Origin: Camillea tinctor
Lineage: Eukaryota > Ascomycota > Sordariomycetes > Xylariales > Xylariaceae
Assembly (NCBI GenBank): GCA_022578605.1
Contig: MU394103.1
Span: forward strand, 124,001 to 188,000
Direction of reading: 5' to 3'
DNA length: 64,000 nucleotides
Shown here: one piece after another, positions 1 to 64,000 of the stretch
Position numbering within the stretch: the first letter of the stretch is position 1
How the letters are laid out: each line of letters opens with the position of its first letter
Notes under the pieces: model-generated
What the model was told of the DNA's origin: nothing
Database searches by the model: none
The model's input: only the letters and a program-made list of their open reading frames with translations
Position numbers and translations under genes: made by a program

Positions 1-628
1 GCACGAAGCGCTCCAGCGAACTCTGACACGCGACAAGCCTCTGGAGCTGAGTCTGGATCACCTCCCTCGCTTTCGGTTTCTCTTCCCACTCAAGTAATCG
101 TTTGCCAATTGGTATGAGTGCGGGCTGCCACCGCGGGAGGCTGTCGACTACTGCCTGGTTCAAAACCTTGTTGATGAGCTCATAGCAAGGGAACGGAGTG
201 GCGCAATGCCACATGCGCTCCAGAATCGCGGTGGCTTCGGCGCTGTTGCTTTGTTTCCGGAACGTCTCGGCGAGAGCGCTGCCTAGAGGGATCAGTATCT
301 CTCCTAATTGCAGCTTCTGGAACAGGTCCCATCCTAGCTCTAACACCTCTCTGGCGACGGGTCTGGGGATGAAGTCATGGCGTATCACGAAAATTATCTC
401 GCGGTATATGTGGCCAACCCGATAGCCCCGCGCCTCCGAAATTTGATTCCGGACTATGCCCAAGACAAGATCACGACTTAGTTCAAGATAGGAGTCGTGC
501 ATATGTCTGCAGACTTGGACGGCTGCAAAGAGCTGGTCTAAGGTGGGGAGCTCTTTGAGTATTCTCCATATTATCTCGACAGGAAGACTTCGGAGCTGGG
601 TAGTTTGACGCGCTGGAGACAAGCACAT
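1..628 (-). CDS. F-box protein, 5' part only (runs off the window)
   Basis: An uninterrupted minus-strand reading frame runs from the ATG at 628-626 to the window edge, about 209 codons with no stop. Residues 12-50 form a clear F-box: LRSLPVEIIWRILKELP, then a hydrophobic/Cys pattern (AAVQVCRHMHDSYLEL). F-box proteins bind Skp1 in SCF ubiquitin ligases and recruit substrates; that is family knowledge. The rest of the visible part is helical and charged with no second domain I recognise. The substrate-binding end lies outside the window. The start was chosen because it is the first ATG before the F-box. No intron is needed in the visible part. Confidence 0.8.
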   Translation of the reverse strand, partial: MCLSPARQTTQLRSLPVEIIWRILKELPTLDQLFAAVQVCRHMHDSYLELSRDLVLGIVRNQISEARGYRVGHIYREIIFVIRHDFIPRPVAREVLELGWDLFQKLQLGEILIPLGSALAETFRKQSNSAEATAILERMWHCATPFPCYELINKVLNQAVVDSLPRWQPALIPIGKRLLEWEEKPKAREVIQTQLQRLVACQSSLERFV

Positions 629-1372
629 ACTATCGACCCTGGTGGAAGGCGACTTGATACAATATCTACTCTCGTGTAGTATGTTAGGCTATTTCCTATG
701 CTGTATTTGGTGTAGGTGCCGCGATGAGCAAGGGTTTAGTATATCGATAAATGACGCATAATGCGCAATTTAGAGCGGATTCGACATCCAAAAGACGTCC
801 TTGGTGCCTGGTATTCACCCCATGGTGTAGGTGAGGTGTAGGTAAGGTAGTCGAAAGACACCGAATGAATAATGCACAATGGCGATTCCTACGATAATGC
901 GCATCATGATGCTACCTGATGATAGATAATTGACGTATCTGATATAACGTGATAACTACAGATGAGAGCCCCTCCGTGGCCTATAGCATTGGCCAGTTTG
1001 GATTGTTATCGTGCATACTTATGTACTAGGATGGAACCTCGTTGATGTAACCCCCTTTCTAGCCATAGCGTACTTGTGATAGCCCAGACGATCCGCTCGC
1101 GTGCGTGTGGAGAGTGTCGGGAGAAACCGGTATCCCACATATTGTCAGCGGAATAACCCAAGGGCCATATCCAATCAATAAGTGGAGGTGATGGTGTGCT
1201 AACACAGGTCTAGGTCTCTCGGTGTTGTTGGGTTTGATGGTCAGGCGCCGATGCTATATAATGTGTTTTATGAGGGAATGCCGCAATTTATCTTCGCTTT
1301 CCTAACCTAATTCAATACATAAAACCCCTTATTACATTGTTCGCTACTAGAAAACGGGCTGTACATATAGTT
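629..1372. other. Intergenic, no gene seen
   Basis: This is 744 bp between the start of the F-box gene and the 3' end of the transcription-factor gene. I see no coding frame with family features, no tRNA and no clear repeat. It presumably holds the F-box promoter and the transcription-factor 3' end. Confidence 0.5.
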
Positions 1373-3936
1373 TCAAAAGTTATCGCTCCCAACATCCCTC
1401 ATCCCCTGGATAAGCTCCTGAGCTAACCATCTCGGATCTCCCGGAGATGTCATATACTCTAATCCCATGATCCAATCCTGTACTGGCACGAAGGGGTCCT
1501 GCAGGCTGGTGCTAGTGCTGAGGGTCGCGCTCTCGTAAGAACTGTCTACCGTGGTAGGCTCAGTAACATGTGTTGGTATAGTTCCTGGCTCCAGGGCTGC
1601 CAGATCGAAATACGGTGTATTGTCTTCTTGTAAAACATTACTATCATTGCCGCATAACATGTTGATAGTTCGCTCGGACAGGGTCTCGAAAATGTCCCGG
1701 TAGTGTGCAGCCTCGCTCCAGCGCTCTGCGATGATGATGAGGACGGTTGTGCAGGCCATACAGGTTTGCATAATCGTTGTCTGTTTTGAGAGCTGCCGGA
1801 TACGGGGTGACCTCCATAAACAGTATAGGTAGGTCAGCCCGCCTAAGAACAGAATGTGTAAACTCCCCCAGGTGAATTGTAGCCGTGCGCCTTTGTTTTG
1901 GTAAAGCTGGCGGTAACGCAGGCAGATGGAGCGTGCGTGCTTAGCACACAACTCGAACGCACGTTCCGAAGCGTCCAAATTCCCACCGACCGGGAGTGGT
2001 GGCGATTGATGGCTGTTGTCAGACGCAGATATGATGAAGGGGCGGTAGAGCAGCAATATTGAATAGTCGTAAGCTAGTAGAAACCAGTTCTCAGAAGTGA
2101 ATACTGAGAGAGGATGTGCAACCGAAAGGTCCAGCTTATCGGGAGTTCCAGCACGCCAGTCTTCTAATTCTAGGCGAAGCGCCTCGATCGAGACTCTATG
2201 GTGTTCATTATTAGCATTAAAAATATTAAGAGGATAATGGCCGTAAAGGTTATCGCTGATTTTGGACCACAATTGGCGAAGCTTTATTACATGGAGCGCT
2301 CCGGTCATAGGTGTGGGAGGATCAGTCGGGTTCGTGCGTGGTTCACGCTGCAAGCCATCTGCAGAAATGTACTCATCACTGATATCCAGGGGAAGCTGGT
2401 TGATATTAGAAAATATCCTCAAAAGGTGTTGTGCCAATAGATAGAGAATCAATCCTACCTCGACATCGATAGCCTGGTCAACGATTCCTACCGGACGACC
2501 CAGAATAAATGATGCCACACGATCTATGTCGTAGGCGACCCAGAAACACCGTTTTGACATCTCCTTGGTCAATGTGTCTGAAGAACTGCGAAACCTCTCT
2601 GCACTTCGGTGATACCCTAGCTCGACGCAGTGACGAATAGCCATACCAGAAATCTTCCTATAATACGCGTCAGTTTCGTCATATGGTACAGTCTGGAAGA
2701 TGCCGAATGGGATTTACCAGAGGCTGACGCCAATCGGTGATCGAATGGAGTACACCGCGTAGCATAAAATTGCCTGTATGGACTGGAGATTATCCAGCTC
2801 CAACAACTGGTTTATATATTCCAGTGCCATCGCACAATACGCCTATAAATATTAGAATGCGGCACATGATTCAACTTCATATTATATAGCATACCTCTGC
2901 CGTCTCTACTTCAGTATGGCCCATTGCTAGGGACCCAATAGCGCATATCTGCAAAGAGTTAGATGGGTAGGTCAACTAATTTCGCCGTAAATGAACTCAC
3001 CATGAGAACGAAAAACAGCGATACTTCACCGGCGGCTTTCGGATCCCCCTGCGCACACGCATCTAAACACTCTTTCTCCATCTTTTTCAGCGTCGGCCGG
3101 TGTAAGAAAGGATACTGCGGATGTATGTGCGTAAAATAGGCATTTGACAGAATCTCCATCTTAGCTGGAGGCGGGAGCTCCTTAGGTCCTGACGGCGCAC
3201 GAGGTTTCGCCCCGTCAGGGTTGCTGTTCTGCGAACTTGTGCCGTTGCCGCGACGCGGCAACCCCATGGCGGCGCTTGCGATGCGGGAGAAGGAAACTGC
3301 CGAGGTCGACCCAAAGTATTGGGGTTCTCGGCCCGTGGCGTTGACGCACAGTAGGGCGACCTCATTGCACAGCGAATCGACGCCGTCGGCATCTATAGAT
3401 CGCGATTCGTTGTATGCAGCCTCGTTGGGCGGCGGCTTGTAAGTTTGCGGATGCTGCGGGAAGTGAGGTTGGTTTTCTAAAACGACATTCCCCGTGCCAG
3501 ATCCTTCTCCGTGCTGACGGGGCATACCTCCCATGTGGTCGATTGCTACATCTGGTCGGAGCTCGTGGAGCAAATTCTCGAGGTAAGCTACCCGGGCCTC
3601 AAGAGACTGGATGTAGTCCCTGGGGCGGTGAAGTCCGGTAGCAGGATCCTCAACCAAACATTCTGCTTAACTAAGTGTTAAAAGTATTTGAACGGATCCT
3701 ACGTTCAGTAAATGAAGAGGGAGTTGATACCTCGACCAGTCCTAACACAATTCCTACACTTGGGAATAGAACCATCACACTAGACACGGTCTTAGTTTTC
3801 AAAAGAGGCAATATGGAGACATGGCGTAACCTCTCACCTTCAGTTTCTTTGTTTTACAGTTGAGACAGGCCAGCATCGTACGTTCGCCGACCCGCGGCCG
3901 CTTAGCTGGGTAGCCATTTGTAACTTGTGAGCTCAT
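1373..3936 (-). CDS. Zn(II)2Cys6 fungal transcription factor
   Basis: A seven-exon model gives 737 aa: 3936-3838, 3779-3731, 3665-3001, 2948-2895, 2842-2718, 2657-2459, 2395-1373. The zinc cluster (Cys 24, 27, 34, 41, 44, 52; ACLNCKTKKLKCDG...KCRNC) is split over the first three exons. A coiled-coil linker (DYIQSLEARVAYLENLL) follows. The middle is the fungal_trans domain, with AIGSLAM, QAILCYAVYSIRSPIG and AMxHCVELGYHR-type segments. The intron at 2458-2396 is 63 bp and in frame, so a naive ORF call reads through it. Such proteins are nuclear DNA-binding activators or repressors, usually of nearby metabolic genes. The adjacent dehydrogenase, racemase and aldolase genes make a pathway-specific regulator plausible, which is inference. 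Target and effector are unknown. Confidence 0.9.
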
Positions 3937-4604
3937 GGACGTGTCTTATAAACGGTTTTATATGGGAAACTTCTTTAATCGATTTTGTCCAAATCGACTC
4001 AATATATCGAAACACAGCCGTAGGATTCTCTTTCTAGATTTCGCATGTCATGTGCTATGTGCTAGCCAAGGTGGGGTGAATAGGATGGGGGGGGGAAGGG
4101 GGGTGGCAGAGACATGGGATAGAAGGACGAGGGTTATCGGAAATCCCATAGAGCGAAAAGAATATCCCTGACGATAACTAGTGGTCTTTGCGCAATTCAC
4201 TAACTATATAGAGGCACTAACACGTAGGCTATAAGATCATTTCTACGTTCAGCTCCTCCAGTCGGCATCGGGGTGGCTGACCTCTACCAATGGTCAATTA
4301 TTGTTGTATTATTGCCTACCTAACCATGGATTGGATAAGAGTCTTCGATAACGCGATCGATGTTGCTTTTATGAATATCTAGTTCTAGAGCATTTGCGAT
4401 CATCTGCATATAACGTCGTTGCATAATTAGTAGGTTAGGTAAATGTCTGGCCCCTGGATACTTCGTTAACACGAATTGCACTCAGGGAAATTGAAGGCAG
4501 CGGTCTAGGAATAGGGGGATTCGCTTGAGTGTATGCAGGGTGTTGGTATTATATAGTTTCTCGCAACATTATAGAGACGGACTATTATAGGAGTTTTTGT
4601 TTAC
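3937..4604. other. Intergenic, upstream of the transcription factor
   Basis: This is 668 bp between two minus-strand genes. It contains a G-rich run at about 4087-4105 but no gene I can support. It should contain the promoter of the zinc-cluster gene and the 3' end of the dehydrogenase gene. Confidence 0.5.
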
Positions 4605-5692
4605 TTAACCCTGAGTCGGAATCTCTATAACCGGAGAATTAGGCTTCCCCTTCGAGAACAACGCCCGAATATTCTCGAAGCATTCCCTTTCGGCTTTCTG
4701 ATAAGCTTTGTCGGTAAGCCCGCCCAGGTGTGGCTGTATGATGACCTTGTCGCTCTGTAGAAAATAGGGGTCTGGCCGGGGCTCGTTGGCGAAGACATCT
4801 AACCCTGCACGTGTAACTTTTCCGGATTCAAGAGCCTTTATGAATTCCGTCTCGTTGATGACAGGTCCTCTAGCTGTGTTAACGAGGAATACCCCATCTT
4901 TCATAGCAGAAAATTCGGCTGCTCCTATTAAGCCGGTAGTCTCGTCATTCAAGGGACAATTGAGCGACACAACATCTGCTGAGGCTAGGAGTTCATGCAA
5001 CGATTTGCAGTAAGTCGCATTGTATTTGGCTTCATTATCCGCCGAAAGCTGTCTCCTGTTGTAATATTTTATCTTCATGTTAAATGCAATGGCCTTCTTG
5101 GCTAGATACTGTTGGAACTGGTTAGTATTTTCTAACCGCATGACGTCTCGGGCTAGTTCCAACAACTTACCTTGCCAATAGCACCCATACCAACGATTCC
5201 AAGAGTCAGATCGGACGGGTCACGCCCCGGAATAAGATTTGCTCCTGCTCTCCAGGTCCCGCCCCGTGCACTCTTCTCGGCATTTGTGGTGTTCCGCAGC
5301 GCCGCGAGGATCAAGAACATCGCCATATCAGCTGTCGCCTCAGCGACGGCGTTGACAGTGTTGCAAAACCAGATCCCTTCACTAGCCATCCACTTGACGT
5401 CGAATTCGTTAAAGCCAGCACTAGCTGAAACAATTATTTTGCAACTAGGTACCAACGCCTTAAGTAGATCTTCATCAAAGGGCTCGTACGGTGGCGTGCC
5501 CATGCGGATGATGAAGCCGTCTATGGGACCGTGTTTCTTGATGTCTTCCGGAAGCAAAGCCTTTGTCTGCGCGCGGTCTAGTGCAGGCAGAACAGAATAC
5601 TCGAATTCCTGGCTGAACTCTTTAATATAATCTTCACCGACGTATTTAGGCTCGCCTAGACACACGATGCGCGGTTTCTTCGTTGCTGCCAT
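4605..5692 (-). CDS. D-2-hydroxyacid dehydrogenase (glyoxylate/hydroxypyruvate reductase type)
   Basis: Two exons (5692-5171, 5108-4605) give 341 aa, the usual length of the family. The intron (5170-5109) has a textbook TACTAAC branch site. The product is an NAD(P)-dependent oxidoreductase of 2-keto/2-hydroxy acids. The Rossmann motif GMGAIG lies at 168-173, and the catalytic triad is Arg254 (NTARGP), Glu283 (ANEP) and His301 (QPHLGG). No targeting signal is evident, so it is probably cytosolic. It is divergently transcribed from the racemase-family gene over a 714-bp gap, suggesting co-regulation, and lies next to a zinc-cluster activator. Substrate (glyoxylate, hydroxypyruvate or another 2-oxo acid) cannot be fixed from sequence. 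Confidence 0.92.
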
Positions 5693-6406
5693 AGTTTATG
5701 CGATAAGTTTTCGACAGTTCTAGAGTCGGTAGTTAGGATCGAAACTTCAAGAGGTGAAGTTGATATTTGGCAGGGAGCCTCAAAGGTTCAGGTAGGATGG
5801 CAACTCGGTTCCACAAAAGCAAAGAGTACTAATGGTAGAAAACATGGAAGGGATTTCTCTTGTTCTTAAATCCGTCCAGCTGCTGGAGCACACAGTATTA
5901 CAACTTGCTAGTCCTCACTACAAAATACAAGCTCTAAGTAACATAAAACGGAGCTCATAGCCAAGTTATTGCTCCCATCCAGTAACTTTTACGTGTTTGG
6001 ATTACCAAGTTAAGCCTTCGCAACTAAGGAGGGTCGGTATGTCCCGCAGAATGAAATGGGGCGAAAATTCACTAAATGCTAAGTCGTGATATAGTTGTGT
6101 TAATCGTGATTTCAAGTTGACTAGCTTAGCCGGTTATCTCCGAGGATGCTAAGGAATGTCAAGTTCTCAGATACTGCCGGTACAAGCCTTTTAAGAATCA
6201 AGGTAGTGGGTGCAAGCCGGGACCGAAGCCGATATGTTACATCGAGACCCCGAAACGTGAGGTAGATATATCGCCTTGATGATTATAGGCTTACGATGCA
6301 CATGATAAACAAAACATACCCCAAAACATCAAATACATCCGAAGGAATAGCTCGAAGTAACACCCGAGCTACCATCATCTTCGAGATTAACACTTCAGTT
6401 ATAGCA
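5693..6406. promoter_or_regulatory. Divergent promoter region of dehydrogenase and racemase-family genes
   Basis: The two start codons face away from each other across this 714-bp region, so it must hold both promoters. No core element stands out enough to call. Shared control by the neighbouring zinc-cluster factor is a reasonable hypothesis. CGG half-sites would need a motif search to score. Confidence 0.45.
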
Positions 6407-7285
6407 ATGAGCAGCCAAAAACAGGAAGACGGAAGCGTTGCGCTTCCAGCGCTCGGCTTTATCTCCATAGATGTTACAATTCACCGGCCATCCGGTGACC
6501 CGTTCAACGAGAAGACCTGGCCGTTTCCAATCATTCGCGAGAAGGCTGATAATTCGTCCGAGACTCAGGTAGTGTCCAAATCGTACGATGATGCCTTCAT
6601 TGACCGGTTCGTCGATGCGGGGAAGAGGCTCGCCCAACGAGGCGCGGTGGGGATCATCACAAGTTGTGGGTTTCTGGCCATGGCTCAGCCCGAGTGAGTG
6701 TTTCTCTGACGGACATGGTGCCAAGATCGTCTGGGTGGGCTACGGGAGGTTTAGGGGAGATACAACTGGGTAAGGATCGTGACTGATTTTCTCCATTACG
6801 CTAAAAGGCTTGCGGCCCGTCTACCAATACCCATCGCAACATCTGCACTCGTGCAAATCCCATCTATATTGACGCTGCTATCTGCCACACACACCGTCGG
6901 CATCCTAACCTATGACGATGCACGCCTAGGCACCGCCCAGCTAGATAAATTAGGGATCCCGTCCGCCCGATGCCATATTCGTGGTGTACCGGCGAGTGGT
7001 GGGCTACGTCAGCACATTCAACACGGCGCTGAATACGTTCACGAAGATATTTCCCGCCAGCTTGTGGAAATCGCGCGAGACATGATTGCGGAGCACCCCG
7101 ATATCGCGGCCATATGCCTTGAGTGTACTAACATGCCTCCCTTTTCTGAGGCCATTCAGGATGCTGTGGGTTTGCCTGTGTATGATGCTTACACTATGGG
7201 GTGCTGGTTTTACTCTGGTCTAGTTTCTAGGCGCCCAAAACGCTGGGGCGCGATTGAACGGGACACATTAGATACTAGGACCTGA
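6407..7285 (+). CDS. Asp/Glu/hydantoin racemase superfamily protein
   Basis: Exons 6407-6693 and 6808-7285 encode 254 aa. The splice joins AMAQPE to LAARLPIPIATSALVQ, restoring the family's continuous core. Two catalytic-type cysteines are present in the expected contexts: Cys87 in GIITSCGF and Cys202 in CLECTNMPPF. The superfamily uses a two-cysteine 1,1-proton transfer (aspartate, glutamate or hydantoin racemases) or, in relatives, decarboxylation of arylmalonates or cis-trans isomerisation of maleate. Which reaction applies here is unknown. The start was taken at the ATG of MSSQKQ; an in-frame upstream ATG at 6296 would add 37 residues not typical of the family. Context with the dehydrogenase and aldolase suggests a role in small-acid catabolism. 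Confidence 0.85.
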
Positions 7286-8373
7286 AGGGGGTTTTTTTTT
7301 TTTTGGTTTGCCAGATGCGATATATCTTATGTAGTTTGAATATCCGCAGAACGCAACGCACCTTTTGCACTATCATGAGTTCCATGCAACAGAAATGCCA
7401 ATGTGAGGAAATATCGTATTGGGGAAAATCTAGTAACAGTGAACTGTCACATGCTGTTCATACTATAAGATATAGCTGTCCCTTGTATATACCATGTTAT
7501 AACCAGATACCCAATTCTTTTGGGCCACTAAGGTACCTTGCATGGTTCATGAAGAATCCACTTCTAATAAAGTAGACCTCATAGCGTTGTAGGCTTATAC
7601 CACTGAGTATAATCATGGCTGCGATAAAGACTCGCAGCCGTATGATAATGACTCTATAAAAAGTCATATCGTTCACATTCCCAATGTATTCCTCTATTCC
7701 GAACTGCAGAAAAGGGGATTGCAGCCATGGAATTAGCAGAATGAAGTTCGCATATTGGACATATCAATAGAAATATAGCGAGCGAGGCCGTAAACCCGTT
7801 TGGCATGGACCTTATAGTTAACGTAAAGGGGAATCAACTCGCTGTAGCGGTTAAAGAGCTTTTAATGTCACTGTGGTCGGCACCACCTGACCATGCAAAT
7901 GTGTGCCAACCTTGGGTTCTATGGGCGAGGTAGTCGGATCGTTGCAGCCGACGTTACATGTTCCATAGATGTATTCACGTCCAAATTCACCAGGCAGACA
8001 TATTGTGATAGGGTAAATCTTTCAGGCCCCCCCTGTATCATAAGCTGATGGCTATTAAACCAAACTAAACGTAACGTCTCATGAATTCCCACCGGGTTAC
8101 TAGGTTTCTTTTCTTTCCTTTTTTTCTTCAATAAGAAGTATGCTGTCCGAGGAACCCTTTATAGGGGTTGAATACAACCTTAACTTAGGACGCTGTGAAG
8201 GTTCACACCGAGGAACTCCACAACGCAACATAAGAATAGACCGAAGAATGACACCGGTCTGGGATCAAGACTTATCATGGCTTAGCTCTTAGGTTTCGGG
8301 TCAACATGGGATTAATCGTAGCGTGGAAGGATCTTCGTTCGTTAGTAATGAAATATAGCTAGCTTTCATTTTG
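7286..8373. other. Convergent intergenic region, no gene seen
   Basis: This is 1.1 kb between the 3' ends of the racemase-family gene and the aldolase gene. It starts with a T-run at about 7292-7303. Short ORFs here lack splice context or family features, so I treat the region as non-coding 3' flanks. Confidence 0.5.
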
Positions 8374-9335
8374 TTATAGTAGGAAGTCTCCCTTGGTTTC
8401 CTTGAGTATCATCTGGTATTCGGGAACAAACTGCATATACATGACCTGCGGAGTCCCCGTGCCCTCTTTCGTATACACAGCTTCCTCATCATCCACATAC
8501 GTCTTCTTCAAGCCGCTCACTGCGCCCCCGACGCTCCCGGGTGCTATCGCCGCCTCGACAAGCAGCTGCGTCTGACAGGCACGCTCGAGCGCAATGAAGA
8601 AGGCTGCGGCCTCGGCGATAGTACCACCACAGGTAAGCAGCCCGTGGTTCTGCAGGATAATGTTCTTTTTGGTGGGGCCGAGGGCTTCCGCGATGTTCCG
8701 CCCTTCCTCCGGCGCGAACACGACGCCGCCAAAGTTGGCATACATGGCCAGGTCATCGTAGAACATACAGCTGTCCTGGTTGAGCATGTCGATGGGACGG
8801 CCGAAGGTGCTCCAGGCCCGCCCGTAGGGCGAGTGCGTGTGGCAGGCCGCGTTGATGTCCGGTCGCGCCTCATGGATGGCCGCATGGATGATGAACCCAG
8901 CTTTGTTCACGGGCGCGTCTGCGCCCCCGATGCGGTTCCCCTGCCTGTCGATGTGAACCATGTCCGACACGGTCAGCACACCGAAATGCACACCGTAGGG
9001 GTTGATCCAGAACGTGTTCGGATCAACCGGATCTGCAGCATGTATAAGTACTTCCCACATGTCTGGACTTGGACGTTTCATCGCAGCGGGTTACCTCTAA
9101 GGCTGATATGTCCGCTGCCGCCGTCGGCGAAGCCAAGCTTGGCAAAAATGCGGAACGCGCCCGCCATCTGCTCTAACTGCCATTTCCGCTGTGCCTCGAG
9201 ACTTTCCGGGCGGGGAATATGATGAAGGCGTTTAGTGTCTCCGCGGGGCTTCTTGGGAGCCCCGTTGATTGCCGCATCGCCCCCAGACGATACATGAGAT
9301 GGTTGAGCGACTGTAGTGGTCGTTGTTGTCGACAT
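8374..9335 (-). CDS. Class II aldolase/adducin domain protein
   Basis: Exons 9335-9095 and 9032-8374 encode 299 aa, typical of fungal members. The splice joins GHISLR to DPVDPNTFWINPYG, the conserved N-terminal core. Metal-ligand histidines appear in AACHTHSPYGRAW and QNHGLLT. The acidic catalytic position of bacterial fuculose-phosphate aldolases would lie in the GSGHISLR region; here that segment reads GGSGHIS. The family includes L-fuculose- and ribulose-phosphate aldolases/epimerases and non-enzymatic adducin-like proteins, so a zinc-dependent C-C lyase is the default guess. It is the last member of a run of metabolic genes next to a zinc-cluster regulator. The N-terminal 45 residues are low-complexity (TTTTTT) and probably flexible. 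Confidence 0.9.
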
Positions 9336-10153
9336 GATTGGATAAGATAAGCGCTATCTAGAAGAACCTCACGATGATTTTCGGAGGGTGGTTCTTACGG
9401 GCTTGCTTTCAGGATTAATAGTGCCCAAGATACCATGATCATACTCTTCAACAACCATAACCCTTGATGATACTGTCCCGAACCCGGGTGGCGAAATCGG
9501 GAAGTGCCGAGACTGGCTGAACTTCACGGGAGTGGGTACTCCAACGTCGCAAGGAGCGGAGTGGTTGTTCCTTAGGATGCATCCCTCCGGTTCTTCTGAT
9601 CGGGAACTAGATAGTATCTTGCAGAATACAATGTGGGAACCACAGAGTATCACACGACGGGGTGTCGCTATAGGAAGGAAATAAATCATAACTTAAAGTT
9701 GACGCCCTGGCTTCACGGTTAGGTATGTGCACTCCATGACTTCGATATATTAAAGCGAAATCTGTTGCTATACTGTGGTAATTCTCTTATATCCGTATAG
9801 TTGACGTTTGGAATATATTTAACCTAGGTTAATCACTGGAATTTATGAGTTATCATATTTTTATTCCTAATTAGTATGTAGAGCAACGCGATTGGCTGCA
9901 GTGCAGATATAGAAATGCCTTGGTTGATATCAGTGCCACTCAAGCTGTCAAGCCAAGTATATATATGCCCCCTAAAATTTGAGTGCATGTAACGATCCAG
10001 GCAGATTGTCTCACAATAGAAGCTGCATATTGAGAAATACGCAGGCAGCCTCGTCTTGTTACATTCCTAATGTATAGACACATTGCATAGCAGAGAAAAA
10101 AAGAAGTCAAGACGAAGTAATAAAAAATATTGGTTTCTAGTGATGAGATATTA
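9336..10153. other. Intergenic, upstream of aldolase gene
   Basis: This 818-bp stretch holds the aldolase promoter and, at its right end, the termination region of the tRNA gene. It becomes AT-rich from about 9780. I see no further gene. Confidence 0.5.
10122..10127 (-). terminator. Pol III terminator of tRNA-Arg
   Basis: A run of six T on the minus strand (AAAAAA on the plus strand) lies 27 bp past the tRNA 3' end. This is a standard RNA polymerase III stop signal. Confidence 0.7.
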
Positions 10154-10245
10154 TGATCAAGATGGGATTCGAACCCACAATCTTCTGATTATCTAAACCC
10201 TGTATGAGCTCGTAGTCAGACGCCTTGCCATTGGGCCACTCGACC
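10154..10245 (-). tRNA. tRNA-Arg(ACG) with intron
   Basis: The 92-bp gene folds into a complete cloverleaf of 72 nt after removing a 20-nt intron (10209-10190) just 3' of position 37. Acceptor stem GGTCGAG pairs with CTTGATC, with two G-U pairs and discriminator A. The D stem is GCC/GGC, the anticodon stem TCTGA/TCAGA, the loop CTACGAA with anticodon ACG, and the T stem GTGGG/CCCAT with loop TTCGAAT. The B box matches GGTTCGAATCC and the A box region TGGCCCAATGG. The intron sits at the canonical eukaryotic position. A T6 terminator follows. Confidence 0.93.
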
Positions 10246-10696
10246 ACTTACAAGATCTGAGTTGATCTATGCGCTCCAATGCTCTTGTTTCCAAGCATAT
10301 TTTCAAAGTCGTGTCTGAGTTCTATTTTTTTTTGGAATGATTAGGGCTTAAACGGCCGTGATAAAATATTTTTGAGTTAGTTTGTTCTGTCTCCTTGGAC
10401 CCATTTGGAACCAAGCGAGTGCTAACAAGGAACACAGGTTTGTCATCTCACTATGGGTATATATTAGTGGATGATACCCGCATATTAGAATATGTCCAAA
10501 GCTTAGGTAACGGGTATATAATTAATTATTTTTAGGGGCAACTATCTAGTTGCTAGGTTATTTACTTCACAGCACCCAAAGATGTAGGCAAAGATACGAT
10601 ATCTGTCGTTAAACTACAATATCATGTCGACCAATGTCCTTCAGTAATAACTCCAATAGACATATGATCGTCCAGAATCTTCTCAATTTTGGCTTC
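10246..10696. other. Intergenic, no gene seen
   Basis: This is 451 AT-rich bases between the tRNA 5' side and the 3' end of the next minus-strand gene. No coding frame or RNA structure is evident beyond the tRNA upstream region. Confidence 0.5.
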
Positions 10697-11718
10697 TTAT
10701 ATTATAATATGGCGTGGGTCGGCCCTTGGTAATTCAGTTAATAGTTCAGCCGGTGCTGAATTGCGACGAATAGGGTTACGCTTCGTTGGCTCCTTCTTGC
10801 TGACTGCTCGCCAAGACACGTATCCGTCTCTGCAGTGATCAAATTTGAGGCGGTCTTTGGCAGCGTAAAATTCCTTGAAAGATAGGGATACCTCTAAGCC
10901 CGGCTGCTCCAACTGCCTTGGTTTGATGGGATACCCTTCAACAATCAGTGGGCTTGAAAATAGTCGCTGCCAAGAGCCACTACCTTTGGGGTATTTTGGT
11001 CTAGTATCGGTCTTATTGTATGTTACGGAGATGTAAGCGGTGCGAGCCAGCTCTGGTAGTTGTTCCATTTCGCAAGTTTTAGAAGGGGTTTCTGGAACGG
11101 TCTTGTCGTGGAGTTCTGCCGAGTAATAGCATGGAAGGCCGCACGGGTCTGTTTGCATATCGTTACGAAGCGCCGTAGAAACCCATAAGAGTGGCTCAAC
11201 TACACCAACCAAGCCAGGTTTTTCCCCTGTCACCTCGAAAAAGGTAGTCCCGGGATAAATCTCGGCGGCAATTTTAGTTTTGCTAGTTTCGCTAGTTTCG
11301 CTCGATAGAACATCTTCACAAATTAGACCAGTAAATAGAAGAGCAAAAAAAGACAAAGCTTGGACTCACCCTCATATATAGCACCATACCCGTTATTGAG
11401 AAGGCACTTCAGTGATTTAAGAAAATCAACACCCGCATGCCCCCAAGTGCACTCCATGTATTCTGAGATATTGGTTGCTTCGACATATGTGTCGTCCCCA
11501 GAGATGGCCACAGTTTCAAAAAGAGATTCACTGTATTCCTGATCATATTGTTGTTTAGAGTAGGCAAAAACATCCCAGGCCAGCGTGAACTTTACAGTGT
11601 ACAAGGACGACAACTCTTTTGGGCTGGTTTTGCCATCCTGTAAGCTCTGTTTATTTCTCTCATCGATGTCTTCTAGAATTTCAAGGAACTGCTGGCGATG
11701 TTTTTTCATGCAAGCCAT
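10697..11718 (-). CDS. Uncharacterised fungal protein, partner gene of module 1
   Basis: Exons 11718-11370 and 11313-10697 encode 321 aa. I do not recognise a named domain. The C-terminal half has a segment (about 231-262) reading SWQRLF, IVEGYPIKPRQ and GLEVSLSF. I recall a similar 'GYPI...R...GLE' pattern from uncharacterised fungal proteins, but cannot verify it. The N-terminal third is charged and helical. The first 116 residues end at a clean GTGAGT donor, and the acceptor restores an Asp codon. The ATG was chosen within the ORF because the extension upstream starts at GTG. It is head-to-head with the small gene at 12811, as the CorA-like and kinase genes are with their small neighbours. 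Confidence 0.7.
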
Positions 11719-12810
11719 ATTGAGTGTATGAGTCACACTGGGCCGTTTTGTTGGATGCTCTGGTAACTAAGTATGTATGGGTCAGGAAATGCGTAGATGT
11801 AGATGGATGTACGAAAGACCGAAAGAAGTTGCGCCAAAAGGAGACAGTTGCAGTAGGTTATGTTCCAACCGATCTTCTCCAGGTTTGGGTAATGAGAGTG
11901 TATAAATCGGCGGGTAATTTTGTCTAATAAGGGTGTGTTCTTTATATAATGACTGCTTGGTTAGGTTTAGTTACTAATCAGATATTATATGTAAAAATAT
12001 GGAAGATACAGAGCACACACCTAGCCTATGTAAAATTTATTTAAGACATGTCCGAATCCTTTGTACTTGTTATTGTAGGATCCCAAAGACACGTGGACGT
12101 CTAATGCATTCCTTTCTAGAGCCACGTGGTTCGTGATTGCTTCTGATAACTTCGCGGACGCATGATGCTGGGCGATATTGCAAGGATAAGGATCATAACG
12201 AAACATTTCACAGTGCTCATGTTGTACGATTGATTTATGAAACATTCCAGTTGGATTTTGAGAACTGAGAAGTGAGACACAAACACAAGAGTTAGGCACC
12301 AGTAAAAATATAACCGATTTGTATCAGGGGAAGCGTGCTAGATCATGCCATACATAGCAAAGCTTTTTCTCACACATCGTCATAGGATGTGTGCATATAT
12401 AAAGCCTGCCTAGTCCGCCACCACATCGACACGGGAGGTAAGATGGCCTTCAAGTCTTTAATGGATAGGAAATTTCCATCCGAGTATAATAACTACTTCC
12501 ATGGACACCCGAATATCCCTAACTCCACATTCACTAGATTCTCTACTCAACAACACTAGCCAACAAGGCTTGAGTACATTACAGCGATATAATTGTATGT
12601 CCAAGAAAGTTGTGTCTCCCCTTCGTCGCCTTCCGGTCCTAATTATACAGAGAAACTTATCCTTAACTTTCACTTGTTAAACGCTAAATAATTTCCAATA
12701 AAACGAATGATTTGATTTATTATACCTTGCTAATATTTTGATATAGTGCATCTTTAATAGTCGTCGCCATAGAAACAACGAAAACGAGGGTGAAAAGGAC
12801 CAGGGAGACT
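11719..12810. promoter_or_regulatory. Divergent promoter region of module 1
   Basis: Start codons of the unknown gene (minus) and the small gene (plus) point away from each other across 1.09 kb. A short ORF on the minus strand inside this gap shows no family features. The region is AT-rich near the small-gene side. Confidence 0.45.
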
Positions 12811-13056
12811 ATGCCCGGAAGCACAAAAAAGATGGAAAAGGCAGAGAAACCAGCAACAGAAAAAGCCAAGCCGGATTTTATGCCTGAAACATATACCGGA
12901 CAGGTCATCACTAGAAGATATATTAATCCATCGAAGTTGGAAGATTTTCTTGAAGAACAATTCGGTGGGGAGTATCGCGTTACTTTGAGAAATAATGTTT
13001 TCACGGTATATGCAAGTCGATGTCTCACCGAAGAAGAGTTAAACAGCCTTGCTTAG
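12811..13056 (+). CDS. Small protein, family 'RRYINPSKLE', copy 1
   Basis: A single-exon gene of 81 aa, rich in Lys/Glu at the N terminus (MPGSTKKMEKAEKPATEKAK). It then carries the block GQVITRRYINPSKLE, a second block YRVTLRNNVFTVYAS and the end LTEEELNSLA. The same three blocks occur in the gene at 20896, with 15 identical residues in the first block, so the two are paralogues. The pattern suggests a compact beta-alpha-beta-beta-alpha domain, which is an inference. The function is unknown to me. The start was taken at ATG 12811 because the frame upstream opens at GTG. It is divergent from the unknown gene on its left and convergent with the CorA-like gene on its right. Confidence 0.82.
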   Translation: MPGSTKKMEKAEKPATEKAKPDFMPETYTGQVITRRYINPSKLEDFLEEQFGGEYRVTLRNNVFTVYASRCLTEEELNSLA

Positions 13057-13819
13057 TAACATCACCTGCGCTTATAAATATTAGATTATTCCATAAAGAG
13101 AAGGGCATGATAAAGCATACGGAGGATACGAGGTCATATTTTATTTCTCAGTTAATTCAACGGCCTACATACCTGGCCATGCAGCGCTAAGTCACACGGT
13201 CATATGGAATGTGACAGGCTAGTTCGGAGCCGAGGTACATATTCTCCACCCTTTGAATATATACTGGATCAATATCTTCAATGCCAATGTGTTAGTGCCA
13301 ACATAACAACTAATTAAAGTAAGCTCGTTGGTCTTATGAAAGAAGCTCGAATTAAAACTACCCGCGATGCCATTACTTAACCTCAAAATATTCTTTTTGT
13401 TCCATATGTTGTACTACCATATGATCCGAATCTTCTTCTAGGGATTTATAACGTAGACTGTGACCCATGACGCCAAATGACTATTTTTACTTACGCAAAC
13501 ATAACATCAGCTGAGCACTTACGGATTTACCAAACAAATCTTCACAACCGGTAGTAAAGCATATCATGAAACTTTACTCCTACTGTCTTAGCCAAACATA
13601 ATGGCTGGGCAATATAATTGAGACTAGATGGGTACCTAGGTACTTATCTAAAATTAGGACTACTGAGACCTGTCTCATGTAATAAGCTGGAGTACGTATA
13701 TATTAACGGTGCATTGAAGAGTAGGGAACTATGTCCCCTGATTCCAACACCCGATGCAACAGTTAAGCATACAGGCTCTTATTAAACCCTCGCCTTGGTC
13801 CAAAACATCAATTGTAGAT
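13057..13819. other. Convergent intergenic region, no gene seen
   Basis: This is 763 AT-rich bases between the 3' ends of the small gene copy 1 and the CorA-like gene. No supported ORF, RNA gene or repeat is seen. Confidence 0.5.
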
Positions 13820-15657
13820 TTATTCAGTTTCCTGCATTTCAGGATCTACCTTGCTGTTACCCCTTCTCTTACGCCGACTAAAGAAATACCACATAGCCAT
13901 CGTCAAGCTAGTGAGCATAACAGTACCAATTATATAAATCCAGATATAAGGAGACACTATCGCTTGACCTTGGGCTGGGTTCCATTCGAAGAACGTCATG
14001 GAAAAGAATGTCTGCAAGAATCACGTGGTGGTTGTTAGAGAAAGTAAAATATATTTGGAAACTTTCCAAAAGGATGCACCCATGCTTACCGCAACGAAGG
14101 TAGCCGGTAAAAAAATCATCGTAAGGAATGCAATAGATCGCATTCTTTCACCGTCTATTTTAGCCGCTTTTGCAATATCGAGGTTAGAGCTCGATATTGC
14201 CAAGTTCGTTTTCGTGTCTTCTCGGCCTATTTTATTCCACTCCTAAAGAGATCCAGTGGTCAGTCTCTGAGTATTAACAATCATGTATAGTATCTAGGTA
14301 GGTAGTTATCCCTACTTACCAACTGTGCTGCCAAAGCCATACCATCGATGATCGTCGCACAAGTCCTAATCTTGTCATCGTATTCCCCTCTCAACTCTAA
14401 GAGTCTCTGTCGGATCAGGGTTCCAGAGTCCTCTAAACCAGACAAAGTATCGGAAATGGCGTGAGCGGGATCTTCCTTATTAAATTCTATATCTACCCGT
14501 AGTTTTGTGTTGATCGGGGTTGATATATTGGAACCGTCGAAACCCTGATTTGAGATATGGAACTTAGCCTGTCTCAGCTCATCGCAGTGCGAGATCATTT
14601 TCTCTAGCTGTTCTTTCCAGTTTTGCAGACCGTTTTTCAACCAGCTTATTTTCAGCCATAACTTAATATAATGTTCTGAAGTCTCAGCTTCTTCGGACGA
14701 CTCGTCGGAAACAACGGCATCAGCATCGGCATCAGCAACACCCAGAACTTCCACACGATTGACCAACTCGCAAATTATTGGACTTAAGATGTCAAAATGT
14801 CGCTCACGTTCGATCTCAGCGAATATAGTTGGTAGTAATAAGGGATGGTAGGCAACGAAACTCCAGTTTGATAGTCGATCGATAAATTTATCGCGGGAAC
14901 TCTCATAACAGCCGTATAATACAGCCCGGGTGTCCTTTCTATAAGGACTATATGAAACAGAAAGAGCCAAGTCATTTGGCCATGCGGACGATGATTTACA
15001 GTTGTATACTTCCTCAAAGTAAGCGAGTGTTATGCTAATGAGTATAGACTATGCTTAAGCCTAACTTACCAAGAGTTGGGTGATTCGTATAGGGATCGTT
15101 CGTAGTCAATGCTGAGAAGGTTGCAGTAGTATTTCTGCTAATCACCCTAGAAATAGATCGATGAATTCCGAATGCTTCAACAACTCTTGGACATATATCT
15201 CTTGAAAATGGCAGATATGAGACTTCCGTGCCAGGAATCCGACGTCTGTTCCTGCCTCCGAACCTAGTACAGCATTAACACAACCATCTTAGAGGATTAT
15301 TTTTGTGACGACTGAACTTACAGCAAAGTAATCCCGCTTTGATGCCCGTCTAAGAAATCTGTTTGGTTCTTTTGTGAATATTTTAGTTACTATAACAACA
15401 ATATTGTTTTGATGAAGGATATACCTCGTCAAGCCATTCGTTCCAGTCTTGATCTGATACAAGATTCCTAGATATTGACGAAGCTATCTCCTAAACTCAG
15501 CTGTTAGTTATATGACGGTCCATCATGAGCACCAATCATTGGAGCAACTGACATCTGACCACTTCAGACCTCTGAAGACGCAACTTTCTTTCGGGATAAA
15601 CTTGAGAACATTCATGTCTTCCTGTCGAAGAAGTGATCCACGTTGCACCCACTCCAT
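13820..15657 (-). CDS. CorA-like integral membrane protein, partner gene of module 2
   Basis: A seven-exon model gives 481 aa: 15657-15553, 15490-15425, 15368-15322, 15263-15070, 15008-14320, 14242-14090, 14011-13820. All joins keep frame, although the first exon uses a weak GTCAGT donor. Recognisable segments include VSYLPFSRDICP and EAFGIHRS. HPLLLPTIFAEIER is followed by a long helical region and SIAFLTMIFLPATFVATFF (helix 1, about 403-427). IWIYIIGTVMLTSLTMAMW (helix 2, about 441-463) and a basic tail end the protein. This matches fungal CorA-like proteins. The canonical GMN ion-selectivity motif after helix 1 is absent (FFSMTFFEWN instead), so magnesium transport should not be assumed. 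It is head-to-head with the small gene at 16399. Confidence 0.85.
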
Positions 15658-16398
15658 AATCGTTATACCTTAACATTCCCTATTCAATTATACAATGAAA
15701 TGAATCGCCTTTGATATACTGTCATTCCAATCTTATCAATAGACAGGTGCCCGGGAATGTCCATATATATTACGAATGGAAGCAATGCAAGATCCCCGCA
15801 CCTTATAGGGATTGAGTGTCGCTAATAGGTTGCCACCGATTATGCCTGCATATTGCCTTATGGCTATGTACTATATCCACGATCTCTTACATAGAATCCA
15901 GAAAACGCCTTAGTGTCGGGAAAATAGTTTTGTTACATATGAATCTCATCGCTGCCTGAATTGAATCGACGTCCAATAATAAGTCCAAATGCAGCGAAGT
16001 ATGATAAGACTCCCAGAATGTCGTTATACTGCGACATATAGACCCAATCGCTAAGGCGTCTTCAGTCTTCCACGTAAACCGCCTACCGACACGCCTTATG
16101 CAGTATTACCCACCCTCATATCTCACGGCATAGGCGACTCTCGAACAGTCCACCAATCCTGATTTTCTTCTTATGCGCGAGGAATGTTCTAAGCCTTCAT
16201 GACCCCTCACAGCCTGCCTAAGCGGCTCTGCAATGAATCTTTACCCACACGAATGCAGGTCTTGAGTATATATACTTATTATAATCTGTAAGAACATTTT
16301 ACATTTTACAGACAAACGACTGCGCCACATGTTAGAAAACCTTATTGATACAAAAATACCAAAATTCATTTTTCAACGAAAGTAATTGACGACTCTAA
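15658..16398. promoter_or_regulatory. Divergent promoter region of module 2
   Basis: The CorA-like gene and small gene copy 2 start on opposite sides of this 741-bp gap. The stretch just before the small gene (about 16308-16335) contains a TTTTACAG sequence resembling the TTTACAGGTAAATGACC stretch before copy 3, possibly shared 5' UTR sequence. This similarity is weak. Confidence 0.4.
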
Positions 16399-16750
16399 AT
16401 GGCCAAGTTAATCCAACAATCTTTTCCGATGCGGTATACCGACGTCGATATCCTTGAGCACGAATTGAATAGGATTCTAGGTTCGAGTGATAGTTGGGGA
16501 CCAGTAGAGGTCCGTGTTGGCCCCCCTTTTCCTCAACGTTATATAACGCTGACCTTTCAAGGTGCTTGCAGAACGAATTGTGATTTCGGCGAAAAGAAAG
16601 CTCAATCAAGTAGGTCAATTATGTCAAATCATTGCAATAACCGTTGATATACACGAAGAGCTTCTAATTGTTACTTTGATGATGCAGAGGGAAATTGACC
16701 AGATCGCGCGAGCGATGAAGATCCATTATGAAGCAGGAAGGAGGAAATGA
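16399..16750 (+). CDS. Small protein, divergent member of the 'RRYINPSKLE' family, copy 2
   Basis: Two overlapping frames are best joined by removing a 52-bp intron (16510-16561, GTCCGT...CAAG with a CTGAC branch). This gives exons 16399-16509 and 16562-16750 and 99 aa. The spliced product then aligns with copies 1 and 3: RYTDVDILEHELNRIL matches RYINPSKLEQLLNRKF (RY....LE..LNR), and VEVLAERIVISAKRKL matches VTLRHDQFTIFASKLL. The unspliced frame loses the second half. A C-terminal helix (about 67-99, QREIDQIARAMKIHYEAGRRK) is an extension absent from the other two. Function unknown. It is divergent from the CorA-like gene and convergent with the kinase gene. The donor is non-consensus, so a frameshifted pseudogene is the alternative. 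Confidence 0.6.
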
Positions 16751-17068
16751 TAAAAGATGTGCCTAAGATTCTGGTTAGCCAACAGGTTGGAAGGACAAGG
16801 AATTAAATGTAGCGGTTCGAAGTTCTAGATATATTGACATGACGCCTTCGTCTTTCGCTCATATATTCCTATTGTTTTTATCCATATGTGCAACTAGTTT
16901 TAATATGGTTCTTTTTATTTACACTGGAAACGCTCAAAGCTCCACAATTTACTTCTTGCTACACCATTTTCTTAATATGTTCTTCGGATAGGTTTTGTGC
17001 TAAAGTCCATGAAATAGCTGCTCTTATATTTGATTAAATTTTTGACGCTAATGGCCTGGCTTCTCTTT
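16751..17068. other. Convergent intergenic region, no gene seen
   Basis: This is 318 bp of AT-rich DNA between the 3' ends of small gene copy 2 and the kinase gene. It presumably holds the two polyadenylation regions. Confidence 0.5.
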
Positions 17069-19282
17069 CTAACGCGGCCGAAGATGGTAACGTGATTCCC
17101 GACGAGGACGTTTTACCCCCGTCTGGTTATCATGCTGGATGTCACCACCATCAGCATGACTAGAAATGTCACGTTTGCGATCAACTCGTTTACCGGAATT
17201 CTCGTCTGATAGGCGAACGCTTTTGAGTGCTAAAGTAGCACCGGTTGAAGCAGTAATTAGGGATGCTCCTTTTTGGTTGACTAAAGAATTCGGTCCTGTC
17301 CTCGTGTCTTTGGTACGCTCTTCCACACCAGCACGTAGCACGTAATTTGGTTCTTTCTTGCACTTTGTGAACATCTTTTTCAGCTGCTCACTAACAGTCC
17401 TCGAGTTATCACGCTCGCTTATATCAACTACTAACATCTTGGTTTGGATGTAATTGAGGAAGTCTGATAAAAAGGGGCTGCATTCCTTTCGCCTCTTCAA
17501 TAACTTAATCCACTGCTTTAGAATTAGCTTGCGCTCCCCTAGAGCATGTATAAGAAATGGCTTACCTTATAAACGGACGGTTTGACTTCGGCGCACTTTC
17601 GCTCATCTCCCTGCACAAGCATATAAAAATCGTCCATTAAAAATTTCGAATTCCTTGACCCTTGCTCAACAAATCTGTTTCTATTAAAGGTGTCCAACCC
17701 TTCAACGCCGCAAAGAAGCCAAGTCACAAATTCGAGAAAAATGCAACCAAGTGACCATATATCGAATGGTCGAGAGAGGGTCTCATCAATTTCACGTTCA
17801 GGAGCAGAATACGTTGGGGTAACTCGAACATCGCTAGGGTTGACTTTAGTCGTCAAAGCTCTGTGGAAGGTTGTGAGGCCGAAATCTGAAAGTTTGAGGA
17901 TGCCAAGCTGGTACGAGTTTTTGTCTTTATTGAACCAAAGAACGTTTTGTGGTTTGATATCCCCATGTCTCCCATAATCTCTGCCGTCGTCTTCTTCCTG
18001 GTAGTTCCCAGGTGGGATTTCAGCATAGTCTTGGATGTGAGTAAATGAATCTTGTGAAAATTGAGTTTCGGCAACTTCTTCTACTGTCATCTTTGTGTTG
18101 TGAATGCCGTCTAATCCGTGAGCAAGTCCGCAGCATTGCTCAGCTAACCAAAGAATCCACCTGGAAGTGACAGTTGGGTGTGGGTAATGGATTCTCCACA
18201 GATCATCCAGATTTCCACCATCTGCCCATCTGAAAAGTAAGTGATATCTCTGTTGATGTTCAAATGTCGTTAGTAGGTCGACTTCTAGATGTCTCCTCGG
18301 TTTAACTTTTAATAACGCCTTCACTTCGAGACGAAACTCGCTGTCGCTACTCTGAGGTTCATACAGGGGTGCCTTGAGAGATTTGAGTGCAAACGATCGA
18401 TCTTCCTAGTAGCATGAGTTTGTACGGTTAATAAGGTCCCTAGAAGTTTTGTGGTAGATCTGCTTTATAACTTACCCCTTCATCAAAGCGATGATGAGCA
18501 TGATGTATCTTTACTCGGATAACTTCGGAATTCCCATCATAAGTTGGCTCATGATATATCCAAGGGAGAACAACTTTGCTCTCTAGCCGATGAACTGGAT
18601 GGTCTTTTAGGGATCGGGTCCCCTTGAGAAATACCGGAAGTTTTACACGCCATTGGTTAGTCCAGAATGCTAACCTCTGTACATAAGCCCAACGACTAAA
18701 AATTTCGATTATTAAATAACCGTTGCCGGCTTTTCGTGCCAAGAGACACTCGTCGTGTCCCTGGTCGATAGACTGAAGTGGTAGATCATTATCATCAATC
18801 CCTGCATTCATAATGTCCAAAATCAGACTCGGCTCCTTCATGATGAGCAATATTGCGAATATGCGGCGGGCTGTGCCTCGAGCATTCGGGCGATCTGACG
18901 GCCCGCAGACATAATCTCTGATATGTGAACTGTAATTGCGGAGATCTTCGTTCTTAGACTTTTTCAAATACTCTTCCACAGATTCAGCTTCCATGACCGT
19001 ACTGAATTTATCATCAGGCAAGAAAGGGGGGTTTCTGCCATAAGCGCATTTGTGTAAAGCGCTCTTCAATTGCAAGTCCAGAGGCAACTTAGATTGATTA
19101 GCAACTGTAATATGTCTCCCTGAGTGATCTTCTGGGCTATTGGTGAGCAAAGGTTGGCCGGCATGTGGCGTCCCTGACTCTGATATTTCGGTGGGTGTCT
19201 ATTAAAAAGCTAGCGTTAGTCGTAGAAATATGCTTATTGAAAGGAATTCACAAACCACGGCATATTCTGAAAGAGAGGACAT
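17069..19282 (-). CDS. Fungal protein kinase with long N-terminal region, partner gene of module 3
   Basis: Four exons (19282-19256, 19198-18476, 18405-17566, 17515-17069) give 678 aa. Residues 1-250 form a fungal-specific region with no domain I recognise (it includes LPWIYHEPTYDG). The kinase core follows: FALKSLK with ATP-binding Lys258, hinge FRWADGGNL, catalytic loop HGDIKPQN at 397-404 (Asp399), DFG at 424-426, TPTYSAPE and DIWSLGCIFLEF. An APE-type motif and the regulatory tryptophan region are intact, so it is probably active, most likely on Ser/Thr. The glycine loop is not obvious. The C terminus is basic (KRPRRESRYHLRPR), a possible nuclear signal. The first exon ends at an atypical GTTTGT donor. 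It is head-to-head with small gene copy 3. Confidence 0.87.
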
Positions 19283-20895
19283 GACGCTACGAATATGAGC
19301 AGCGTCTGTGATAATTTACTAATTCAAGAGCAACCATAAACAGTGGTACACCGAACTTGAATTTCAGGACTATTCAATAACCTATGAAGGACAGTCAATT
19401 TTGGATAACCACCCTCGTTGACTTGTGGGGTTGGATACATATCCCATTATATGACCGAATCCATAAAGCATGCGGCTGAGAGATAGTAAGAGTGAAAATC
19501 TCATTGATCGATAGACATAAGATGGCTAGGGTAAAATGGACACAAATCTTATGGGTGATGGAGGGGTGATCATGTCGAGCTCCTGCGGGTGCCGACTAGG
19601 GTCCTAAACAGAAGCGGAAGGAGTTTGTCAGTCCTACCTTTTTTCTATATATGTATCTCCATACCACGGGGATGAGGATTAGCCATGTATTGAAAAATGA
19701 AGGGCTCTTACCGCTTTTTAATATTCGGTGTTTGACACACCGACCGGCCACTAGACTATTCGATATAATCATAGGTATGTAGTACGACAAGCCATTTTCT
19801 TCACGTTAGTCCACTGTCTTTGAATATAACCTACATTAATCTTCAACTACACCTACAAAGACAAATATAATGCAATACCACCTCTAAGTATAAATGAAAC
19901 CAGAGATGTTCTCATGTTCATTTTACGATAAGTACCTTTTAAACCATGATTGAAAATGGTTGACATATATCGGGCTCATATCTATCTTGACAGCAAAAAC
20001 TACCTAGATCGCACAGCTAACTTCACTGGAAGGCTGAAAATTATACATATTACATTAAGCATGTCATTGTGTTTATTAAGGATAGTAACCGTTTAAAAGC
20101 CAATATAGGCATGGCGATATCGTGGGGTTCTAGTTGAGAAATATTCTCTCCCTTTTACTTTGAATTATTTTCTCAACTTTAGTATTTTTCCGTTATTGAC
20201 AGGGGCCATTCTTAACAAACACTGGGACTAAGCGGGAAGCAACGAGAGTGACGTTTATTGGTTCGAAAACCTCTAAGATTATGCAGCCATGTATGATATT
20301 TTCATGTAGGGGGCCATATGTAGCAATGTGGTTTTGCCAGACAGGTTTGGGGGCTGTGAGTCGGGACAAGAATGTCCACAAAACGTCTCGGACAATGCCG
20401 CATAAGGACCCACGTAAACCTATCCTACCCCTAATTATGTACCTAGGTATGTTGTACACTCTGTACTGCATATACTTGCAAAGCATACAAATATACTTGC
20501 TACCAAGCTGCCAAGGCCACAACAGACCATCGACGGTATGGTTTGGGGGCCAAATCCGTGAGTCCTAAACATGGGATGGGATTATCTGATGCAACCAATA
20601 TCTATACCCAGACAAGCTATGGCTGATCAATGTACAGCCCCCACTTCACACAGTTTTTCATTTGTCTGCCGTTTGCCTTGATCATAAATAATAAGAAGGA
20701 GGATTGCCCGCATTTCCCATCTCTGTAGACACTCAAGTTTACCCCAAAGTTCAATAATAGCTCAATCACAAGCAACCATCACGAAGCATTCACGATTGTA
20801 AATACTATACACACTTTACAGGTAAATGACCCTCACGGCTCCCAATTCCAGTTTACCCTGTTAATATTTTGGAAGTAGCCTTACAACACCAAACA
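19283..20895. promoter_or_regulatory. Divergent intergenic region of module 3
   Basis: This is 1.6 kb between the kinase start (minus) and small gene copy 3 (plus). Short open frames near 19596-19790 and 20193-20568 lack any family feature and overlap on both strands, so they are not called. The right end has a pyrimidine/CA-rich leader typical of fungal 5' UTRs. Confidence 0.4.
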
Positions 20896-21105
20896 ATGTC
20901 AAGAAGGGCAAAGGCAGTCTCAAAACGCAGTCCCACGCCAGAGGGACAAGTTATAACAAGAAGATACATAAACCCTTCGAAGCTAGAACAGCTTCTCAAC
21001 AGAAAGTTCCCCAAAGAGGACTATCAAGTCACCTTGCGTCACGACCAGTTCACAATATTTGCCAGCAAACTTCTTTCAGAGAGAGATATACGGAGTTGCG
21101 CCTGA
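20896..21105 (+). CDS. Small protein, family 'RRYINPSKLE', copy 3
   Basis: A single-exon gene of 69 aa. A basic start (MSRRAKAVSKRSP) is followed by GQVITRRYINPSKLE, LLNRKF, YQVTLRHDQFTIFAS and LLSERDIRSCA. The first block is identical to that of copy 1; the second is conserved in pattern, and the nucleotide sequences differ at synonymous sites. That indicates selection on the protein rather than a recent duplication (inference). The start is the ATG preceded by CAAACA; the open frame upstream lacks ATG. It sits head-to-head with the kinase gene. No enzymatic motif is visible; a protein-protein adaptor role is possible. Confidence 0.82.
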   Translation: MSRRAKAVSKRSPTPEGQVITRRYINPSKLEQLLNRKFPKEDYQVTLRHDQFTIFASKLLSERDIRSCA

Positions 21106-23717
21106 TTATTGACAAAGTTGCGCATGTACGGATGGATAATGAAAGGCAGGTCAATAGTGATAGATTTCATCACAACGGAAAGGATAGCCTCAGGTGTACG
21201 GAGAATTGGAGTTTGATTTTGGTTTATTGAAGGAAACTTTTGTTCATACGGTCACGACCGATATACCCAAACATGTCAGTTGACTACAATGAATATCTCG
21301 TTCGAGTTCTGTCGAGCGCCTCGGCATTGTGATATGGTCCGGATTTGAGCGCCTCAAAGAGTGCCTTATACCATAAAATCATATGTTAATATGGGGTTAA
21401 GCACGCTGTATTCTTGAACGGTCTACGGGTACTGTATAAAGCGGAGTGGGGAATACCTAGCAGGATGATGGAAGAGATAGGGAATTATGTATGTGCATAA
21501 CCATGGAATAAGCGTTACAATTCGCCAGGCGACTTTTGGGTGAATGCGGTAGAGATGACAGGGTGGGTTACAATGCCTCATCATTCGTATAATAGACCAA
21601 TGATCGTGTTTTGTAAGGCAGAATGATCCCACATCAGCCATTGTCCACATTCACGAGCCAATTGTGAAAGGGCATATGCAAGTATGTTGCATCCAAAAAT
21701 GATCTCTAATTCTCGTGGCGAAGATAGATCCCCGAAAGTCCGTCGGGCTAAATCTAATAAGCGTAGTATCATCTACGATGGAATCTTACAATCCATAATG
21801 GCTTTAGGTCCGAAATCCAGTATTCTAGAAACATAGAACTCAGGAATATTGCTGCGGCTCTACGTGTGACCTACATAGGACTTGATCTATGTATTTTATA
21901 CTTGACTTCAGTCATCACGTCGTTTATGACAAGGTAACATCTTGGGCAAAAGCATATGCCATACAGCACCATAATTCGCGCACCAGACCTTCGTAACCAT
22001 GACTAGCGATAGATGTTAGGGTCATTGGGGGCAACAGTATGACCTCTAGCTTACCCCAGCTGCATGTCTCGATTACAGTATTGGTTTAACAAGTATTTTG
22101 TTGCAGCAGCCCTTACATGTCACTTATATCTTGCCTTCTAGGTGGCGCTATTGAACACAAATGGATCTAGGCGTGGAATTTCAGAGAAGGTGACGAGCAA
22201 GCAGGCTAGAGCATTGGAAATGATACCCTACCAGAGCAGGCTACAGGGCAGTTACATCTACCCCAATCAGCACCGAAATACATCGATTGGTGATGTGAAG
22301 GAAGAGGAGGGTGTAATATTAAAAATGTGACAAGCATTAGTCTATACGCTTGGCCCCTTCATATCGTAGCCAATCAGTCCGTCAATGCTATAAACAGTCC
22401 TAATGTCGTAAGAGTGACAACAAGTGTTCTCGCCCCGACTGAAAACAGCCACCGTCTATTCGATGCAACTTCTCTAGCCTGTGACATTCCGATTCTTCAT
22501 AGCGGTAATACGACGATGTATCGACTACAAGCTATTCCGCCAATTAAGAGGTTGGGTACCTAGAATTGGGTAGGATTGTATAAAAGAAGAATATATCGTT
22601 ACCTAGGTAATCAGTGTGCGAAAGCCTGACTCTAGTTATTGATTGGGTCTGCTAACATCATCCTAGGCAGATATGTATAGAAGGAACACTTCGAGAAAAG
22701 TAGGCTTAGCAGCGTTAAGAGCTAGCTAGGTAAGTAAGCCTAAAGATTTATGAACGAGACATATACATGGCTTTTGATTCTTCTGTGAACCGCAGTGGCG
22801 GTAAGACAAAGCCTTTTGTGAGATCTCAGCCTGTTAACCGAGGCGTCGATGCTTTCTTCCCTCGAACATTCATTTTGCCGGCGGTACAGGCTGTCATGGG
22901 GACAAATGAGTCCATATGATTGCGATGATGACACGAGGTCGACTTGCATGTATACCGCAACTGAGACGTGCCACCACATACAAAGTGCCACATGTCTTTG
23001 ATTGTAGCCAAATACACTTATTAGTTGTTCAGTGCTGCGTTCCTTTATAGATATAAATATTCGACACCCCAGGTATACATCAGTTGAAGAGTCACCTTTA
23101 TCTATAACAAGTTGGGGTTCAATGGTGAGGACGTGATGATAAAAAGCTCAGTATAATCGAATTCCTCGGCTGCTTATGTACCCATCTGGGTACTCTAAGG
23201 GATCAAGCTATATGGTGAACAACAATTATATGTACTTCGCCACATAAATATATGATCCGTATTGATTCATCCAATCAATTTCTAGGAGAGAGGGTAATAT
23301 ATATGACTAGCTTCTTGAAAGTCTTGATAGGTGCATATTATTTGCTTGATGAATAGCGAGGAACGGGAGTGGCAGTGCATAGCATAGCACCCGGACGAAC
23401 TTAGCCTTGTACTGAGTTTTCTCATCTTACACAGGCTGACAGGTTACCAAAAATATAATAGAAACCCATATGATCTACGTGTACCTGATACATGATATAT
23501 TTATAGTTCTGGACTACATACAACCAATTTATGTCCTTATCAAGACAGTTTCGTATATCGAGCTTCTACATAAGCCTCCACACCGGGCAAAAGTGGGTTG
23601 CCCAACAGGGGGTCATATTCTTGAATCCCTTCTAGTTGAGTTAAATGTAATTCAGGGCCCTCCTCTTTACTTCTTTTATAGTTCTTTTTATGATTATAAC
23701 GAAACCCCTATGACCAG
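21106..23717. other. Gene-free stretch of 2.6 kb
   Basis: Only short frames occur, with no conserved motif, no splice-joined model and no tRNA. Base composition is unremarkable and AT-leaning. It may contain decayed sequence. The last ~120 bp are the promoter of the F-box gene that starts at 23718. Confidence 0.45.
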
Positions 23718-25505
23718 ATGAAGTCCCTAGTTTCGCTCTTTCACCGCTTACGCCGCTCTAATCCAGTCCCAGTAGGTGATGGGACAGCCGACATATTCGG
23801 TTGCCTGCCCTTTGAGCTCATCTTCTTGATACTTGTCTATCTCGAGCCAGGCAGCCTGTCAGCCGCCGCCAGAGCCAGCCGGAGCCTGAGATACGTTATA
23901 ATCAGCGATGAAGTATGGCCTTTTTTAACTGATCGATGGTTCCCTGACCTGGCAGGTTTTATTCAACAGACGGCTGCGAATGAGCGGTCTAGGGGCGAGC
24001 TATTTCAACAGGCCCTACACAAGATAGCGGCTAGGATTGATGGGAGGTTCACATCAGCTGTGCACCATGGCATGGTTCTAGAGTCGGACTCATTTTTCCA
24101 GCTCAGTACGAAAGTTCCCATCAAGGATGGAGGAGTCCATTCATACGATGTCGTGCAGGAGTCTGAGATAAACCCTGAACACCGCTTCTTGCGATTCATG
24201 GTTTACAGTCATGGCCGCGTAGCGTGGTGGCCAGAGGCCTTCACCCTTCCTTACGTTGCCGTCGTCGATGATTTTCGCACAAGGACACGGCGTGCGTACA
24301 TATTCCCAGACCATGGAGGTCAAAATCGTGGTTATAGAACAGCAATGGGAGACAAACTACTCATTCTATGTCGCAACACTACTGTCTATGTTTGGCATCT
24401 TGAGCTGGATCGTGTCCAGTCCTTTGAACTTTCAGAGCCATTCAAAAGATGCGCTACAGAGGGAGAGACAGTACTTATCGTTTCCGAAACTGCTGATGTG
24501 TTCATTTGGAGATATGGACAAACCCTACAGCATATTGATATGAGTACCTTACCGTGCTATACAAAAGGGCCCCTATGGGTTGGTAGCCTCGATGCGTTTA
24601 CCAGGCTAACAGCACCTTTTGCTACGGATGGTCTCTACTTATACTCAATCCAAATGTTGGTAGACTTCATCATTTCTCCCAAGGACCCCAGTACCTTCTT
24701 TGTAATCACGCTCCGTCGCCATCCTTTCCGGGATCTCATCGTTTATGAGATAAATGATGGGAAAATTGTCGAATCGCACAAACTCGGTGTTAATATGCTA
24801 AACAGTGGAAACATAACCCATATTAGCTATCTAAAGTCTGAGAATATCAATGGCCATGGTGGATACTCTTTACTATATGCTCTGATGGAGAGCTCAAGTA
24901 CAGACTCTCCTGCTAGCACGAGTGATGATGTAACGTCGTGCCCTTGCGGGCGCAAGTCCCAAGAGCTCGTTACTGTGTGTTTCAACATTTACACGAAAGC
25001 ATTCACAGTTCTCTATCATCACCTTCCCTATTCGCTTGATTCTTGGACCTTCCATCTATGGAATAACCGATTATTGCTACGAAATTGCAACCCTCTCAAG
25101 GAGTCTACATTATATGAGCAATATATAACTTCGTTGAGCCCATGTGCAAGCGAAAACGTATTCCAAGGATCTAAAGCCTTGATTCCTCTTTATTCTACCT
25201 CCCCTACCAATGCACAATTCATCTCTCGACGCCGTCTCATAACTGCGGACCTCAGCGAACCCTGTGAAGAACCCACCAGCATTGACTTTGCCCTGGAGAT
25301 TGACGAACAGTTCACTTCAGCATCAGGAAATGGCCTTCTGCCACGAACTTTAGCTCACAAGCTCGAGGGTGATGACGATTTCTTGCTGTTCTTTGACGAT
25401 AAGAAATACACAGTGTGGAGTTTTGGGAACGAAATCCCGGCAAAACCAGCTGGGACAGGTCAGAAAAAGAGCCTCTGGAGAAGGATCGAAAGAGATGCCC
25501 GCTAG
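23718..25505 (+). CDS. F-box domain protein with beta-propeller-like C-terminal region
   Basis: A single-exon gene of 595 aa with a true ATG. Residues 26-68 form the F-box: IFGCLPFELIFLILVYLEPG, then SLSAAARASRSLRYVISDEVW. After that come repeated beta-rich blocks with Trp/aromatic spacing (GRVAWWPEAFTLPYVAVVDD; VYVWHLELD; VFIWRYGQ; YTVWSFGNE). They suggest a WD40-like propeller, though no canonical WD repeats are visible. F-box proteins link substrates to SCF ubiquitin ligase via Skp1. This is the only long intronless gene in the window apart from the methyltransferase. The C-terminal end is basic (KKSLWRRIERDAR). The substrate is unknown. Confidence 0.85.
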   Translation: MKSLVSLFHRLRRSNPVPVGDGTADIFGCLPFELIFLILVYLEPGSLSAAARASRSLRYVIISDEVWPFLTDRWFPDLAGFIQQTAANERSRGELFQQALHKIAARIDGRFTSAVHHGMVLESDSFFQLSTKVPIKDGGVHSYDVVQESEINPEHRFLRFMVYSHGRVAWWPEAFTLPYVAVVDDFRTRTRRAYIFPDHGGQNRGYRTAMGDKLLILCRNTTVYVWHLELDRVQSFELSEPFKRCATEGETVLIVSETADVFIWRYGQTLQHIDMSTLPCYTKGPLWVGSLDAFTRLTAPFATDGLYLYSIQMLVDFIISPKDPSTFFVITLRRHPFRDLIVYEINDGKIVESHKLGVNMLNSGNITHISYLKSENINGHGGYSLLYALMESSSTDSPASTSDDVTSCPCGRKSQELVTVCFNIYTKAFTVLYHHLPYSLDSWTFHLWNNRLLLRNCNPLKESTLYEQYITSLSPCASENVFQGSKALIPLYSTSPTNAQFISRRRLITADLSEPCEEPTSIDFALEIDEQFTSASGNGLLPRTLAHKLEGDDDFLLFFDDKKYTVWSFGNEIPAKPAGTGQKKSLWRRIERDAR

Positions 25506-25830
25506 CTAGGGTTGGTGGCAGAAATGACATTCCATTTAGTCATTCATAGCATCAGTACTGTAATCACTCTTGGAAATATAAACGTAGTCCAGCTACCTAA
25601 TAGTAGGTGCAGGTGGTGGAACTGAGAACCCCCTGTATTAATATGGTAAATTTATAGTTCCCCTTTTTTTATTCAGTTAATAGACAACATAGGCACCGGT
25701 AATAGATGAGTCAACACTACCGTCTTGAAGCTCTGAATCTGTTGCGTGTTCACGCCCTGACCTAATGTGCTCATGCCATTCTTCCTACATTTTAGCTATA
25801 GGTGCCACCCATCAAGTCTTTGCACCCGAC
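25506..25830. other. Convergent intergenic region, no gene seen
   Basis: This is 325 bp between the 3' ends of the F-box gene and the methyltransferase gene. A T-run occurs near 25663-25669. No gene seen. Confidence 0.5.
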
Positions 25831-26736
25831 TTATCCCAAAGCCTTCCGCCCGACAACATACGTAATACTCCCCTGGTGCACAACAACCCCATCCTCCGCC
25901 TCCTTGACAGCCCCCGCAAAAAGCTGCACCCACTGCTCGCGCGACATAGGCGCCTGCGGCGCCACCTCCCTCGGCGGAAATGCCGAGGCCAGCTCCTCCC
26001 ACACCATGAGGTAGTTCTCCGTCCAGGCCTTCCAGTCGCGCATGCACGTATCCCGCGCGCCCACACGCACATCGCCGAACCCGCCCCTCTCGAGGTGGTC
26101 CCCCAGCCCGTCGAGCAGGGCCTCGAAGCGGAACCCGCGGGCCTCGGCGCCCGCCTTCAGGATCCCCGTGATGGTCTCGCAGGCGGACTTCCCGACGTCG
26201 GGGGGCGGCGCTTCGACCACGTGCCGGTCCGCGCGCGACTCCTCCCACTGCAGCCAGCCGCCGGGCTTGAGCAGCGCGCGCGCGGCGGAGAGGAACGCCG
26301 TAGGGTCCGAGTTGGGGATGCTGCTCACGAACACGCGCGCGTGGACGATGTCGTAGGCGCCGAGGTGCTCGGCCGGTAAGGAGGAGGCGAGCACGTCCAG
26401 CGTTTTGAGGGTCATGGACGCGGGGCGGAAGGGCGCGGCGGGGAAGTTGGCGGCGTTGAGGTCGTAGCCGTTGAGTTGGGCGGTGATGCCGCGGCTCGAG
26501 AGCTCGCGGTCTAGGTCGCTGAGCCAGACGCCGTTGCCGCAGCCGAGGTCTGCCACTTTCAGGTGCGCGGAGTCCGCGACGGCGGCTTGGATCTGAGGGG
26601 CGAGGAGGTGCCCGAGAGTGCTTTGGAAAAGAGTATGCTGAAGGTGCAGCCGCGCTGAGAACCTAAAGTTCCTCGCTGGCGCGACCCAGTAGGTTTTGGG
26701 GTCCCATTCTTCATGTGTTGGGGCGGTGTTAGACAT
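25831..26736 (-). CDS. SAM-dependent methyltransferase
   Basis: An intronless gene of 301 aa. Motif I is KVADLGCGNGVW (about 60-71). NGYDL is the acidic loop after beta 2, AYDIVHARVF is motif II and LLKPGGWLQWEE is motif III. The class I methyltransferase fold is therefore complete. The family is like the fungal stand-alone small-molecule methyltransferases (type 11/25, UMTA- or LaeA-related), so the acceptor cannot be named. The coding sequence is markedly more GC-rich than its flanks. That produces long shadow frames on the plus strand and may mark either strong codon bias or an acquired gene. The start was placed at the first ATG (MSNTAPTHEEW); the frame opens three codons earlier at GTG. 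No biosynthetic core gene lies nearby. Confidence 0.88.
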   Translation of the reverse strand: MSNTAPTHEEWDPKTYWVAPARNFRFSARLHLQHTLFQSTLGHLLAPQIQAAVADSAHLKVADLGCGNGVWLSDLDRELSSRGITAQLNGYDLNAANFPAAPFRPASMTLKTLDVLASSLPAEHLGAYDIVHARVFVSSIPNSDPTAFLSAARALLKPGGWLQWEESRADRHVVEAPPPDVGKSACETITGILKAGAEARGFRFEALLDGLGDHLERGGFGDVRVGARDTCMRDWKAWTENYLMVWEELASAFPPREVAPQAPMSREQWVQLFAGAVKEAEDGVVVHQGSITYVVGRKALG

Positions 26737-29660
26737 TGTTGTCACTTGTGAGCTGTGGGTGATTTGTATGACGGTATATTATACTCCAAATATGCAATAT
26801 CAAAGTAGGGGTTTCTAGATTCTGGTGAAGTTTTAAATTCTCAAGAATAAGTGATAGCACGAAGAAACGCATTAATATATGTTTTGGCTTACTTCTATAT
26901 AAGGGATGTTACATCCCATTAGAACCTATAGTCTATGTCACGGGGGTCGCGGGTAGAATTAGAAGTTTCTTGCATTAGGTAAGTTTACAATAACCACACA
27001 AGTCGGTGGAGTTGGTAAAGGAGGATATCCTATGTACCTTGTAGAATCCTTATCGGCGAGCTATGTACAACAGGCCATCGACTTGCTGACATCGCGGATC
27101 TTGAACTGGCTTTAGGTATTCTAAGTGCATGCTCCAATCCCAACGGAGTGAAGTGGGCGAGACTGCCTAGAAGTATTCTACCTCGACTTGTCGCATTTTT
27201 CACTATGAACCAGCGGTGCTCATTATCAACTTCGAGACTTATCTTGTTACATGGGACAACAAGCATCTATGTCAGTATCCCAAGTGGCCAATCCCGGTAT
27301 GAGAACTATCAACACGGTGGTATTATATCGTTGTCCATTTGCCCGCGGAACCCGTATAACTGTATTTTCAGCTTGCTTGGTGTATAATCCTTAGATCCAC
27401 AATGATAATACCAACGTATTCCGCTTAGGCGTGATCCTTCAACCCCAAGTCCCAGCTGGCTAGCAAGATCGTATTCTATAAATGCAAATATGATAAAACT
27501 TGAAAGCCGTTATTTATTCATTAGAATAAAATTATTGAGATACAATGTAGCGTACAAGTCTACAAAATAACGATACTCCATAAGCATTATTTTTCGTAAA
27601 ACCTTATCATCTTGTGCGTTAAAAATCTATATTTAGTAGGATTTCCAAAAATGGACTATAGATGGTGAATAAGCCCCTGGATTGGCTGGGTGCTTTCCTA
27701 CGATGCCGTTAGTGGAGAATTAGGTAGTCGGATCCCGTTCCGATTATCTGGTCCCGATTCCATGAGGCTACACTAGTGTACAAAGGAGCCCGTCTATAAT
27801 GGGACTGTTGGTTTACCTAGATCGCCAAAAGGCTTTACTTAGGGGCTTAGAGGCTTCTTCGCAGACACGAAGGCCGGGGTGAACGACATCCATTCCCCAC
27901 GTAAATGTTAACAACCGAGGGTGAGCTCTAACGACAGTGACCTTGACACAAATATAGCTGCTGTGGGTATGTCCTCTTTGAGAGACTTAAGCTTTCTACT
28001 GTCTTCTATGGCCTTTGTTACACTTTATTGAAAAATTCCATCTTTGTCAAATCGGTCTTCTTGAAATGCCAATTTCAATTTTTTTTTTTTCATTAGCACA
28101 TATTTTCTTGATTTTTAATCCGTTGTGGTACATCTGTGCATATTAGTTTGCACTACCATTTCGAAGTCTTCTATGTGAAATTTCTAGGTTAGAACAGTTG
28201 AAATGTCGAATCAGATTGAGACAATGATGTATTAGTTTGACCATCTCTAGTATAATTTGAGCAAGTGTATAGATTGGATAGGTAAGTAAATACGAACAAG
28301 CTTTGATGTGGGCGGATTTGTCACCTTCCACAACGCATTGAAAAGGGTTCATGCCAATGCGTTGGTATTGACGTATGTATGTAGTCACCTTGTGTTGTAC
28401 ACTAGTGTACGATGTATGCATTCTAAGATCTACGTACATGAGGTTTCGTGTTACAAACAACGGAGGTTGTGCATGTAATCACAAGTAGCACGTGGGATAG
28501 GTAGGTAGTAAGTATTTCTTTACATAGAAGGACCGCTTAGTCAGCGCAGTTGATGAGTCTAGGTATATGTAGTTTAGGTTTATGATTCATTGTGACAATA
28601 GATGCATCGATATTTATCAATCGGGGTACCTCAAGATATAATCAGTTAGTTGACTACGAATAAAAGCAAGCTATAGAAAATTATAGACTCTATGTCTAAC
28701 CTAAACCTAAACACTATGAGACTTAGTTATGTCTCTAATGTTAACAGTGGGGGTTCCGCAACTACATAGGTTACACAGATACACTAGACTGTATAAGTGA
28801 CTTGAATTGATCGAACTCACAATTATTGAATCATTTAATTTAAATTGCTTCATATCGTCAAGCTGAGATAATAGTCACATTGAAAAATACTTCTTTATGG
28901 CGTCATTACAAGGAGTCAAGATAGAACGCATGGTTGATACATGTCACATCATGCTTGGTTCAATTGATGTTCGATGTTGAAGTTGTAGTTGCTTCCAAGC
29001 CCCCACATGACACCAATATTCTGATTGGTCTCCCACAACCTCTATCTGGTATTGAACCATGAATAGGGACTCTGTCGCCACTACCAACGGCTAAATGGCG
29101 ACCAAGGAAATATCGGTTACCTGTTCTGGCTCTCCCACTTGATACTAGCCGATTGCGTGCTTACGCTAAAGCAGGATCGTGCGATCTAACAAAGGTTACT
29201 CTTACGGTTGTGATTGACCCCAATGTGGCATGTGGGATGTGGGCATAAGTGGGCGACATGGAAACGAAACTCATGCATAGCTCCAGTCCAATGCCAAGTC
29301 ATAACAACCTCACACTCAACGGCCATGCTTGACAGAATTGAGAGGCCTAGAAGGTAGGCTCATGTGGGCAAATACTCTTGGAAATTGTCGTGATATTGTT
29401 TCATATGTGCTTAGTAAAAATGATTACAAACGACGTGCAGAGCTCAAGGACGGGACATCAACTGGCTTCGTTTTGCCGTGTGGGTTTGGGATATGGTCTT
29501 GTGTCTATATAACCTTCCTCCTCGACCTCCTAAGATTGTTCGAAACAGCCACATCTATATCATACACATTCTAACCATCAACAAGCCAATACCAAACCAA
29601 AACTATCTTTGTTAAACACATCACCTTCAAATCTTCAGTCTCCTACCTTCTTCATACACC
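26737..29660. other. Gene-free stretch of 2.9 kb with NmrA-gene promoter at right end
   Basis: I see no supported gene in this stretch. It includes a T10 run near 28080-28090. The right end is a normal promoter: CTATATAAC at 29505-29513, followed by a CA-rich leader typical of highly expressed fungal genes just before the NmrA-like start codon. Confidence 0.5.
29505..29513 (+). promoter_or_regulatory. Likely TATA box of the NmrA-like gene
   Basis: CTATATAAC lies about 150 bp before the start codon and is followed by an A/C-rich leader (ACCAAACCAAAACTATC). This fits a fungal core promoter. Confidence 0.45.
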
Positions 29661-30670
29661 ATGAGTACCATTTCTAAAGTCGCTCTAGCTGGGGTAAGAC
29701 ATCATCATTTCACGATTAGACGAACCTGACACCTCTTTCCACATGATTATAATCTTTATCTACTATATTCATTCTTATGCTAACCTAAATATTGTAGGCC
29801 ACCGGCAATTTGGGCCCCGTCATTCTCAAAGAACTCGTCGACGCTGGTTTCCAAGTAACTGTTCTTACCAGAAAAGATAGTACTAGTGACAAGTCTCTTC
29901 CACCTTCAGTCACTGCTGTTGCTGTAGACTACGACTCACTCGACTCACTCACAAGCGCACTCAAGGGCCACGATGCCGTTGTATCTACCATTGGTGGTAC
30001 AGCATTGAGTAAACAGCTTCTCCTCGTTCAGGCTGCCGTAAAGGCCGGCGTAAAGCGATTCCTCCCTTCAGAGTTCGGATCGAACACCGCTGTCGAGAAA
30101 GTGAGCAGCCTTCCGGTCTACAAAGACAAGGTCGAAGTCCAGAATGCCCTCAAAGCAGCAGCTGCTTCCGGTTCCCTAACGTACACTTTTGTCTACAACG
30201 GCCCCTTCCTTGACTGGGGATTGTTGATTGGTTTCCTCATCGACATCAAGAACAAGCAGGTTACCTTGTACGACAACGGAGAGCGGGTCTTCAGCGCGAC
30301 CACTCTATCCTCGATCGGCAAGGCCGTGGTGGGTGTGCTCCGGCACCCGGCCGAGACGGCCAACCGCCCAGTCTACGTGCAGGACACAGCTACGTCGCTG
30401 AAGAAGCTACTGGCCCTGGCGAAGAATGCCACAGGCCCGGATGGCTGGAAAGAAGAGGTGGTAGCGGTGGACGACATCGTAGCAGGAGCTTGGGCGGAGC
30501 TCAAATCGCCAAACCCCGACCCTCCCAAGTTCATTTTCCCCTTCATCAGGGCTACCATCTTCGGCGAAGGATACGAGAGTCTTTACAAGAACCTCGATAA
30601 CGAGTTGCTGGGCATCAAGGGCCTAAGCGATGCTGAGCTCCAGGAACTGGTGAACAAATTCGCTAAATAA
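29661..30670 (+). CDS. NmrA-like / isoflavone-reductase-like NAD(P)-binding protein
   Basis: A tiny first exon (29661-29693, 11 codons) joins 29798-30670 to give 301 aa. The join creates the extended Rossmann motif ALAGATGNLGPVI (glycines 11, 14, 17). The rest shows family hallmarks: VDYDSLDSLTSALKGHDAVVSTIGG, AGVKRFLPSEFGSNT and YTFVYNGPFLDWGL. Members are NAD(P)(H)-binding atypical short-chain reductases or redox-sensing regulators such as NmrA. This one lacks the Tyr-xxx-Lys dyad in an obvious place, so catalysis is not assured. It is cytosolic, since no signal peptide or membrane segment is seen. Upstream DNA has a TATA-like element and CA-rich leader suggesting good expression. Confidence 0.9.
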
Positions 30671-31493
30671 GTTATGGGAGAGAAATAGCGACGAAATACG
30701 GTATCGAACATATATATAAATCAATAAATCAATATTTCTCGCTCAATCAGCAGTATGGTACAGTAGTCTTCAAGTGCTCCTGGGTGTCATCATGTGATCT
30801 TTTGCCGTCTATGGACCTCCTACAGTCGTACTCTTTGGTCAGATACAAGGTAATTTAAATATAGCTTACTGCTGTAACAGTAAAGGATAGCTTATATAAC
30901 AACCGATACTATAAAGTCTTATAAACCCACTCTTAGAACACATATGACACAAGACTATTCCTAGCGCTTTGACCTAAATAGTAGAACCACCAGTAAAGTA
31001 ACAATAGCGAAGCATTCAAGATAGACTTGGTACCTGGCTGTAGTCATACCACGTAGTATGCTCGGCATAAGTTATTACGAGCTTCGATGGTACCTTATAA
31101 GATGGGTCCGCATGCGCTCCCCTCACTATTGGCATCACATCGACGAATGACTGGCGGATAAATTATCCTGCCGTCGACCAAACTGGCAATAAGACTCAAG
31201 ACCTGGAAGCGAACCCCGCAAGAAACAGGACGCAACGAGTATAATTGACGAAGATGGTTCCATTGTCGCCCCGTACCAGATCTGAGCGACTCCTGGATGG
31301 CGGGGGAGATAGGCCTTAGCGAGTATTGAGGAGCTTGCTACGTGCTAAATACTGATGAAATAACCCCGGGTATATATAATCATATTTCTCTTTACCTAGT
31401 CATGGCCACCATTTTACGTAGATATCAAAGTCCTAAGTGATATATAAAAGGCACTAGGTACTTTTTTGTAGGTCCTTATTGCCTTATACTAGA
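30671..31493. other. Intergenic, fucosidase promoter
   Basis: This is 823 bp between the NmrA-like gene and the fucosidase gene, with no gene. A TATA element lies at its right end. Confidence 0.5.
31441..31450 (+). promoter_or_regulatory. TATA box of the GH95 gene
   Basis: TATATAAAAG lies 44 bp before the start codon of the secreted fucosidase gene. It is a strong match to a TATA element. Confidence 0.5.
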
Positions 31494-34353
31494 ATGCGCA
31501 GGATACCCGCTTCGGGCTTAACAGCCCTTCTGGGCTTTACGTCCCTAGCCCACGCGCAATGGGACGCATCCCGCTTCGCGTGGTACAAGACCGACGCCGG
31601 CACGGACTTCGCCTCCGCGCTACCCATCGGCAACGGGCGGGTCGCGGCCGCGGTCTACGGGACGCTCGCGGAGCATCTAGCGCTGAACGAGAACTCAATC
31701 TGGAGCGGGCCATGGCAAGACCGGGCTAACCCCAACGCGCGCGGCGCGCTCGCCGAGGTGCGGTCGCAGCTCATAGACGGGAACGTCACGGGGGCTGGGC
31801 AGAACGTGCTGGCGAACATGTCCGGCACCCCGGTGTCGCCCCGGCAGTACCAGCCCCTGGGGAACCTGACTATCGACTTCGGACACGCGACGGCAGCAGA
31901 CGTGACGGATTATTTCCGGTACCTGGATACGTACCAGGGGACTGCGTTTGTGAGCTATGTGTACGGTGGGGTGAATTACACGTGGGTTACCCGTGCGCTA
32001 TGAAGTTACTTTTTATTATGTGTTTCTAAGCTAGATTTGGGTTTTTCTTCCAGGCGGGAATACGTAGCCAGCTATCCCTACGGCATCTTGGCCATACGGC
32101 TTAGCGCAGACCAGGCTGGCGCGCTGGATGCCAATGTATCCTTGTCGAGAACCCAGAACATGATATCTCAGACAGCGTCATCTACTGATGGCACACATGC
32201 TGTCTTCCTGGGAGGAGATAGCGGCCAGGATGTTGAGCCTATTGCTTTTTCTTCCGCGGCCCGGGTCATCAGTTCCGAGGGTAAGTTGGATGGATGACTA
32301 TATTCTACGATGTTACTATGAAATCACTCACATTTATAATCTTACCAGGAACTATCAGCGTTTCGGGATCGTCGATATCGGTCACCGGTGCAACCACTGT
32401 AGACATATTTTTCGACGCCGAGACTTCGTACCGCTACTCCAGCCAGAGCGAGTGGGAAGCAGAACTAGCCCGTAAACTAGATGCGGCTGTCGCTGCGGGC
32501 TACGATGCAGTCCAGAGTGCAGCGATCGAAGATACCACTGCACTGATAGGAAGGGTCAAGCTCGATCTTGGTTCTTCCGGATCGGCAGGCAACGAAGATA
32601 CCACAACGCGGCTGGAAAACTATAGGGACAACCCTGATGCAGATCCTCAGCTACCCGTTCTCATGTTCAATTTTGGGAGGCACTCCCTGGTCGCTTCGTC
32701 TAGAGACACCGGGCCTCTATCGATCCCAGCGAACCTTCAGGGGATATGGAACAAGGACTTTGAGCCGGCCTGGGGTAGGTGAGTGATGAACTTCTTAGAA
32801 GAGGAGGTCCACGAACTATAAACTAACCGTAGGGATACAATATAGTAAATACACCGTAAGTGCATCCCTTTCCTATCAATACTACGCAATTATCAATACC
32901 ACGCAATATGGAGACCTAGGTAAAGTAGAAAGCTCGCTTACCAGACCTTGCTCCCGGGATAGATCAATATCAACATCCAGATGAACTATTGGCCTGCGGA
33001 GGTCACGAACCTAGCGGAGACGACCAAGCCGCTATTCGACCTTCTCGGGGTCGCGCTCCCCCGTGGCCAGAAAATGGCCAAGGACATGTATGGTTGCGAC
33101 AACGACGGCTTTGTACTCCACCACAACATCGACGTGTGGGGCGACGCAGCGCCGACGGACTATGGAACACCGTGGAGTAAGCCGTCACCTTCTTTCTCTT
33201 ACCTCACATTAAGTACCTTTGCAACCCCTTGCCTCCATTTCCCACGATCTCACACTATCTTTTAATCTCAATAAAAGCTCTAAGAATATTAACCCTCCCC
33301 GCAGTGATGTGGCCCATGGGCGGCGCCTGGCTAGCCCAGCACCTAATCGAGCACTTCCGCTTCACCAGGAACCTGACCTTCCTCTCCACCGTCGCCTTCC
33401 CGCTCCTCAGCGCCTCCTCGCGTTTCTACAGCGGGTGCTACCTGTTCGCGTGGGGGGCCGGCTCCGAGCAGTACCTCACCACGGGGCCCTCCCTCTCCCC
33501 GGAGAACAGCTTCCGTGTGCCCGCGGGCTGGGCCCAAGCCAACAGCAGCGAGTCCATCGACGTGAGCCCGCAGATGGACAACTCGCTGCTGAGCGCCCTC
33601 TTCGGGGCCGTGGCCGAAGCCTGCGACGCCCTCGGCATAAGCAGCGACGATGACGACTGCCAGAGCGCGCGCGCGGCGCTCCCCCGCCTGCGCCCCCCGC
33701 GCACCGGCTCCTACGGGCAGATCCTCGAGTGGCGCCGCGAGTACGCCGAGGCCGAGCCGGGGCACCGGCACATGTCTCCGCTGTGGGACCTCTTCCCGGG
33801 GAGCGCGTTCAGCCCGCTCGGCGCGCCGTCCCTCGCGGCGGCGTCGCGCGCGCTGCTCGAGCACCGCCTCGCGGCCGGGAGCGGCAGCACGGGGTGGAGC
33901 CGCGCGTGGGTGGTGGCGCTGTACGCGCGGCTGGGTGACGGGGCGGCGGCGTGGGAGCAGGCGGTGGCGTTCCTGCGGAGGTTCCCGGGCGCGAATCTGT
34001 GGAACACGGATTCGGGCCCGGGGAGCGCGTTCCAGATCGATGGGAACTTCGGGTTTGTGGCCGCGGTGGCGGAGATGCTGGTCCAGAGCCATGAAGTGGT
34101 GCATTTGCTGCCGGCGACGCCGACGGTGGAGGGGGAGGTGACGGGGTTGGTGGCGCGCGGGGGGTTCGTGGTGGAGGGGATGAGGTGGGAGGGGGGTAGG
34201 CTGGTGCAGGCGGATGTGGTGTCGAGGAATGGGGGGGTGTTGGCGCTGAGGGTGCAGGATGGGGTGGCGTTTGAGGTGGATGGTGAGGTTTATGAGGAGC
34301 CCTTTTTGACGGAGGTGGGTGGTGTGTATCATGTGAAGCCTGTAGCAAGTTGA
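31494..34353 (+). CDS. Secreted GH95 alpha-L-fucosidase
   Basis: A six-exon model gives 805 aa, the usual GH95 size: 31494-31981, 32054-32280, 32349-32778, 32846-32855, 32963-33176, 33305-34353. A signal peptide (1-21, ending LAHA before Gln22) indicates secretion. Family blocks include ALPIGNGRVAAAVYG, LNENSIWSGP, NYTREYVASYPYG, LQGIWN, MNYWPAEVTNLAE, HHNIDVWGDAAP and SPEN. The later blocks include ILEW, HMSPLWDLFPG and FQIDGNFG. The Glu of ILEW and the Asp of FQIDGNFG correspond, as I recall, to the acid and a base-assisting residue of the inverting bifidobacterial enzyme. Substrate would be terminal alpha-1,2-L-fucose or a related galactoside in plant polymers. The fourth exon is only 10 nt. 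The last exon is very GC-rich. Confidence 0.92.
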
Positions 34354-36857
34354 TATTGATAGGGATCCGTAAGAAGATGAACTTTATAGAGAAATATTTA
34401 TTGTTAAATATTTACTATGAACAAGGCATTTATCTAAGTTAAGTTTTTCACGTTTGCATTCATGTCACTGTAGTTAAATTGGCTTTCATTTCCAATTTAG
34501 GATTTACTTGTTAAGAGAATCTGTATCGGAATTGAAAAAGCATCTATATAAAGCTTCACACCGTATAGAACTCATAAGCCGTTGGCTTCATCCCATTTAT
34601 TCTTACATAACCACCTCGGTACCTCTAATAACTAGTTGTATACACATGAATCCTAAGTATGGATTTGTGTCACCACGCTATACCGGTTACATGTATTCAA
34701 AATAGCTACCGTAAAAGGGGTTAGAGTAGGTATACAACGTCCTTTGATCAATATTCGGTACTTGGTACCACCTTTTGGCTAGGACTCACAATTTTACATT
34801 CGTAAAATATGCACCTGTATGGTATCTTCCCATAACTCTCCCGACCATGGACACATATACAAAAGTTAGAAGTGTTCTCATTCCCGAGCGAGGTCACAAC
34901 AGCAAAGTTATCTTGGGAGGTGTCCCCCCACATCCCCGCAAACAAACCTCCAAAAGACGACATGAAAATTGGAGTTTGAATCTTTGTCGATCAAATAGGG
35001 AGCAAGAGATTTATCAATCTAAGGAAAGTTTATAAATAGGTGGTAGTTGTTGATACTTAGACCGGACGTGAGAATTCCGGTTGAGTACTGTGCAAGTAGG
35101 TATATCTACTTAGCCCTATCCTACGTAGCTAGGTTAAGCTTTTAGACCACACCACCCATTCATCATGTATATATAGATATAGTACATCCGTATAAATCTC
35201 ATCTGTATCACTTCATCGCAAAGTATCCTTTTGGTCTCCAACGGTTGTTGGCTATCTATGCAGTACGTAATTTCGATTTGTTGTGTATAGTTGCCGACCC
35301 GAGCGTTCCCGAAAGTTCAAGACACGGGATCACACTTTGATAGCAACGGGTAAAAGCGATTCGTAGGCGTAGGTAGGATGAATGGTCGGTCATGGTTTTA
35401 GATCGACAGGTACCTACAAGACGGAGTTTGCTGGTTGGTAGATTATTCGTTGCAACGATACGCAGCGTGACCCAGATTTGGAGGAACCGTTCAGTGGAGG
35501 AGGGTTACGTAGAATAGCCAATAAGTGAGGAGAATTACAAACATCACTGAGCGGTGAGAGACTACAGTAGATCAGCTGAAGTGCGTGCATAGAAAAACTG
35601 CAAAAGCATCATAAAATTGATAGACAATGCATGAAGATCATAGAATATAATAAGTATACTGGCTGACGGGTAATTTACAAAAGTATAACTTACATACCAC
35701 TAACAAGAAAAGGATGCGGGGATATGAGGATGTGAGGATACAAAGGTTACGAGGATGAACCTAGTTAGTGGTTCGGCTTGAAGCGGCTCTTGCTGATTGG
35801 GGCAGAATTATTGGAACAGCAATTGGGGAAATGATGCACAGGATTTATCTGGGCGCAGTCATGTAGGTGGTCATGATGTAAGTCTGTTGAGTCTGTAAGG
35901 ATGGTAAAGGACGGGCAGCAGCTGCACTTAAAGGCAAGAGGCCCCGAGTCTAAGCACTTAGGGGAACAGTACGCATAAGTGTTGGCCGAGCTATTGCGTG
36001 TACCTACCTTTGGAGGAAATAGGGGGCCTCGAGGGTTCCCTCTAAACCCCTAGCGCGTCAGGACCCTCTAAGCCCCTCCAACCCCTCCATCCATCCAGTG
36101 GGCTCCGCTTACAAGATCGAAACCGGACAACCCGTGTCATGTGCAAAGCAGGAATTAAAAGAAAAAAAAGAGAAACATTGTAATAATGTACACTCGGAGT
36201 CGGAACGGAGCAAAAAAAACACAATGCATCAAAGCCGAGCATTGACAATTTCCATTGCGAAATATTTACCTATTACCTACAACAAACGGTTGACGCGCTT
36301 ACGTTATGAGGTCAGGGCTACATCTATGGTGGGGTTCAAGTAGGTATTCAATGCCAGTGGTTTTATGGTTTACGGCCGTCGGCCGTGGTACCGAGTTACT
36401 CCGACCACCTTAAACCTGGAGCTTGAATACCTAAAACAGAGAGAGACAAAGAAAAAATAGTGTAGGCAGTTACGACTCAAGACCCAGCAAGGAAGGGGGA
36501 TAGGGAAAAAAGGGAGAAGGGGGGAAAGCGTAGCAGGAATGGGAGGTTAGTAAGTTGGAAGTACCTACCCGTAGAGACTTACACCTTCACCTTCCCAACT
36601 TCGGTCAAATTACTCAATCACTTCATAATTCTTCTCTTCCTCAATCCACTATTTGAACACAACTATTTCCCTCCCAACTTTTTGACTTTTCTTCTCTTCT
36701 TCTTTTTTCTTCCTTCAATCCTTTTATAAACTTACTACCCTTTGTCTTCTTAAACCTAAAACCACAACAGCCACTCCGCTTACACCTCTTTGACGACCAT
36801 CTATATCAGCTATACTTTGCTAGTATAAGTCCAAGCACAAGCACAGGCACAGGCACG
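34354..36857. other. Gene-free stretch of 2.5 kb; pyrimidine-rich arginase promoter at right end
   Basis: No supported gene is present. From about 36580 to 36760 the plus strand is strongly CT-rich (TTCTCTTCTTCTTTTTTC-type runs). Just before the start codon lies a short CA-rich repeat (AGCACAAGCACAGGCACAGG). Both are common in fungal promoters and 5' UTRs. Confidence 0.55.
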
Positions 36858-38015
36858 ATGAACACGTCTATGATCAAATCAAAGTTCCTCTCCAACCCGG
36901 AGGACCTCGGAGTGGTTGCTGTTGGCTTTTCCGGTGGTCAGGTACATTCTTCTGTTCCGTTTAAGTGTGTGAATTAGCTTTAGCCAAACTTCGGAAGGCT
37001 GACCATCGTGGGCTATGCGCCTCTCCCTCCTTCTCTAGTGCAAACCTGGTGTCGATGCTGCCCCCTCAGCCTTGATCGAGTCAGGCCTGCTGACGCAGCT
37101 GCGCGATGAGCTCAACTACAAGCTCCACGGCGACGACACGGTCCACCTCTACACCGACCTCGTGCCCAAGGATGACCCGCCCTACCGGAACATGAAGAAC
37201 CCCAAGGCTGTCAGTGCTGTCACGCAGCGTCTATGCGACCAGGTCTACTCGCATGCGAAGGAAGGCCGCATGGTGCTGACCCTAGGCGGTGACCACTCCA
37301 TCGCCATCGGCACTATCTCCGGTACCGCCAAGGCTATCCGCGAGCGCCTCGGCCGTGAGATGGCCGTCATCTGGGTCGATGCTCACTCTGACATCAACAC
37401 CCCCGAGACGAGCGACTCTGGCAACGTCCACGGCATGCCCGTGAGCTTCCTTACCGGCCTTGCCAAGGAGGACAAGGAGGAGTACTTCGGGTGGCTCAAG
37501 CCAGACAACCTGATCAGCGTGCGAAAGCTCGTGTACATCGGTCTGCGCGACGTCGACCCCGGTGAGAAGAAGATCCTGCGTGAGAATGGTATTAAGGCGT
37601 TCAGCATGTTCGACATTGACCGGTAAGAGATTTCTTCTTCCTCCTTCTCTCCATACCCCCTTTTTCATTCCAGGTTGCTAATGTGAATATAACAACCTGC
37701 AGCCACGGTATCGGCCGCGTCGTTGAGATGGCGCTGGCGCACATCGGCACCGACACTCCCATCCACCTGTCCTTCGACGTCGATGCGCTGGACCCCATGT
37801 GGGCTCCCAGTACGGGTACGCCGGTGCGCGGAGGCCTGACGCTGCGCGAGGGCGACTACATCTGCGAGAGCGTGCACGAGACGGGAAGCCTGGTGGCCAT
37901 TGACCTGGTAGAAGTGAACCCGAGCCTGGCGGCGGATAAGGACCACGGCGGTAGTGAGACGGTGCGAGCGGGGTGCTCGCTTGTGCGGTGCGCCCTTGGT
38001 GAGTCGCTGTTGTGA
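36858..38015 (+). CDS. Arginase
   Basis: Exons 36858-36941, 37039-37622 and 37703-38015 encode 326 aa, the normal length. Arginase hydrolyses L-arginine to ornithine and urea, with a binuclear Mn centre. The metal motifs are intact: GGDHS (111-115), DAHSD (142-146) and SFDVDALDP (246-254). The segment VHGMP, which contacts substrate, follows the second motif. No mitochondrial presequence is obvious, so a cytosolic enzyme as in other fungi is expected. The intron acceptors are TTCTCTAG and CAACCTGCAG. Codon use is GC-rich and biased, consistent with a highly expressed housekeeping gene. The name caga/car1-type is family knowledge, so no symbol is given. Confidence 0.95.
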
Positions 38016-40242
38016 GCGGCCCATCTCCTCCTTCCTTCCTACACCCTCATCCTCACCCTCACCCTCCCCTCCACCTTTTCTCCTTGGTCTTCCTTTTTTT
38101 GGACATTCGGGATAGACAGATATCAAAGATAGATAAGAGGGACAATACTGCGAAGGCAGAGTATAGAATGTATCGACGATGGTTGGTAGATTGGAATGAT
38201 GTACCTCATATGGTAGTCATACCTTTGTAGGATCTGCTCGTCATTTGAGTGGTACCATTATTACGTACATAGAAAGCAGCACGCATGGCGCCATACCCGT
38301 TCGTCATTGAGGCGGACTGGCATTTTCACGGCTGGCTGCATGATGACGATGATAACCAGAAGAATAAAAAATTGATACCTATATTACAAGATTTCCCACA
38401 AGCTTGGCGGGTTTTTCATGTATGTATATGTTTTTTATACCTTCTTCTCCGCTTGACGATGCACGTTAGGATTAGGTACATTACATATTCAACTGCAATC
38501 AAGTCAGGGGTCTTCTCTCTCCCCCGGTATGATGCGTACACTATTTATTGATGGATTGGACTATTCCGTATTCCATATAGTCGACTTGGGTACATGGACT
38601 ACAGCTGTCATGACCAAACCCATGTAAGGTTACAAGTTTTACCAGCATTTCTTGCGGGCGACAGATTGGGGTTAGTGTTCCGGCCGCTTTAACAGGCCTC
38701 GGCTCACCCCGCCATCAGGTACCCATCAGCCACGTGCCCTGAGACACCTTATTTATGAAAGATTTTATGCAAGAATGAAACAACGGAATTTCTTACTTAA
38801 ACGGTCTGTGACTGTGACGGTGACGGTCCCGGTCCCGACCATCCCGTCTCATCCACTCCGTCCGTATGCATCTTGAGAGGCGGCCGGTTTTGGTGTTGCA
38901 AAACCAGACACCGGCCAGAATTGGCTGCCCGGCCACATGCTATTTTTATCTTTGATCCCTCACTACCTTCTTTCTTTTAAGCAACAGGCCTACTTTCTCT
39001 CAACACACATTGCCGACTTAATTCATGTGTGCTGGAAATGTCGTTGGTCAACCGCCATACCCAAGCTTTTTCTTGAAGACGCTTCCTTGAGCGACTACTT
39101 AGACGCCCGAAGATAAGCCGACATCAACTAGACGTCGGTTTCCTGTTGAACCAACCCGCGAAGAGTGTGAACTACCTGTTCCGGTTCCCACGAGCTCATC
39201 ATGGAAACACGACGTAAGTTGACCTCTTAAACCCTCTAAGCCAGCAGTTTATAATTTACACCGTATTGAGCTATAATATCAATAAGAGGACCTAGAATAT
39301 CCGTTCACCATGTCATAATAATATTGCTAAGAATATCGAGATATATATCTACCGAGGCATCATATTACTAGATAATGTAGGCTATTTCCTTATTTTTCTT
39401 TTTGTATTTTTATTGGTACCTTATGTGAGGTACAAGCAATAAAGAGGAATTACCTAGTCCATGGCAAGTTTTATTTCGTATTTATACAAGTATGATGAAG
39501 AACCGCGTGACAATTATTTACCTAATTGAGTCTCTATAGCCTCTCGAAATATTTAGTCAACCGTCCAAACATATTAACCCATGATGAGCAAATCTACTCC
39601 TAAAGCTCGATGGTAGCTAAATAGCATTAGAGATATTGATTTCGAATCTACTTACCTGTTCCGCCACCTTCAGTGAACATCTTCGTGAAAATCCTCCTTA
39701 CTAGGAGTAAGTGAAGTCTAAAATTCGAATGTCATTATCGTGGATCGCAAGGTGAAGTAAGAAAGAAACTGTGACCTGCTGTTGCGTTAGGCACACTGCA
39801 TCTCAAACCGAGTGGGCGAAATTCATGAGTCAAGGATAGCGGCCCATAATTAGGCGTGAACCACGATGGCGTGTCAGGTATCTTTCCTATTAGTTGCCGG
39901 ATAATCTATTCGTTCAAGTAACATTCGGAAGGGGGAGGGTCTATTTGGCTGCGCAAGGTACAAAAGGGGCTTGACTATTATTACTCGATTTTGACCCAAC
40001 CACAATGAATCCTGCCACGGTCTAGAAACGGGCTACTCAGGGGAGATGGAACTATGAGATGCCTGCCTACTGCAAACTAGCTATAAATGTGTTAGGACTT
40101 CCCCGAGACTTTGACGGAGGGCTTTCTGCCCCTTGTTACTACTCACTTGACAAATCCTCACCCACAAGACATTATTTTCACCTCCAATCTCGTCTTTCTT
40201 TAATAAGTATTCAGCTATCCATCTCACTTTTCAGTAAAAAGA
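38016..40242. other. Gene-free stretch of 2.2 kb
   Basis: No supported gene. At 39200-39220 an ATG followed by four codons runs into a GTAAGT donor (GAAACACGACGTAAGTTG) after a GC-rich leader, then AT-rich DNA. This looks like the 5' end of a gene whose remainder is missing. The right part (about 40100-40240) looks like a pyrimidine-rich promoter for the DUF3435 relic. Confidence 0.45.
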
Positions 40243-42832
40243 ATGAAACCCAAAAGAGGACCGACAAAAAAGAATTACATGAAGCGAGATTTAAGAATCG
40301 ATCCTGCCATTATTAACAATAAACACGTCCCTAAGAATGTCACGGATTATACCAAACAGCAATATGATCGCTTGCTTGAAATCTGGGATGATTTGTCAGT
40401 ATTGAGACCTCGGCCACGCTCTTGCCTTTTGCTGTCAATCTTACACCGTTCTAGTGTCGCGAATTTCAGCACCAATAAATCCGACCCCAGAGCAGTTGAG
40501 CGGCTTGAAGACCTTAAAGAGTTCGTGTATCGAATATGTATGCAAATTAAGGCTGGTAAGCGCCCAGGCGAGGATATGGCCTTCGCTGGGATCAAATCTT
40601 ATTGGAAAAGATTTACTGCCGGATACGCACGAGAAAGAGGCCTAATACCAACCAAGAATATGGAATCTATAACAAACGTTCGTCAAAATGAGTCCTAGAT
40701 GCCGAGGAAACCACTAACAGGCAACAGGCAATAGACCCGGGTGGTGAAATAGGGAGGCTCTTCGATCTTAAACCAGATAGTGGTCCGAGGAATCATGCCA
40801 CTGCAGCCGTGTTTATATGGATAGGAGAGTTTCTGTGGACTCGAGACTGGAAGATATTTGCGCGCCCACGCTTGCGAGTGGACCTCTGGGCACTTCTATG
40901 TCTCTCAGCCTACACATCTGCTCGTGTGTCCGACAACATAGAATCTACCGCCAGACCAAACAGCGATACTGGACTGTACTACAAGGTTTCTATACGGGTT
41001 TTCCCCTCCGCTATTCACTATCCACTTCTAACTCCTGGTTTAGCACGCGAAGCTGATCGCGTTTCGAAATGAGGATGGAGAGACTGAATTTTCTATGCAA
41101 ACGACCAAGTTCTTGAAAGCACGAAACCCCGAATCGAGCAAGTTGTATGTGCAGCTTTTGTCTTGGACACCAGCTATGACGATATGCTAACCGCGTTCAG
41201 GCCCATGCCAGACATTCATGAGGGCCGATTCCAGGAAGCTAGACCTCTATATATGAATCCAATGCTTTTTCACCTGGTTATTTTCATCGCGAATGGGGCA
41301 CTCCGAGACTACAGAGGAAAAGAAGGCTTGCTCAAGCTCCTGGATGTTAGGCTTGGCCCTGACCAGCCTAAAATGGTTATTTCTTGGGATAGAATGGTAT
41401 TGTCTAACCCTATCTTTTCAGGTCCCAGTGGTAAAATCCTAGGCGCAAACGCCTTTAGCAAAGTGCTACGAGAACTAGGCATCAGAGCTGGATTTCCCGA
41501 TCCCCCAAGTCTACAATGCTTTCGATCAGAGGGCCTGACAAGAATAGGTATGTTCACTACCCGGGCATAAAGGGTGAAACTCATGGTGTCAGATTCGGAC
41601 CCCCAATACTCGGACACACAGAGGCTCAAACTTGCCGGCCATGGAAATAATGATATCCAACGACAACACTACGCAAGCAGAAACCCAGGAATTGATAGCC
41701 AGGCCGCATATCTCGAGGCACGAGGCCGCGAAGTCGTCGTCGCGGATTATTTCCGTGAGCTCGAAGTCCCATGAGAGCCAGCTCTATGACACTCACTACC
41801 GCTGAAGGAAAAAGAACGCTTAGTCCAGACGGAGGAGTACAAAAAAACCGAGTCTAAGATTTTGGCATTGTCAAAGAGAAAGAGGTGTGACCTAGACGTT
41901 GCGGGACCGGGTGAGAGTCCCTCTGACGAGTCTGAAATAGTATTTCACCCGATTCGAAAGCATAGGAGACATCTCCAGAAGCTTGAGGACGAAGAGCTGA
42001 AAGACTATTGGAAGAACACCTCCACAGAGTCTTTTGTTGGATCTCAGCCATATATTTGTCGAGGGGTCGACCGTCCATTTTCACGACTTCGTCCTGCTCT
42101 TCCCTATCGCCAGCGACTAGCAGACCTTTTGCTTGTCCCTGCAAAGCTCCGGAGCGAAGAAGGAAAGAATGCCATACTGGCTTTACTCGCCCTTTACGAA
42201 AGCGCCTCAGAAGTTCACCGCCCTGGTCTTGACAAGTCACATTGCTCATGCCCGAAGGAAAAGAAGCCGTAAGTTTACTATCTATCCTACTTCTTTACAC
42301 GCAAAAATCTTACTAGGTAATTAGGTCACACTTACACGTCTATCAATGCAAGAAAAGGCAGTTCCCATTTATGGAATTCTGTTTTTTCTGTAATATTTGG
42401 CTGGATGACCGCGATGCCTGGGAGCAAGACTGTTCGCGTCATCTAAAGGAGGACAGCCTACCACAAGAACTAAACTGGCAGAAGGTGGAAACTACTTTCC
42501 TCCCAGGCTTCTGTCCTTTTTGCTTGTGGGACTCGAGCCTCACTGCTTCTATGCGTCTGAAGCCGTTCTGTTCCGTGTCAGAGTGGGAGGCACATATTCG
42601 CTCACATAACCAACCCTGGCAGACGGCATGCCCCGACGGGCGTTGCCATGACAGGTTCGGGGACGCGGACTCGTTCTACTATCACATGCACGACATACAC
42701 CGGATCCCAAAGCGATTACTTATTCCATTGGCACAGAAAGACGGCAAAAGGAAGGCCAGCGATGACCTTGGAGTCCACCAACCGGCGACGAGGATCAAGA
42801 CGGAATATAAATGGAATAACACCTATCTCTAG
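40243..42832 (+). pseudogene. Decayed DUF3435 (FluG-like) tyrosine-recombinase gene with C-terminal zinc fingers
   Basis: Broken reading frames line up in DUF3435 order. The N-terminal block has TDYTKQQYDRLLEIWDDL and IKSYWKRFTAGYARERG. The core has FLWTRDWKIFARPRLRVDLW and YTSARVSD, and the C-terminal core has LAGHGNNDIQRQHYASRN and IDSQAAYLEARG. The tail is Cys/His-rich: CFFCNIWLDD, CPFCLWDSS, then HIRSH and CPDGRC...HMHDIH. Damage includes frameshifts near 40690 and between about 41040 and 41165, and in-frame stops TAA 41568-41570, TGA 41772-41774 and TGA 41787-41789. An 89-bp intron (42269-42357) still joins the zinc-finger tail in frame. DUF3435 proteins are tyrosine recombinases, including the captains of Starship elements. 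Whether this one was a captain cannot be told. It is not functional as it stands. Confidence 0.8.
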
Positions 42833-43306
42833 GTCAGGAACCGTTTCAAGTGGTCCTATGTTTTGGGTTGAGGTCTACTGAACAGAGAAGGGAACAGGAG
42901 TGAAGACTTCAGCTACTTAGGACGGCGGGCGGGTAGTTCTAGCCAGAGTCTGGAAGTGGACGGAACAGACATGAGATAGGTATGTACCTAGGTAATGCAT
43001 TCTGGTTAGGATGTAGGTAGCATTTTTTTTTTTTGTTTTAAACCGCAAAACAACCAAACAAGTCCACCTGGCCATCGTGCTCCTCTTTCGACAGACTGAG
43101 ATAATTGATTCATGTGGGCAGGTGTGCATCCTCGTTCCAGGTGGCAAGCTGTTCCTCACGATAAGGCATTACCAGGCTGCCAGGGCAGCAGGGGTGGCAA
43201 GGATTGTGGGGGCAGCGCTGAGGTCTCATTGGGTTCCGTCCCGCTGGGAACTCCCCCATCCGCGCTAGGTACCCAGCAGCACGGGGCGGTTGGATTCCCA
43301 ACAGCG
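42833..43306. other. Intergenic, no gene seen
   Basis: This is 474 bp containing a T-run at 43023-43035. Short frames at 43077-43327 occur on both strands without family features. Confidence 0.45.
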
Positions 43307-43789
43307 CTATTGGTCTCCCACGTTTAGCTCATCTGCAGCATCGCAGACTAGGAATAGGGGTTGTTGATGGCGTTGGCTACATAGGTCAATACGGCTAAAT
43401 CTGGGGTGGTTCATTACTAAAAATGTACCCTTCATGTCAGTGTGACAAAGGGACCGTTTGTACAAAGGATCCACTGTGTACTTAAGTAGTGGAGATTCCC
43501 CCAGTACCTCCATCTCTCCTAATACAACCCAGCGTTCTACATTCACATACATTCCATGATACTTCACAAGGTGGCTTGGTCTTGTGTGGTGTAACCAACA
43601 CCACTTATCCAGATCGGATGCCCAAAATAGAACATTAGCCAGATTGATACAATCAGGGCAGCGAGCAAAAGCGGACGACCGACCGAAGGCTATGCGCAAG
43701 AGACGAGGTTGATCATTACTCGGCAAGATAATCGGGTATGCTGACCTTTTTGGTGGACGGAACGGCGAGTCTAATTGGTATAGCATCAT
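43307..43789 (-). CDS. Hypothetical protein, 160 aa
   Basis: An open frame starting with ATG at 43789. I recognise no domain. The sequence is rich in Trp and Cys in its middle (WASDLDKWCWLHHTRP) and ends CDAADELNVGD, so it does not look like random translation, but nothing confirms it. It lies in a low-density accessory stretch to the right of the decayed recombinase and has the same orientation as the next two minus-strand frames. It could be a single exon of a longer degenerate gene. Confidence 0.35.
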   Translation of the reverse strand: MMLYQLDSPFRPPKRSAYPIILPSNDQPRLLRIAFGRSSAFARCPDCINLANVLFWASDLDKWCWLHHTRPSHLVKYHGMYVNVERWVVLGEMEVLGESPLLKYTVDPLYKRSLCHTDMKGTFLVMNHPRFSRIDLCSQRHQQPLFLVCDAADELNVGDQ

Positions 43790-43976
43790 AGAGAGCAGTC
43801 GGTGCGTTTTGCTGGAAGAAAGTAATAATTCTGCACCTTCTACCTCAGTCTGTGGTTACTACTTAATAATACATCAATCCTAGAAGAAACTTTCTGCGTA
43901 TATGATAGTAGATACAGTATTATACCTAAACTATGACCCCGATCCACCAGACGTTTCTAGTCCTTGTTCTCTAAGG

Positions 43977-44459
43977 TCACAACCCTATTCTGCAGCCACA
44001 CGTCTCTGAGTATGCTACAAACCCGCAAATCTCGCATATGATACACTCCTTGCTTCCATCTTCACAGTACGTGCCTTGCACTGGTGGTGACGATCCGCAT
44101 AACGGTGGATTACCAACCATACCTTCAGAAATAAAGCTCTCGTTGTGAATTATGCCAAATGGTTCCCGAGACCCGGAATTCGGCACTGTTGACCCTCCAG
44201 GGCTTACAAGACCATGTGGTTTCGGCGGGGCCGGACATATGCCAATATCGTTTTGCCGTCTCTGGGTGTTGTTGCTCCAATTCAAGAGTTGGTAATATTG
44301 ATCTACAAACTTTTGTCGTGCATAGATCTTGCCTTCATCGAAGGGTGGTGCTTGCGCCCATTGTAATTCTGCAGCGAGCTTTGTTCGTATCTCTCCTACC
44401 CGAGCCTGCAACCGCTGTGTTTGAGTATGGGGGTCCAATCGCACTTTGTAGTCTGTCAT
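43977..44459 (-). CDS. Hypothetical protein with Cys-rich C terminus, 160 aa
   Basis: An ATG-initiated frame. The N-terminal half is helical and charged (LQARVGEIRTKLAAELQWAQ). The C terminus is cysteine-rich (YCEDGSKECIICEICGF, then ETCGCRIGL), which may bind metal or form disulfides. No known family is recognised. An overlapping frame (44335-44607) on the same strand starts further upstream with a hydrophobic stretch, so the true gene may contain both pieces joined by an intron or frameshift that I could not place. Confidence 0.35.
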   Translation of the reverse strand: MTDYKVRLDPHTQTQRLQARVGEIRTKLAAELQWAQAPPFDEGKIYARQKFVDQYYQLLNWSNNTQRRQNDIGICPAPPKPHGLVSPGGSTVPNSGSREPFGIIHNESFISEGMVGNPPLCGSSPPVQGTYCEDGSKECIICEICGFVAYSETCGCRIGL

Positions 44460-44660
44460 ACGGAGACACTGCCAAGACTAGTTGGTTGGTAAATATGATA
44501 CCCTGTTTCGGACCATTGTATTGGTCATGTGGATAACCAACTTGCATAAGGAATAGATGCCTCAGGCCAGAATGTATGTGTATAAATAGGAGCATTATTC
44601 TCGACATGGGATCCAGGAGAACTTAGAACCTTAAGACTCCTTGAGACCATAAGAGAATTA

Positions 44661-45281
44661 TTAGTTGAATATGACTCTTTGTTCCAAGCTATGACCCCTT
44701 GTCACATAGTCCGTAAAATAGGTGAAAAGTGCTGCCTTCTTGCCGTCCGGGTGCATTCCCATCACGAAACGTTTCCTCGAGTTTTGTTTCTCTAACCCGA
44801 TGTCGGTAAGATCGTGACCCTGCGATTGGGTATTGTTGACCCAAGCTATTCTGTAGGCAGGGCATCTCAGTATCTCCCATGTGAGCGGATTCACAACCCG
44901 AATATCATCCATTTTGCTGCCAGTCATTACCCAAATTGGGACATGTTGTCTTTCTGCGCTCACTATCACGTCGTCTGGTGTTGCGAGAGATATCTCCTGG
45001 TCATGCAAGTGAAATAAACCACTGAAGTGGTAGACGCCTCTGTGGTCAGACTCAACCACACTCGATGTAAACTTTCCGTCCAAATCAGGTATACTTTCGA
45101 TTAGCTCATCATCGCAGATGTATCGTTGAATTGGTACGGGAGGACAGTGCAGCATTGTCGAAAGCAAAACAATGAAGAGAAAATAAGTAGATATCGGAAG
45201 ATTCCTTCCATCGACATTAATTAAAGCCTGACGTTCTCTAATACTAGAAATATTTTCATTACGCATCTTGATCCTGTTCAT
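44661..45281 (-). CDS. Hypothetical single-pass or secreted protein, 206 aa
   Basis: The frame starts at a true ATG and has one hydrophobic segment at about residues 32-45 (TYFLFIVLLSTMLH), a possible signal anchor. The remainder has well-formed beta-like blocks (GVYHFSGLFHLHDQEISLATPDDVIVS is one span, IWVMTGSKMDDIRVVNPLTW another). I recognise no family. It lies among other orphan frames to the right of the decayed recombinase. Confidence 0.4.
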   Translation of the reverse strand: MNRIKMRNENISSIRERQALINVDGRNLPISTYFLFIVLLSTMLHCPPVPIQRYICDDELIESIPDLDGKFTSSVVESDHRGVYHFSGLFHLHDQEISLATPDDVIVSAERQHVPIWVMTGSKMDDIRVVNPLTWEILRCPAYRIAWVNNTQSQGHDLTDIGLEKQNSRKRFVMGMHPDGKKAALFTYFTDYVTRGHSLEQRVIFN

Positions 45282-46670
45282 GGTTAGGGGTTGTAAATGA
45301 GACGGTACGGGGAGATGCGGACCTTCTAGACAACAATGAGCTTGTTAGGTAGCAGGGGCAAGGCACGGTACTTTAGTACTCGTGGTTCTATTTCGCCACC
45401 CAACAGGTGCATACTTGACCAAGCCCATAACTAACCCTGTACGAGTCTCCAGGGGGGCAACCACAAGGAGAAATACGGAGGACAGCGCCCCACGAAGATA
45501 ACTCGCTTGTCGGCAACACCTTGATATGAAAGTGGAAGCGACTATCTGTCGTTTGGCCCCATTTCTACATCTATCCTGCACGGGGCCCCTGCATAATCAC
45601 ATTTTGAGGGCTTTTACTTCCCTGCATATACCCTCGCTTTAACGTCGTTATCTATTGATATACTACAGCCAGGTATTGCACATCCCGTGTGCATGCTTAG
45701 TATTGATGCATCTTAAGCGTAATACACTGTCCAGGAATGGATACCAACTCGGCATCCAAAGTTTCACGTCGGCCTATAGGATGGATATGTGACTCTGAGC
45801 ATGCACAGTAAGTAGGTATGTAACGCTATCTTCGGTGGAGAGGAAATATCGAAATACTTTATTGCCCTGGTCCATAGGCACTTGATCTATGACGCGAGCC
45901 TCGCATGATCCTGAAGTGGTCTGATACTGAATTCAACCTTGGAAGTCCTTACCTCAATCTCGTGTGTGTTGCTGTCATTGTGAAAAGGGGGGAGGGGGAC
46001 TAGAGTCACAACTACTCACGTTATTACTTTTAACTTCAATTGAACTAACAGAATAGCCTTCCCGTATGTCCTACTAAACCCCCTTTCAAGCCAGTACATC
46101 GTCATAGTAGAGTTGGCCAAACCACGTCGTGACAATTTGAACAAATACCTACCTAAGCTGTCAACCCCCTTAGTTTGACGAAAGGTGTCCGGGGGGTATA
46201 CCATACTTAGGTACCCCCATCATGTGTCAACGGTTAAGCGTGGCATACGAAGTACCAGACATGTACCACTGGAAGACACATGCAGTACTATATGTGAGTA
46301 GTATAGTATAGTATAGTATAGTACCTTCATACATGGTATGTCAATAGTAGGCGGGTTTGACTTACTCCAGATTGTTGCAGGGGTTAGCCTCCCTAGCCTT
46401 CTGTAACCTAGGTAGTGCCTAGATCCACCAGACGTGCATTAAAAAGCGGCGACTCCTTACATTGGTCCAAGCGCCTGAATTGCCTTTAGGCAACACATCA
46501 CCCTGACTGACTTACCGTGCTGGTGTTCATTACGCAGTTATATAACGGCATCACCTTGAGTACCAACCTGCTTCCTTCTTACCCCTCTACCCCCAACTCA
46601 TGCGCATCTTCCTTTACACATCAACATTTCTCACAATTCTATCATACAGTCTACAAGCTCATCTTTCACA
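45282..46670. other. Gene-free stretch of 1.4 kb with a pentanucleotide repeat
   Basis: No supported gene. It contains the TATAG microsatellite listed separately and, at the right, a CA/CT-rich leader before the gene that starts at 46671. Confidence 0.45.
46301..46323. repeat. Microsatellite (GTATA)n
   Basis: Four and a half perfect copies of the 5-bp unit GTATA. Confidence 0.9.
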
Positions 46671-47571
46671 ATGTCTCAACCTCAAACCAAGTCAAGCACC
46701 CCCTCCAGTCCAACATACGGGATTGTTGAACGTGTCATTAAACATTTCAATAAGAAACTCGAGCAAAACCCCAAGAATGTACATCTAAATGACGATGATT
46801 TGCATCAGCTTGGGTTCAAGCGTACCGGCATCGACTACCAGACTGGAAGACCTGACGATGGAGGTCCCCAAGTTATTAAACTGAAACCTTTCCAACAGAT
46901 AACCTTCAACCCAGACGATGTGGAAAAATGCATCGAGTCCATCTCGGGCATACAAGAAAACACCAATTTCGACACTGCACATATGGTAGCGGAAGAACTC
47001 TTGTACCTATTCGACACCCTCGACAAGGATCGCCCCTACGGGGCTGCGCTCAAATCTAGTCCGTGGGTTCTCAAGGAGTGAGTGACTTGTCATGGTAAAC
47101 TAGTACGTATGAATACTAATGTGGAGATACTTAGGAACCCCGAGGGAGGCTTTGAATTCTCTCGGAACTTCTTTGTCACATCTGTCTGTGACGCCGAAAA
47201 AGTAGATCTCGTATGCTTCAACGCAATTGAAGACGACCTCCAGAATGACACTGTCTCTCCTTATGAGCTTCACACCGCATGTAGGTGGGTTGACAATAGA
47301 TTAAGGCAACCTGAATATAACTCTCTTCAGAAGATTTCTGTAAGCCCCCATGCCCCGCACCTTCACATCCAAACCCCTTTATTTTTGCGTTCTGCTTATG
47401 CAATTCAAGGTCACTATGATTTCAGTCTCGGGCCGGAATTGCAAGATCACGCAACTTTGCCATAATCACGTTGAGGAGATCCCCATCAGTGTGCGGTCGT
47501 CGGATATCTTCACGCTAGAGGAGGGTCCTAATGTAAAATTGATCGTGTCTTGGTTCTTGGGCATATTGTGA
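46671..47571 (+). CDS. Hypothetical protein, 257 aa, three exons
   Basis: Exons 46671-47077, 47135-47339 and 47410-47571 join in frame at GTGAGT/CTTAG and GTAAGC/TTCAAG. The intact splice structure and an A/C/T-rich leader (TTTCACAATG) argue for a real gene. The product is acidic and soluble, with no membrane segment. Readable blocks are YGIVERVIKHFNKKLEQNP near the N terminus, then LGFKRTGIDYQTGRPDDGG and ENPEGGFEFSRNFFVTSVCD. I do not recognise a domain, so no function is offered. It has the same orientation as the next hypothetical gene. Confidence 0.6.
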
Positions 47572-47894
47572 TAGGCCATGGGAGAATTCGGCAGTATGTA
47601 CCTAGCCAAGGAACAAAAGATGTGTTTTACGTATAAGTAACGGTATCAGAGGTAGTGGTAGCTCTAGTTCCCCGCTCAACAACATGGTAATTAACTACCC
47701 AAGTTCTTGCTATAAGGTCCTGAGGTTGTGACACTGGGTGCTTATAATCTAGGTGGGTAGATACCTAGCTTTCTTTACAATCAACTAGATGATCATTGAC
47801 GAACCCCGAGCGCACCAGGACTAGGATAGAGCCCGCACGAGACTCGGGAAAATCACTGGTAGGGGGGGCCGAAGACAATGCCGGCGGGATTGCC
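47572..47894. other. Intergenic, no gene seen
   Basis: This is 323 bp between two plus-strand hypotheticals. The frame of the downstream gene is open upstream of its first ATG from about 47796, so a missed 5' exon could lie here. Confidence 0.4.
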
Positions 47895-48398
47895 ATGACG
47901 GCCTACCAACAATTTCAAGGTTTACTGGACGAGACTTCCCTACAAAAAATACAGATTGCATATGTCAACTCCTTGAATTTTATGAGGATCTTACAGAATG
48001 CGGGCGAAGACGTACCTTTCCTGAGGGCAAGCCAGACTTGCTTCATGTCCGATAGCTTCAACGAGGGGAATTTTCATATCGTGTTGACGTCCGATTCCAT
48101 CTCAGAGTGGACCAGGGTGGACACTGCTACGACACAGGATAGACTGACTATTTCCCGCAAAGCACTCCAAGTTCCGTTTAGGAATGCGAAATATATTACT
48201 TTTTTCACGTCCAAGCACTTTGGTAGCGCCATTCAGGTCAGCCCTGATTGCCAAGTGCTGTGGCCGTCTTGTCGGGAATGCCTGGAGTTTCTAGACACCT
48301 ACGGGATCCCTGTGAAGAGCTTATGGGACTTCTTCCAGTCGCTTAGACACATGATGGCTTTCTTTCGTGTCCCAGATGACACTCCGCTACAAACATGA
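47895..48398 (+). CDS. Hypothetical protein, 167 aa
   Basis: A single open frame from the first in-frame ATG (MTAYQQFQGLLDETSLQK). The frame is open for a further 33 codons upstream without ATG, so the true start may lie in an unseen exon. It has readable amphipathic helices and beta strands (FHIVLTSDSISEWTRVD; AKYITFFTSKHFGSAIQV) and a Cys pair (WPSCRECLEF). No known family is recognised. Confidence 0.4.
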   Translation: MTAYQQFQGLLDETSLQKIQIAYVNSLNFMRILQNAGEDVPFLRASQTCFMSDSFNEGNFHIVLTSDSISEWTRVDTATTQDRLTISRKALQVPFRNAKYITFFTSKHFGSAIQVSPDCQVLWPSCRECLEFLDTYGIPVKSLWDFFQSLRHMMAFFRVPDDTPLQT

Positions 48399-49647
48399 TG
48401 CAGAGCTGCCCGGGACGAGGTCGGAACAGCCAGGACACTGGTTGGACATGTACCCTATCTAGCTCAACGCAAAATCACGCACATATGATAGATTAGTCGA
48501 TTGTAAAATGAGTTCGCAATTCCCAACACAGCACCTTTGTTTGTGAAGTGACACCCTCGTTGAGGATCTACACGATGTCCCCGACGCATTCAGTAATGGT
48601 GCCGAAGAGCGATATGGATTTATAAGGATCTAGGGCCGTATTACAGGGCAAGGCCCCCATTTCCCAACAGTGTCAGGCGTACACAGAGTACCATAATCCC
48701 AGGGGTCATGGCCTAGATATGTATGTAGAGTTCCGTAGAAGGGTTAATGTGTGCCTTGCTAGGATGTCTATAGCTATTAGGGATACATAAGACATTCTAT
48801 CTCAATTACCCGCGGTCCTAGCCCTTCGCAGAACAAATAGTCTATCGTTAATGTCTACGCGGAGGATATCATGACGTGAAGCCTGACTCTGCTGTGCATA
48901 ATGACAGTCGAGGGTAAGACGATAGACCTTACATCTCTTCCAGGGAACCGGAACAACTCCACGGCAAGTATAGCCCCTGCTAGCTACCAAAAGACTCTGC
49001 TTGAGAGGAATGGAGAAGTAATTTCATAGATTCAACTCATGTGATTTATTATACACGCTACATTCCAGTGGCGAAGTTACTCGTAGACTGGTAGAGTTTT
49101 AAATCAACGGGTGGCATAAGTTAATGTATATGCGTACAATGCAATATTGCCGTCATGCCAAAGCTCTTCCTCGGCCATAATACCCGTATTTCACGCCAGA
49201 CATATTGCTACTGAACTTGACGCTCCCAAGTTCTCCAAGTTTGTATGACGCATAGAAGCTTTTGACTAAATCGAGGGTGTTCTGGGTGATCATGCTACTG
49301 TCCACATACCAGTCATTTGATGCGGTGCTACGAGCATTACGACGGCACATCTACGACGTGAAAGTTTGAAAGTACCCCGGCGAGCTTTTCCGTATCAGGA
49401 GATGAAGCTCCCACACCCGTATTGATGTCGTATTAAGGCATCGCTAATATCATCATGACTGTGGCATAATGTCCATTTTCCTGTTGTGCTAAACTCCGAT
49501 AATGAATGGCACTAGAGCACCTCCCTTCTTCCCTTATTCTTCCTTTTTCTTGCCATTTTGACGTCACATATTTTCAAACATTCACCAATCACTCGGATTC
49601 TCATGCTCTCAGCGTTATTGAATTTCTTAGCTCGTAACGTAAAAAAT
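48399..49647. other. Gene-free stretch of 1.2 kb
   Basis: No supported gene. Short minus-strand frames near 48802-48990 and 49153-49350 lack features. The right end is the promoter/leader of the rhodopsin-like gene, and the frame there opens at an earlier ATG (49603). Confidence 0.4.
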
Positions 49648-50941
49648 ATGAGCGTACGCGACAAGTTCTTCCCAGTGATTATCACGTTCGCTGTGGTTGA
49701 CACTATCCTCGTGGCCATGAGATTATGGTCTCGTAACACTAAAGGATCCATCGGTTGGGACGACCTATATATGGTAGTTTCATTGGTGAGGGGATACCTA
49801 CTTTGGAAATGATAAATTTCTGACTTGATGGTAGCTCGGCTTCCTATTAATGGGTTCAATGGAAATTGTGTCTATTACATATGGCATTGGAGCAGTGGCC
49901 GAGGAGCCAGGTTTCGACTCGACAAAGGCAGCAATGGTAAGTAATAACAAGAGATATGTTATATCGAAGGCGGAGAATGGATAAATTGATGCTTGGTAGT
50001 ACTTCACGATTTCGCAGGTCGTCTATATTCTCACCTTTGGTATAATGATAACTGCTGTGGGAATGGTTCTTTTCCGCCTCATTGAAGGAACTCACTCGTA
50101 CAGGTTACGAATATTTCTTGTGGTATCTACGGCCATTGCGGCCTTTTGGTCTCTAGGTACAGCTATTCTTTTTGGCTTTCAATGCTACCCTCTATCTATA
50201 GCGTGGGGAATCGGAAGAGGGACTTGCCTACCATCGACTATACTTTCTCACGCGGGAGTCGCATTTTCCGTCATGGACCTGACTATCGGGTTGTGTTACG
50301 CAGTAAGAGAAAACTGGCTTGAGACTTTGGTTTAGCATTATTCTAACTAATCACTGTTGTGTAGGTTTTGCCAATTTGGATACTATACGAATCCCACTTA
50401 TCCAGAGCAAAAATGGCCCAGGCTATCGTAACGCTTGGCTTTGGAGGAGTGTAGGTTCAAATCCCCAGAAGCATATGAGAAAACTACGACTGATGCTTTT
50501 AGGGTCTCCGTTGTAACGTTTCTGCTTCGGTTTAGATTCGTCCTTGAAGTGGCAAAGATACCCTTGTCGGCAGGCCTCGCAAGCCCAGATCTTATCGAAG
50601 CCACACTTGAAGGGACCTTATAGTATGTATAATTTCTATTTACCGTGCCTTTGTTTCGATGATTCATTAACATTATAGCTCCTAGCTCCGTTTTAGAAAT
50701 CAGTCTGGGTATATTTGGGACAGTACTTATAGATGCGGGTCAACCGCTGAGGAGAACTCCTTTCCTTCCAGCCACGGCTAGTGACAGAAATTCCACGCTT
50801 ATGCAGTTGGATCCTGTTCGGACAAACCGAGACTCGGCATATTCAAATGACTTACGGGGAAGTTCAGTAGCTGGCAGTGAGAATGGAATCCTCCATTCAA
50901 CACAGTTCTCTACAGAAAAACAGGACGATTATGGACATTAG
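49648..50941 (+). CDS. Fungal rhodopsin-like seven-helix membrane protein (Pth11-related fold)
   Basis: A six-exon model gives 334 aa: 49648-49785, 49835-49936, 50000-50302, 50365-50450, 50503-50622, 50686-50941. Seven hydrophobic helices are visible, beginning FFPVIITFAVVDTILVAMRLW. Later ones are VVYILTFGIMITAVGMVLF, LRIFLVVSTAIAAFWSLG and VLEISLGIFGTVLI. Landmarks are the RLWSRN...GWDDLYM stretch between helices 1 and 2 and TYGIGAVAE after helix 2. The C-terminal tail is soluble (LRRTPFLPATASDRNS). This matches the fungal rhodopsin-domain/Pth11-like receptor group. No CFEM domain is present. The helix 3 extracellular side is shorter than usual, and the last acceptor is one of two nearby AGs. 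An in-frame ATG at 49603 would add 15 residues. Confidence 0.72.
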
Positions 50942-51273
50942 ACACTTACGGCAATAGCCATGTTATTTGTGGTAGAATGTCAGATAATGGTATTATGGTT
51001 CCGCCAAGGAATAGAAATACACCTGTAAACCGACACTGTGTTTGCCGGTGACTACGTATCGGCTGGCACCTGCATATCCTTGATCCCTGACAAAAATGAA
51101 GACTGGGAATCTTAACGGAGGTTTATACAGGATATGGAGGTATAATAACACCACACCGAAAGTAGCCGCGTACTTAGGAAAGCGAACATAGCTAGACATC
51201 GTAATGACATAGTTGGACAACTTTACTGTCTAATATGGATGATACTTTTTTTTTTTCCAAATCAGGCAACTAT
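50942..51273. other. Convergent intergenic region, no gene seen
   Basis: This is 332 bp between the 3' ends of the rhodopsin-like and helical-repeat genes, with a T12 run at 51248-51259. Confidence 0.5.
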
Positions 51274-53333
51274 TCAAGCTTCCTGTCGTCCATGTGGTTG
51301 AAGCCACTGTTTGAGGAAGTCCAGCCAAACAGGACCCAAGACAGTGAAATAAAATTGGCACCTCATACTTGTCAACGCATTTCTTGCTCTTATCACCTCA
51401 AGTTCTTGTAACCTCCCACGACTCAGTTCTAGCTCACAGATGGAAAGATCGACAATTTCATCAGTATAACCGAGAGGCAGTTGGAATTGCCTGGTTAGGT
51501 TACGGACGTCCTGCCACTTGTGGATGGCCAATTCAGGTTGCTTACCCACATGCTCAGTAATTGCAATACCTAAAGCAACTGAAATGCGATCAATCCACCC
51601 TAGCCGACCACCGGCCTCTAATTCTTGGTACATGGATTGGATTTCTTGGTAGCCATACCAGGCTTTCCCAGACAATAACTGACGGATACCCTCGACAAGG
51701 TGTGCGTTGGTTAATGCGAGTCGAATGCGGTCACTTGCCCTTGTGTCTAGCTGCATGCAGAGTTGTAGCCATCCCTCCAACCTTGTTATGGCTCTGCCGT
51801 TTTCCCCGAGTCCACACATAACAGCCGCTAGATGCGCAAGGGTCCTGCTACTTGGGTTACGGACAACGGATAAGATATCGTAGGCCTCGCGGAAACGACC
51901 TTGGAAACGGTAGACTATGCCATGCATTGATTCTATGATCCCATTCTGGGCTTCCTCAAACGTCGAAGCGAACAAGGGTGTAAACTGTGAGAGCATCGCG
52001 TGGGCCGATGAAAGCTCGTCACGCCGGATGCACTCAAGGGCTTTGACTAGGGCCAACTCAGCCGAGAATGCGTTTGATCGCGCGTCTTCAATTGGCGGGA
52101 AATGAATGAGGGGTATCTCCTTGCTCAAGGAGGCCGCGTGTTGCGAAAAAGACATCCTAATTCTTCGCACATGTAATCTTGCCTTAAGCAGTGCGATGTC
52201 CGAACGATCGCCATTGTTGTTTCTCTCGTAGGCTTGTACCAATCTATCTGCCATCGTGATTGCTTCCATTTTCCATTCGTTATTGCTGAAGTGCGACGAT
52301 GCGAGGCAGACTTCGATGGCACCATACAGGATGAGGCTAGAACCTTGAATAAATCGGGCCAGGACCTGGGGCTCGACTAAATAGGAGAATACATGGCTTA
52401 GCTGAGAAAGCATGGTCTCAAAGTACATGTTATAGCTTCCAGATGTCGTTAGTAAGTGAAGTACTTGTATGAGCTACCACAAACGTACTTGTCCGGCTCT
52501 AGTTCTCGATGTTTGGGTAAAGCATGCATTACAAGCTGGATAGCTTTGATTTTCCAGGCCAAGATCTCCTCTCTATCTTTCAGAATACTTGCAAGCCGTC
52601 TATTTACCCTGACAATGTTTTCAGTCGACCTGATAAAGCCTAGCATCTCAAGCTTGTGTAAGGCAGCCCCAAAGCCGGAGGCTTCCTGCACTAGTGAAGC
52701 GATGGTTGGTTTGGTTTCCCAAACCTCACCATTTCGACCCCAAGTTTTAGAGACGCAACGGGATCTAGAGAAGATGAGCTGTGGAACCTTGTCGGTTCCA
52801 AGGCAGTATAGGAGACAAGCGGCACCAAGAGAGTCGAGGTCCAGTTTGTCCAGCAATCGGTTGAACCAACTCACAAAGGATGGATTCACTGGGAAATGAT
52901 TGGCTCTTTTGAACAGGTCTCGCTTAGAAGCTTCGGATATGTCATCGTTAATAAGCAGTTCTAAGGTAGTTCGACTCCGCGAGTTACGATGTGCATCGAG
53001 CGTGGCATAGAAGACAGCAATCAAAGCAAGCGGGCCACCGATTTGCAAGGCTGAGGCAATCAGTGGAGCTCGAGGGGTGACTTGGGTGCGATGGTCGAGC
53101 TTGCGCGATAGCACGTAACTGCGCACGTATTTCTCCTGGCTGCCTACAAATTCATCGAGCGCGTCGCGGAGAGAATGCTCTACGCGCAGAACGCTTATGG
53201 TGTCTTGAAGTGCCTCGCGGTGACAGAGAAGAACGGCGTCAATGAGGATACTTCGAAGCTCGTAAGGGTCCCTTTTGACAGCCGATTGGATATCGAGAAG
53301 GTCACCATTCTCCAGCTCGCAGACGAGGCGCAT
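51274..53333 (-). CDS. Large alpha-helical (TPR-like) fungal protein
   Basis: Exons 53333-52489 and 52435-51274 give 668 aa. The second half is a series of helical hairpins of TPR type (ELALVKALECIRRDELSSAH; GRAITRLEGWLQLCMQLD). The first half is helical too (DALDEFVGSQEKYVRSYVLS). No ATP-binding or catalytic motif is visible, so an adaptor or scaffold role is the most that can be inferred. The start at 53333 is doubtful. A different frame just upstream, free of stops for over 100 bp, reads naturally into the protein if one base is skipped (SIHLGHLHPTTRASLITTP, then NDRVAHARLISH). The gene may therefore carry a 5' frameshift or a missed exon. Confidence 0.65.
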
Positions 53334-54960
53334 GGTGTATGGCTAATGAGCCGAGCATGGGCCACGCGATCATTGATCGGGGTCGTGATGAGTGAGGCAC
53401 GGGTGGTGGGGTGGAGATGCCCAAGATGTATCGATGTAGAGTGGACCCCGGAGACTTAATCTGTACCTAATATGCATATGCATCTACGTGGGCCTACCAT
53501 CTGGTATCACCTGGGAGTCCCGAGTTGAGAGTTGAGATCCGTAGGCCGACTAGGATATGTGGTCCGTGCCTAGTCGACGAGGTCCACTCGGTTGGTGCGT
53601 GCTAGCGTGGTCACACTAATAACCATTTAATCTTCTTAACGCGTTTCATCTGAAATAGGTAATTAGGTCCCGTCCCTGTTGGGGGGGGTGAGGTAAGCAA
53701 GGTCCACAATTAGGCCATATTAGTACGTTATGAGCGGGGTAGACAGCAAATAGAACCTAACCGAATACAACTCACTTTTCCCCTACCTTTCGTACCCTAC
53801 CTACATCGCCTGTAGAATATCATCAAGACAATGCGGCTCGTCGAGACTATAAATTCAAACAACCACGCCATACGATAAGTTTGCGACACGACATATGTAC
53901 TATGTATCATAGCAAACGTAGACAGCTCTCACCTTGAGCCCTATAAGATTATGCTTCAATCACATCATTAAACTGTGGGGCCGTATGCAAGTTGGAAACC
54001 CTTAGATATCATGGATGGCGGCATGCTCGATGTGCAGTTGGCGGTTCAGCGGGAAGTTCAGTCTCTCTCCACCAATTATAGTTACTTGGGAATCACATAC
54101 CCCATAATAGCAGTAACAACTTGACAGCTCAGTACGCATATTCACAAGCTGTCAATCCCGTGAATTCCCACGCTTGCATGAACCGAGACGGCTAGCTCTA
54201 TTAAGTTTTTACATTCCTTGTAAATATAGGTGCCGTAGTTATGTATTGGCCTCAGCTGTTAACTGCTAGTTGTTTTCATTTTATCATGTCCCCTGGGGTA
54301 TCACATCAGATTGGAGGTTTCGCAGTCGATAGCCATTCTTTGTACCAACTATCAATAGTTTGTGATATATGCACTAACCTTGCCTAGTGGCAGACCACGT
54401 AACCCCCTTTTCCTTCTCCTTCACCCTCCCCTTCAGTGAAGGACTAACCAGCCGAAGCTGTATCCCCCTCGAAACGTACACACTCCGGTAGCAGAAAGCG
54501 GCATGAAAGCCGCTCAAGGGTAATATATTACCTACTATGTAGGTACTGATCATCTGGTCTTCTCGCATGATCCATGGCTTGGGCAGCATATGTGTTATGC
54601 GCATACGTCTACAAAGGGATATGTCCTCCCAACTAGCAAGGAAGCCCGCTTTATCAAGCTAGAATAACCTGCATACCGTTACAGATAGGAATAAGAGAAA
54701 AAGGGAAATAAATGGCTTAAATTTTGGATAGCTTCACCCAGAGCTCTAAGGGTTACCACCCTACTATGCGGTACTACACTACTACAGGTACATCGTATAT
54801 TTATATCGGGCTTCCGCCCTCCCATAGATTCTCTCCGAAGTCCTTAACTGGCACACTTTATCCTATTTACGCACCATCTAGGTACTCATACCAACATCTA
54901 TACTTCTCGTCTCTTAGACATCAAGCCCACAAGAATCTACTTCTACCAAACTCCTTTATC
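53334..54960. other. Gene-free stretch of 1.6 kb
   Basis: Apart from the possible 5' extension of the helical-repeat gene (53334-53460), no gene is seen. The frame of the next gene is open upstream to 54724 without an ATG that fits, so that stretch is treated as leader. Confidence 0.45.
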
Positions 54961-56349
54961 ATGGCCGGCATTACAGCTACAACTTTGCCCAGAAACGAAA
55001 GTGCCTGGGTGAGTTTCTCCAAAAACGAGGGTATACAGGATCCTAGGACGGCTTCCATCCACGATTATATTCTACCTTCTGGCTCGAAGGTTGCAAATGT
55101 CGGGTTCGCTCTCCTCCGCATCAAACGGAATCCAATGAAGACGCCATTTAATAAATGCCAACGAGCCCGTACCCAGCCAGAATCTATCTCGCGTCAAACA
55201 TACTATGATCAAGCTGAACGAGACCTAGCACCTATCCGTCCGCGTACTAATTACCTGAACTGGATTGCCGCCCGTCCTATGGAGACCCCATTTGGATCAG
55301 CCGCCTTGGCACTGGGAGCATATTACCTTGTTCTCCGAAGTCAGCAGCGCACCAGAGGGTCTCGATCTAAAGACACGCGCACCACGCCAGCCGACTTCAG
55401 TCCTATGCTGACTAGGATTCAAGCTCATCAAGCTCTTCCTTCTCAGGCCAATCTTGACTCAGTCAGGCTTCGATCTTTTCAACTTCAATCCAACCTCGAT
55501 TTATACCCACCGCCCCCAGAGCCCCCACAAACGCCGACCCGTCAAACTAGTAGAGGGGTTCAATCACCTGATGCTATGGATACAGACGAGGGATCTGGAC
55601 AGACGCATCCTACGCATACTACCTCGTCCCAATCCACAGGCGAAGATGTATCGCCCATAACTGGCGTGGAGGCAACACATGACGGCCCAGAACCATATGA
55701 AGTAGAGGAAGTCATCTCAGGCATGACAATTACACGAACCACGACGGAGATTTTTGAACACCTCCAGGGCGTATACTGGGAGCCCTCTCTAAAGACATTT
55801 ACAGTCAAGGACCAAAATGGCGTGAAGTCATATACCGCCGTGGTAGACGGGCTCGTGGAAGTTCAAGATAGCACCTTCACTGGTATAACTGTAGAGATGA
55901 AAAGGTCAAACCGTTACCGTGGTGGGAACTACGCAACAAAATACCTAGCTCAGGAATCATGTGAGATGGCCGCAGTGATTCACCACATGCCAGCTGACGG
56001 AATTGAGAGAATTAGAAGGAGTGGTCGGACAGCAAAGTAAGAAAATATCTGTCTAAACCCGAGGTTTCAGTGGCTAATGATACCGAATCCTGATAGGCAA
56101 GTTACTGTTGCGATCAACAAGAACGAATGCTGGTTTGTTGTACTAGAATACACCGCAGACTGGGCTGACTACATCCGGGGCAACAGCCAAGCACCCTTTG
56201 AACTGGCCAGCGTGACAGAGCATGGTCCTTTTCGTACAGATATTAAGAGACATATGGATGTGTTTACGACTCACATTCTATCACTTACTTATGCAGCGAA
56301 ACACGACGATCTTGATGGGTTCAACGACGACGTAGCAATGGTGGAATAG
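54961..56349 (+). CDS. Uncharacterised fungal protein with possible PD-(D/E)XK nuclease-like core
   Basis: Exons 54961-56036 and 56097-56349 give 442 aa. The intron (56037-56096) ends TGATAG and joins RTAK to QVTVAINKN. Residues 1-260 are low in structure and Pro/Thr-rich (YPPPPEPPQTPTRQ). The C-terminal domain has Asp296 (AVVDGLVEV), Glu312-x-Lys314 (ITVEMKRSN) and Gln331 (LAQESCEMAAVI). It ends with VLEYTADWADYIRG and EHGPFRTDIKRHM. The D...ExK...Q order resembles PD-(D/E)XK nuclease folds, but this is a pattern inference, not a family match. The start is the ATG of MAGITATT, preceded by a pyrimidine/CA-rich leader. It lies at the right edge of the accessory segment, next to repeats. Confidence 0.62.
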
Positions 56350-57024
56350 TCCTATTTGTGCTTGCAACCTGCGAGAATTAGAGGCTGAGAGGACTACGGT
56401 AGCGAAGGGGTTGGATGATTAGGACAAGACAACAAGAACTCCACTCAAGGAAATGGCCAAATGTAACCTAGATTGATTGCTTTTCTGAATTTTCTTACCT
56501 CTAGTCATTCTTTAGACAATTGCACAAGATTATGTTTAGATCCTCTTCCATATGTCCCTACGAACATAAACTACCCGTAGCCTAACTGGGCGAATGACTG
56601 TCACGAAAATCAAACAAACACTAATTGCATTTAACAACAAGCCCATATACCGGTATATACCAAGATATACCGGGAATGATGAAAGCAGATGGCGTGTTAG
56701 CAGAGCAGGATATTATCAAGGCGAGACTTGTTTAGTTCTTAAACTATTGAAAACATATTGATTTGATGTGTAGCTGCAGTCACGCACTGGGCCCCACAAT
56801 CACCTCCTTGAGCTAATACACAATTATGTTTGACGACGAAGTATACAAACCTTAACTCTTTTACCTTTAGTTTCAAGCTCAACACATCTCATACGATCTC
56901 ATATAATTCTCACCTGAGATAGCTCATTGTTGTCCAGAGGCGGTCTTGTATAATTCAATGTAACTCATTCTGAACCCATGTCAGGGCTTGAATCTGAATT
57001 CCCGTTCTTCGAACTTCAATCTGT
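56350..57024. other. Intergenic, no gene seen
   Basis: This is 675 bp between the last supported gene and the LTR-like segment. Short palindromic CCGGTATATACC-type sequence occurs near 56647-56670. No coding frame is supported. Confidence 0.45.
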
Positions 57025-57037
57025 TGTCACGGACCCA

Positions 57038-57101
57038 CCGTCACGTGACGCCGCGCACCTCTTGGCGTGCGCGACAGTGAGGTGTCGCGCACCTGTGACG
57101 G
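57038..57101. repeat. Imperfect inverted repeat (arms 24 and 23 bp, 17-bp loop)
   Basis: The left arm 57038-57061 starts CCGTCACGTGACGCCGCG. It pairs with the right arm 57079-57101, whose reverse complement starts CCGTCACAGGTGCGCGAC. The arms differ at a few positions. It would form a GC-rich hairpin. Confidence 0.7.
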
Positions 57102-57329
57102 CTGGTTCCCAACTGCTACCGTCAAAGGTATGTTGGCAGGAGTATGGTGGATTCTGAACAAGATACGGTCACGTCAGGTAATGTGGTTAACCTAGTGTAA
57201 TTCTAGCTGCTATTCCTATTTACACTTGCGGCGACTGGGCCATATATACTCGTGGCCGTACGTGTGGTTTTCAACGGCGACGACGACGACAACGCCGTAT
57301 AGGCGGCGACGTCCTATTAATCAGAAGTT

Positions 57330-57349
57330 CCCCCCCCCCCCCCGGGGGG
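57330..57349. repeat. C14-G6 homopolymer palindrome
   Basis: Fourteen C followed directly by six G. The core is self-complementary. Length may be affected by sequencing error. Confidence 0.8.
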
Positions 57350-57715
57350 TTTATGCATTTCACTAATATCTCTCAAGTTGATGCTTTTCTCGGCTTGGAA
57401 CCAGTCATTCCGTGTAATCTTCTTCCATCTCGATGAAAAATCAACTCTCCATGCCCAAATCTTTCCCATTAGAAGACTTCTGGAGGGACGCATTGTGAAG
57501 TCCGACAGCCTGCTTGAACTCTTTCGTTACGTTTTTGCCGCACCGTGCGAGGAGGACCTTGACAGGACCCACAGCAGCGAGGCGGAAGGATCTAAATAGC
57601 TCTACACACGTTGCTGGTTATAAATAGCCGAAGCAGTTGGGGTCAACCTTGATTTGCCAAGACCTACGGAGCACCTACTTCGTATCTATGACCAAATTAA
57701 GTATCGCTTACTAAG

Positions 57716-57810
57716 TAGCGCATCCACTTTCCCCCTTTTCCTCTTTCGACATAGCGCATCCCCTTCCCTCCTTTTGCCTCTTTTTGATATAGCGCATTCT
57801 TTTTCTCGGC
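57716..57810. repeat. Three-unit imperfect tandem repeat, 36-38 bp period
   Basis: Units start with TAGCGCAT at 57716, 57752 and 57790. Each is followed by a pyrimidine-rich stretch ending CTCTTT(C/T)GA(C/T)A before the next unit; the third is partial and decays into AT-rich DNA. Confidence 0.75.
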
Positions 57811-57849
57811 ATTTTTTCCTTAATTTTCCAACTATACGCGTTATGTAAT

Positions 57850-60800
57850 CCTCGCATGATAAATGCACAATATAAAAAAATATACAATTAAAGCTATATT
57901 TCTTTTTATTTATATGTAAAGTTGCAGTTAATTTAATAATACTTAACTATGTAAATAACTTTTAAAACTTTATTTAAAGATTTAGGTTATTTAAGCTTTA
58001 AAAAGCTTAGTAACTTAGTTAATATGTTTTAATATGTTAATTTTTAACTATTTATTTTTAATATTAATGGGTTTAAAAAGTAAAAGTAGTTTTTAAGCTA
58101 CGCAGTTTTATTGTTTTATTTTTATTATTTAAGATTTAATAACCGGTATAATAGTTAAAAATAAGCTATTACTTGTTTTATTATTTAAAAAAATTTTAAA
58201 ATAAAAGAAAATTAAAATAAATAAATAAAATTTTTAAATATAATAAATAAGTATAAAATTTTTAAAGTTTTTAACTATTTAAATAAATAAAGCATAATAA
58301 TTTATTTTAAAAAATTTAGTTATTTAAATTATAAATTACTTTTTAATAAATTAAAGTTTATAGCGTTAAACTTTTTTATAAAAATAGAAATTAAATTAAA
58401 AAAAATAAAAAAAACTTTAATTTTTTTTTTTTTAATTTTTATTATAAAACTTTATTGTCATACAAGAAATTAAGCTAAGTACAACCAATATATACTATAA
58501 AAATAGTAAAAAACAAAAATAAATGCTTGTTTTTTTTAATACTATAAAAAAATAAAAGCCTTTATATATAATAAATATAAGCCGTATTAAAAGTTAATTC
58601 TTTAATTAAATAGCTATTACTATAACAATTACACCTTTTTTTTAAAATAGTTATTTTAATCAATTAGTTTTATTTATAAAGCTAGCTTAATACATAAATA
58701 TATAATAAACCAAAAGTTTATTAGCGTTTCGCTAAAAATTTAACTTTTAATTAGCTTAAATATAAAGTTATTTCTTTAATTTAAATAAACAAAAAAGTTT
58801 TTTTTAATTTTTAATACTATTTATTTTTTTAAAAATCGTGTTTACATTTATTTTTTATACTTATAACATTTATAAATTATACTTTTTTCGTTTTTTTTTT
58901 CTTGTTATTTATTTATAATGCTTTTACGTCGTTAAACTACTAAAACGCGCAATTGCCGTTTTAATGCGCGTACTGCAAAGATTTAACTTAAAAATTTTCG
59001 TATATATTACAGTTATATTAACTACGCTAAAATTACATTTTACTTTAATATTAATAAACTAATTAAACTTGCTTATATTTATAAAAATTTAGCTTTATTT
59101 TTTTATAAAAATTACTTAAATAAATATAATTTATGCAAATTAATTAATAAAAATATGCTTATTATAAGCTATTTTTATTAATATTTTTAATATTGCTAAA
59201 TTTTAAATATAATTTACTATAATATTTACTACTTAATCTTTTTTTTACATTAGTTAACCAATACTTATTAAGTGCAAAAAGTTAACGCGCAAAAAAAAAA
59301 AATTAAAAATAAAAATAATAACCTTATTTAAATTATTTTACTAAATAATTAAAAAGCAATTACAAAAATTTAATTTTATTTTTTTTACGCTTTTTATTAT
59401 TTAATAAACACTTATCGTTTTACTTAAAATTTAATAAAAAAAAAAATATTATAATAAATAGCTTTAATAGTTTTAATTTTAATATTTTTTACATGCTTTT
59501 CGCTTTAATTATAACTAACTTTAGCAATTTTTTTAAACTACTTACATTGCTTATAATACAGCTTATAACATATGCAAGTTGCTTACTTTTTAATTTATTT
59601 AACTTTTTAAAGCTACTACTTTTATATTAACTTGTTATATTTATACTATAACAATAATACTTTAAAGCTAATTTAAAAATAAAAAGTTTATAACTTAAAG
59701 CGCTACTATTAAGTTTTTTAAACAAAAAATACGTTGTAAAATCCATGCTTATTAATTTAACGCTAAGTAAAATGCTATAAAAAATAAATTAAATAAAAAT
59801 ATTTTAAAGTTTATATAATTTTGCGCTTATAATTTAATAATATATTAAAATTTACATTATAACTTAATAGCAAAATATAAGTTTTTATTAAACTTAAAAA
59901 TTTAAATTTAATTTTTAATAGTATAATATTTTTATTAATTACTTTTACTTTATTTTATACTTATTTTAAAGCATTTTTTAATATAAGTTTTTTAAGTTAC
60001 ATAGTTATAAAAAAATAAAGTTTTACATTTATATTTATATTTTTTTATCTTTTTTTTTTTTTTTTATTATTTAACCTTTTTTTATATTTTTAAATTGCTT
60101 TTTAAACATTTGCTATATTTTCTTTATTAACTATTTAATTATATTTAAATAACTATCTTTTTTACTTTACTTTATAATATATAATACTTTAATATACCTT
60201 TTTGCTTACCACGTTTTTAACTTTTTATTTATTTTTATTTTTTAATTTTAACATAAATAAAAAGTTACTAATTTTAGCTTTTTAAAGTTTTAATAGTTAA
60301 ATAAAAAAAACATTATATAAACAATTATATTTTTTAAAAAAAGCTAACTAATACGCTTATAATTTAATAGTTTATATAATTTTAAATAAGCTAATATACT
60401 TTAAAGCTAACTTTTTATATTTAACTTACAAATTTTTAATAAATAACCTAACTATTTAACCTATTTTAAACAATATAACTTTATATTTATTATTATAATG
60501 TTTTTTATACTTTTTAATAGCAATTTACTATTATTTTTTTAATTTTTTGCATATTTTTTTAAATTTATTAATTTTTATATATACTACTAAAACTCCTTTT
60601 ACTATAAAGTTATTTTTAACAAATAATTAAAACTTTAATTTATATTTATACAATACTTTAAAAAGTAACTTTTTTATAATATTATTTATAATAAAGTTTA
60701 TTATAAAAAAAGCTTTAAATAGCAAGTTTAACTAAATTATTTATTTTTTTTTTAAAAAATACTTTAAATAACTTTTAATAATTTAATTTATTTATTTTGT

Positions 60801-63800
60801 TTAATTATTAATTTAAAAGTAAAACGCAATTAAAAGTTTTTTTTTAATTTTAATATAATAACATAATTTTCTTTAAAATTTACTAATAAATATTATTTCT
60901 TTATTTAAAACTATGCCTAATAAAGCTTTAAAATAACACTTAATTTTTTAATAAAATAGTTTAATTAATTTTAAACTTATAATAATTATAACTATTAAAA
61001 ATAAAAACGTTATTTTTATAAATTAATTCATTATTATTAATATTACGTTTACTTTTTAACCTTTATGCTAAATAAAAAAAAAACTTATAATAAAATCTAT
61101 AAATAACTTTTACATAAATTTTAAAAATATTAATAAAAAATTAAATTTACTATAAAAACAATAGTGTTTTACTTTAACTTTAAAACATATATTATAGTTT
61201 TTTATATAGTTTTTTATATCTTTTTTTAAATTAAGCTAATAAAATCAATTTTTTAATGCTATTTTAATTTATTTTATACTAAAATAACTTATTAATAAAT
61301 TATTATAATATAGTTTAATAAATTAAAAATAAATAGTTTTTTTATTAAAAATATATAATTAATTATTATATTATAAAAAAGTATTTAACTTAATAATTTA
61401 TTATAATTTCACTAGCATTTTATTAACTAATTATTTTTTAATCCTTTTATATTTAAAGTTACGTTATTATACTTTTTATATAAAATTAAGTAAACTTTAA
61501 AGTAGCTTTTTTTTTTAATTAACGCTTTAATTAACCATTTACGCCCTTTTGCGCATAACTACTTAAGCTAAAACTTAACGTTTTTTATTTAATTTATATT
61601 TATAAACAGCATTAATTAATATTTTAAAATTTAAGTTTATAACTAAAAATAACTTAATATTTACTACTAGCTTTTTTTTTAACGTAAACAATAATATTAA
61701 ATTATTAGCTTTTTTTACATATAATTAAAGCGTTTTAAAGCTAAATTAATTAAGTTTTATTTTTTTAATTAATATTTAATAATAAAATTAAAAAAAGCTA
61801 ATAATATATATTATTTTACTTATTTTCTATTTAGCTTAAAAGTAACTATAAAGCTATAAAAGTTTACATAATTTAATTTAACTTTAATAAAATGTTTACT
61901 ACTTTATAAATAATGCTATTAATACTTAAATAACTATACAATTATTAGTATTTTTTAATTAACTATCTTATAATTTAACTTTATTTTAATAAATTTTCTT
62001 AACTAAAACGCTATAAAATAATATTTACTTTTATTATTTTTTTATAATAATGTTTTAAATATAATATACTTTAAAACGTTAATTTTTATTAATATTTACT
62101 TTTTAAAATCAAAATGCATTAAAAAAAAGCCTTTTTAAATGCAACTTAAAGCTTTTTAAAAGCCTTTTTTACTAGCTTATTTAAAAAGTTTTTACTTAGT
62201 TTTTTCTTAAATCTACTTCTTTTAAATAGCATATTAATAAGGCAGCAATCCAAAAAAACTTTTTAATAAAACAGCAATAAAAGTTACAAAACTTAATAAA
62301 TTATTATACATTATAAATAAACTTTAATATAAACTATTTTATTATAGTTTTAATTTTATTAAAGTTTATAAAAATTTTTTCTTTAAAAATAACATATTTT
62401 AAAAACTTTATAAAAAATTAATAAAATTAACATTTAAACGATTTAATATATAAGTTAGCTTTTTATAATTTATTAATAACTTTTTAAAAGTGCTTTATAT
62501 ATATTTTCTTATTTTAAAAAAAAATTAATATATTATTTAAATATATTATATAAAATATATTAATAATATTATAAAATACTTTTTATATATAGCTTTAAAA
62601 AGTAATAAAAGCGTTAATAAAACTTATAAATATAATTAAAAACTTAAAATATTTATAACAAATACAAAATGCAATTTTTTATTTATTTTTTAACTTAATA
62701 CAAATTTAATAATAAGCATTTTTTAAGTTTATTTTAAAAAAAACTATAGCATTAAAAATCCTATTTAACAATTTAAAAATAAAAAAAAAAATATAACAAT
62801 TTTTAACCGTTATTTTATTAAAACTTTTATAATTAACATAAAGTTTTAATCTTTTGTTTTTTTTAAATATAAATAATATAAAAACACTAATTAAACTAAT
62901 AAATTTTTATATTTTCTTACTTACTTTTATTTTATTAATATACTTATAAAGCTTTTTTAATTTATTTTTTACTAAAAAATAAATAAAATAATAAAGCATT
63001 TTAGCGCCAAGCTATAAATAAATAGCATAATTAGTTTTTTTATAACTAAAAAAAATGTCAGCGTTATTTATATTAAAAAAAAAGCGCTTATTATAAAAAG
63101 TTTTAAATATTTCGTTAATAGTATTAAGATTTATAAATTATTCAAAATCGTTACTATTTTAATTTACTTTTTTAATAAAAAATTTAAAAAAAATATAACT
63201 ACATAATAATTAACTTAATTTTTATATACTTTAATAAACTTTTTAAAATTTAATAGTTTAAAAAATGTTAAAATTAACTTAAAAAACTATTAATTATTAA
63301 TAAAATTTAAAATAATACGTTGCTTTTTTAATATACTTTAAAATAAAAATAAAAAACTTCTTTTTATTTTAAAGTTTTTATTAATAGCAATATAAAAACA
63401 ATATAGTTGTTTTTTAATTTTTTAATAATTAATAATAAAAAAATTTACTTAATAAACTTTATAAATAAATATATTTAAAGCTTTTATAACTTTTAAAAAT
63501 ATTACTTTATAAAGTACTTAATTTAACTTATAAATAAAAGCAAAAATATAGCTAACTAAATTTACTACTATATAAATATTTAAATTAACGTAAGTAAAAA
63601 TAACAGCTTTTTATATAAATAAAAAAAAAAATAATATAAAAAGCTTAAAAAAAAATTAAAACCTTTATAAAAAAGGTTTTTTACAGCTTAAAATTAAAAA
63701 AAGCACTTAAGCCTTTAACTTGTTTCTTTAACTATTATTTAACTTTAAACATTTACAGCAAAAATAGTTAAATAAACTACATTTTTAATAAGATTTATTA

Positions 63801-64000
63801 TTTAACTTTTAATTAATTTTAAGTATATTTTTTTAAGCTTTACTTTATATAATATTAATATTACTTTTTTTTCTATAGCTTTTTCGGCCCCTATAGCTAC
63901 GTTTTCTTAAATATCTTTTTTTATAATAAATTTTTTTTTTTAACTTTATAATACAAGCTAATTTTAAAAACTAATAAGTTAATTTTATTTAAATTTTAAA
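57850..64000. repeat. AT-rich gene-free block, probably RIP-mutated repeats, open at right edge
   Basis: From about 57850 to the window end the sequence is almost wholly A and T. Long A/T runs, abundant TpA and only scattered GCs (mostly in AAAGC, TAGCT and ACG contexts) are seen. No coding frame is possible. In ascomycetes such isochores are formed by repeat-induced point mutation of transposons (C to T at CpA), which depletes CpA/TpG and enriches TpA. The sharp left border next to an LTR-like segment and tandem repeat fits this reading. No intact transposon protein can be read, and no telomere repeat is seen. Confidence 0.8.

Follow-up and report, generated by a model that had tools for sequence, protein, structure and literature searches.

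The genome of Camillea tinctor (Xylariales), a fungus living on wood, carries a recurrent fungal gene module in which members of one small-protein family are encoded, usually in divergent orientation, next to large proteins that fall into two or three unrelated classes. The persisting linkage of large and small genes points to functional coupling between them, and we tentatively read the small proteins as regulatory subunits of their large neighbours, perhaps in nonself recognition or regulated cell death.

Layout of the cluster

The genome comprises 44.7 Mb in 154 contigs. The cluster lies on contig C53, in the stretch of 64,000 nucleotides from base 124001 to base 188000 that was analysed as a whole and is referred to here as the window. 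Between 10.7 and 21.1 kb of the window, three large genes, all on the minus strand, alternate with three small ones, all on the plus strand:

10697..11718, minus strand: GYPI-type large gene; two exons and one intron with an ambiguous acceptor, two open models of about 304-307 aa
12811..13056, plus strand: small 1 (s1); 81 aa, intronless, 55% identity to small 3, leave-one-out score 58.6 bits
13820..15657, minus strand: CorA-like gene; several exons, joined by eye, with a C-terminal membrane part and without GMN
16399..16750, plus strand: small 2 (s2); 75 aa, three exons, leave-one-out score 23.2 bits against 8.7 for the best decoy
17069..19282, minus strand: protein kinase gene; an N-terminal region of its own, Pkinase 61.8 bits (cut-off 31.7)
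20896..21105, plus strand: small 3 (s3); 69 aa, intronless, leave-one-out score 66.3 bits

Re-reading of the gene starts agrees with the order, strands and gaps that an earlier note on this DNA had given for three head-to-head pairs. The GYPI-type gene (ATG at 11718, minus strand) and small 1 (ATG at 12811, plus strand) are separated by 1.09 kb, the CorA-like gene (ATG at 15657, minus strand) and small 2 (ATG at 16399, plus strand) by 0.74 kb, and the kinase gene (ATG at 19282, minus strand) and small 3 (ATG at 20896, plus strand) by 1.61 kb.

The GC content of the cluster region (window 10001-22000) is 40-42%, against 46-50% in the 10 kb to its left, and ARAGORN places a tRNA with an ambiguous anticodon just downstream of the GYPI-type gene (window 10153-10246, minus strand). 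Very AT-rich blocks of 10-18% GC occur near the cluster (window 58001-64000) and at positions 1-4000 of two other stretches, L050 on contig C137 and L024 on contig C42, where they adjoin a CorA-like locus (C137) and a kinase locus (C42).

One family of small proteins

A plain search with small 3 returns small 1 at E 3.1e-13 and 55% identity and also matches, weakly (E 0.09), a gene on contig C1 that has a standard intron and whose spliced product aligns with small 3 across the core. Small 2 returns itself alone in such a search, and it had appeared unlike the other two because its introns had been read through. Spliced as three exons (16399-16515, 16562-16609 and 16688-16750) it is open from ATG to stop, and its introns have the same alignment positions and phase as those of its paralogues; a one-intron model of this gene, which does not keep the frame, was rejected. 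The claim that the small proteins of the cluster form one family is thereby borne out, by plain search for small 1 and small 3 and by profile for the correctly spliced small 2, and all three rank first in leave-one-out searches, the reverse of the lack of homology by profile that the earlier note had weighed.

Ten members are found in the genome, namely the trio in the window and seven more on contigs C1, C24 (two), C49, C75 (two) and C137. Six of these seven come from scans of loci picked for their large genes, and ten is a lower bound, since an exon-by-exon genome search overlooks short exons. When each member in turn is left out of the profile, all ten outscore every one of 24,156 decoy translations taken from elsewhere in the same genome, the lowest member scoring 18.6 bits and the best decoy over the ten tests 9.3 bits, with the caveat that the profile helped pick the splice sites of four members, the rest of the spliced ones having been read by eye against relatives. 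The splice model of one of the profile-aided members, that on C49, is backed by public annotation, its spliced protein being identical in all 107 residues to a public hypothetical protein, and a relative in Biscogniauxia mediterranea has 71% identity overall with a nearly identical core. Within the window the three members stand apart from the next match (E 0.17), the best non-member match over the 19 sources scanned has E 0.11, and searches with further small members returned already known loci only. Protein searches returned just one of the ten small proteins, so genes of this kind are easily overlooked.

The gene structure is largely shared across the family. The first intron occupies a single alignment position, in phase 0, in eight of the ten members, and the second is present in six, where the middle exon has 16 codons in five cases and 17 in one. 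Small 1 (12811-13056) and small 3 (20896-21105) are intronless, unlike the other eight, and their common lack of the intron suggests its loss in their ancestor. The member on C137 has an uncertain N-terminus because a hydrophobic segment beginning QALDVLVLLFGFTILFSLLH, which precedes the core of the small gene there (L050, 8753 onward, plus strand), has a similar counterpart on C42 (L024, 8520-8807, minus strand), where no core was found.

The small genes are constrained coding genes, under purifying selection in the two pairs tested, as dN is well under dS in both: small 1 and small 3 (49 codons) differ at a proportion of 0.89 of synonymous sites and 0.26 of nonsynonymous sites, and the members on C1 and C24 (44 codons) give a dS of 1.9 and a dN of 0.23. 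Two AlphaFold models, built from four sequences each, both predict a beta-alpha-beta-beta-alpha order at low confidence (mean pLDDT 60.4 and 63.8; pTM 0.36 and 0.43), and their PDB matches are no closer than the common ferredoxin-like arrangement.

The large partners

The earlier note had called the large partners unrelated, and a comparison of 20 exon pieces agrees: the only matches between classes are two weak ones joining GYPI-type and kinase pieces (E 0.018 over 56 residues and E 0.89 over 19 residues). The Pkinase profile scores over its cut-off in all five catalytic exons scanned (C53, C24, two on C49, and C75), the copy on C42 having been left out of the Pfam scan. The catalytic Lys, HGD and DFG are complete in five of six kinase exons, and the C42 copy reads DMG. 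Neither GYPI-type exon has a Pfam match, and the genome holds a single weak relative of this gene, located on C22 (E 0.007).

The joined CorA-like protein of the window matches Pfam CorA (PF01544) with E 8.1e-5, its C-terminal membrane part aligning with the end of the profile. This membrane part is the likeness to CorA Mg2+ transporters; the differences are a score under the cut-off (22.5 bits against 27) and the lack of GMN, the motif of those transporters. The Pfam CorA profile has no match in the four further CorA-type exons, whose membrane parts were not included in the scan, and the genes on C24, C49, C75 and C137 are therefore named CorA-like by their similarity to the window gene. GMN is absent from all five CorA-like regions read (C53, C24, C49, C137 and C75), the residues read including FSMTFF (C53), FSMGIF (C24), FSTSLF (C49) and FAMPIF (C137), so Mg2+ transport is not to be assumed. 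This absence weighs against a reading in terms of ion or metabolite homeostasis, according to which the small proteins would bind ligands, would regulate both a CorA-like transporter or channel and a signalling kinase, and would play no nonself role. The low confidence of the structure models and the sharing of one small family among unrelated large genes tell in the same direction, and we regard such a role as rather unlikely.

In the partner pieces scanned, which leave some exons aside, there is no Pfam match to HET, NACHT/NB-ARC, HeLo or gasdermin, and no match in these pieces to a toxin domain, a protease or an NLR.

Recurrence at other loci

The genome was searched at E up to 0.01 with the CorA-like and kinase exons of the window and their relatives on C24 as queries, and the resulting counts are lower bounds. 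CorA-like genes were returned on at least five contigs (C53, C24, C49, C75 and C137), the one on C137 with E 0.0095 in the search and 1.5e-6 in a comparison of exons. Kinases were returned on C53, C24, C49 and C42, and further ones were read on C75 and, as a second copy, on C49. All five CorA-like loci and four of the five kinase loci have a small gene no more than about 13 kb away. Four loci beyond the window combine a CorA-like with a small gene, and three of them add a kinase belonging to the same subfamily:

C24: CorA(-)/small(+)/kinase(-)/small(+), the same order as in the window
C75: small(+)/kinase(+)/small(-)/CorA(+)
C49: small(-)/kinase(+)/kinase(+)/CorA(+), one small gene found beside three large genes
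C137: CorA(+), followed some 3 kb downstream by small(+)

Near the C42 kinase, no small gene was detected in 39001-60000. The repeated divergent pairing that had been proposed stands in part, and a lack of preference for these neighbours, which the earlier note would have counted against it, is not what this genome shows. Of the ten small genes, seven stand in divergent orientation to a kinase, CorA-like or GYPI-type gene, and kinase and CorA-like loci recur in the same genome, but divergence is no strict rule, the three other small genes being one on C75 (in tandem with a kinase), that on C137 (same strand as the CorA-like gene) and that on C1 (beside another neighbour). A pairing with GYPI-type genes did not prove to be a repeated arrangement, having a single instance, and at the second GYPI-type locus, on C22, the 10 kb read yielded no small gene. 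The C24, C49, C75 and C137 stretches were chosen for holding CorA-like or kinase genes, and the divergent fraction is a biased estimate because loci were partly picked through their large genes; the sole extra locus reached with a small-gene query alone, that on C1, has no kinase, CorA-like or GYPI-type partner, and the CorA-like and kinase searches gave no match on that contig. This bias in the choice of loci leaves the presence of small genes at the CorA-like loci unexplained. The C1 small gene stands head-to-head with an incomplete gene that looks P450-like by eye (L008, 1714-3700).

Whether the small proteins go with the type of their partner was assessed in the eight members with a kinase or CorA-like neighbour, small 1 (beside the GYPI-type gene) and the C1 member being left out. 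The true division gives the highest mean similarity within minus between partner types among the 35 distinct 4:4 splits, equivalent to two of 70 labelled splits with the mirror included. A maximum-likelihood tree does not group the small proteins by partner (three changes for the kinase label, two for the CorA label), and the AU test does not reject a clade of CorA-type members (p-AU 0.287). A correspondence between these small sequences and partner type thus has weak support at best.

The gene order shared between loci would also be expected of an old cluster lacking physical coupling, in which the kinase, CorA-like and small genes were copied as a set and have remained neighbours while the small proteins act elsewhere. 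The constraint on the C1 small gene, which has no such partner, and a tree not resolved by partner are in keeping with this account. However, the copies have diverged to 27-37% identity in the kinase catalytic exons and 25-35% in the CorA-like exons and are nonetheless linked at several loci, with flanking genes that look different by eye, and we consider an uncoupled cluster unlikely. Linkage kept between copies so divergent, amid differing flanking genes, is instead the ground on which functional coupling is indicated.

A selfish or killer-type system of toxin and antidote, with the small protein in one of the two roles, would likewise place a small gene against a large one in a dispersed multicopy cluster, and the very AT-rich blocks adjoining the C137 CorA-like and C42 kinase copies would suit it. 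It seems very improbable, given that no toxin domain appears in the pieces scanned and that the C49 member and its Biscogniauxia relative have nearly identical cores, unlike what a fast-changing selfish pair would present.

Comparison with known fungal systems

The closest likeness in layout considered here is to het-B of Podospora anserina, where, according to the available part of its description, a small PII-like protein, Bp, encoded beside Bh, which combines HET with a lectin fold, determines incompatibility (PMC10890737). Small proteins of the Bp type have 115-132 residues, and in that account PII-like genes also adjoin members of several HET lineages and, in one case, an NLR gene (PMC10890737). 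Both systems thus set a small protein gene beside a large variable gene and join one small family to different large neighbours, and the PII-like proteins are described as having a long T-loop (PMC10890737, available part). The partners in C. tinctor differ, being kinase, CorA-like and GYPI-type proteins without a HET match in the pieces scanned. The PII family is absent from a Pfam scan of the ten members up to E 10, a scan in which HMMER filters drop most weak matches. The T-loop of PII-like proteins sits between strands 2 and 3, and proteins of this kind form trimers and bind adenine nucleotides. Both low-confidence models have a short strand-strand hairpin in place of the T-loop, and the ten-row core alignment has no long insertion. 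The small family resembles het-B in layout and, judged by sequence match and by the modelled T-loop region, does not appear to be PII-like. Another family likeness is to DUF7578 (PF24466), which one of the ten members, small 1, matches weakly over 23 positions (12.6 bits, where the cut-off is 27).

The fungal micro-clusters for cell death, among them het-S with nwd2 and gasdermin with protease, share with the present loci the linkage of two or three genes as a unit, as far as the available text of two reviews describes them (PMC12881547, PMC10197012). They differ in that NLR, HeLo, gasdermin and protease are unmatched in the pieces scanned here, and in that the small family recurs with unrelated large genes. 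The combination of kinase, CorA-like or GYPI-type genes with this small family goes unmentioned in the available portions of those reviews (PMC12881547, PMC10197012), of a survey of NLRs in Sordariales (PMC12258605) and of work on lineage-specific genes lying close to HET genes (PMC10684091).

Possible roles of the module

The reading that we favour, while holding it to be slightly less likely than not, is that of a recurrent module of unrelated large proteins beside small regulatory subunits, most plausibly serving nonself recognition or regulated cell death. Each small protein would be a partner-specific subunit of its neighbour, acting as a sensor or a brake that holds the neighbour off or switches it on; the kinase would relay a signal and the CorA-like protein would work at the membrane. 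The setting in nonself recognition or regulated cell death is suggested by analogy with fungal two-gene systems. The regulated-module reading is favoured by the het-B precedent of a small PII-like protein beside a HET protein (PMC10890737, in the part available) and by the complete kinase motifs in five of six exons. It is weakened by C49, where one small gene was found for two kinases and a CorA-like gene, by the C42 kinase, for which none was found, and by the lack of matches to known cell-death domains in the pieces scanned.

A bolder version, which we think improbable, would make this a new class of nonself or immune module, in which a tiny beta-alpha-beta-beta-alpha family would be devoted to sensing for, or holding back, several effectors of unrelated kinds, with kinase-small and CorA-small pairs acting in series within a dispersed, duplicating cluster. 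The kinase would then signal and the CorA-like membrane protein would execute.

In the fungal allorecognition and cell-death systems cited, as far as the available parts of those sources describe them, a single controller is paired with a single effector. The diagnostic intron pattern of the small genes offers a handle for finding further members, and if the family stays beside unrelated large genes, it would show how such systems swap parts.
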